NCBI RefSeq assembly: GCF_010672455.1
Contig: NZ_JAAHGO010000006.1
Span: 1-37,019 of the forward strand
Reading direction: 5' to 3'
Length of the DNA stretch: 37,019 nt
Source: Okeania sp. SIO2C9
GTDB lineage: Bacteria > Cyanobacteriota > Cyanobacteriia > Cyanobacteriales > Microcoleaceae
Shown here: in pieces, positions 1-37,019 of the stretch
Layout of the letters: each line of letters opens with the position of its first letter
Numbering within the stretch: the first letter of the stretch is position 1
Made by a program: the position numbers and the translations under genes
Notes under the pieces: generated by a model
Seen by the model: the letters and a program-made list of their open reading frames with translations, nothing else
Databases searched by the model: none
Told to the model about the DNA's origin: nothing

Positions 1-84
1 GGTACATTTTGTTATTGTAAGGTCCAACACAGGGGGAGGACATCACCTCTGTCTAAACAGCGGTCAGGGTTTCCCAGACTGAAG

Positions 85-127
85 AATCCCGCGTTGTCCC
101 GTAAGGGCAACGTCGGGAGTATGTCAA
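85..127 (+). mobile_element. IS200/IS605-type right-end hairpin (remnant)
   Basis: AATCCC is followed by a stem (CCCGCGTTG at 88-96 against CAACGTCGGG at 108-117) and then GAGTATGTCA. The same layout, AATCC + hairpin + GGAGGATGTCA, occurs at 1740-1782, 21094-21126 and on the other strand at 7834-7866 and 28292-28333. It is the kind of right end that follows tnpB genes. No tnpB is visible to its left in this window, so this is either a scar or the end of an element lying outside. Confidence 0.55.
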
Positions 128-166
128 AACACGGAGGCCTTCAACGTCGCTTTTCGGTAATGCCAG

Positions 167-1189
167 CTAACTTTTGTAGTGTTTTGCCAACGTCTCTGAA
201 GGCAACTCCCCAAACATGACTTTGTAATCTCTAGTAAAATGACTCGGACTGTAGAACCCAAATTCACTAGCAAGGAAGGTAATGGTACAATTTTCGGGTT
301 CGCTTGCTTTCAGGTGTTGTCGCACTGCATTAAGTCGTCGTATCTTGAGATAGCGCATCGGACCGACGCCAAATAAGTCTTTAAAACCAAAAGATAACGC
401 ACAACTGCTAGATCCTAAATTTTGAGCGAGTTGTTTTAAGGTCAGAGGTTTTTCTAAGTGTGTTAACATTTCTTTTTCAGCTTGGGCAATCAACTTTTCT
501 CTTCGAGAAGGTTTGAGGAAAGACTTAGAATTTAACTTAATGGGAATGTTACTAATCAACAAAGGAACGAAATCATCAGTAACGAGTTTCTCAATATGAG
601 GGTTTTGAAACCAAGTCGGTTGGTGTACTGCTAACCAAATCAGTTGTTTCAGATAAGCTTTAATTTCTTTCATCCCAGTTAGAAGCAAATTCACATGATT
701 TTTACTCCGGAAATTGTCGTCTAGATCGTGGCGTTGTAGTTGATCTGCATAAGCATCAAAAGTTTGAACAGGGATAACAATGTTTGTCAATGCTCCACCT
801 TGAGGAAATATTTCGTGTGCTTCAGTGTTATTGAAACCAAAAAGAGTATTTTGAGGTTTGACAGGGTGACGGAAGGAGTAATATTCCCTTTCATTCTCAG
901 ACCAAATTATTGCAAAAGATATGTATCCCTTTGTACCATCACCCGAAAATTGAAACCCTTGGTTCACCTGATTACATACAAAAAATATGTCACCAACCTG
1001 AATCGACAAAAACTCACCGTGAAGAGAACCGGGAGTCAGTTGTATTATTTCCTTATTTTTATACTCAAAAAACTCTTTGAAATTATCCACATCTGTAAAG
1101 GATTTTGAGATAATCTTCGGATTACCTGTCCCGGGAGTATCCTCAACTTGGGTAATTTTACTATCGTCTATATCCTTCAACAAACTCAT
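167..1189 (-). CDS. AraC-family transcriptional regulator
   Basis: The protein is 340 aa from the ATG at 1189; a GTG four codons upstream (1201) would give 344 aa. The N-terminal ~200 residues look like an AraC-type ligand-binding (cupin-like) domain. The C-terminal ~100 residues are an AraC/XylS double helix-turn-helix: LTLKQLAQNLGSSS is the first HTH, and ITFLASEFGFYSPSHFTRDY matches the family signature. It is therefore expected to be a cytoplasmic DNA-binding activator or repressor. It is transcribed away from the DUF1254/sulfatase island, and the intergenic region holds copy A of the promoter block that also precedes sulfatases 1 and 3. This makes it a candidate regulator of the island, by position only. 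Its effector is unknown. Confidence 0.9.
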   Translation of the reverse strand: MSLLKDIDDSKITQVEDTPGTGNPKIISKSFTDVDNFKEFFEYKNKEIIQLTPGSLHGEFLSIQVGDIFFVCNQVNQGFQFSGDGTKGYISFAIIWSENEREYYSFRHPVKPQNTLFGFNNTEAHEIFPQGGALTNIVIPVQTFDAYADQLQRHDLDDNFRSKNHVNLLLTGMKEIKAYLKQLIWLAVHQPTWFQNPHIEKLVTDDFVPLLISNIPIKLNSKSFLKPSRREKLIAQAEKEMLTHLEKPLTLKQLAQNLGSSSCALSFGFKDLFGVGPMRYLKIRRLNAVRQHLKASEPENCTITFLASEFGFYSPSHFTRDYKVMFGELPSETLAKHYKS

Positions 1190-1210
1190 TTTTCGCAGCA
1201 CTCTTTAACG

Positions 1211-1233
1211 AAGTCAGAAGTCAGAAGTCAGAA
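1211..1233. repeat. Heptamer tandem repeat (GTCAGAA)n
   Basis: Three consecutive GTCAGAA units lie just upstream of the regulator start. This is one of many 7-base-period arrays in the window. Confidence 0.85.
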
Positions 1234-1361
1234 ATTAACCCACCCCTAACCCCTCCCAGGAGGGGAAGTAGGGGATTTAAGCTCTGCTCCAAAAACGTTT
1301 CGCCTTAAAAGGCGGGGTTGCGCGACCCAATTATTTTGATAAAAAAAATAATCAAACAAAT
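1234..1361. other. Intergenic stretch with dispersed repeat core
   Basis: It contains ACCCACCCCTAACCCCTCCC followed by AGGAGGGG, the same C-rich palindromic core found inside the fold-back elements at 21161-21303, 32875-33153 and near 35760. An AT-rich stretch follows. No gene is seen. Confidence 0.5.
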
Positions 1362-1479
1362 TATAAGTAAAACTAATAAAAATTAAAAATTAGTTATTTA
1401 ATTTGTATAGCTTAGAAAGTTATAATTTTCGATCATCCACAGAGAGAGCTTACCACTAAACTAACCATTAAGTCTTTGA
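1362..1479 (+). promoter_or_regulatory. Shared promoter/leader block, copy A (upstream of DUF1254 gene)
   Basis: About 118 bp is nearly identical to the cores of blocks B (4780-5073) and C (12012-12306): TTAGTTATTTAATTTGTATA, then a perfect TATAAT (1421-1426), then TTACCACTAAACTAAC. The TATAAT is present in all three copies and is the best -10 candidate, but no strong -35 is seen at the usual distance. Similarity ends after AGTCTTTGA (1479), where this copy is joined to unrelated sequence and a tnpB remnant. If it is the promoter, the DUF1254 transcript would have a 5' leader of over 350 nt. Confidence 0.6.
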
Positions 1480-1620
1480 AAGGCTGTCAAGAACAAATAA
1501 AGTACATAGCTCATCTCTTGTTATCTCAATGTTGGTTGAAGACCCGCGCTCTCCTGACAAGGGAGCGACGCAATTGGAAAACCAATCAATAAGAGCGGTT
1601 TTTCCAATAGTGTGCTATAG
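1480..1620. other. Intergenic, nothing identified
   Basis: Between promoter block A and the tnpB remnant. Short inverted segments are visible (for example ATTGGAAAAACC-like arms around 1572-1610), but no gene or known site could be assigned. Confidence 0.4.
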
Positions 1621-1737
1621 TCCTTAAAGGCTGCTGGGCTAGCAGTGTCAGTCTGTGGAGCGATCGTAAGACCGGAAAGAGGTTCGGCCTTGGAGGCAGG
1701 TGCGTTAGAAGCAGAAAGCCCCTATCAGCGATGTTAG
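1621..1737 (+). pseudogene. 3' remnant of a tnpB gene
   Basis: One frame is open from 1621 and reads ...LAVSVCGAIVRPERGSALEA... before a TAG at 1735-1737. This CG-x-x-VRPERGSALEAGA type of tail is typical of TnpB C-termini, and a right-end hairpin follows immediately. The catalytic part is gone. The related tail EAGA..EAESP is recognisable on the minus strand near 28350-28380. The family assignment rests on motif memory plus the hairpin downstream. Confidence 0.55.
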
Positions 1738-1739
1738 GG

Positions 1740-1782
1740 AATCCCGCGCTGTCACGCAAGTGCAGCGTCGGGAGGATGTCAA
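1740..1782 (+). mobile_element. IS200/IS605-type right end, next to DUF1254 start
   Basis: AATCCC is followed by a hairpin (CCCGCGCTG 1743-1751 / CAGCGTCGGG 1763-1772) and GGAGGATGTCAA. It sits only 12 bases before the DUF1254 ATG, so AAGAGG just after it would serve as the ribosome binding site of that gene. In intact TnpB systems the sequence directly 3' of the right end is the guide segment of the omega RNA; here that segment is the DUF1254 translation start. Confidence 0.65.
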
Positions 1783-1794
1783 GAGGTTATATTC

Positions 1795-1938
1795 ATGTCT
1801 TTGATAAATAGAAAATCCGATTGGGATTGGGAAGAAGAGTATGCATATACTCTCGGAGTGCAGGCATTCATCTATGCCTTTCCTTGGGCCTACATGCCAG
1901 TAGCCTATAAGCTCCGCCTGGATTTAAACAAGGGGTAA
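1795..1938 (+). pseudogene. DUF1254 protein, 5' fragment (gene split by IS)
   Basis: ATG at 1795 is preceded by AGAGG. The 47-codon frame contains EYAYTLGVQAFIYAFPWAY, the N-terminal signature of DUF1254 proteins (a helix with an A-Y-x-Y-x-F-P pattern). The frame ends at TAA 1936-1938, exactly where the insertion element begins. The rest of the protein resumes at 3318. No signal peptide is apparent, although many relatives are exported. The two halves together match the usual DUF1254/DUF1214 order, so this was one gene before the insertion. Confidence 0.8.
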
Positions 1939-1971
1939 ATACAGAAAGCGAAAACTTATCTAAAGTTTATC

Positions 1972-2016
1972 AAACTTACTCATAACTAGAGCTATAAAAC
2001 TAAAATGAGTAAGTTT
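1972..2016. repeat. Left-end inverted repeat of the TnpB element
   Basis: A perfect 12-bp inverted repeat (AAACTTACTCAT 1972-1983, ATGAGTAAGTTT 2005-2016) encloses a 21-base loop. The right arm recurs twice at the other end of the element. Confidence 0.75.
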
Positions 2017-2061
2017 TTTTCGGTTGTCTTGATTTGAGTCCCTATCAGCTACAATTAAGGT

Positions 2062-3297
2062 ATGAAGCTAGTTGAACGTCATGTTATCAGCAAATCACAT
2101 GATTTGTGGTCAGAAATTGACCACAAGGCTTTTTTGTCTAAAAATCTGTTTAACTTAGCCAATTACCATTATCGTCAATATTTCTTTTCCGAGCAAAAGA
2201 AATTAAATTTTAATCAACTTTATCACAAGGTATCTAAAAGTTCCGATTATCAAGCTTTACCTACCAAGGTAAGTAAGCAAATTATTAGGAGATTAGATCA
2301 AAGTTGGACTAGTTATTTTTCAGCTTTAAGAGAGTGGAAAAAACAGCCAAATAAATTTTTAGGAAAACCAAAAATTCCCCAATATAAACATAAGACAAAA
2401 GGCCGAAATATTCTGCCCTATCCTGAGGAATCAATTTACAAAAAAGCCTTAAAAAAAGGAATTTGTCATCTGTCTATGAGTGAAATAAAAATTCCTACTT
2501 CACAGACAGAAATAATAGAGGCCAGAATCGTCCCCAAAAGTAGCTGTTATATAATAGAAATAGTCTATGAAAAACCGGAAGAAATAACAGAAAATAAACA
2601 AGTAGCAGGAGTGGATTTAGGAGTCAATAATTTAATAGCTGTAACTACAAATCAAACAGGAACTGCACCTCTTTTGATTAAAGGCAGACCATTAAAAGCT
2701 ATTAATACCTTTTATAATAAACAGCGCTCTTGTTTACAATCTCAATTAAAAACCAACCACAATCAAAGTCATTCTCATAGGTTAAAAAAAATAACTCACA
2801 AACGAAATTGTCGAGTAGAAAATTATCTCCATACAGCCAGTAAAAGAGTAATAGATTGGTGTGTTAACCATGAAATAGGCCAATTTATTATTGGGCATAA
2901 TCAGACATGGAAACAAGAAATAAAATTAGGGAAAAAGAACAATCAACAATTTGTGAATATCCCTCATTATCGGTTAATAGAGATGTTAACGTATAAAGCC
3001 CAATTAATCGGAATAAAAGTAATAATTACAGAAGAATCTTATACATCTCAATCGAGCTTTTTAGATGGGGATTATTTACCAAAATATGGAGATAAAAAAC
3101 CGAAATTTAGTGGAAAAAGAGTAGCAAGAGGGTTGTATAAAACCAGGGGAAATAAATTATTAAATGCTGATGTAAATGGGTCGTTTAACATTATTAAAAA
3201 AGTAATTCCTGATGTCTTTGACCAAGGAATAAAGGGTTTGCCGTTTAACCCTGTGGTGGTTGATCCACTACGAACAACTAAGCTTTCAGATTTTTGA
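2062..3297 (+). CDS. tnpB: TnpB (IS605 OrfB) family RNA-guided nuclease-like protein
   Basis: 411 aa. The N-terminal ~170 residues are the helical/WED-like OrfB region, followed by the RuvC-like core: VAGVDLGVNN (Asp185), TEESYTSQSSF (Glu324/325), and LLNADVNGS (Asp370). At the place where ordinary TnpB has the RuvC-II glutamate (as in VENLRIRNM of the 7877-9100 relative), this protein reads IIGHNQTWKQE, with His279 instead of Glu. There is no CxxC zinc-finger pair. Both features fit a cyanobacterial OrfB branch ending in NADVNGS-NIIKKV, in which the acidic residue may be supplied from elsewhere. The frame is intact. It may help retain the element; transposition itself would need a TnpA in trans. 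Confidence 0.9.
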   Translation: MKLVERHVISKSHDLWSEIDHKAFLSKNLFNLANYHYRQYFFSEQKKLNFNQLYHKVSKSSDYQALPTKVSKQIIRRLDQSWTSYFSALREWKKQPNKFLGKPKIPQYKHKTKGRNILPYPEESIYKKALKKGICHLSMSEIKIPTSQTEIIEARIVPKSSCYIIEIVYEKPEEITENKQVAGVDLGVNNLIAVTTNQTGTAPLLIKGRPLKAINTFYNKQRSCLQSQLKTNHNQSHSHRLKKITHKRNCRVENYLHTASKRVIDWCVNHEIGQFIIGHNQTWKQEIKLGKKNNQQFVNIPHYRLIEMLTYKAQLIGIKVIITEESYTSQSSFLDGDYLPKYGDKKPKFSGKRVARGLYKTRGNKLLNADVNGSFNIIKKVIPDVFDQGIKGLPFNPVVVDPLRTTKLSDF

Positions 3298-3317
3298 GTA
3301 AGTTTGAGTAAGTTTAG

Positions 3318-4580
3318 TTGAGCGGTACAGTCAACAAATTTACCCACCTCCGGAAGCTGAAGGATGAATCCCACCAGCTCGGTGGCGCACCCAATAATGA
3401 CACCCTGTATTCTCAGGCATCTATATATGTGGGGAAAGAACCCCTGATTCTATCGATTCCAGCACTCCCATCAGATCCGGAAAAGGATGACTATCGCTAC
3501 CACAACGTACAATGTACCGATTACCGAGGAGACCAATTTGCTTACGTCGGTACGCGGGCCACGGGAGTAAAAGGAGGCCATTTTGCCATTTTTGGGCCAA
3601 ATTGGTCGGGGAATTTACCTGAAGGCCTGCAGGAGCTTGAAGGTCCTTCGCCGACGCCCTGGGCATTTCTCTCGGCGCGAAACTTACTGATGGAGGCGGA
3701 AAGGAAGGAAGGCGCGGACTTGGATGCAGTCCATGCTATTCAGGATCAGTACAAACTGACACCTCTGTCCCAGTGGATCGATCCAAATGCCACCCCCGAA
3801 CCTGTCGATGAGCTTTGGGAACCTTACGATCGCGCGACCGATCCCCTTGCGGACTGGAAGAATATCAACCGCGCGATGGTTGATAACCCTCCCGATTCCT
3901 ATGATGCGTCCTTGCTCGAATTGTTCGAGACCATTGGTGTCGGGCCGGGATTAGACATTGAGGTTCAGAGTGAAAGCACGAAGCGCGGTCTCGAACGTGC
4001 TGCTGTAGAGGGTTTAAAGATCGTCGATGAGGCTGTCGTCCAAGGGTACGCACACAAAGAAGTGAATGGGTGGAAGTATCCGCCTTCATACTTAGGCCGA
4101 CCTTCATCAGTACGGGATTGGCTGCTGCGTGCAATGCAGGCCCAAGCTGGCTTTGTTGCCAACGATACGATCGAGGCTATCTACATGAGCGTATTCGTAG
4201 ATAAAGATGGCAACCCTCTGTCCGGGGAAAATCGTTACGAGCTTCGGTTCGAGGCTGGAAAGCAACCCGAGGTCAATGCGTTTTGGTCTCTCTCCATGTA
4301 CGATCTTAATTACAACTTGGTGGATAATCCGATCGATCGCTATTCCCTAGGCGATCGTAGTGGGATGACTCCCGGTAACGATGGCAGTCTCACGATTTAC
4401 ATTCAGCGCGAACAACCAAGCGGCGAGAACCTAATCCCCAACTGCTTACCCGCACTCGAAGGCGATTTCTTTATGTTCATGCGCCTGTACTTACCGGGCT
4501 ACCCAGCATTGTCTCAGTACTGGGAACCCCCCAGTTTGGAGAATCTCGGTCCTGCCGAACCTTCTGGTGGTGCGAGCTAA
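3318..4580 (+). pseudogene. DUF1254/DUF1214 protein, 3' part (gene split by IS)
   Basis: This 420-codon frame opens right after the insertion element, with only a TTG as a possible start. The first part continues DUF1254 (GGAPNNDTLYSQASIYV, then YVGTRATGVKGG and FGPNW). The last ~120 residues are DUF1214 (VNAFWSLSMYDLNYNLVDNP, RYSLGDRSG, then FFMFMRLYLPGYP). The biochemical role of this family is not established; its members are often exported. The frame has no internal lesions, so the insertion looks recent. G+C is clearly higher than in the inserted tnpB. Reinitiation at the TTG is possible, but a functional product without the N-terminus is doubtful. Confidence 0.85.
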
Positions 4581-4727
4581 TTGCCGTTACCTACAGGGTG
4601 GGTTTTGCTCGCCCCGATCGACTAACCAGCGCGATCGCCCATCTCGTTGCCAATATTCTTTTATGGTGGACAAAACAGCCTACTTCGTTCTGATTGCTCC
4701 CCGATACATTGGCAAGCGGCGATCGCA
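4581..4727. other. Intergenic downstream of DUF1254, imperfect hairpin
   Basis: GGGTGGGTTTTGCTCGCCCC near 4599-4618 is an imperfect version of the GGGTGGGC/GCCCACCC hairpins that follow other genes here and may act as a terminator. Several GCGATCGC-like sites follow. No gene is seen. Confidence 0.4.
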
Positions 4728-4773
4728 TTTTGGGATGCATCCCGAATTTTGTTAACTCTTTTTATGAGATTTC
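4728..4773 (+). promoter_or_regulatory. Pre-ATG leader block, orphan copy (L1)
   Basis: It reads TTTTGGGATGCATCCCGAAT then TTTGTTAACTCTTTTTATGA, followed by GATTT. The same block stands directly before the ATG of sulfatase 1 (5329-5379) and sulfatase 2 (9353-9403). Here it leads into a hairpin with no start codon, so it is probably a leftover of a duplication or of a lost gene. Confidence 0.6.
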
Positions 4774-4779
4774 ACTGTA

Positions 4780-4798
4780 GGGTGGGCAGTGCCCACCC
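4780..4798 (+). terminator. Hairpin GGGTGGGC-AGT-GCCCACCC
   Basis: A perfect 8-bp GC-rich stem with a 3-base loop, followed by TTATTTAT. It forms the first part of block B and could end transcription from the DUF1254 side. The same hairpin is at 12012-12030 after sulfatase 2. Confidence 0.55.
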
Positions 4799-5073
4799 TT
4801 ATTTATGTTGCGCCAGTAGTGGCGTACTCCAAAAGGGTTATATAAGTAAAGTTAATACATTAAAAAAATTAGTTATTTAATTTGTATAGCTGAGAAAGTT
4901 ATAATTTTCGATCATTCACAGAGATAGCTTACCACTAAACTAACTTTAAAGTCTTTGATTTACCCCATAGCACAACAGAGTGGACATGACTCACCCTGTT
5001 TCGATTAAGGCTTTGGATCAATGCTTTTTTGTGGTGTGGAATTGTTCTCCACCACGCTCTGAAAAATTGGCTC
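4780..5073 (+). promoter_or_regulatory. Shared promoter/leader block, copy B (upstream of sulfatase 1)
   Basis: 294 bp are co-linear with block C (12012-12306), with a few substitutions and one T-run length difference. The central part also matches block A (1362-1479). It includes the conserved TATAAT (4900-4905). Downstream, GTGGTGTGGA and TCTCCACCAC form a hairpin (about 5031-5055), and a short frame starts at ATG 4986 (MTHPVSIKALDQCFF...). Block B ends about 300 bp before the sulfatase 1 ATG. Conservation well beyond the -10 suggests a functional 5' leader rather than only a promoter. Confidence 0.65.
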
Positions 5074-5130
5074 GTACCAAATCTGGGTTAAACAAACCCG
5101 TTTTAAATAACCCAAAAAAGCTCTCTAGAG

Positions 5131-5146
5131 ACCTTGCATGCAAGGT
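5131..5146. repeat. Palindrome ACCTTGCATGCAAGGT
   Basis: A perfect 16-bp palindrome around TTGCATGCAA, followed by TTCTACAGGGT. The relatives at 16791-16810 and 21321-21340 have the same centre and a similar downstream TACAG/TACGGAGTA tail. Confidence 0.75.
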
Positions 5147-5328
5147 TTCTACAGGGTGGGAGCTAACGGGGTATTTATACCGGATTTGGTATCAGTAGTA
5201 GCGCGTCTACGTCAAGGCAGAAGTTCTAACAACGAACCAATTTTTCCTGTCAAAGTCTCTTGTTGCCCTTAGAATTAAACCTTTCTTTGGCTCAAACTAG
5301 CTAGCGATATTGAGACTTTATTAACCCT
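5147..5328. other. Intergenic, nothing identified
   Basis: Between block B and the L2 leader. CGTCAAGGCAGAAGTTCTAA and an AT-rich stretch are visible. No gene or known site could be assigned. Confidence 0.4.
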
Positions 5329-5379
5329 TTTTGGGATGCGTCCCCAATTTTGTTAACTCTTTCTTATTAGGTTTTACCG
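5329..5379 (+). promoter_or_regulatory. Pre-ATG leader block L2 of sulfatase 1
   Basis: TTTTGGGATGCGTCCCCAAT then TTTGTTAACTCTTTCTTATT, followed by AGGTTTTACCG, ends directly at the ATG. Copies are at 4728-4773 and 9353-9403. The TTAGG (TGAGG in L3) about 9 bases before the ATG is the likely ribosome binding site. Confidence 0.65.
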
Positions 5380-7821
5380 ATGTTTTTGAACCGAATGTTG
5401 AGAACGATCGCGATATTTGCGATCGCCATCTCTCTCCTATTGGGAAGTATTACTCCCCCTGTCTTGGCACAAACTGCTAATGGCTCGACCCTGCCATTCC
5501 CGACAGTGCCATCAGCCAGCGTTGCCGGACCGACTTTGGATCCTCCCACCACCATGATTCGGCGGGAAGAACCGAACTATATACCCAACGAAGATCCGCC
5601 CAACATCCTGATTATCCTGCTGGATGATGTAGGCTTCGGACAGCCTGACACCTTTGGTGGCGAGATCCACATGCCGACTCTAAGCCGTTTGTGGGATGAA
5701 GGGATTGCCTATAACACCTTTCACACTACTGCTATCTGCTCGCCCACCCGCGCCGCTCTCTTAACCGGGCGCAATCACCACCAGGCCCAATCAGGTACGA
5801 TCGCAGAATTTTCGGTGGACTGGGATGGTTACCTGGGGGTTATTCCCAAGACCACTGCCACGGTCGCCGAAGTTTTGAGCGAATACGGCTACAAAACCTC
5901 TGCCTTCGGCAAATGGCACAATACCCCAACCAATGAGACCACAGCTATGGGTCCATTCGATCGCTGGCCTACTGGGCATGGTTTCGACTATTTCTACGGC
6001 TTCCTTGCGGGTGAAACCTCTCAGTATGAGCCGCGCCTCTATGAGAACCTCAACCCCATAGAGCCGCCCCACGACGAGACTTACCACCTGACTGAGGACA
6101 TGGCGGATAAAGCGATCAACTGGATGCGTCACCACCGTTCCTATTCTCCCGACAAACCCTTCTTGATGTACTGGGCACCAGGGGCAGTCCACGGTCCTCA
6201 CCATGTCTTCAAGGAATGGGCAGATAAGTATAAGGGTAAATTCGATGACGGCTGGGACGAGTACCAAAAGCGGGTCTTTCAAAACCAGAAAGCCCTGGGC
6301 TGGATTCCAGTAGAAGCACAGCTAGCTACTCGGCCTGATGACATGCAAGCATGGGATGATATTGAGGATGAGGAGGAACGTGACTTCCAACGGCGGTTGA
6401 TGGAAGTCTATGCAGGGTTTCTCGAACATACGGATACCCAGGCAGGTAAGGTGATCTCGGAACTCGACAATCTGGGCATTCGCGACAATACCATCGTCTT
6501 TTATATTGTTGGTGACAACGGAGCCAGTGCCGAAGGTCAGGAGGGCACTATCAGCGAATTTCTTGCCCAGAACCTAATTCCCAGTACGATCGAGGAGCAA
6601 CTTGAGGCTCTCGACGAACTAGGCGGACTTGATGCCCTGGGAACCCCAAAAACCGAAAATATGTACCACGCAGGTTGGGCCTGGGCAGGGGATGCCCCCT
6701 TCCGTTATACCAAGCTAGTTGCTTCCCACTTCGGTGGTACCCGCAACCCCATGGTAATCTCCTGGCCCAAGGGTATCACCCCCGACAAAACCCCCCGGTC
6801 TCAGTTTCACCATGTCAACGATATCGCTCCAACTATCTACGATATCCTGGGCATTACCCCCCCTGAAGAGGTTTACGGCTTCAAGCAAAAAGCCCTCGAT
6901 GGGATTAGCATGAAGTACACCTTCGACGATGCCAACGCAGAGGATCGAAAGAAGGTTCAGTATTTCGAGAACAGCGGCAGCCGAGGCATCTATATCGATG
7001 GCTGGTATGCCTGCACCTTCGGTCCTCAGATCCCCTGGAATATAGCTAAATCAGCAGAGGGCTTCCCTGACTGGGATCCCAATGAGGACGTTTGGGAACT
7101 GTATCACATTACCGAGGACTTCACTCAAATGGAGAATCTGGCAGCTCAGGAGCCAGAGCTTTTGGAGGTAATGAAACAAGTGTTCTTGGAAGAAGCAGAA
7201 GAGAATTTGGCATTCCCCATTGGAGGCGGCCTGTACGTCAACGCTAATCCCGAAGACCGGATCGGGAGTCCCTACACTAGCTGGACTTTTGATGAAAGCA
7301 CAACTCGTATGCCTGAATTCACTGCACCGAGCCTAGGTCGCGAGAGCAATCTGGTTACGATCGATGTCGATCTGGAAGAAAATGCTGACGGCGTTCTCTA
7401 TGCCTTGGGAGGTTCCGGTGGCGGTGTGAGCTTGTTTATGGACAACGGAATTCTGAAGTACGAGTACAATATGCTGCTCCTCGATCGTTATAAGGCTGCA
7501 TCAAATGCACCGATCGATGGTGGTCATCACACCATTGAAGTAGACACAACCATCGAGGATCTCTATTCCCCAGGTAAAGTGGTTATACGAGTGGATGGCT
7601 TAGAAGTCCTCGACCAGCCAATCACTATCGAAACAATCGTCGTGGGAGCCTTCAGTGCCAGTGAAACCTTCGATGTCGGCACGGATCTGGGGGCTCCGGT
7701 TTCCCTAGACTATGCCGATCGCGCTCCCTTTGAGTTCGACGGAACGATTAACACTGTGAAAGTAGAGCTGACATCAGATGAATCTCACTTTTTACCTTTA
7801 CTCCCAGCTCCCTTGGACTAG
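5380..7821 (+). CDS. Exported arylsulfatase 1 (formylglycine type)
   Basis: 813 aa. Residues 1-30 form a Sec signal peptide ending PPVLA|QT, so the enzyme is periplasmic or secreted. The alkaline-phosphatase-fold sulfatase domain starts at NILIILLDDVG (metal-binding Asp82/Asp83). It has the C-x-P-x-R motif in ICSPTRAALLTGR (Cys120, to be converted to formylglycine), FGKWH, the HGPHH region, VGDNG, and SHFGGTRNPMVISWP. About 170 C-terminal residues form a beta-rich extension ending in APFEFDGTINTVKVEL. Its length and architecture resemble the ~790-aa actinobacterial AtsD-like sulfatases; the substrate is unknown. It is preceded by leader L2 and promoter block B. A ~62-bp stretch of its 3' end recurs almost unchanged in sulfatase 3. 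Confidence 0.93.
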   Translation: MFLNRMLRTIAIFAIAISLLLGSITPPVLAQTANGSTLPFPTVPSASVAGPTLDPPTTMIRREEPNYIPNEDPPNILIILLDDVGFGQPDTFGGEIHMPTLSRLWDEGIAYNTFHTTAICSPTRAALLTGRNHHQAQSGTIAEFSVDWDGYLGVIPKTTATVAEVLSEYGYKTSAFGKWHNTPTNETTAMGPFDRWPTGHGFDYFYGFLAGETSQYEPRLYENLNPIEPPHDETYHLTEDMADKAINWMRHHRSYSPDKPFLMYWAPGAVHGPHHVFKEWADKYKGKFDDGWDEYQKRVFQNQKALGWIPVEAQLATRPDDMQAWDDIEDEEERDFQRRLMEVYAGFLEHTDTQAGKVISELDNLGIRDNTIVFYIVGDNGASAEGQEGTISEFLAQNLIPSTIEEQLEALDELGGLDALGTPKTENMYHAGWAWAGDAPFRYTKLVASHFGGTRNPMVISWPKGITPDKTPRSQFHHVNDIAPTIYDILGITPPEEVYGFKQKALDGISMKYTFDDANAEDRKKVQYFENSGSRGIYIDGWYACTFGPQIPWNIAKSAEGFPDWDPNEDVWELYHITEDFTQMENLAAQEPELLEVMKQVFLEEAEENLAFPIGGGLYVNANPEDRIGSPYTSWTFDESTTRMPEFTAPSLGRESNLVTIDVDLEENADGVLYALGGSGGGVSLFMDNGILKYEYNMLLLDRYKAASNAPIDGGHHTIEVDTTIEDLYSPGKVVIRVDGLEVLDQPITIETIVVGAFSASETFDVGTDLGAPVSLDYADRAPFEFDGTINTVKVELTSDESHFLPLLPAPLD

Positions 7822-7876
7822 AAGAATGCTGATTTGACATCCTCCCCCGTTTTAAAACGGGGGATTCCAAATATCA

Positions 7877-9100
7877 CTATTTGGATTTCCTCTTTCTCGG
7901 TGTTCGAGCTGACTTACTAGGTTGAGTTTCCCCAACATAGCAGAGATCAATCTCTCGGGAGGCGTTAATTTCCGTCTGCCCGACGGTATTTGAGAGTTGT
8001 TTTAAAGCAGCTTTAAGGATATTCCGACTGGCGTTATGATCGCGGTCAGTTTCGTACTTACAATGCGGACACCTATGGGTTCTTGTACTGAGACTTTTAA
8101 CAACCTTTTCTCCGCAATTTGAACAATTTTGTGAGGTATTTCTGGGTTCAACAGCAATAACTGGAACCCCATAAATTCTCCCAAAATATTCAAGCCATTC
8201 TCTAAACCTGTACCAAGCTGCGTCACTAATCGACTTGGCTAGATGATGATTTTTAACCATGTTTCGTATCCGTAGGTTTTCAACTGCGACCAAGTCGTGA
8301 GACTGGATGACGTGCTGGGCTAATTTACAAACCCAATCGTTACGCCTGCGTGAAACCTTGAGATGCGCTCTACCTAATTTGTTCCTGGCTTTTGAGCGAT
8401 TTTGACTTCCCTTTTGAGTTCTTGATAGACGACGTTGCCACTTTTTAATTTTGCGTTCATCCTTTCTCAAGAACCGAGGATTGTCGATCTGATTGCCAGA
8501 ACAATCTGTATAGAAGAAATTAAGACCAACATCTAGAGCAGTCTGTTTTCCAGTGAGTTCCTTCTTCTCTTCTCTTTCGTGGTCTATCAGAAATTGTGCA
8601 TAATACCCGTCATGTCTTCTAATCACTCTCACTCGTTTAATCTGTTCGAGTTGATAGAAGTGTAAGTCTCGACTTCCCCATAGTTTAAATGTACCTGCTT
8701 GAAACTTGTCTGAAAACGTTAAATAACGCCTATCTTCAGATAGTTTCCAGCCCGACGTTTTGTACTAAACAGACGCTCTAACTTGGTATTTTTTAAACCG
8801 AGGAAAACCCTTTTTTCCAGGTATCTTTTGCCGACAATTCTTATAGAACCGTTCTATTGATGCCCAGGCTCTTTCTGCGTGTGCTTGTCGTGCCATTGAG
8901 TTTAATCTGGATACCCAGGGAAACTCTGAATTATCTGACAGTACCTTGCAGTGCTTATAGGCATCATTGCGACTTTTGACTTGACCGTCTAACCATGCTC
9001 TGATGACACTATTCCGAACGAATCGGCCTGTCCGAATGGCTTCATCTAACCTTCGGTACTGGTTCTCCGTTCCTTTTAGTTTCATCTCATATACGAGCAT
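7877..9100 (-). pseudogene. tnpB: tnpB interrupted by one in-frame TAG
   Basis: Codons 1-111 (9100 down to 8768) encode the TnpB N-terminus (MKLKGTENQYRRLDEAIRTG, RFVRNSVIRAWL). A TAG at 8765-8767 interrupts the frame at codon 112, and the same frame then continues YKTSGWKLSEDRRYLTFSDK to 7877, giving 407 sense-plus-stop codons in total. All catalytic positions remain: ALDVGLNFF (Asp ~190), LVAVENLRIRNM (Glu), a zinc finger CSNCG/CPHC, and DRDHNASRNIL (Asp). The lesion is a single base change (probably GAG or CAG to TAG). The part after the stop could be translated separately from a GTG at 8632, but the nuclease would lack its N-terminus. Confidence 0.88.
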
Positions 9101-9102
9101 AG

Positions 9103-9126
9103 TTTATCGTAATTGATAACGATAAA
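9103..9126. repeat. Left-end hairpin of the tnpB element
   Basis: TTTATCGT (9103-9110) and ACGATAAA (9119-9126) form a perfect 8-bp inverted repeat with an 8-base loop, just upstream of the tnpB start. This is typical of IS200/IS605 subterminal hairpins. Confidence 0.75.
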
Positions 9127-9352
9127 TTATCATAGCACGAGTTGGCGTTCACTGCCATTTAAAAATGGCTCTCTCGCTTATATCCCCTATTTTTAAATAG
9201 GGGCTTTACCCATCGCCACCGTAAAGTAATTTAGTTACGGGGTGGGCGTTGCCTACCCTCATTACCTAAGTTCTACTCTAATTCAGCTAAACCTGTAGAG
9301 TTCCGAGCCAGCTCGGGACTCTACAGGCCATCCCAAGGCTATCCAGATTGTG
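9127..9352. other. Intergenic run of hairpins before sulfatase 2
   Basis: Several palindromes occur in a row: GCCATTT-AA-AAATGGC (9154-9169), CCCCTATTT-TT-AAATAGGGG (9184-9203), a GGGGTGGGCGTTGCCTACCC hairpin (9239-9258), and CTGTAGAGTTCCGAGC...CTCGGGACTCTACAG (about 9292-9326). Some could be terminators. No promoter block of the A/B/C type is present, so sulfatase 2 may have its own promoter here or once have been read from sulfatase 1. Confidence 0.5.
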
Positions 9353-9403
9353 TTTTGGGATGTCGCCTGAGATTGTGTTAACCCCTTTTATGAGGTTTTA
9401 TCT
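9353..9403 (+). promoter_or_regulatory. Pre-ATG leader block L3 of sulfatase 2
   Basis: TTTTGGGATGTCGCCTGAGA then TTGTGTTAACCCCTTTTATG, followed by AGGTTTTATCT, ends at the ATG. It has the same spacing as L2 of sulfatase 1. TGAGG about 9 bases before the ATG is the likely ribosome binding site. Confidence 0.65.
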
Positions 9404-11941
9404 ATGTTTTTAAACGGTTTTTTGAACCGAATTTGCAGAGGGATCGTGGCGATCGCGATCGCCCTCTCCTTTTTCCTCAATACTGCTGTGTTGCCTGCAA
9501 TGGCACAGCAGATTTTGCCCCATCCCGACCCCATTTTTACGGGCGAAATGGGACTAACTTACGAAGACTCCCAATCCGAAAAGGCAGACCTGAAATTACC
9601 CTCTACCTTTGGCATTGAAAATGCCCCCAATATCCTTGTGGTGATGCTAGATGATGTAGGCTATGGTCAGATGTCAACCTTTGGCGGCGCTATTTCCAGT
9701 CCGACCTTGGAAAAGCTCGCAGATAATGGCTTGCGCTATACCCAGTTCCACACGACAGGCATCTGTTCTCCCACCCGAGCAGCCCTTCTCACCGGACGCA
9801 ACGCTCACTCCGTAGCATCCGGCGCTGTCATGGAGGCTGGAACGAATTTTCCGGGCTATTCCACCCTTATCCCCCAGAATGCGGCAACGATCGGCCAGAT
9901 TCTACAGTCCTATGGCTATGCCACATCTTGGTTTGGTAAAAACCATAATACTCCCGACTGGGAAACAGGGGCGATCGGGCCGTTTGATCGCTGGCCTGTG
10001 GGTTTAGGATTTGACTATTTCTACGGCTTTGTTGGTGGCGAAACCAACCAATACCATCCTGCCTTGGTGGAAAATACAACTCGTTTGGAAGCGCCCAAAA
10101 CTAATGCCGATGGATCGCCCTATATCTTCAATACCGATTTAGCCGATCATGCTATCAACTACATCCGCACAACCTATGCTCTGTCAGACGAAAAACCTTT
10201 TTTCATGTTCTTTGCTCCGGGGGCGACTCATGCCCCGCATCAGGTTTCCGAAGACTATATCAAGAACTTCGCGGGTGAATTTGATACGGGCTGGGATGAG
10301 TACCGCAGCAAAACGTTTGAGAAACAAAAAGAATTAGGGGTTATTCCAGCAAACGCCGTACTCACTCCTCGCCAGGACTTACGGGATTGGGATGATGATT
10401 TGGACGCAGACGAGAAAAGACTCTATGCCCGCATGATGGAAGTCTTTGCTGGCTTTACCCAACAAACAGATGAAGAAATCGGTCGAGTGATTGATGCCAT
10501 TGAAGACTTGGGTCTCTTGGACAATACGTTGGTGATTTATATTGCTGGCGATAATGGCGCTAGTGCAGAAGGTGGAGTGGATGGAACGATTAATACAACC
10601 ACCTACCGCAACGGCTTGACAGAAGACTTTGACGACAAACTGGCAGCGATCGACGAGTTAGGCAGTTCCAAACACGATAATCATTTCCCTGCCGGTTGGG
10701 CTTGGGCAATGGATACGCCCTTCCAATGGACCAAACAGGTTGCTTCCCACTTTGGGGGAACTCGTAATGGCATGGTTGTTTCTTGGCCTGATCGTATTAC
10801 CGATAAGGGAGATGTGCGCTACCAATTCAGCCATGTTATTGACATCGTTCCGACTATTCTCGAAGCAGTTGGTATTGAAGCACCGACTCAAGTTAACGGT
10901 GTCACCCAGAAACCCATCGAAGGAACAAGTCTGGTTTATACCTTTGATGCAACCGATACTGAAGGCAACGATATAAGCGCGATCGATGCCCCCAGCGAAC
11001 ATACAACCCAATACTTTGAAATCGCCGGAAATCAGGGGATCTACGATAATGGCTGGATGGCAAGTGCAATTCGGACAGTGCCGTGGCAGGGGAACGAGCC
11101 ATTGGGCAATAGCCTGATTGATATGGATTGGGAGCTTTATAACGTTAATGGAGATGCTGACGAGAGTTGTTCTGTCAATACTCCAGACTTTACCCAAGCA
11201 AACGATCTAGCTGAGGAGTGTCCCGATAAGCTGGATGAAATGGTCAAGCTCTTTTATGCCGAGGCTGCTAAACATAATGTCTTCCCGTTGGACGATCGTC
11301 GTTACGAACGGTTCGATCCATCCCTGCGTCCCAGTTTGGTAGAAGGAAGAACCCATTTTATCTTCCCAGATCATTTCCGCGCTCCTGAAGGTGTAGCACC
11401 TAACTTGAAGTCCAAAAGCCACACGATTACTGCAGATGTCGTGTTTCCACCGGGGGGCGAAGGTGTATTAGTGACTTTAGCGGGTGCTTTTGGCGGGTAT
11501 GGGTTGTTTGTACAGGACGGTAAGTTAGTGTATGACTACAACTTAGCCAGACTTGAACACTATCGGATCGAAGGATCTTTATTGGAGATTCCAGTCCCCA
11601 CCATTGGTCTCCCCATTACTCTCAAGGCAGTTTATCAAACTGTTTCTGATGAGCCTGGTGTGGGAGGAGAAGTCACCCTTTATGCCGACGGTCAGCAAAT
11701 TGGTCACGGCTTTGTCTGTGAGACCTTGAGTACCCGCTACACCCCGGATGAAACCTTTGATGTCGGCTTTGATACGGGTTCGGCAGTATCCGAGAGCTAT
11801 GTGGATTTGATGCCCTTTGATTTCACTGGAACTTTGAACTCAGTGACAATCGAAATCACTGACGATCTCGCAGACAAAGAGTCTGTAGAGGCATACTGCG
11901 GGCAGCCTTTACTTCTTAATCCCATTCCGTTCTACGATTAA
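9404..11941 (+). CDS. Exported arylsulfatase 2 (formylglycine type)
   Basis: 845 aa, with a signal peptide of 34 residues (LPAMA|QQ). The sulfatase fold starts at NILVVMLDDVGYG (Asp83/Asp84). The modification motif is ICSPTRAALLTGR (Cys121). Further active-site blocks are FGKNHN, HAPHQ, AGDNGAS and SHFGGTRNGMVVSWP. A beta-rich C-terminal extension ends ...DFTGTLNSVTIEITDD plus a short tail with a cysteine. FGKNH here replaces FGKWH of sulfatase 1 and matches sulfatase 3. It is parallel to sulfatase 1 and very similar in plan, so the two arose by duplication. The hydrophobic core of the signal peptide is encoded by overlapping GCGATCGC octamers. Substrate unknown. Confidence 0.93.
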   Translation: MFLNGFLNRICRGIVAIAIALSFFLNTAVLPAMAQQILPHPDPIFTGEMGLTYEDSQSEKADLKLPSTFGIENAPNILVVMLDDVGYGQMSTFGGAISSPTLEKLADNGLRYTQFHTTGICSPTRAALLTGRNAHSVASGAVMEAGTNFPGYSTLIPQNAATIGQILQSYGYATSWFGKNHNTPDWETGAIGPFDRWPVGLGFDYFYGFVGGETNQYHPALVENTTRLEAPKTNADGSPYIFNTDLADHAINYIRTTYALSDEKPFFMFFAPGATHAPHQVSEDYIKNFAGEFDTGWDEYRSKTFEKQKELGVIPANAVLTPRQDLRDWDDDLDADEKRLYARMMEVFAGFTQQTDEEIGRVIDAIEDLGLLDNTLVIYIAGDNGASAEGGVDGTINTTTYRNGLTEDFDDKLAAIDELGSSKHDNHFPAGWAWAMDTPFQWTKQVASHFGGTRNGMVVSWPDRITDKGDVRYQFSHVIDIVPTILEAVGIEAPTQVNGVTQKPIEGTSLVYTFDATDTEGNDISAIDAPSEHTTQYFEIAGNQGIYDNGWMASAIRTVPWQGNEPLGNSLIDMDWELYNVNGDADESCSVNTPDFTQANDLAEECPDKLDEMVKLFYAEAAKHNVFPLDDRRYERFDPSLRPSLVEGRTHFIFPDHFRAPEGVAPNLKSKSHTITADVVFPPGGEGVLVTLAGAFGGYGLFVQDGKLVYDYNLARLEHYRIEGSLLEIPVPTIGLPITLKAVYQTVSDEPGVGGEVTLYADGQQIGHGFVCETLSTRYTPDETFDVGFDTGSAVSESYVDLMPFDFTGTLNSVTIEITDDLADKESVEAYCGQPLLLNPIPFYD

Positions 11942-12011
11942 CCAGTGCAAAATTCGAGCATTGATTTAAGACCGAAATGGAAGTAGGCATCTTAATAGCG
12001 AACTTTTAGTC
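11942..12011. other. Short spacer after sulfatase 2
   Basis: Seventy bases without a recognisable site, leading into the terminator hairpin at 12012. Confidence 0.4.
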
Positions 12012-12030
12012 GGGTGGGCAGCGCCCACCC
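12012..12030 (+). terminator. Hairpin GGGTGGGC-AGC-GCCCACCC
   Basis: A perfect 8-bp GC stem with a 3-base loop, followed by TTATTCAT, 70 bp after the sulfatase 2 stop. It is the counterpart of the hairpin at 4780-4798 and is again fused to the start of a promoter block. Confidence 0.6.
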
Positions 12031-12217
12031 TTATTCATGTCGCGTCAGTAGTGGCGCATTCCAAAAGGGATATATAAGTAAAGTTAATACATTTAAAAAA
12101 TTAGTTATTTAATTTGTATAGCTGAGAAAGTTATAATTTTTGATCATTCACAGAGACAGCTTACCACTAAACTAACCATTAAGTCTTTGATTTACCCGAT
12201 AGCACAACAGAGTGGAC

Positions 12218-12295
12218 ATGACTCACCCTGTTTCGATTAAGGCTTTGGATCAATGCTTTTTTTGTGGTGTGGAATTGTTCTCCACCCCGCTCTGA
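12218..12295 (+). other. Possible Cys-containing leader peptide in block C
   Basis: ATG at 12218 opens a 25-codon frame, MTHPVSIKALDQCFFCGVEL then FSTPL, ending in TGA. The first 15 codons are identical in block B (ATG 4986), but there the shorter T-run shifts the frame to a longer tail. A cysteine-rich leader could in principle sense sulfur status by attenuation. The frame difference argues against conservation of the whole peptide. Low confidence. Confidence 0.25.
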
Positions 12296-12361
12296 AGAAT
12301 TGGCTCAGTAATGACTTCCGCGCCTAGCCTGTAGCAACGCTGCACGAATAGGTTCAAGAGG

Positions 12362-12424
12362 ATGTCACAAAAGAGTGAATCAATGAAAGACTCAAATGTT
12401 AACAGCACAACACTAAGTGTATGA
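12362..12424 (+). other. Possible upstream ORF coupled to sulfatase 3 start
   Basis: A 20-codon frame, MSQKSESMKDSNVNSTTLSV, ends in TGA that overlaps the sulfatase 3 start as ATGA (12421-12424). Such overlaps allow translational coupling. No strong Shine-Dalgarno is seen right before the sulfatase ATG, which makes coupling plausible but unproven. The AGGATGTCA at its start resembles IS right ends, so the frame may be accidental. Confidence 0.3.
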
Positions 12425-15186
12425 AGGAAACTTTACAAAAACTTAAAATACTACTCAATTTCCTAGTAGTAGTAATCTTTTCCCTAGGAGTATTAGTACC
12501 ACCAGCCTTGGCTCAGGAAATTCTGCCACAACCTGACCCAGAATTTAAAGGTGACATTGGTGTTACTTACGAAACTTCCGGGGAGCCAGATAAGTCAATT
12601 ATGGAATCCCCTAAAGCCTCAGACGATGCCCCTAACATTGTCCTTGTACTCTTGGATGATGTGGGATTTAGTTCCTCAGAAACCTTTGGTGGCTCGATTA
12701 AAACACCGACTTTGGAGGAGCTAGCAGACGAAGGGATAATTTATAATCGATTCCACACAACTGCCCTCTGCTCGCCAACTCGTGCGGCTCTACTAACTGG
12801 ACGCAATCACCACTCAGTAGGCAGTGGAGTGGTTCAGGAACTGGCAACAGGTTATCCTGGTTATAAAGGCTTGATTCCCAAAAGCACAGCCACAATTGCC
12901 GAAATTCTGCACGAAAATGGCTACAGCACAGCTTGGTTCGGCAAAAATCACAATGTTCCCGATAACCAAACCAGTATGGTTGGTCCGTTTGACCGCTGGC
13001 CTAATGGTTTGGGATTTGACTACTTCTACGGATTTATTGGTGGAGAAACTGACCAGTGGTATCCAGCACTGTATGAAAATCAGAACCCCATCAATCCACC
13101 CGCCACAATGATGTACAATGGAGAGGAAGACGACTACAACCTCAACCATGACCTTGCTGATAAAGCAATTGGTTGGATGAACAATCAGCATTCAATTGCA
13201 CCAGATCGTCCTTTCTTCCTTTACTTTGCTCCCGGTGCTACCCACTCACCTCACCAACCGCCAGAGGATTATCGCGATAAATACAAAGGTGTGTTTGATG
13301 ACGGTTGGGACGCAGAGCGTGAGAAAATTTTCGAGCGTCAGAAGCGCACTGGTGTTCTTGCGAAAACTCCCGGTATAATTCCTGCTGATGCTGTACTTAC
13401 CCCTCGCCCAGACGAAATACCTGGTTGGGATGACTTCGACGACAGCGAGCGTGCGGCATTAGCCAAGGAGATGGAAATCTATGCGGCTTTTCTAGAATAC
13501 ACTGATGTAGAGGTAGGTCGCGTCCTTGATGCTATTCCTGAAACGGAAGTAGAAAACACCATGATAATCTATATCGTGGGTGACAACGGTGGTTCAGCAG
13601 GCGGTGGTGTGAATGGAACTTGCAACACCATGAGAAATCTTAACGGACTGGGCTATGAGATTGAAGAAATCAAGGAGTGTGCAGAGGATTGGGGTGCGCG
13701 TGACAGCGGAACCTCGCCAGGATACTCCGTTGCCTGGGCTTGGGCTACGGATGCGCCTTTCCAATGGACAAAGGAGATAGCTTCCCATTTTGGCGGGACT
13801 CGCAATCCCATGATTATTAAATGGCCAAAGTTTATTCCCCCGACTCCAAAGACAAGGGAGATCCGAGACCAGTTTCACCATGTTATTGATATCGCACCGA
13901 CAATTCTGGAAGTAACTGGGATTCAGGAACCAGAGATCGTTAACAGCATCCAGCAGCAGCCCATAGAAGGGGTGAGTTTAGCTTATACCTTTGGTTTTGG
14001 TATAGATGATGATGATGACGATGACGATAATGATGATGATTATGGGGAAGGTACTGAAGGTACTCATAAAACTCAGTATTTTGAGATGTTTGGGAATCGA
14101 GGCATCTACAAGGACGAAGGAACACACGAATGGATGGCATCAACTGTGCATTCTAAGCCAGTTGGCGATGACCCTCTTAAACCTTTCGATGAGGATGAGT
14201 GGGAACTGTACGATTTAAAGGATGATTTCTCCCAAGGCAAAGACTTATCCACAGATAATCCTGATAAATTAGAGGAACTCAAAGACTTATTTCTAGTTGA
14301 GGGAGGTAAGTATAATGTTTTTCCTCTGGACGATCGCTTTGTTGAACGAGGTGATGTTAGTTTACGTCCCAGTTTTACTGCAGGACGCTATGAGTTCGAG
14401 TTCTATGAAGGTGCCATTCGACTGCCAGAAGGGACAGCACCCGATGTGAAAAGCAAAGATCATAAGGTTACTGCTTATGTAACGATTCCTCCTGAAGGTG
14501 CTGAAGGTGTACTCCTGGCGCTCGGTGGAGAGACGGGAGGCTATAGCTTCTACATTAAGGACAAAAAACTCCACTATACCTACAACTTCTTTGGCACCCA
14601 CTACGACGTTGTTTCTATCGACGACATTTGCTCATACGGCAACGTTTGTTCTGGTGATGATGTTACCCTTGGATTCAACTTTGAATACTCAGGAAATTAT
14701 GGAGATGGTCAGGGTTACCCAGCTGAAGTTACCCTCTTAGTTAATGATGAGGAAATTGATGAGAGTAAATTCCAGCCTTTGAGCGTGTTTGGTCAATACA
14801 ACATCCTACAAACTGTACCTGCACGATTCTCTCTGGAAACTCAAGATGTAGGCATGGATTTACTCACACCAGTAGCTCATTATTATGACCCAGAGTCATG
14901 TGATTCAGAGTCGGATGACTCAGAGTCATGTGACTCAGAGTCACATTTCCCCTTCACAGGCAAAATTAATAAGGTGACAATAGACCTTGAAGAACCTTGC
15001 TCGGGATTAGATTGCATAGTAGACTATGCCGAGCGCGCTCCCTTTGAGTTCGACGGAACGATTAACACGGTGAAAGTGGAGCTTGGAGATTCAATTGAAC
15101 CCTACCAAGCTTCGGAAGATATGAGTAATGAAGACTTCTGGGACATAATCATTCAGCAGGTTGAGAAACATTATTCAACCAAATAG
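12421..15186 (+). CDS. Exported arylsulfatase 3 (formylglycine type, extended tail)
   Basis: 921 aa, with a signal peptide of 31 residues (PPALA|QE). The sulfatase core starts at NIVLVLLDDVGF (Asp79/Asp80) and has LCSPTRAALLTGR (Cys117), FGKNHN, HSPHQ, VGDNGGS and SHFGGTRNPMIIKWP. Two low-complexity insertions distinguish it: an Asp-rich loop (residues ~529-540) and repeated DSES units (~828-842). The C-terminus holds two versions of the end motif: FPFTGKINKVTIDLEE, then APFEFDGTINTVKVEL. The second is nearly identical in DNA to the end of sulfatase 1. A short acidic tail follows. G+C is lower than in sulfatase 1. It is preceded by promoter block C. Substrate unknown. Confidence 0.93.
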   Translation: MKETLQKLKILLNFLVVVIFSLGVLVPPALAQEILPQPDPEFKGDIGVTYETSGEPDKSIMESPKASDDAPNIVLVLLDDVGFSSSETFGGSIKTPTLEELADEGIIYNRFHTTALCSPTRAALLTGRNHHSVGSGVVQELATGYPGYKGLIPKSTATIAEILHENGYSTAWFGKNHNVPDNQTSMVGPFDRWPNGLGFDYFYGFIGGETDQWYPALYENQNPINPPATMMYNGEEDDYNLNHDLADKAIGWMNNQHSIAPDRPFFLYFAPGATHSPHQPPEDYRDKYKGVFDDGWDAEREKIFERQKRTGVLAKTPGIIPADAVLTPRPDEIPGWDDFDDSERAALAKEMEIYAAFLEYTDVEVGRVLDAIPETEVENTMIIYIVGDNGGSAGGGVNGTCNTMRNLNGLGYEIEEIKECAEDWGARDSGTSPGYSVAWAWATDAPFQWTKEIASHFGGTRNPMIIKWPKFIPPTPKTREIRDQFHHVIDIAPTILEVTGIQEPEIVNSIQQQPIEGVSLAYTFGFGIDDDDDDDDNDDDYGEGTEGTHKTQYFEMFGNRGIYKDEGTHEWMASTVHSKPVGDDPLKPFDEDEWELYDLKDDFSQGKDLSTDNPDKLEELKDLFLVEGGKYNVFPLDDRFVERGDVSLRPSFTAGRYEFEFYEGAIRLPEGTAPDVKSKDHKVTAYVTIPPEGAEGVLLALGGETGGYSFYIKDKKLHYTYNFFGTHYDVVSIDDICSYGNVCSGDDVTLGFNFEYSGNYGDGQGYPAEVTLLVNDEEIDESKFQPLSVFGQYNILQTVPARFSLETQDVGMDLLTPVAHYYDPESCDSESDDSESCDSESHFPFTGKINKVTIDLEEPCSGLDCIVDYAERAPFEFDGTINTVKVELGDSIEPYQASEDMSNEDFWDIIIQQVEKHYSTK
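14005..14040 (+). repeat. GAT/GAC codon run (poly-Asp) in sulfatase 3
   Basis: Twelve consecutive GAT, GAC or AAT codons encode DDDDDDDDNDDD. Absent from sulfatases 1 and 2. Unit loss or gain stays in frame. Confidence 0.85.
14890..14946 (+). repeat. 15-bp in-frame repeat (DSESx) in sulfatase 3
   Basis: Three full units, GATTCAGAGTCGGAT, GACTCAGAGTCATGT and GACTCAGAGTCACAT, follow a partial one (CCAGAGTCATGT). The unit is five codons, so copy-number change keeps the frame. Cysteines alternate with acidic residues. Confidence 0.85.
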
Positions 15187-15307
15187 CGATCGCTATTCAC
15201 AGGACTTACCCATGAGGTAGGAAAAACGCAGGTCATCCAACAGCCGAATCGAATGCCTAAGTAGCTAATGAATTTAGTCTCGATGGGGCGGATTGAGTGA
15301 CCCAATT

Positions 15308-15326
15308 GGGTGAGCATTGCTCACCC
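15308..15326 (+). terminator. Hairpin GGGTGAGCA-T-TGCTCACCC
   Basis: A palindrome about 120 bp after the sulfatase 3 stop, followed by TAATTA. It could end the sulfatase 3 transcript. This GGGTG(A/G)GC type recurs in the island. Confidence 0.5.
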
Positions 15327-15372
15327 TAATTACTCGGAAGAATAAACCTTACAAACTAGGACTAACAAAAAT

Positions 15373-15459
15373 ATGTCAATTTATAGCAATTATCAAATTG
15401 ATGAGGTACAGATTAAAAAATTGCTATCAGCAGTATTAAACTTTTACCGGTCAGATTAA
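15373..15459 (+). other. Small ORF of unknown status
   Basis: A 28-codon frame starts ATGTCAATTTATAGC (MSIYSNYQIDEVQIKKLLSA...) and ends in TAA. It has no recognised family and no clear ribosome binding site. It lies between two terminator-like hairpins. Possibly a fragment of a lost gene or chance. Confidence 0.2.
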
Positions 15460-15481
15460 CTTACTAACCTAAGTTCGACTG

Positions 15482-15513
15482 AACTTCCCGGCTGTAGTCA
15501 GTCGGGAGTTTTT
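15482..15513 (+). terminator. Intrinsic terminator upstream of the FGE gene
   Basis: AACTTCCCG, a 12-base loop and CGGGAGTTTTT give a G+C-rich stem followed by a T-run. It separates the sulfatase 3 transcript from the FGE gene, so the latter probably has its own promoter in the following 200 bp. Confidence 0.65.
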
Positions 15514-15712
15514 CCCTCTCATATTAAATAAATGAGCTTTCTTTGTTTATACCAAATCCGCATAATTACTATACTCAAGTCATTGCGACTGGAACAGAGT
15601 GGAAGGAAGCAATCTCAGGGGTGCGCGGAGATTGCTTCCTATCGTCGCTGCGGACGACTGTTCTCTATATCAAAGCTATTCTCTACCTCAGAAAAATAAT
15701 TCTGTAACTCAA

Positions 15713-16735
15713 ATGATGAATAATTCTCAAAATTATATTCAAAAATTCCTAATTGTTCTCAGTGTTTTTATTCTAACTGTTACTATTTTTAGTCCGAGTG
15801 CGTTTGCCGTACCCTCTTCAACTTGTCCCCAAAATATGGAATTCATTCCGGGAGGAGAGTTCAAAATGGGGTCAGACAAACCAGAATTTATCGAAGAACT
15901 ACCTGTTGAAAATGTGACTGTCAGTTCATTTTGCATTGACTCCCACGAAATTACCAACGCCGAATTTACCAAGTTTGTTGAAGATACAGGTTACGTTACT
16001 ATAGCCGAACGTCCTCTATCAAAATCACAATTTCCTGACTTATCCGATGAAGAGCGATCGCCTGGTTCCCTTGTTTTTGAACCTCCCGCAGAAGGCATTC
16101 AACAAGTCGCTTATCTAAGTTGGTGGCATTGGGTTGTGGGCGCAAACTGGCAACATCCCTACGGCTCCGATAGCAATATTAGCGACAAAGAAAACTATCC
16201 CGTTGTTCATATTGCCTACGAAGATGCCTTAGCTTACGCCAAGTGGGCAGGAAAACAACTTCCCACCGAAGCTCAATGGGAATACGCTGCCAGAGGCGGT
16301 TTAAAAGAATCTACTTATACCTGGGGTCAAGAATATTCTGCTAAAAAAGCCAACACCTGGCAAGGAATTTTTCCTTTTCTGAATACCAAAGGGGATGGCT
16401 ATTTGGGAACTGCTCCCGTTGCTTCGTTCAAGGCAAATGGTTACGGTTTGTATGACATGACAGGTAACGTTTGGGAATGGACAGCGGACTGGTATCAGGT
16501 TGAACGAAAAGACATGGCTCATAGCGTTAATCCTGAAGGTCCCAGACAAGCGGAAAGTTTTGACCCCAAAAAACCTGGTGAGGGAGCAGTACACGTTATT
16601 AAGGGTGGTTCTCACCTCTGTGCGCCCAACTATTGCAGTCGATACCGTCCGGCTGCACGGGAGTCCCAGTCACCGGATACTGGAACCACTCACATTGGTT
16701 TTCGCCTTGTCAAAAATTTGGTGTTAGTGAATTAG
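15713..16735 (+). CDS. Exported formylglycine-generating enzyme (FGE-sulfatase domain)
   Basis: 340 aa from ATG 15713; the frame is open 38 codons upstream, but that part does not look like protein, and the ATG starts a clear signal peptide (FLIVLSVFILTVTIFSPSAFA, cleavage after AFA). The mature protein is an SUMF1/FGE domain: MEFIPGGEFKMGSD, VSSFCIDSHEITNAEF, LPTEAQWEYAARGG, YDMTGNVWEWTADWY, and GGSHLCAPNYCSRYRPAAR ending HIGFR. Cys303 and Cys308 correspond in position and spacing to the two catalytic cysteines of human FGE (336/341), so this is likely a true oxidase of sulfatase cysteines rather than a diverged paralogue. The reaction needs O2 and copper. Its place beside three sulfatases with Sec signals implies it matures them after export. 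Confidence 0.9.
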   Translation: MMNNSQNYIQKFLIVLSVFILTVTIFSPSAFAVPSSTCPQNMEFIPGGEFKMGSDKPEFIEELPVENVTVSSFCIDSHEITNAEFTKFVEDTGYVTIAERPLSKSQFPDLSDEERSPGSLVFEPPAEGIQQVAYLSWWHWVVGANWQHPYGSDSNISDKENYPVVHIAYEDALAYAKWAGKQLPTEAQWEYAARGGLKESTYTWGQEYSAKKANTWQGIFPFLNTKGDGYLGTAPVASFKANGYGLYDMTGNVWEWTADWYQVERKDMAHSVNPEGPRQAESFDPKKPGEGAVHVIKGGSHLCAPNYCSRYRPAARESQSPDTGTTHIGFRLVKNLVLVN

Positions 16736-17220
16736 TGTATGATATTACAGCAGTTTTGGAGTTGATGAGGTACAAAATTTTAGGGAGTAGGGACGTTGCA
16801 TGCAACGTCCGTACAGAGTAGGCATTAGGGAAAAAAAGATTAATTTTCAAACTGTACCTCACGCTTCCTCAAAAGTGCTGTAATCTTCATTACAGAAAAA
16901 TTTTGGTCTAATACCAATTTGAAAAAAGAATGTTACAAATAGTTCCAAACTTTAGATGTCGAATAATTTGCTTAAATTACTGAAGCATCAAAGTTTTGAG
17001 CTATAAAATCTGAGTTTTGACTGTCAGATGTGCGTCTTACATTCTGAGGAGACCTCAGAATTACGCACTCGATGCATGACTTTTGACTTTTGAATTCCGT
17101 GAAACGGTCTAAAGCCTCCCCTTTTAAGGGGATAAAAAAGGGAATATTTCAGATTTCAAGCCTCCTTATTGCAGAGGTACTGATAACTGATAACTGAAAT
17201 GACCTATTTCCTTTCAATAA
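16736..17220. other. Repeat-filled intergenic region
   Basis: It holds ATGATATTACAGCAGTTTTG (similar to 25642-25661), the palindrome at 16791-16810, a CCTCCCCTTTTAAGGGGATA repeat (about 17116-17135) and a GATAACT heptamer pair (17180-17197). No gene is seen. Confidence 0.55.
16791..16810. repeat. Perfect 20-bp palindrome GGACGTTGCATGCAACGTCC
   Basis: Same TTGCATGCAA centre as 5131-5146 and 21321-21340. The flanking TAGGGA...GTACAGAGTAGGCATTAGGGA is shared with the 21321 copy, so it is part of a longer dispersed repeat. Confidence 0.8.
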
Positions 17221-18843
17221 TCAGAAAAAGTCATCAATATTAATATCATCATCAGAATTTTCTGAAGATTTTTTATCCTCTTTTATTTCTGATTTATTTT
17301 CAATATTATTTTCATCATTTTTTCCATCGCTTCCCCATTTTGTACCTGGTTCAGCAGCACGTTTAGCAGCATAATTATTAACTCCATAAATCGGTTCTGG
17401 CTTCACAATTTCTAACGGCTTAATTTCTGTTTGAGTCTCTTCTTGTTCTTGATATTTAGGATATTTTTTCGGTCTAATTTTACCTCTACGTCTGCGAGAA
17501 GTTTGTTCTTCACTGGTATTTTCTGTCACAACTTCATACAAAATTGCTAACTTATTTTTATCGCTACCTCGACGCAAAACTCGACCCAATCTTTGAATAT
17601 ATTCTCGTTCACTTCCAGTACCAGATAAAATAATTGCTACCCTCGCATCTGGCACATCAACACCTTCATTTAAAACATGAGAAGCTACAAGAGTTTTATA
17701 TTCCCCAGTTCTAAATTTACTTAAAACTTCATGCCTTTCTTTCACAGGAGTTTGGTGAGTTATTGCCGGGATTAAAAACTCATGGGAAATCCGATAAACT
17801 GTTGTATTATCAGCCGTAAAAATTAAAGTACGTTCGGGAAAATGTTGAGCCAATAAATTAGCAAGAGTTCGTAATTTTCCATCCGTACCAAGAGCAATTT
17901 CTTTAGCTTGACGATGGGCTAACATTGCTCGACGTCCAGCCTTGGAACGGGCACTTGCTATAACAAAATTTTTCCAACCATTTAACCCACCTAACTTAAT
18001 ATTTGCCTGCTTTAAAAAGTCATTTCTAACTGTCATTAATTTGTTATATTCTTCCCGCTCCTGTGCAGAAAGTTTAACCATTATTTGTACGATTTTATGG
18101 TCAGCTAAAGCATCACCTGCCAATTCTTCAGGAGTCTTACTAAAAACAGTAGGTCCAATTAAATAATCTAAATCAGAATGACGACCATCAGAACGGTTAG
18201 GAGTTGCTGTCAGACCCAGACGATAAGGAGCGATCGCGTATTCGGCAATTACCCGATAAAAATCAGTAGGTAAGTGGTGACATTCATCAAAAACTAATAG
18301 AGCATATTTATTGCCGATCGCCTCAGCATGAATAGTCGCACTATCGTAAGTCGCCACTAAAATTGGTGTTTTGTCGCGAGACCCTCCACCAAGCAACCCC
18401 ACTTCCACATCTGGAAAAGCTGCATTCAAATGCGCATACCACTGGTGCATCAAATCTAGGGTGGGTACAACCACCAGGGTACTACGGGGAGTTGCCTGCA
18501 TTGCTAATTGTGCCAAATATGTTTTACCCGAAGCAGTAGGGAGAATCACAACTCCATTTCTGCCTGACTGTTTCCAAGCTTTCAATGCTGCCTCTTGGTG
18601 GGGATAGGGTGGCATTTCCAAACTAGGGATAAGTTCGAGAGGTGCAAATTCTTTAGCTTTGTCAACAAAATCGATTTTTGCTGCTTTTAATGACTCTACT
18701 AAAGGGCGATAGTCTATTGCCCGAACCCGAAATTTTTCCACCCGGTCATCCCAGGTTGCATAGTCTACCCATGCTTTACCTTGAGGTGGAGGATGGAGAA
18801 TGAGAGTGCCGCGATCGAATTTGATAGTTGGTGTTCGATACAT
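17221..18843 (-). CDS. DEAD/DEAH-box (XPB/SSL2-like) helicase
   Basis: 540 aa superfamily-2 helicase. The N-terminal ~80 residues are a small damage-recognition-like domain. Walker A is LPTASGKTYL (102-108), motif II is DECH (186-189), and motif III is LTATPNRSDG (211-220). The second RecA-like domain has LIFTADNTTVYR, VASHVLNEGVDVPDA, and motif VI QRLGRVLRRGSDK. The C-terminal ~100 residues are charged and low-complexity (KKSSENSDDDINIDDFF). It resembles bacterial XPB-type or ResIII helicases; a repair or nucleic-acid remodelling role is likely, but the partner is unknown. It starts at ATG 18843 and is encoded alone, so no operon helps to define it. Confidence 0.9.
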   Translation of the reverse strand: MYRTPTIKFDRGTLILHPPPQGKAWVDYATWDDRVEKFRVRAIDYRPLVESLKAAKIDFVDKAKEFAPLELIPSLEMPPYPHQEAALKAWKQSGRNGVVILPTASGKTYLAQLAMQATPRSTLVVVPTLDLMHQWYAHLNAAFPDVEVGLLGGGSRDKTPILVATYDSATIHAEAIGNKYALLVFDECHHLPTDFYRVIAEYAIAPYRLGLTATPNRSDGRHSDLDYLIGPTVFSKTPEELAGDALADHKIVQIMVKLSAQEREEYNKLMTVRNDFLKQANIKLGGLNGWKNFVIASARSKAGRRAMLAHRQAKEIALGTDGKLRTLANLLAQHFPERTLIFTADNTTVYRISHEFLIPAITHQTPVKERHEVLSKFRTGEYKTLVASHVLNEGVDVPDARVAIILSGTGSEREYIQRLGRVLRRGSDKNKLAILYEVVTENTSEEQTSRRRRGKIRPKKYPKYQEQEETQTEIKPLEIVKPEPIYGVNNYAAKRAAEPGTKWGSDGKNDENNIENKSEIKEDKKSSENSDDDINIDDFF

Positions 18844-18990
18844 TTTTTTGGTTTAAAGTAATAAATTATATCAAATTCTGGTAATTATTTTAGAGGCTAT
18901 TTGTAAAGTTTTGTAAGCAATAGCGATCGCTATTTTTCCATCAAGTCAAAATAGAATAGTAAAAAAATCGGTAGTGCGTCAAGAAAGTGT

Positions 18991-19033
18991 GGGAAGTGTG
19001 GTCCGGGTGGGAAGTGTGGTCCGGGTGGGAAGT
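18991..19033. repeat. 18-bp tandem repeat GGGAAGTGTGGTCCGGGT
   Basis: Two full identical units plus a 7-base partial one. Confidence 0.9.
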
Positions 19034-19505
19034 AGAAGGAATGACTGTAGCTGTATCTTTTTGTGCAAGTCTGCCACTGATCATAGCTTTTATGGTCTGA
19101 TCTCAAATCCGGTTAAACAGTTATAGATTGGTTAACTCAACCATGAGACAGTCCTCACTCCTCAGGAGGAGAAAGAATCACAAACATTTATTAGTTATGA
19201 CGATTCGAGATTTTTTTGATGCCCAATTAAACGGATTTGATATTAAAGGCTGAAAAATTTGCACTTTTTTCCCGACAAAAATCCGAAAAACTCACTCTTG
19301 ACAGTGCTATAGGATGATTATTGACCAGCCCTACTTACTTATCCCACACTTTACGCTCTGCACAACCAAAAAATCTATGACTAGAAATATTTATACCAAA
19401 TTCAAAAAAGGTAGTTACACCTTAATTTGTGATTTATTGCTACAATTAAAAATTGTATATATCCATTAAATGTCAAAATTAAGCATTTTTTCATCTTTTT
19501 TTTCC

Positions 19506-19534
19506 CTGTTACCTGTTGCCTGTTGCCTGTTGTC
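19506..19534. repeat. Heptamer tandem repeat (CTGTTGC)n
   Basis: About four 7-base units, CTGTTAC then CTGTTGC twice and CTGTTGT. Confidence 0.8.
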
Positions 19535-19587
19535 CGTGTCGAGACTGTAGCAATATTTTATGAAATTGGTATTACTCTTAATTAGTA

Positions 19588-20092
19588 ATGAATTCAAAAA
19601 ATCCTCGCACTACTATAGGACAAACCGCATACGATATAGCTTCCTCTTTATGTTAAAATATCGATCTTCGTTTCATCACTTTGCTTGAATATTCTTCCGT
19701 ACAGACTGATTTAGCACTCTCTTATATTGATTCAGACCGAGTTGATCTGATTAAGGGAGATGTACTCTCTATGAGAGATATCCAGTCTGGAGATAAATTA
19801 CTTAGTAATTACCAAAAAATGAGGGTATGTGCCTCCCCTTTTAAGGGGATGAAAAAAATATTTAGTTCAGTATTTCAAGCCTCCGACTTCAGTAGGAGGT
19901 TCACTGATAACTGATAACTTTGATCATGTTGTCATTAAAAGTGGAAATCACGAAATTCCAGCCGACAAACAACAGAAACTATATACTAATGTGTTTCAAG
20001 TGTTTAAACTTGGTGGGATGTTTATTAATCTTGGTTTTCTTTTCGATGAGAGTGGAAAACGTTACTGCTGTAATAATTTTTTACACTCTTAA
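19588..20092 (+). pseudogene. Broken SAM-dependent methyltransferase-like gene
   Basis: A frame starting at ATG 19588 reads MNSKNPRTTIGQTAYDIASS and hits TAA at 19654-19656. The same frame goes on with LALSYIDSDRVDLIKGDVLSM. At about 19815 it runs into a dispersed repeat (19829-19919). After it, FDHVVIKSGNHEIPADKQQ and then VFKLGGMFINLGFLFDESG resume to TAA 20090-20092. The pieces fit the end of a class I methyltransferase fold (acidic loop, then a GG-M-F/I strand region). At least one stop, one insertion and a missing SAM-binding centre make this a pseudogene. Family call is moderate. Confidence 0.55.
19829..19919. repeat. Dispersed repeat inside the methyltransferase pseudogene
   Basis: CCTCCCCTTTTAAGGGGATG, an A-rich stretch, TTTCAAGCCTCC, and ACTGATAACTGATAAC. 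The same order occurs at 17116-17197 downstream of the FGE gene. Confidence 0.7.
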
Positions 20093-20160
20093 AAATTAAT
20101 ATTTTCCGCCATATTGTATGATACTGGTGGAACTAAAAATCCAAAATGGAGCATTAAATT

Positions 20161-20640
20161 ATGTCTGACATCGAACAGGATGCTAAGTTGTGGTTGCATG
20201 GTGAAACCTATGGCTTCAAGAGTGTCCCACCAACCAAAGATCATGAAACAATTATCAAATCAGTTCTTATTTGTGCCAAAGCAGATGGGGTACTAGCGCC
20301 AGAAGAAAGAAATTGGATTGTTGGTCGTGCTGCTGCACTCGGCAGTGATGGATATGAATTAGCTAAAACTTACCCAGCAGATGAAGATGTAATTGATGTT
20401 TTAAACCAAGCATCTGCTGTCAATAATGCTGGTCGTCGTACAGTTATTTATCTTGCTATTAAAACTTGTAGCGCTGATGGAGAGTTACACCCGGATGAAA
20501 TGGCTAAAATTTACCAAATAGCGGAAAAACTAGAGCTAGAAAAAGAAGTTGTTGATTCTCTCAAGGAAATTTGTGTTGAGGAAGCTAAGGTGCGAGAAAA
20601 ACGCATAGCTCTGTTATTCCCTGATGGTGCTCCTTACTAA
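20161..20640 (+). CDS. TerB-like (tellurite-resistance/DnaJ-type TerB) protein
   Basis: 159 aa, all helical. Two halves each contain the TerB pattern: IIKSVLICAKADGVLAPEER near residues 35-55 and VIYLAIKTCSADGELHPDEM near 97-116, with A-D-G-x-L/LxP-(E/D)-E acidic loops that bind metal in the family. GGAG about 10 bases before the ATG supports the start. TerB-domain proteins occur in stress and membrane-associated sensing modules; no other ter genes are near, so it stands alone. No signal peptide, so cytoplasmic. Confidence 0.8.
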   Translation: MSDIEQDAKLWLHGETYGFKSVPPTKDHETIIKSVLICAKADGVLAPEERNWIVGRAAALGSDGYELAKTYPADEDVIDVLNQASAVNNAGRRTVIYLAIKTCSADGELHPDEMAKIYQIAEKLELEKEVVDSLKEICVEEAKVREKRIALLFPDGAPY

Positions 20641-21093
20641 ACATAAAAACTGACGGGAGAAAGTTAGCCAGGGAGATTTATCCCCTGGTTGAATAACGAC
20701 GCGCGGGTAATAAAGCGGAGTAAAAGTATGCTATACTAGAGGTAGTGAGTAAGAACAAGGTTTGTCGCCATGACAAGACCGCGCTTTGCGGTGAAATTCC
20801 GGCTCCCAGGAGACGGGGACGATGCTGACTACGACGGCTGTTAGCTCCGCATTCCGCAGGAAAAGCAAGTAACGCAGCTAGAGCAGCGATTGATAGCTCC
20901 AATATCTAGAGTAAAACCACTCGTGAAAGCTACAAAAAAAAGTAAGCTCACAGCTAGACAATGATCTATGCCGAGGAGTTTAGAAGTCTGCCCTTCAGGC
21001 TTTAAGCAAATGTGGATTTATGAGGGGCTGCGTGCGGAATTTACTTCCGCACATTTATTCGCCCCGTCCCAAATGGGGGTGGATTTGCCACAG
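20641..21093. other. G+C-rich intergenic island, possible structured RNA
   Basis: An extended -10 (TGCTATACT, 20730-20738) stands before a G+C-rich stretch containing the hairpins ACCGC-GCTTT-GCGGT (about 20779-20793) and GTGCGGAA-TTTAC-TTCCGCAC (about 21032-21052). No long frame with family similarity was recognised on either strand. It ends in an IS right-end hairpin (21094-21126), so part of it may be an omega RNA scaffold left after loss of tnpB. A separate small RNA cannot be excluded. Confidence 0.4.
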
Positions 21094-21126
21094 AATCCAG
21101 GGTGTTTCAACCCCTGGAGATGTCAA
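21094..21126 (+). mobile_element. IS200/IS605-type right end (remnant)
   Basis: AATCCAGGG-TGTTTCAAC-CCCTGG-AGATGTCAA follows the AATCC + hairpin + GGAGATGTCAA layout of the other right ends. No tnpB is adjacent. Confidence 0.5.
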
Positions 21127-21160
21127 TTGATTGTTATATTATGTCTCTTTGAATAACCAC

Positions 21161-21303
21161 AATAGACATCTCCTCCAAATGAGGCAACAGCTCCGGAAGG
21201 CAACAGGGAACCCACCCCTCGCCCCTCCCCCTCCCAGGAGGGGAATAATTGATAATTTATGGATAAGAATTGATTTGATTTTTGATTTTTGGAGATGTCT
21301 AAT
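21161..21303. mobile_element. Fold-back (MITE-like) element, AGACATCTCC family
   Basis: AATAGACATCTCC at the left and GGAGATGTCTAAT at the right form inverted ends about 140 bp apart. The inside carries the ACCCACCCCTCGCCCC / CCCAGGAGGGGAATAATTGA core. A longer relative is at 32875-33153, and right ends are at 35657-35669 and 35825-35835. No ORF. Confidence 0.7.
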
Positions 21304-21320
21304 AAAAAGTTAGTAGGTAG

Positions 21321-21340
21321 GGACATTGCATGCAACGTTT
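21321..21340. repeat. Imperfect palindrome GGACATTGCATGCAACGTTT
   Basis: Related to the perfect palindrome at 16791-16810, with the same trailing CTACGGAGTA...AGGGAAAA. Confidence 0.65.
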
Positions 21341-21410
21341 CTACGGAGTAAGGAATAAGGGAAAATTTAAAAAATATTTTCCCTTAGAGAGAAGAACATT
21401 TTTATTATGC

Positions 21411-21497
21411 CTAACGCATAACCACCTTATGTAGTAGGGGTTAATGGCCATTAACCCCTACAAATGGTGTATAATTTCATATTTTGCGTAAGTCCCG
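21411..21497. mobile_element. Short palindromic element (decayed copy)
   Basis: It matches 23097-23189: TAACGCATAACCA, then GTAGGGGTTAATGGCCATTA, then ATGGTGTATAATTTCAT and TGCGTAAGTCC. The left end is eroded. About 35 bp before the stop codon of the carotenoid oxygenase gene. Confidence 0.6.
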
Positions 21498-21532
21498 ATC
21501 AAAAGAGACAGCGCAACCCAATCTACTAATAC

Positions 21533-22939
21533 TTAACTCAACTGTGCCTCTGTCACCCAGACAGCATGAAAACCATAAGGAACTCGCTGCGGAATAATTA
21601 CTCGCGCTACAGTTTCCCCACTCATATCTTGAGCACTCACTACTACCAACTCAGAAGTCTGAGTATTTTCATCATAAACATAAGTCACCAACCAACCATC
21701 ATCTTCGCTACTAGCATTCAGTCGAGGAGCAAATACTGCCTCTCCACCATAACGTCCCTTACCAAACTCGTATGTTTCCGACTTCCCTGTATCCAAGTCA
21801 TATTTAATCAGAGCATCAAATAGAGGAGGGAAGTCTCCTGCTTCCATCCTTGCCGAATAACCATACCGCGTCTTTCGCCCTAAGAATTCTTCATTAACAC
21901 GGGGAAACTCAGAAGCTACATCATCTAGCTTTTCCTCCTTGACAGCTCCCGTTTTTAGGTTAAACCGCCAACGATGTAAATAAGGAATATCACCATCAGG
22001 GAGGCGATCGCTATCATTAGTCACAAACACATTAGTAGAGTTCATCCGACAAGCAACCAATACAACCTCATCTCCTTCTTCGTAAGCATTGAGAGTATGC
22101 CAAACAAAACAAGCTGGAGTTTCAAACCAACGTACTTCGCCACTATCGCCATGACGTGGAATAATACCGAAGCGACTGGGTGTCTCTGACTCAAACATTA
22201 GTGGAAATTGACCTTTTTCTATTCTTTCTGCGCGGAAAGTCATTGGTAAATCGAAAAATATACTATAGTTTTCCGTAATAGCAAAGTCGTGCATCATTAC
22301 TCCCACTGGCAAATCTATAGGTATTGTGCGTAGTAACTCTCCTGTGGCAGAAACAACGCCGTATTGTAAAAAGGGAGGTTGAGACATGGAGTACCCGAAA
22401 AACATCATTTCTCCTGTGACGGCATCAACTTTAGGGTGCGCAGTAAAAGGAGATTCAAGCTTGCTGTTAAAAGTCTGTTTGCCAATGGTATCTAACTCGG
22501 GTAGTTTAATATGGTAGGGTGCACCCCCACCACCTTCCCAGAGAGCATAGAAATGACCAGCATGATAGACCAGAGCAGTGTTAGCTGTATTTGTATCTGT
22601 ACCGTAGGGATTATCTTGTTGGAATGGTTCTAATAATCCTGGCCATACTGCTTTACCTTCCTGGTTTTCTACCTGGAATTTGTTGGTGCGTACATAACGG
22701 TTGCAGTAGGATGCTTTACCGTCTTTTATTCTTACTCCATGTAGCATTCCGTCGCCGTCAAACCAGTGATATTCACCCATCGGTTTAAATTGTGGGTTGG
22801 GGCCATTACGCACAAACATTCCTGAGATATCGGGAGGTAGTTCCCCAATAACTTTGAGGTTGTCGGCGGTTATTTCGTCTTTAACGGGTGTGAAATTATT
22901 GGTTAAGAAAGGATTAAGGGTAGGAGTTGTTGCAGTCAT
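21533..22939 (-). CDS. Carotenoid oxygenase (CCD/RPE65 family)
   Basis: 468 aa, a seven-bladed beta-propeller non-heme iron dioxygenase that cleaves carotenoids or apocarotenoids to aldehydes. The family blocks are FVRNGPNPQF and YHWFDGDGMLHGV at the N-terminus. All four iron-ligand histidine regions are visible: FTAHPKVD, MHDFAITENYSIFFDLP, FVWHTLNAYEEGDEVVL and VPYGFHAVWV. Its length and the lack of a signal or transit sequence fit cyanobacterial carotenoid or apocarotenoid cleavage dioxygenases. Substrate and cleavage bond cannot be told from sequence alone. It is monocistronic, with mobile-element repeats on both sides. Confidence 0.93.
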   Translation of the reverse strand: MTATTPTLNPFLTNNFTPVKDEITADNLKVIGELPPDISGMFVRNGPNPQFKPMGEYHWFDGDGMLHGVRIKDGKASYCNRYVRTNKFQVENQEGKAVWPGLLEPFQQDNPYGTDTNTANTALVYHAGHFYALWEGGGGAPYHIKLPELDTIGKQTFNSKLESPFTAHPKVDAVTGEMMFFGYSMSQPPFLQYGVVSATGELLRTIPIDLPVGVMMHDFAITENYSIFFDLPMTFRAERIEKGQFPLMFESETPSRFGIIPRHGDSGEVRWFETPACFVWHTLNAYEEGDEVVLVACRMNSTNVFVTNDSDRLPDGDIPYLHRWRFNLKTGAVKEEKLDDVASEFPRVNEEFLGRKTRYGYSARMEAGDFPPLFDALIKYDLDTGKSETYEFGKGRYGGEAVFAPRLNASSEDDGWLVTYVYDENTQTSELVVVSAQDMSGETVARVIIPQRVPYGFHAVWVTEAQLS

Positions 22940-23096
22940 AAATTTTTGATATTGGGAATTCTTAAGTTATTTTATAATAATTTGATAATAATTAGAGAAA
23001 GTTGGTTATAACTTGTTGGGTTGTTGGTAGGTGTCAGAAGTCAGGAGAAAATATTTTTGTATCTTTGACAAGATAAGAAATAAAATTTATCCTATT

Positions 23097-23189
23097 CAGG
23101 ACTTACGCATAACCATCACATATTGTAGGGGTTAACGGCCGTTAATCCCTATAAATGGTTTATAGTCTCATCCTTTGGGTAAGTCCTGC
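23097..23189. mobile_element. Short palindromic element with CAGGACTTACGCA ends
   Basis: 93 bp with 13-bp terminal inverted repeats (CAGGACTTACGCA / TGGGTAAGTCCTG, one mismatch) and a central GGGGTTAACGGCCGTTAATCCC palindrome. A decayed copy is at 21411-21497. The same left end begins unrelated repeats at 15202 and 27856. It abuts the decayed restriction-enzyme gene. Confidence 0.7.
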
Positions 23190-23193
23190 TATT

Positions 23194-23968
23194 TTAAAAA
23201 TAGCCTTGATTTAAAACCCTATTTATAGATGGATTAGCATTATCAATCAATATTTTAATTTTATCGATGGTCTTGTGAAAAACATGAGGATAATATTTTG
23301 AAGCATCTAAAAATACTGCATATTCTTGTTGATGAATATGTCTTACTTATGGTGTTTTATGTTCTTGTCTAATGTTAGCAGCAAGAGACTTTGATTTACT
23401 GACTATTAAAGAGTTTAAACAATAGAAATAGGTGTCATATCTAGAAATTCGCAAATCAAAAAGTATAGGGAACCACCGAACAGCTATTTTTAAATCTCTG
23501 CTAGTAGCAACTGCTTATTGAAACATCGTTTTATCTAAATTCGTTTTGCATTCTGCACATACATAACCGTACTGGAGATTCAATTAGTTTAAAATTTTGA
23601 AAATTTGCTTCAAAAGATGTTTTTAAATAGAGCTTTTTGCCTAAAATAAAGTCTTGAACCTTCGACCTAATAGATGATTGAACACCCAGACCAGGATTAC
23701 CCAAAGATAATAAAAGACTCAGGCCAGAAAATGTATTTCTCGGACCCAACTCAAAAGATTCATCTATTCCTCGTAAGCTTTGGAACACAAGTTAAGGTAA
23801 AAACTCTTCCAAAATTGTATTGTCTAATTTTAATTGCCATTTCTGCCTGTAAAAAAAATTTTCTGAGCTATCAAATATTAAATCTAGTTCAATAAAACGC
23901 TTGTATTTATTTGTAGCTGCCACTAACTTTTCCACAGTATCAGCTTTGTTATCCTCGACAATCAAGTC
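23194..23968 (-). pseudogene. Decayed type II restriction endonuclease gene (Bpu10I-like)
   Basis: On the minus strand several overlapping frames join into one protein: SSENFFYRQKWQLKLDNTIL, EEFLP, TAA, GIDESFELGPRNTFSGL, LGKKLYLKTSF, then after a frameshift VCAECKTNLDKTMFQ, TAA, AVATSRDLKIAV, another shift to YFLICEFLDMTPIS, and another to SKSLAANIRQ. The pieces follow the order I recall for Bpu10I/BbvCI-type enzymes; AECKTNLDK would be the E-x-K part of the PD-(D/E)xK site. At least three frameshifts and two stops make it nonfunctional. No intact partner methyltransferase is visible. The family name is from memory; the decay is directly visible. Confidence 0.6.
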
Positions 23969-24359
23969 TTATAATTATTGATATGTCTAGGTTAGAGCTA
24001 TTTTTTTCCTCTATTTAGCGACAACTCTAATATCCGCATTATAAAGCTGAAGCTGACAAAACTTATCCCCTCAGATCGACACATTCAGCTCAATGAAAGT
24101 TTCTCGGTTGTTTCAGTTCAAATGCACCTGTTGGGTAACTATCACAACACAATAACTGATGAACATATTCGCTAAACTCGTGTATGGATAATATAGAATA
24201 TAGTACCGTAAATCTGATACAATTGAGCTGATTAATCATTTAAAACAAACACCATTTTATATTGATTTAGTAAGGAAAATAAAAGAGAGTTTTCCTGTCA
24301 TTAATAGCTAGTATAGTTGTTAAAAGTTATGATAAAAAACTATTAGGAGTTAATAATAA
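23969..24359. other. Intergenic, possible further remnant
   Basis: On the minus strand around 24100-24180 a short open stretch reads FSEYVHQLLCCDSYPTGAFE before a stop, which could belong to the same lost locus. No family was recognised. The 3' part is AT-rich and holds the ribosome binding site AGGAG of the next gene. Confidence 0.35.
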
Positions 24360-25022
24360 ATGACTATGGTATGTGACAATCAAAATCACAGGTTAAAAGA
24401 ATTATTAGAAGAGCATGGAATTAGGTGTTTTGAAGAATGGAACTGGATTATACCCTATGGAGAACTGCCAGCAATTCGTATGTTTTGGTATCCAAAACCC
24501 CAACAAATAACTGGTGTTCTCCAAGTAGAAGTATTGATCGAAGAGGGAATCGTTTTAGTAGAATACTTTGCAGGAATTGGAGAGGGTCTAGATGGATTGA
24601 CTGATGGGATTGATAGTTTTATAAATAATTCATTACACGTCTTACTAGCTGCATTTTGGGGTCAAAATTATCCGGAGCAAGTTGAAATAGAAAGATGGTT
24701 AATTAATAATTATGAATACGATGTATATATAGGTCCTATTACAGTTATAGGAAGTAATGGTAATACAGAAATTCCAGAAAATACTTTCGAGAAAATTGAG
24801 CAAGCTATAAAAATGACAAATTTAACTGAAAAATATTGTTGGTTTAGAACATACTTTGGTAATGTAAATGGCAAAGATTGTGTTTTCGAGGCATTGGCGA
24901 ATAACGAATGGTGGGAAGAAGGCGAAAAGGCATTGAAGTCAGTTGATTGGGTTGATACTAATTTATTTTATAGTTTTAGAAATTTTATAGTTGCAGTTAA
25001 AAGCTCATCAGAAAACACTTAA
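24360..25022 (+). CDS. Conserved hypothetical protein (possibly DUF6348-like)
   Basis: 220 aa, acidic, no signal peptide or membrane segment. TAGGAG about 12 bases before the ATG supports the start. Visible features are many Trp/Tyr/Glu residues, a small hydrophobic helix LHVLLAAFWG near residue 97, and WFRTYFGNVNGKDCVFEALA in the C-terminal third. I believe it may belong to DUF6348, from memory only; no biochemical role can be given. It is an orphan gene next to a decayed restriction-enzyme gene, so a link to defence or to toxin immunity is conceivable but unsupported. Confidence 0.7.
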   Translation: MTMVCDNQNHRLKELLEEHGIRCFEEWNWIIPYGELPAIRMFWYPKPQQITGVLQVEVLIEEGIVLVEYFAGIGEGLDGLTDGIDSFINNSLHVLLAAFWGQNYPEQVEIERWLINNYEYDVYIGPITVIGSNGNTEIPENTFEKIEQAIKMTNLTEKYCWFRTYFGNVNGKDCVFEALANNEWWEEGEKALKSVDWVDTNLFYSFRNFIVAVKSSSENT

Positions 25023-25383
25023 AATTAGAAGGTTTTAGTCCACATCTTAGTTTGAGCATTATGCCTCAAATATCCCAAATATTTAGAATTATATAGAATC
25101 CGGTTATACAGTATATGTTTATAATTCTATCCACACTTTCGGAGCCTTCAATCTCTCGACCTCCCCTTCTCCCCACACTCCCCACCCTCCCCACACTTCC
25201 CACCCCCAAACATAAGATAAGTATTCAACCTGATTTTATATTATACCATGTCCGGATGATTAAGTATAATAAAAATTTTCTATTGAAGCGATCTCAAAGG
25301 AATATCCCAAATTTCTGCTCCGTTTCCAGTGTTATCATTTGAATTCACACCTACGACCTACTACCTAAGAACTTTATTATAAC
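25023..25383. other. Intergenic with pyrimidine-rich tract
   Basis: A C/T-rich stretch (about 25160-25208) has repeated CCCCACACT/CCCCACCCT units. The rest is AT-rich. No gene is seen. Confidence 0.5.
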
Positions 25384-25634
25384 TAATTAGGGTTTGCGCT
25401 TATAAAGTCTTTTTGCTCTTTGTAGGAGACAGGAGACAGGAGACAGGAGGAACGGGGAATTTAGAAGAGGTAGTAGAAAGAATTGTAAGAATGATTTTTC
25501 TGCCTAACTATGCGCCTAAAATACGCTCCATGCATGAGCATGAAGAGCTGAAACAGGCGTACTTTTTTAGACCCCAAAAAAGCTAAAGTCTTTATATGTC
25601 AATGCTTTTATATTTAATCAGCAAGCCCTAATTA
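25384..25634. mobile_element. MITE-like element with TAATTAGGG ends
   Basis: 251 bp bounded by TAATTAGGGTTTGC (25384-25397) and GCAAGCCCTAATTA (25621-25634), 13 of 14 bases paired. Inner arms (ATAAAGTCTTTTTGCT / AGCTAAAGTCTTTATA) extend the fold-back. A (GAGACAG) heptamer array (25425-25450) sits inside. No coding capacity. Confidence 0.65.
25425..25450. repeat. Heptamer tandem repeat (GAGACAG)n
   Basis: Three and a half units of GGAGACA phase. Confidence 0.85.
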
Positions 25635-25975
25635 AACGGACATGATATTACAGCAATTTTCTAGTATTGGAGGTACAAAGTTTTAGGACTTTAAAGAACA
25701 AGGTACAGGGATTAATTGTAGGCTAGCTTTACTTAACTATCTGGTCAGAGTGCTGTAGATGATTCCTAACTAATCAATGCAATTCAACTATCGTTTAAAG
25801 ACCAATGAAAATAATTATTTCAAACGAGAAGTTTTTCTAGCTGCTTGTCAAATTTATTCCTAGAGGAAGAGGATGATCTTCCCTCTAAAAAGACAGTTAA
25901 AGTAGCATATTTTATAACTGCATACTATTAGTTTTCTGCTGAAATATTACTCATTCAGTAAAGCGATGCCTATTC
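25635..25975. other. Intergenic, nothing coding
   Basis: It contains ATGATATTACAGCAATTTTC and GAGGTACAAAGTTTTAG, a repeat shared with 16737-16781. No gene or terminator was recognised with confidence. Confidence 0.4.
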
Positions 25976-27025
25976 CTAACTATCAAAATATTGATGTGTC
26001 AAAAAAGGCACTTCAACTACTTCCCCTTCCACATCTCCCACTTTAACTTTTAAACCTACTCCACCTGCTTTTGTTCTAATATAAATTAAACCAAAATAAC
26101 CATCATGAGTTTCCGTACAACTTGTTAATTTCCCAACTTTTTCATCTCCAACTTTCACAACATTTCCTAATTCCGCCATTCCACTCAAACGTACTCCCAA
26201 AAGCCGTTGTTTCACACCTTTATATGTGTTTAAACGAGCAATAGTTTCTTGACCAATATAACAACCTTTCTCAAAAGAAATAGTATTCCATAAACCAGCT
26301 TCGAGAGGGTTATAGTCATCCGTAAGTTCATAGTCTGGCGCGGGACGACCTTCCTCTATTCTCAGTTGTTGCCATAGGCGATCGCCCATCGGTACTGCTT
26401 CTGTTTCTGTTAACATTTGCCAAACTTTAGCAGCATTGTTTACCGGAACTATCAAAGTGCATCCCTCTGTTGCCAACCCACTACCGACAGCAACCCGAAT
26501 TTCTACATTTCCCAGACTCATTAACTGGTGACTAGCGTGGGGTGCATCTGGAGGAGTTATTCCTGATAATTTGGCGATCGAGTTTTTGCTTTCTGGTCCA
26601 ATGAGACTAAATATGGCGTATTCGCTACTAATATCTTTCACTGCCACCCGGTCCATCGGGAACAGATAACGGTCAAACCACTCTATTAATTGTTGACAAC
26701 GGGTGGGAGAGACTAACAACAAAACTGCATCTTCTGTGACATAAGCTGTTGCTAAGTCAATAGTGCGAGCAGTTGGGGTGACGAAAACTGTCTCACAACC
26801 TTCACCGGGTTTGAGAATATTGAAATTATTCGTGCTTTGGTTGTGTAGAAACCGTAGACGGTCATCGTCGGAAATTTGTATTAGTCCCCAATGAGAGCGA
26901 TCACATAAAGCTACTCCCTGTTTTATTGCTTCTATTGCTTGAGTCTCATTAGCAAAACTAACTGGAATTGAGTCTTGAAAAGTTGCACCATTAGATGTTT
27001 GAATATTCTGTAATTCCTGGTTCAT
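25976..27025 (-). CDS. ygfZ: YgfZ/GcvT-like folate-binding protein
   Basis: 349 aa. GcvT-fold aminomethyltransferase relative. The YgfZ/IBA57 signature KGCYIGQETIARLNTYKG stands around residue 250, and the N-terminal half has VALCDRSHWGLIQISDDDRL and the FLHNQSTNNF motif. Members support maturation or repair of certain iron-sulfur proteins in a tetrahydrofolate-dependent way. Length and cytoplasmic character fit the family. A true glycine-cleavage T protein is less likely because of the GC-Y-x-GQE motif. Encoded alone. Confidence 0.88.
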   Translation of the reverse strand: MNQELQNIQTSNGATFQDSIPVSFANETQAIEAIKQGVALCDRSHWGLIQISDDDRLRFLHNQSTNNFNILKPGEGCETVFVTPTARTIDLATAYVTEDAVLLLVSPTRCQQLIEWFDRYLFPMDRVAVKDISSEYAIFSLIGPESKNSIAKLSGITPPDAPHASHQLMSLGNVEIRVAVGSGLATEGCTLIVPVNNAAKVWQMLTETEAVPMGDRLWQQLRIEEGRPAPDYELTDDYNPLEAGLWNTISFEKGCYIGQETIARLNTYKGVKQRLLGVRLSGMAELGNVVKVGDEKVGKLTSCTETHDGYFGLIYIRTKAGGVGLKVKVGDVEGEVVEVPFLTHQYFDS

Positions 27026-27144
27026 AATTATACTTTAGTCTGTTGATTTTTACTTAATACAAATAGTTATTTTGTCCTGATAAAATGTATCTATACTGTT
27101 GTTCAACAATTAATTATTAATGATTAATTATTAACAATTACCTT

Positions 27145-27312
27145 TCCTTGAAAAGAAGAGGATTGACTAATCATGAAAAATTTTTCTTCACAGGAGTCGA
27201 TTGGATATGGCGCAGGTTTTCTCGCCATCCCACCCAACGGGGAAGCTGCGAAGATCGACCGCTTGTTTATCCTTTAAAGGAGAGGCTTTAAACCTTAATT
27301 ATTTGGTAAATC
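27145..27312. repeat. Dispersed repeat, copy 1 (runs into the next gene's stop)
   Basis: TCCTTGAAAAGAAGAGGATT, then CTTCACAGGAGTCGATTGGA, TATGGCG, and AAAGGAGAGGCTTTAAACC. Close copy at 28097-28256, shortened copy at 35227-35326. Its last ~15 bases overlap the end of the 27295-27678 gene and supply its stop codon. Confidence 0.75.
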
Positions 27313-27678
27313 AGCCATCATATTCTCTACCACTCTTAGAGCTTTTTCGTCAAGATGCTCCCAATTGACACCTCCTTCATCGTTGAGTAAGCTAGTATCA
27401 ACTTCAACTTCTACTGCTTGTTCAGCAGTATGAGTAGAATGATAATTACTAAAACAAACTTGATAGCAAAGTTCCCAGATATCAATACTAACTTTTTGGT
27501 CTTGATATTCTAAATCTAGTCTATACCCTGGAATTGGTGTTTCTACTTCTTGGTAATCTCCTTTCCAAACAGAATTATCTAGTTTTTTGCGAATATGATC
27601 TAATAATCTGATGAAAGCAGGTTGCATTAGTAGTTCAGATTGTTTCCAGGCAGTAATGTTATTAATTTTAGGCTTCAT
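27295..27678 (-). CDS. Conserved hypothetical protein
   Basis: 127 aa, acidic, no signal peptide or membrane segment. It begins MKPKINNITAWKQSELLMQP and contains ETPIPGYRLDLEYQDQKVSI and a C-terminal acidic helix (DEKALRVVENMMADLPNN). I do not recognise a characterised family. The final residues and the stop lie in a dispersed repeat, so the original C-terminus may have been replaced. A single gene with no operon partner. Confidence 0.6.
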   Translation of the reverse strand: MKPKINNITAWKQSELLMQPAFIRLLDHIRKKLDNSVWKGDYQEVETPIPGYRLDLEYQDQKVSIDIWELCYQVCFSNYHSTHTAEQAVEVEVDTSLLNDEGGVNWEHLDEKALRVVENMMADLPNN

Positions 27679-27699
27679 TTAATTTGATTCAGAAACATT

Positions 27700-27802
27700 A
27701 GACTTCTTGCAGAAGTCAGGGAATAGAGAGCAGGAAATAGGGAGATGAAATTGTTTATTTCATATCTTGAATTGGTTTAATTAAAACTTTTGCAAGAGGT
27801 CT
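27700..27802. mobile_element. MITE-like element with AGACTTCTTGCA ends
   Basis: AGACTTCTTGCAGAAGT at the left and ACTTTTGCAAGAGGTCT at the right are inverted repeats (15 of 17 paired) about 100 bp apart. No ORF. It lies just upstream of the 27295-27678 gene start. Confidence 0.65.
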
Positions 27803-28058
27803 GTTCATTAATATAATATTTATTGGGAATAATTATTCACATTTTGTCAATATCAGGACTTACGCATGAGGTACGAAAAATTAGTGTCGCTACGCGGAAG
27901 TTAAAAGTCAATTATTTTTGATTGGTAAGACTTTTAGGATTTTGTAACTGGTTAGTTATTTCTGCCATCCTGCACTAGGACTTGAGATTGCTTTCCGTTC
28001 CGGAGCTCCACAAACCCTATCGGTCGCTTCGGACGGAAATAGGTTAAGGTGCTTCAAC
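27803..28058. other. Intergenic, repeats only
   Basis: It contains a CAGGACTTACGCATGAGGTA segment (27856-27875) resembling 15202-15221, and a TTCCGTTCCGGAGC palindromic part. No gene is seen. Confidence 0.45.
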
Positions 28059-28096
28059 AATGAATAATGAATAATGAATAATGAATAATGAATAAT
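28059..28096. repeat. Heptamer tandem repeat (AATGAAT)5
   Basis: Five exact 7-base units plus AAT. Confidence 0.95.
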
Positions 28097-28256
28097 TACC
28101 TCTCCTTGAAAAGAAGAGGATTGACAAAGAGATGAAAATTTTTCTTCACAGGAGTCGATTGGATATGGCGAGGAGACCTCGCCATCCCCCGACCGCTTAT
28201 TATCCCCTTAAAAGGGGAGGCGCATACCCACAATTTTTCGGTAAGTCCTAAATATT
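28097..28256. repeat. Dispersed repeat, copy 2
   Basis: Close copy of 27145-27312, including TCCTTGAAAAGAAGAGGATT and the palindrome CCCCTTAAAAGGGG, ending in TTTTTCGGTAAG. Confidence 0.8.
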
Positions 28257-28438
28257 CTATTATTGTTGACAACTAAGTGACATTCACCATTTTGACATCT
28301 TCCCGACGCTACTCTACGAGACAGCGCGGGATTCCCTAATATCACTAATAGAGGCTTTGTGTTTCATAGCACCTGCCTTCTGGGAAGATGGTCTAATATC
28401 ATGTCCGGTTGAACAGTGATAAATAAATAACTACGGAG

Positions 28439-28470
28439 GACTCAGGAGTCAGGACTCAGGAGTCAGGAGG
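28439..28470. repeat. Heptamer-type repeat (TCAGGAG / TCAGGAC)
   Basis: About four units in the scar of the deleted tnpB. This suggests that the array arose or inserted at the deletion site. Confidence 0.8.
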
Positions 28471-28729
28471 GAAGAAAGGAGAAGGAAGAGGAAGAACTGG
28501 AGTTGAAGGAGAAAGTTTTTTTATAACTATAGTCATTCTGAATAAGACTGGGACAGTAACAGACGCAATAATCTCGAATAATATCATCAATTTTTAGGTT
28601 TACACTTGGCTCATCCCGCCATAATCTAACTGCTTTGTTCCTAATAAACTGAGCAGTTCTTATAGCTTCATCTAAAGCTTGAACTTGTGCCTTAGACCCA
28701 TTTAATAGCTTGGCTTCTCTCACTATCAT
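28463..28729 (-). pseudogene. tnpB: tnpB 5' fragment
   Basis: The first ~57 codons (MIVREAKLLNGSKAQVQALD, EAIRTAQFIRNKAVRLWRDE) match TnpB N-termini, including that of the 9100 copy (LDEAIRTGRFVRNSVIRAWL). The reading frame then passes into low-complexity sequence (SSSSSSFSF) translated from the GA-rich repeat, and ends. Confidence 0.8.
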
Positions 28730-29086
28730 AAGTCTATTTTACTACACACAAAGCCAATAAACAGAACTACTACATTCTTTTTTATTGGTCGGAATTCATC
28801 TCACTGCTAACCTGCGATATAGCGGGAGCCTTCTTCCGACATTCAGGTAAACTTTTGTCTTGCTTGAAAAGAAAAATGCCGAGTTGTTTGATGATACCAA
28901 TTCCCTGGAAGAAGGTAGTCGGTGATAGAAGGATGAAGGAGACAGCAATCATATAAACTTTTCCATCAATACTATCACTATCTCACTTTTGACTTTTGAC
29001 TTTTGACTTTTGACTTTTTTGACTAGGTACTCAATTATGTTATTCTTAATTATTAATTAACATTGAATTGCTAAAATTAAAGAGTA
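28730..29086. other. Intergenic upstream of trpS
   Basis: It holds a (TTTTGAC) heptamer array (28985-29020) and an AT-rich trpS leader. No gene. The trpS promoter is not clear. Confidence 0.45.
28985..29020. repeat. Heptamer tandem repeat (TTTTGAC)n
   Basis: About four and a half 7-base units ahead of trpS. The complementary unit GTCAAAA follows trpS at 30103-30125. Confidence 0.9.
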
Positions 29087-30094
29087 ATGGTTAAACAGCG
29101 CGTACTCTCTGGAGTTCAACCAACTGGAAACCTTCATATTGGAAATTATTTAGGTGCTATTCGCAACTGGGTGGAGGGTCAAAAAGAATATGATAATTTC
29201 TTCTGTGTAGTAGACTTACACGCTATTACAGTACCACACAATCCAGCTACTCTAACTACAGATACTTACACTATTGCAGCCTTATATTTGGCTTGTGGTA
29301 TAGACCTGGATTATTCTACCATATTTGTACAATCTCATATTCCAGCTCATAGTGAATTGACATGGTTACTGAACTGTATTACTCCACTGAATTGGTTGAC
29401 AGATATGATCCAATTTAAGGAGAAAGCAGTTAAGCAGGGAGAAAATGTTGGGACAGGTTTATTAGATTATCCAGTTTTGATGGCTGCAGATATTCTACTT
29501 TATGATGCAGATAAAGTTCCTGTGGGAGAAGACCAAAAACAACACTTGGAACTTACCCGCGATATTGCAGTTAGATTTAATCATCAGTTTGGTAAGGAGG
29601 AAAAGATACTAAAATTACCAGATCCTTTGATTAGAAAAGAGGGTGCGCGGGTAATGAGTTTGGCAGATGGTACTAGCAAAATGTCTAAATCTGACCCTTC
29701 AGAATTGAGTAGAATTAGTTTATTAGACCCACCGGATGTAATTACAAAAAAAATTAAACGTTGCAAAACAGACCCAGTTAAGGGTTTAGAATTTGATAAT
29801 CCTGAACGACCTGAATGCAATAATTTATTAACCCTTTATAGATTATTTTCAGACAAAACAAAACAAGAGGTCGCAGTAGAATGTCAGGATATGGGATGGG
29901 GACAATTTAAACCTTTATTAACCGAGGCAACCATTGAAGCTTTGAAACCAATTCAAACAAAATATAAAGAAGTAATGGATGATAAAGGTTATTTAGAATC
30001 TGTTTTATCCGAAGGTAGACAAAAAGCAGGAGCAGTTGCTAATCAAACTTTAGCAAAAGTTAAAGCTGCTTTAGGTTATTCTGTGCCAATTTAG
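29087..30094 (+). CDS. trpS: Tryptophanyl-tRNA synthetase
   Basis: 335 aa, class I aminoacyl-tRNA synthetase that charges tRNA(Trp) with tryptophan in the cytoplasm. The start MVKQRVLSGVQPTGNLHIGN carries the HIGH-like motif (GNLHIGNY), and KMSKS is present in LADGTSKMSKSDPSE near residue 195. GEDQKQHLELTRDIA, a typical block of bacterial TrpS, is also present. The length is standard. The gene is flanked by heptamer arrays. Confidence 0.97.
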   Translation: MVKQRVLSGVQPTGNLHIGNYLGAIRNWVEGQKEYDNFFCVVDLHAITVPHNPATLTTDTYTIAALYLACGIDLDYSTIFVQSHIPAHSELTWLLNCITPLNWLTDMIQFKEKAVKQGENVGTGLLDYPVLMAADILLYDADKVPVGEDQKQHLELTRDIAVRFNHQFGKEEKILKLPDPLIRKEGARVMSLADGTSKMSKSDPSELSRISLLDPPDVITKKIKRCKTDPVKGLEFDNPERPECNNLLTLYRLFSDKTKQEVAVECQDMGWGQFKPLLTEATIEALKPIQTKYKEVMDDKGYLESVLSEGRQKAGAVANQTLAKVKAALGYSVPI

Positions 30095-30663
30095 AAGTTA
30101 TAAGTCAAAAGTCAAAAGTCAAAATTCAAAAGTAAGATTTTATCAGCTCAAAATTTTGATGCTAAGGTAATTTACGGAAGTTATTTAACATTTATAAGGA
30201 GTGAAACTAACGGAAGTAATAAGTCAAAAGTCAAAATCAAAAGTAAGATTTTATCAGCTCAAAATTTTGATGCTACAGTAATTTACGGAAGTTATTTAAC
30301 ATTTATAAGGAGTAAAACTATTTGTGAAATCTTTAAAGTGAATTGATATTAGTAGTTAACTACTTAGATAAAGCTCAAATTAGTAACTTATTTATTTTTA
30401 TCTAGCACAATTATTCTCAACTGAAGTTAATTGGATTAATTGATTGTAAAACTTATTTTAAAGTTGGATAATTATGTGTAAGTACAAGGCAAAATTATAA
30501 TTTGTCAATGAGCAAAAAAAATGATATTTTCTGTATAATTGAATATTCTGAAATTTCTGTCGTTAATCAAAGAAAATAGTAGTTAGTTAAAAAAGATTTT
30601 TATTTAATCTATCGAATAATCTCAAAAAAATTAACAACTTAACCACAACTAAGTAATAAATAA
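30095..30663. repeat. Tandem ~111-bp duplication between trpS and the MetF-like gene
   Basis: Two 84-bp segments, 30126-30209 and 30237-30320, are identical except for about three bases (TAAGATTTTATCAGCTC, GTAATTTACGGAAGTTATTT, AACATTTATAAGGAGT). Each is preceded by a (GTCAAAA) heptamer array, giving a period of 111. The remaining ~340 bp to 30663 is AT-rich with no recognised site apart from the MetF-like leader. Confidence 0.85.
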
Positions 30664-31548
30664 ATGAATAGATTTCGCAATGCAGTAAAATCGGGAGAAT
30701 TTTTAGTAACTGCTGAAGTAGCACCACCAAAGGGAGCTGACCCTACTCACATGATCGAGATGGCCTCAACACTAAAAGGTCGGGTTCATGCTGCTAATGT
30801 CACAGATGGCAGTCGTGCTGTTTTGAGAATGTCTTCATTGGCAGCCTCAATTATCTTGAAGAATAATGGCATAGAGCCAATATGTCAAGTAGCTTGTCGC
30901 GATCGCAACCGTATTGGGTTACAAGCGGATCTCATGGGAGCTTCAGCATTAGGACTTAATAATATTTTAGCTCTCACTGGCGACCCTGTAAAGGCAGGAG
31001 ACCATAAAGATGCCAGAAGTGTATTTGATATGGAGTCAGTGCGTTTATTACAAATGATTGCTAAATTAAACCAAGGGATAGATTGGAATGAGAAAGCTTT
31101 ACCGGATGGAGCGACAGATTTATTTGTAGGTGCTGCGGTAGACCCTCAGTCCCCTAGTTGGTCTGGATTAAAAAAACGATTTGAGCGGAAATTATTAGCC
31201 GGGTGTCAATTTTTTCAAAGTCAATTAATTTCTGATTTTGATAAGTTAGAAAAGTTTATGAATCAAATTGCAGTTGAGAGTAATAAGCCAATTTTAGCCG
31301 GAATATTTTTACTTAAATCTGCCAAAAATGCTGCTTTTATTAATAAGTATGTGCCTGGAGTTGATATACCAGAACATATTATTAATCGTTTGGCAAAAGC
31401 TGACAAACCTTTAGAAGAAGGAATGAAAATTGCTGCCGAACAGGTGCAAATTGCTAGTAAGATTTGTCACGGAGTTCATTTGATGGCAATTAAGCGAGAA
31501 GATTTAATTCCCAGAATATTAGATATGGCAGAAATTTCTCCTATTTAA
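30664..31548 (+). CDS. Methylenetetrahydrofolate reductase (MetF-like)
   Basis: 294 aa TIM-barrel flavoprotein family. It would reduce 5,10-methylene- to 5-methyl-tetrahydrofolate for methionine synthesis. The order of blocks fits: FLVTAEVAPPKGADPTHM (with the conserved Glu), HAANVTDGSRAVLRMSSLAA, GLNNILALTGDPVKAGDHKD, FVGAAVDP, a central FFQSQLISDFDKLE, KPILAGIFLLKSAK, PGVDIPEH and CHGVHLMAI near the end. The family also has members without characterised NADH use, so physiological electron donor and exact role are not certain. Cytoplasmic. Confidence 0.88.
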   Translation: MNRFRNAVKSGEFLVTAEVAPPKGADPTHMIEMASTLKGRVHAANVTDGSRAVLRMSSLAASIILKNNGIEPICQVACRDRNRIGLQADLMGASALGLNNILALTGDPVKAGDHKDARSVFDMESVRLLQMIAKLNQGIDWNEKALPDGATDLFVGAAVDPQSPSWSGLKKRFERKLLAGCQFFQSQLISDFDKLEKFMNQIAVESNKPILAGIFLLKSAKNAAFINKYVPGVDIPEHIINRLAKADKPLEEGMKIAAEQVQIASKICHGVHLMAIKREDLIPRILDMAEISPI

Positions 31549-31640
31549 GGAAGAAGGAGGAAGGAAGAAGGAAGAAGGAGGAAGGAAGGACTGAAAAATA
31601 TGGCGTTTTCATAGAAGAAGGAAGAAGGAAGGACTAAAAA
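31549..31640. repeat. Polypurine GAAGGA-type repeats after the MetF-like gene
   Basis: An all-purine run starts directly after the stop codon (31549-31590). A second GAAGAAGGAAGAAGGAAGGACT run follows, each ending with AAAAATATGGCGTT. Confidence 0.8.
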
Positions 31641-31647
31641 ATATGGC

Positions 31648-31784
31648 GTTGCACAGTGACGAATGATTTGACATTTTTGATAAACATAATTTTGGATTTG
31701 AGAATTGCCAGAATGATTAATATTAGGTTTTTTATAGTCAAATTATCAACTCATTTTTGGCAATATCATTCCATAATGTGCAAC
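31648..31784. mobile_element. 137-bp MITE-like element with GTTGCACA ends
   Basis: GTTGCACAGTGACGAATGAT at the left and ATCATTCCATAATGTGCAAC at the right are imperfect inverted repeats (GTTGCACA and GAATGAT arms exact). AAAAATATGG occurs on both flanks. No coding capacity. Confidence 0.65.
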
Positions 31785-32105
31785 CCCAAAAATATGGTTT
31801 TGTCTGAGTTTTAAGCTTTTGATACAGTAGATTCCATCAAGGGTAATGTACACTCATAGCGGGTAAGATGCCAGCACTTGTTTGTACCAGGTCTGTGGAA
31901 ACAAAGCTACAAAATTCGCTATTGCCATAATACAAAGCTTTTCAAATTGATGAGCCACATTCTCACAACAAAAATCGTGTAGGGGCGAATGGCCATTTGC
32001 TAACGTAGAGCTGCCGCTTTATATGTTGCGGAGCAAAACGTCCCTACTGTTGTCTACCCAAATGAAAACCGCTGATAACTGATAACTGATAACTGATAAC
32101 TGAAT
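31785..32105. other. Intergenic with small repeats
   Basis: It includes TAGGGGCGAATGGCCATTTG (a common cyanobacterial intergenic palindrome) and the GATAACT heptamer array at 32072-32102. No gene is seen. Confidence 0.5.
32072..32102. repeat. Heptamer tandem repeat (GATAACT)4
   Basis: Four 7-base units next to the DUF2358 gene's stop codon. Confidence 0.95.
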
Positions 32106-32513
32106 TCAACCTTTATGAAAAAACTGCTTTAATATTTCAGTAGGTTTTCTATCCCAAGTATCAATATGCTCATAAATTAATCCATCTTGATTCAATTTAT
32201 AAGTAGAATAACCATTAAAAAAAATTCTGGCTTGCCAAGGAACTCTTAATACTCCACGCACAGTCCAATTTGCCAAAATTATATTTTCTTCTGTTTGCTG
32301 AACATCGTGTAAATCAAAATAGAGTTCGGTGAAAAATAACCTACCGTGAAAACGTAAAGTCCAAAAAATAATTCGATAATTAAACTTCCATTTGAATGTA
32401 TTAACTGGGTCTTTAAAAAAAATATTTTTAGTATAAATATTGTAGGAAATATCCTTTTTAAATAGAGTAGGTAAATCCAACTTTAGTGTATTAATAACTT
32501 GTTCAACTTTCAT
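32106..32513 (-). CDS. DUF2358 family protein (SnoaL/NTF2-like)
   Basis: 135 aa, one small alpha+beta domain. LPTLFKKDISYNIYTKNIFF and FKDPVNTFKWKFNYRIIFWTLRFHG match the DUF2358 family common in cyanobacteria and plastids. The C-terminal WTVRGVLRVPWQARIFFNG, LIYEHIDTWDRKP is typical of an NTF2-like cone. There is no signal peptide. Function of the family is unknown. Confidence 0.82.
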   Translation of the reverse strand: MKVEQVINTLKLDLPTLFKKDISYNIYTKNIFFKDPVNTFKWKFNYRIIFWTLRFHGRLFFTELYFDLHDVQQTEENIILANWTVRGVLRVPWQARIFFNGYSTYKLNQDGLIYEHIDTWDRKPTEILKQFFHKG

Positions 32514-32546
32514 ATAGAATCTGGGTAATTAGTTATCGTATCGCGC

Positions 32547-32594
32547 TAGGAGTTAGGAGTCAGGAGAAAATAAGTCGGAGTCAGGAGTCAGGAG
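32547..32594. repeat. Heptamer-type repeats (GTCAGGA and variants)
   Basis: Two clusters of AGGAGTCAGGAG-type units interrupted by AAAATAAGTCGG, upstream of the DUF2358 start. Confidence 0.8.
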
Positions 32595-32874
32595 AAAAGA
32601 AGGATAATAGTGGGAAAAATCTTGGGATATTCAGGCATTTATAGCAATGAGCGCTGGTATATTTACAAATTGCAGGAGAGGCCAAATAGCTAAAAGTCTT
32701 ATATTATCAGCAATTTATTTCCCCAGATGAGCTGTTGCCTTCCGGAGCTGTTGCCTGTGCACAGCGCTATATATGTCTGCATTGAGTTGAAGTATACAGT
32801 ATAACAAATGTATAACCGGATTTCATATCACTCTAATTTTCCTCAGAAAAAATTGATATATCTAGACTAGACTC
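32595..32874. other. Intergenic, nothing coding
   Basis: It contains GTTGCCTTCCGGAGCTGTTG and an AT-rich stretch. No gene is seen. Confidence 0.4.
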
Positions 32875-33153
32875 TATTAGACATCTCCAATAATAAAAAA
32901 TCAAATCAATTATCACACAGAAATTATCAATTATTTCCCCTATCACGCAGAAATTATCAATTATTTCCCCTCCTGGGAGGAGTTAGGGGTGGGTTCCCTA
33001 TTGCCTACTGCCTCTTTTCCAATAATAAAAAATCAAATCAATTATCACGCAGAAATTATCAATTATTTCCCCTCCTGGGAGGAGTTAGGGGTGGGTTCCC
33101 TATTGCCTACAGCAAAGCTGCCTATTCTCTCTTTTGGAGGAGAGGTCTATTAA
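32875..33153. mobile_element. Fold-back (MITE-like) element with internal duplication
   Basis: The left end is TATTAGACATCTCC (32875-32888) and the right end GGAGGAGAGGTCTATTA. Inside, a ~130-bp segment is duplicated (AATAATAAAAAATCAAATCA at 32889 and 33021), each copy with TTATCA-CGCAGAAATTATCA and the TCCTGGGAGGAGTTAGGGGT core. Same family as 21161-21303. It ends 10 bp from the stop codon of lpxD. Confidence 0.7.
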
Positions 33154-33162
33154 TACCTTTAA

Positions 33163-34212
33163 TTAAGAACTAATATTCAAAATTCGCTTAATCTGTTTCA
33201 CATATTGATAAATTTCAGGCAAACGTTTATAAATGGCAGACGCTTTTAAATAAATCTTATAAGGAACAGCAGGACTACTAGAAACAATTTCTCCAGCAGC
33301 AACATCATTATGAACACCTGCTTGAGCAGTAGCGATCGCTCCATCTCCAATTTTTGCTTGATTAGCAATACCCACTTGACCTGCCAAAATTACATTATCG
33401 CCCAGTTTCACCCCACCAGCTAAACCAACTTGAGCGGCCAAAGCACAGTTTTTCCCAATTTGACAACCATGACCGACCTGCACCAAATTATCCAACTTCG
33501 TATTTTTGCCAATTCTAGTTTCTCCCACTGCGGGGCGATCAATAGTAGTATTGCCACCAACTTCAACCCCATCTTCCAAAACCACTCTGCCACACTGTTC
33601 CATTTTATACCAACCCTCTTGAGTGGGCACAAAACCGAAACCTTCTCCACCAATAACCGCTCCACTATGAATCACACAACCATTGCCAATTTGACTACGT
33701 TCATGAATCGAACAATTGGCGTGTAAAACAGAATTATCTCCTATTTCCACATCTGGATAAATTACCACATTTGGATAAATACAAACATTGTCCCCAATTT
33801 TTACCCCCGCATCAACCACAACATGAGGGCCAAGATAAACATTTTTTCCTATTTGTGCTGTTGAGTGAATAACAGTAGTGCCATGAATTTCTCGAATAGG
33901 TTGAAAAGGTTGATAAAAAAGAGCGATCGCCTTGGCAAATAATAATCTCGGTTCTTTTCCAGCTACCCACTCAATACCACGTTCGCTTGCCTGAGTTTGC
34001 AGAGTCTCGTCCATGGGCAAAATCAAAGCACTAGCATTTGTCGTGCCTAAATAACTGGCAAATTTTGCTCCTTCTATATAACTAAGAGTACCTACTACTG
34101 CTTCATCCACTGGGGCCACACCTGTAATATCTGGGGCCACACCATTAGTTTTTTCTAAACTACTAGCGATCGCCTCACAACCAAGTTTATGTACAAGTTC
34201 CCTAAATTTCAT
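33163..34212 (-). CDS. lpxD: UDP-3-O-acylglucosamine N-acyltransferase
   Basis: 349 aa. N-acylates UDP-3-O-acyl-glucosamine in lipid A synthesis in the cytoplasm. The N-terminal ~100 residues are the uridine-binding domain ([20 protein letters not shown]). From about residue 110 a left-handed beta-helix of hexapeptides follows ([20 protein letters not shown] and onward). The catalytic-histidine region is visible in [16 protein letters not shown]. The length is normal. The gene stands alone here, without lpxA, lpxB or fabZ neighbours. Confidence 0.95.
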
Positions 34213-34668
34213 TATTTCCCACTCGTAGCAAATACCCTTGAACTTATACCATTTTCCCGCAAAAAAATAAACCCAATTCCATGGTTGTTCATCAACTGAA
34301 GATTTGGGTTAAATATTCTTATTTGAAATACTAAAATTTTTGCTATGTATCACGCCTTCGATCCCCCTCCTGTCCCCCTTGTCAAGGGGGAAGCCAGATG
34401 TTGCTTCACTTTCTGTTGAATGGGAGTTAGGGGGAATCTCCCGTAGCATTCTTTTTCATATTTCATAAAGTCGAGACAAAATAATAGAAAGCTAATTTTG
34501 CCTAAATCGAATTTAGGCGTTTCTGATTCTGGGTATGATTTTGCCCCCCGAGCAAGCCAATTTTGGGGGGAATAAAACTCTAAAAGTCCCGCAATTTTGG
34601 GGGATTTAGGGTGCTTGACCATAACCAAACAATCGCGCATTCATACTTCAATTCGGCAACGCCCTAAT
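34213..34668. other. Intergenic with C-rich palindromic repeats
   Basis: CCCCCTTGTCAAGGGGGAAG (34374-34393) and GGGGGAATCTCCC-type inverted repeats of a widespread cyanobacterial intergenic family are visible. A 96-codon frame here spans these repeats and is not accepted as a gene. Confidence 0.55.
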
Positions 34669-34989
34669 TTACTTGACAGAAACAGCATCTACATCAACTG
34701 TGGTATCAGTAGTAGTTGAGTCTTTATCATTAATATCAGGTGCAACTGCTACATCTTTTTTACCCCGACGTAACTTCATAAATTCAACTGCCATCTGAGA
34801 AACTTCTGCCACTAAGAGAGTTACAATAGCAACATCATCAATTTGTCCTACAATGGGGATAAAATCTGGGGAAATGTCAAAAGGACTCAATACATAAGCC
34901 AATGTTCCAGCAATAATCCACCAACGATATTTAGGATTACGGATAGTATTGCGATACCAAGTATATAGAGATTGAATGGAAAAACTCAT
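34669..34989 (-). CDS. DUF1232 (YkvA-like) small membrane protein
   Basis: 106 aa. The signature IAGTLAYVLSPFDISPDFIP then IVGQIDDVAIV (about residues 26-56) is that of DUF1232. Two hydrophobic helices surround it, so it is likely a membrane protein. The C-terminus is a polar low-complexity tail (DKDSTTTDTTVDVDAVSVK). Function unknown in the family. Confidence 0.88.
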   Translation of the reverse strand: MSFSIQSLYTWYRNTIRNPKYRWWIIAGTLAYVLSPFDISPDFIPIVGQIDDVAIVTLLVAEVSQMAVEFMKLRRGKKDVAVAPDINDKDSTTTDTTVDVDAVSVK

Positions 34990-35226
34990 TTATTTATCCT
35001 TAAACTTAAAACTTACTTACATTTTTAATAATGGCAGAATTTTAAGCAGTATGGCAATGTAAGTATCCACCATCAGTTTTTACAGAAATTTCTATACTTA
35101 AAATTAAGGAATTTTGTTATTGGAGTTTGGGGGAGTTTCGCTAAAGTCATAAGTCAGAAGTCAAAAGTCAGAAGTGATATTTTTAGTATTGGTATTTCAA
35201 GAATTAAGAATTAAGAATTTAGAATT

Positions 35227-35326
35227 ATCTCTCTTTGAAAAGAAGAGGATTGATTCAAAGGACAATTTTTATTTATTATCCCCTTAAAAGGGGAGGCTTT
35301 AAACCACAATTTTTCGGTAAAGCAAA
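35227..35326. repeat. Dispersed repeat, copy 3 (shortened)
   Basis: TCTTTGAAAAGAAGAGGATT, then CCCCTTAAAAGGGGAGGCTT and CACAATTTTTCGGTAAAG. It lacks the SD-like GGAGTCGATTGG middle part of copies 1 and 2. Confidence 0.75.
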
Positions 35327-35685
35327 GAGGAATACCTGGCACGGGAGCAAGATGCTCCCACTTTTCTTGTAAAAAACATTGCCAGACAATGCATCACTAC
35401 CCAACTATTAGACCCCACATTCGGCACCACAAAATGTAGCAACCGAAGAAGGAGTCAGGAGACAGGAGACAGGAGACAGAATTTTAGAAGAAAATCATAG
35501 CTGCCGTGATTGAGTAATCATAAGAGCAAGTATTTATGCTTAGTTATTTACTGGGAATTTTGTGAATAAAAAAAGTAATTGAGATGATTTGCATAGTATA
35601 AATACTTACCAAGCTACGGATTTCTATACTACTTTTAATGAGACAAATTGATTTTTGGAGATGTCTAATACTATTCCTCTTTTCT

Positions 35686-35722
<37 letters not shown>

Positions 35723-35835
35723 ACAACATTTATTTATAAGTATTCAACCGAACATGATATTATTCCCCTCCTGGGAGGGGGAGGGGCGAGGGGTGGGTTC
35801 CCTACTGCCTACTGCCTCTTTTCTGGAGATGTCTA

Positions 35836-37019
35836 TTATCTCAGTACAAAATCATCCTCACTGAGAGATACTGTATTGAGTAGTCTGGCAAATTGGCCAC
35901 CACTACCAAATCCTGCTTCACTACCGTTGGGGTTGTAGAACAAGTCTCCGGTTTCTGTGTCGTACACAATAAAAGCATTGGCAGTTGTAGCATCTTGACT
36001 ATTGGTAACAGTGTCAAATTCAGTCTCAATGCTGAACCCAGTACCACTGTCACTCATAAGTGCGGTGAAAGTTCTTTTATCCAGGAGAATAAAATCTTGT
36101 CCGGGAACGAAGTCTGTAATTTCATCTATTCCTAAATCTTCAGGATTAAACTCTTTGTTGGTGTTGAAAATAAAGCGGTCTATACTAGCTCCTCCACTGA
36201 GAACATCATTTCCGCTACTACCATTGAGTCGATCGCGACCAATACCACCTTCTAGGGTATCATCACCACTACCATCAAGGAGGCGATCGTTACCACGACG
36301 ACCAATCAAAAGGTCATTGCCAGATTTACCAAACAGACGGTCGTTGCCTATACCACCATTAAGAGTATCATTACCCTGACCGCCATTCAAGCGGTCTGCA
36401 CCTCCTCCTCCTCGGAGGTTATCCTCGCCACTGCCACCTCTGAGTGTGTCGTTGCCTCCTGCACCCCTGAGTGTGTCGTTACCTGGTTCTCCATTCAACA
36501 CATTGTCGTCTGCATCACCATTAATTTCATCGTCAGTAACTTCATCAATGACATAGAGACCTGCATCTAAAGTCAAATCAGTTTGCTCTTCAAGTAAGGT
36601 GATGGAAGTAGTGCGACCTGTGGTGGGGTCTACATCACTATCTATGTCATCTGTTCCTTCATTTTGGGGACTGAAGGCGTAACCTTCAGGGGCGATAAAT
36701 TCTAGGAAGTAGTCCCCAGGAGTAATGTCTGTGAAACTGTAGAAACCAGATTCGTCGATAGTTGTGGTTGTATCAACTAAGTTTTCATCGCTGTCATAGA
36801 GATTGACTGTGATATCTGCTAGACCAGATTCATTGTCGTCTTGAATACCATCAACGTCACTGTCTAACCAAACAAAGTCACCAATGGTTGCGTCTGGGGG
36901 AATAGTCACAATTTCATCAATAATAAAATTGGCAAATTCTGTATCTGTGCCCGAATTTCCAGCTTGGTCTTGGATGGTTGTGGTATTAATTCCTAAACTG
37001 TAGTTACCAAAGGTTGTGG
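35836..37019 (-). CDS. SdrD-B / RTX-type calcium-binding secreted protein (C-terminal part)
   Basis: The frame is open to the right edge, so the N-terminus is outside; 394 codons are visible. From the edge: an Ig-like piece (GNYSLGINTTTIQDQAGNSG), then an SdrD-type B domain (IGDFVWLDSDVDGIQDDNES ... GFYSFTDITPGDYFLEF). Next come about ten RTX nonapeptides of the form GGxGxDxLxG (from GDADDNVLNG to GNDVLSGG), which bind Ca2+ in a beta-roll. A C-terminal DRFIFNT...FARLLNTVSLSEDDFVLR region is typical of type I-secreted cyanobacterial RTX proteins. The internal GTG at 36909 is not the true start. The stop codon abuts a fold-back element end. Confidence 0.9.
   Translation of the reverse strand, partial: TTFGNYSLGINTTTIQDQAGNSGTDTEFANFIIDEIVTIPPDATIGDFVWLDSDVDGIQDDNESGLADITVNLYDSDENLVDTTTTIDESGFYSFTDITPGDYFLEFIAPEGYAFSPQNEGTDDIDSDVDPTTGRTTSITLLEEQTDLTLDAGLYVIDEVTDDEINGDADDNVLNGEPGNDTLRGAGGNDTLRGGSGEDNLRGGGGADRLNGGQGNDTLNGGIGNDRLFGKSGNDLLIGRRGNDRLLDGSGDDTLEGGIGRDRLNGSSGNDVLSGGASIDRFIFNTNKEFNPEDLGIDEITDFVPGQDFILLDKRTFTALMSDSGTGFSIETEFDTVTNSQDATTANAFIVYDTETGDLFYNPNGSEAGFGSGGQFARLLNTVSLSEDDFVLR

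Follow-up and report, generated by a model that had tools for sequence, protein, structure and literature searches.

The window analysed here is the whole of a 37,019-nucleotide stretch of DNA from Okeania sp. SIO2C9. It carries a gene for an AraC-family regulator, a DUF1254 gene broken by an insert, three sulfatase genes and a gene for a protein with an FGE-sulfatase domain (Table 1). A sequence-only reading of this window had described one block reused in front of three genes, and had taken it for a promoter followed by a working 5' leader. The block indeed forms one conserved family, as 118 nucleotides are shared by copies A (1362-1479), B (4841-4958) and C (12073-12190), with identities to A of 89% and 92% for B and C, and the pairwise alignments gave E values of 1.4e-127 for B against C and 7e-38 for B against A. 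The collinearity of B and C was also confirmed, extending from 4777/12009 to about 5073/12306 (~295 nucleotides, 94% identity). Blocks B and C do precede sulfatases 1 and 3, whereas the gene at block A is the broken one. Other repeats abut the B and C copies.

All NCBIfam models fell below their cut-offs with the regulator (the best, EutR, scored 71 bits vs 319). The top structural match of its predicted model (pLDDT 68.7) was CuxR, with an E value of 1.7e-8, 12% identity and a TM score by query of 0.40. The predicted beta-rich N-terminal domain suggests, with low confidence, that the effector may be a small molecule.

Table 1 Features of the window that relate to the block and the start module; CM R1 and CM R2 are the models of the block and of the start module, respectively.
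Feature	Position	Strand	Evidence or remark
AraC-family regulator, 344 aa, divergent from block A	167..1201	-	Pfam HTH_18 1.9e-14, HTH_AraC 3.3e-8
Block A, predicted operator-promoter	1359..1482	+	CM R1 E 2.1e-26, whole genome; in the model's training set
Predicted core operator, block A	1416..1432	+	contains TATAAT 1421-1426
Candidate -10 TAAACT, block A	1457..1462	+	TAnnnT in 38/40 blocks at same column
DUF1254 gene (broken), N-terminal piece	1825..1947	+	tblastn
IS605/TnpB gene in the insert breaking the DUF1254 gene	2062-3297
DUF1254/DUF1214 gene, remainder	3318..4580	+	separated by insert
Start-module remnant, directly upstream of B copy	4722..4774	+	CM R2 E 6.1e-4, whole genome
Terminator-like hairpin, left edge of B repeat	4779..4799	+	C counterpart 12012-12030
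Block B, predicted operator-promoter of sulfatase 1	4839..4968	+	CM R1 E 4.1e-28, whole genome; in training set
Distal conserved element, block B	4865..4888	+	sequence conservation
Predicted core operator, block B	4895..4911	+	TATAAT at 4900
Candidate -10 TAAACT, block B	4936..4941	+	TAnnnT column
Sulfatase 1 start module, made up of a ribosome-binding stretch, the ATG (5380) and a signal peptide	5335..5453	+	CM R2 E 1.5e-22; in training set
Sulfatase 1, 813 aa	5380..7821	+	Pfam Sulfatase 1.4e-63
Start module of sulfatase 2	9346..9490	+	CM R2 E 9.8e-34; in training set
Sulfatase 2, 845 aa	9404..11941	+	no block in front
Block C, predicted operator-promoter of sulfatase 3	12071..12200	+	CM R1 E 3.0e-28, whole genome; in training set
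Predicted core operator, block C	12127..12143	+	TATAAT at 12132
Candidate -10 TAAACT, block C	12168..12173	+	TAnnnT column
Sulfatase 3, 921 aa	12421..15186	+	no start module found
FGE-sulfatase-domain protein, candidate sulfatase-activating enzyme	15599..16735	+	Pfam FGE-sulfatase 1.2e-77

Distribution of the block

A whole-genome CM profile search of the 10.9 Mb genome gave six strong copies of the block (E<=3.9e-23), and the next-best match reached only 2.8e-5; all six had sat in the training set of the model, so that the informative part of this result is that no further strong copy appeared. Copies D (C244), E (C24) and F (C135) lie, like A, B and C, within clusters of AraC and hydrolase genes, and tblastn matches to paralogs of the AraC protein end 25-35 bp from each of the three. 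The block is therefore not the generic dispersed repeat at unrelated loci that would have told against the earlier reading. No strong block was seen in this search beside the AraC gene of C285. Weaker matches that resembled the block, six in all (C101, C285 twice, C252, C24 and C2), were not accepted as copies; the two whose surroundings were inspected had no intact copy of the core described below.

Among 291 genomes, the block is present in all nine that encode an AraC match at E<1e-100, several of which had contributed training sequences, and in one of the 282 others. AraC at this threshold occurs in 8 of 59 near relatives, and blastn finds the block in five of those; the block model adds the locus of G004 (L130) and L062, which is probably the locus of G011, and gives no block at L065, which is probably the locus of the truncated AraC of G021. 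The fetched loci contain 45 block matches, with a divergent AraC gene within 600 bp at 28, a same-strand AraC gene just upstream at three and a seed-family gene within 1.6 kb downstream at 39, counts that are biased because loci and seeds were picked around AraC and blocks. Two of the six matches without a recognised target (L168 and L170) have no intact core and probably reflect composition. Blocks B and C, and both blocks of L176, where a same-strand AraC gene lies upstream, have no divergent AraC gene and still precede a target.

Anatomy of the block

The block contains a 17-bp core, which reads AAAGTTGGAATTTTTGA in most relatives, encloses the TATAAT position and is ~86% identical at every divergence. 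Core identity was 0.85-0.88 in all divergence bins while the fourfold-site identity of the AraC genes spans 0.50-0.81, and it exceeded the latter in 224 of 253 pairs. For the whole block, identity is higher than at the AraC fourfold sites in just 135 of the 253 pairs (109 of 190 in a smaller pair set) and part of its similarity is therefore recent shared ancestry. That the block is more constrained overall than the synonymous sites of AraC was not borne out, and is reliable in divergent pairs only (AraC fourfold identity under 0.55), where block identity was the higher in 29/29. From +1 to +37 past the predicted start, the ungapped identity is only 0.33-0.46. AraC-type sites are usually paired; an internal half-site repeat was not significant by profile autocorrelation (best 3.02, null mean 2.65, null maximum 3.54).

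The TATAAT, which had been called invariant, is present at 1421, 4900 and 12132 in A, B and C, and also in D, i.e. in four of the six strong genome copies, but is TTCAAT in E and TGGAAT in F. In a set of 40 non-redundant blocks (42 candidates minus two without a core, with B represented by an identical counterpart), the hexamer at this position is TATAAT in 10, TGGAAT in 20, TGGGAT in 7, TTCAAT in 2 and another sequence in 1. In simple scans for sigma-70 promoters, neither TATAAT nor TAAACT forms part of a reported promoter-like site at A, B or C. The claim that TATAAT is an invariant -10 was not supported. In 38/40 blocks a TAnnnT hexamer lies 41 bp beyond the start of the core, and no other forward column reaches 24/40; judged by this pattern, TAnnnT appears the likelier -10. 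Much of what had been supposed to be leader, from TATAAT to TAnnnT, would on this new reading be promoter and untranscribed.

The exact core pattern was found at 32 places in 25 of the 291 genomes, compared with nine for a backward control. Fifteen of these places are near AraC or sulfatase genes and 17 have no seed gene within 1.5 kb, which indicates that the core alone is not specific. Beside distant AraC homologs (32-36% identity, other families), the core occurs with <=2 mismatches at three of nine loci, one with TATAGT at the same +41 spacing and two without TAnnnT at +41; a clear core was absent at the other six.

A predicted AraC regulon

We consider it probable, on the strength of the sequence patterns, that the block serves a small AraC-type regulon as its operator-promoter. 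We infer a mechanism in which an AraC-family protein (that encoded at 167-1201 and its paralogs) would bind the core AAAGTTGGAATTTTTGA, just upstream of a weak -35, and probably also a conserved element 7-30 bp upstream of the core. The bound protein would recruit RNA polymerase to the -10 at TAnnnT, and would switch on exported sulfatases, alkyl sulfatases, phosphoesterases and DUF1254 proteins. Where the AraC gene is divergent, it too has the block upstream, an arrangement that makes self-regulation likely. The sequence-only reading had already suggested a shared control region under a common regulator, which is supported, and the AraC protein as a candidate, which fits the phylogenetic linkage; the leader that it proposed was not sustained.

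That leader reading makes TATAAT the -10 and sees in the transcribed part common to the copies an attenuator, a riboswitch or a protein-binding RNA. The TATAAT of A to D and the conservation extending about 50 bp beyond it are in its favour, as are the leaders of A and E, whose folds are somewhat more stable than those of shuffles (z -1.99 and -1.51), and a single 6-bp hairpin found by RNAalifold in columns 1-140 (z -5.9 vs column shuffles, though only -0.65 kcal/mol). However, TATAAT is confined to a quarter of the blocks, this sole consensus hairpin lies inside the core operator, and columns 85-210 gave none; RNAalifold, run on 28 blocks over five ranges and both strands, returned no leader consensus structure. 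There was likewise no Rfam match within the window at gathering thresholds. The downstream hairpin that had been described does fold in B and C, though its stability does not exceed that of shuffles (z -0.37 and -0.58; D, +0.23), and in C one stem base is changed without compensation. The B and C leaders have no terminator-like hairpin in common, and the only one that the two copies share is upstream of the block; B alone has two further ones, at 5084 and 5331. Since conservation collapses past TAnnnT (33-46%) and no leader structure is shared, the reading as a structured leader or attenuator fails, and we regard it as very improbable.

The block might alternatively serve a different regulator, e.g. 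a nutrient-stress factor, with AraC as a linked target or passenger. The targets resemble sulfate- and phosphate-ester hydrolases, for which control by a nutrient regulator is possible, and one genome (G186) has the block with no AraC at E<=1e-60; the co-occurrence of the block with close AraC relatives across genomes, and the core beside distant homologs in other families (3/9), argue against this alternative, which we think improbable. Least probable of all, to the point of being largely refuted, is a mobile or dispersed repeat that occurs in AraC/hydrolase clusters by chance only. Near-identical B and C promoters before anciently diverged genes, with other repeats abutting, are what such an element could leave, but none of the strong copies lies outside these clusters, core identity stays about 86% across divergence, and the core-to-TAnnnT spacing is constant in all but two of the 40 blocks.

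Activators of the AraC/XylS type, class II, such as those of the araBAD I1-I2 type, act from a site adjoining the -35. The predicted operator-promoter resembles these systems in its AraC-type HTH protein, often divergent from the target, and in a conserved site that ends just upstream of the -35 position. It differs from them in that no significant paired half-sites were detected in the block, and in that one genome holds multiple paralogous regulators and a number of separate clusters. The carrageenan regulon of Zobellia galactanivorans similarly has an AraC-family positive regulator, cgrA, in a sulfatase-rich cluster, with further regulated genes elsewhere (PMC5698469). That regulon belongs to the Bacteroidetes, is likened here by description, and the parts of the report consulted mention no 5' cassette shared among unrelated enzymes (PMC5698469). 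Searches of an open-licence collection of papers showed no description of such a regulon or cassette. The predicted regulon would tie together exported sulfatases, alkyl sulfatases and phosphoesterases of Okeania, Hydrocoleum, Symploca and Moorena, and provides an operator that can be tested for one family of cyanobacterial AraC regulators.

Start modules and the apparent copying of 5' parts

A second shared 5' part, the start module, consists of a ribosome site and a signal-peptide start, and is common to unrelated enzyme families of the same clusters. The two parts are mixed within the window: sulfatase 1 has both, sulfatase 2 has the start module only and sulfatase 3 has the block only, as no start module was found there in a whole-genome CM R2 search. 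At fourfold sites, sulfatases 1 and 3 have reached saturation (0.35) while their promoters are 95-99% alike, which indicates that B and C were copied as promoters. Both the block and the start module appear to have spread by copying between genes. The AraC genes, for their part, look horizontally transferred.

We propose tentatively, and with a little short of an even chance of being right, that these are two-part 5' cassettes. The AraC operator-promoter and the start module would have been copied separately onto non-homologous enzymes, and the resulting set of exported, jointly regulated enzymes would travel in islands from one marine cyanobacterial family to another. The enzyme bodies concerned are type I sulfatases, metallo-beta-lactamase-type alkyl sulfatases, calcineurin-like phosphoesterases, a 5'-nucleotidase-domain protein and DUF1254 proteins. 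If this holds, new enzymes have been recruited to one exported and co-regulated set, and the growth of a regulon would be visible through promoters and secretion starts copied onto unrelated enzymes. Proteins with YSIRK signal peptides are also accompanied by an adjacent AraC-type regulator, and the present clusters are like that system in having such a regulator beside exported proteins with a common signal-peptide type. They are unlike it in that the regulator of the window scores far below the cut-off of NCBIfam TIGR04094 (27 bits, in the HTH only, against 200), and in that non-coding DNA of the ribosome site is shared here as well.

The block family and its proposed promoter anatomy

The three blocks of the window belong to one 118-nt family, with B and C 89-92% identical to A, which upholds the repeat noted in the sequence-only reading together with the collinearity of B and C (about 295 nt at 94%). 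We propose that the block is quite probably an operator-promoter of AraC type. In the 10.9-Mb genome, of which the window is contig C274, BLAST found five copies, and a sequence-only covariance model trained on an alignment of 28 blocks found six strong ones: A, B, C, D (contig C244), E (C24) and F (C135), at E 3.0e-28 to 3.9e-23, the next match reaching only 2.8e-5. The model had been trained on all six of these, and the information added by this search is that the genome holds no seventh strong copy. Block A lies between the AraC gene and a DUF1254 gene, disrupted by an insert bearing an IS605/TnpB gene; D has a divergent AraC gene on one side and a DUF1254 gene on the other; E stands between AraC and a run of metallophosphatase, sulfatase and FGE-domain genes; and F lies between AraC and a sulfatase. 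That this repeated block is a dispersed repeat is extremely improbable. The terminator-like hairpins bordering the B and C repeats may insulate the blocks against upstream transcription.

Features of the window and block-like matches elsewhere
Feature	Coordinates	Strand	Remark
AraC regulator gene	167-1201	-	
Block A	1362-1479		
IS605-type TnpB gene	2062-3297		In the insert splitting the DUF1254 gene
Terminator-like hairpin	4779-4799		Left edge of B repeat
Block B	4841-4958		Before sulfatase 1
MITE-like insert, inverted ends	5074-5200 (approximate)		In B leader
Second IS605-type TnpB gene	7877-8632		Between sulfatases 1 and 2
Terminator-like hairpin	12012-12030		Left edge of C repeat
Block C	12073-12190		Before sulfatase 3
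AGGAGTC-type heptamer arrays (many), other dispersed repeats	23029-35500		Right half
Partial block-like match, locus L049	8640-8700	-	Antisense within sulfatase coding region, C285 cluster; weak (E 0.078, whole genome)
Block match, genome G186 (L101)	C1:2373759-2373865		E 5.1e-11; no AraC match at E<=1e-60, no seed gene within 1.5 kb

The alignment of the 28 blocks needs few gaps (138 columns). Hexamers were counted in 40 non-redundant blocks, cut ungapped around the core, a 17-bp candidate operator (42 candidates, two dropped for lacking the core; B entered via its identical counterpart in Okeania sp. SIO2B3). The TATAAT within the core, previously held to be invariant, occurs in 10 of them, next to TGGAAT in 20, TGGGAT in 7, TTCAAT in 2 and another form in 1. 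A candidate -10 hexamer, TAnnnT, stands 41 bp past the core start in 38 of the 40 (TAAACT 17, TAAAGT 8, TAAGCT 5, then rarer forms), and no other forward column reaches 24 of 40; if it is taken as the -10, the core occupies -53 to -37. In 253 AraC-block pairs grouped by divergence, the core keeps a mean identity of 0.85-0.88 in each bin, while the mean at AraC fourfold sites varies between 0.50 and 0.81; compared ungapped, -16 to -1 keeps 0.72-0.82 and +1 to +37 only 0.33-0.46. Conservation therefore follows an operator and promoter rather than a leader. Simple promoter scans returned no site at A, B or C that pairs TATAAT with a -35 or uses TAAACT; their silence on TAAACT is as expected of an activator-dependent promoter, without proving one.

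The earlier suggestion of a structured 5' leader thus fails on this low downstream identity and on folding, and we consider it very unlikely. The leaders of A and E do fold slightly better than shuffles (z -1.99 and -1.51); for B, C and D there is no such gain. RNAalifold, applied to 28 blocks in five ranges on both strands, gave at best a 6-bp hairpin within the core (-0.65 kcal/mol) and no consensus hairpin in the leader range, and Rfam has no family match in the window at gathering thresholds. In the congeneric genome G002, both the B and the C counterpart are followed, at the same site, by the start of the MITE-like insert that the B leader carries; C in the window is not.

Association with the AraC regulator

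Pfam recognises only the AraC HTH in the regulator, and its AlphaFold model (mean pLDDT 68.7) combines this with a beta-rich N-terminal domain. The top PDB match of the model is CuxR, an AraC-like activator (E 1.7e-8, TM 0.40 by query), and the regulator likely responds to an effector.

An AraC-alignment match at E<=1e-60 is present in 17 of 291 genomes of the order, below 1e-100 in nine. Under stricter filters, the block model matches at E<=1e-6 in 10 of the 291, namely all nine plus G186; since several of the nine gave training sequences, the informative figure is the low rate elsewhere (1/282). Among 59 near relatives, eight carry AraC below 1e-100, five of which have the block by blastn. 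The model also matches at L130, one of the fetched loci, from G004, and at L062, which is probably the locus of G011, and finds no block at the truncated AraC of G021 (L065, probably the same locus). Of the 45 distinct block matches in the fetched loci (46 before one from a duplicate locus was removed), 28 have a divergent AraC no more than 600 bp away, 3 have a same-strand AraC just upstream, 39 have a seed-family gene within 1.6 kb downstream, and 26 combine divergent AraC and target. Because AraC or the block led to most of these loci, and the loci themselves supplied some of the seeds, the genome-wide counts give a less biased test.

That the block serves a different regulator is unlikely. 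In other families, next to AraC homologs of just 32-36% identity, three of nine loci (L076, L077, L080) retain the core with <=2 mismatches; in L080 a TATAGT keeps the +41 spacing, and L076 and L077 have no TAnnnT there. Fourfold identity between the host and G115 and G209 (genus g48, another family) is 0.39-0.40 for recA and 0.77 for AraC, and for G236 it is 0.40 and 0.63. With recA as the single housekeeping gene compared, these values fit horizontal transfer of the AraC genes, so part of the block similarity would reflect recent ancestry.

Copied promoters and shared start modules

As a promoter the block is of a known type; the part worth testing is the proposed copying of 5' modules onto unrelated enzymes. 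Sulfatases 1 and 3 agree at 47% of residues, with a saturated fourfold identity of 0.35 (167 sites), and their blocks are 95% identical and the following 72 bp 99%, which therefore indicates that the promoter segment was copied or converted between already-old paralogs. The B counterpart in G002 is identical over 150 bp, so the copying probably predates the split from G002. Further blocks precede further sulfatases in loci of G115, G075 and G236 (L173, L179, L171, L172).

Many of these genes also share a start module, in which roughly 30 non-coding bp ahead of the ATG are joined to a related signal-peptide start. Its model gave nine matches at E<=1.3e-7 in the host genome (five of them from the training set), all on the five AraC-bearing contigs C274, C135, C24, C244 and C285. 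A profile that had seen only ten modules, all from sulfatases, recovered the module before alkyl sulfatases (3e-35, 3.8e-19, 9.5e-20), a metallophosphatase (2.6e-21), DUF1254 genes (6e-20, 2e-16, 7e-13), a 5'-nucleotidase-domain gene (3.7e-9) and a gene without a Pfam match (4e-16), with no reversed decoy scoring better than 0.019; Pfam was run on seven of these nine genes, and the other two were named by tblastn. Of the three sulfatases in the window, the first combines block and module, the second has the module only and the third the block only, and a module remnant lies directly upstream of the B copy.
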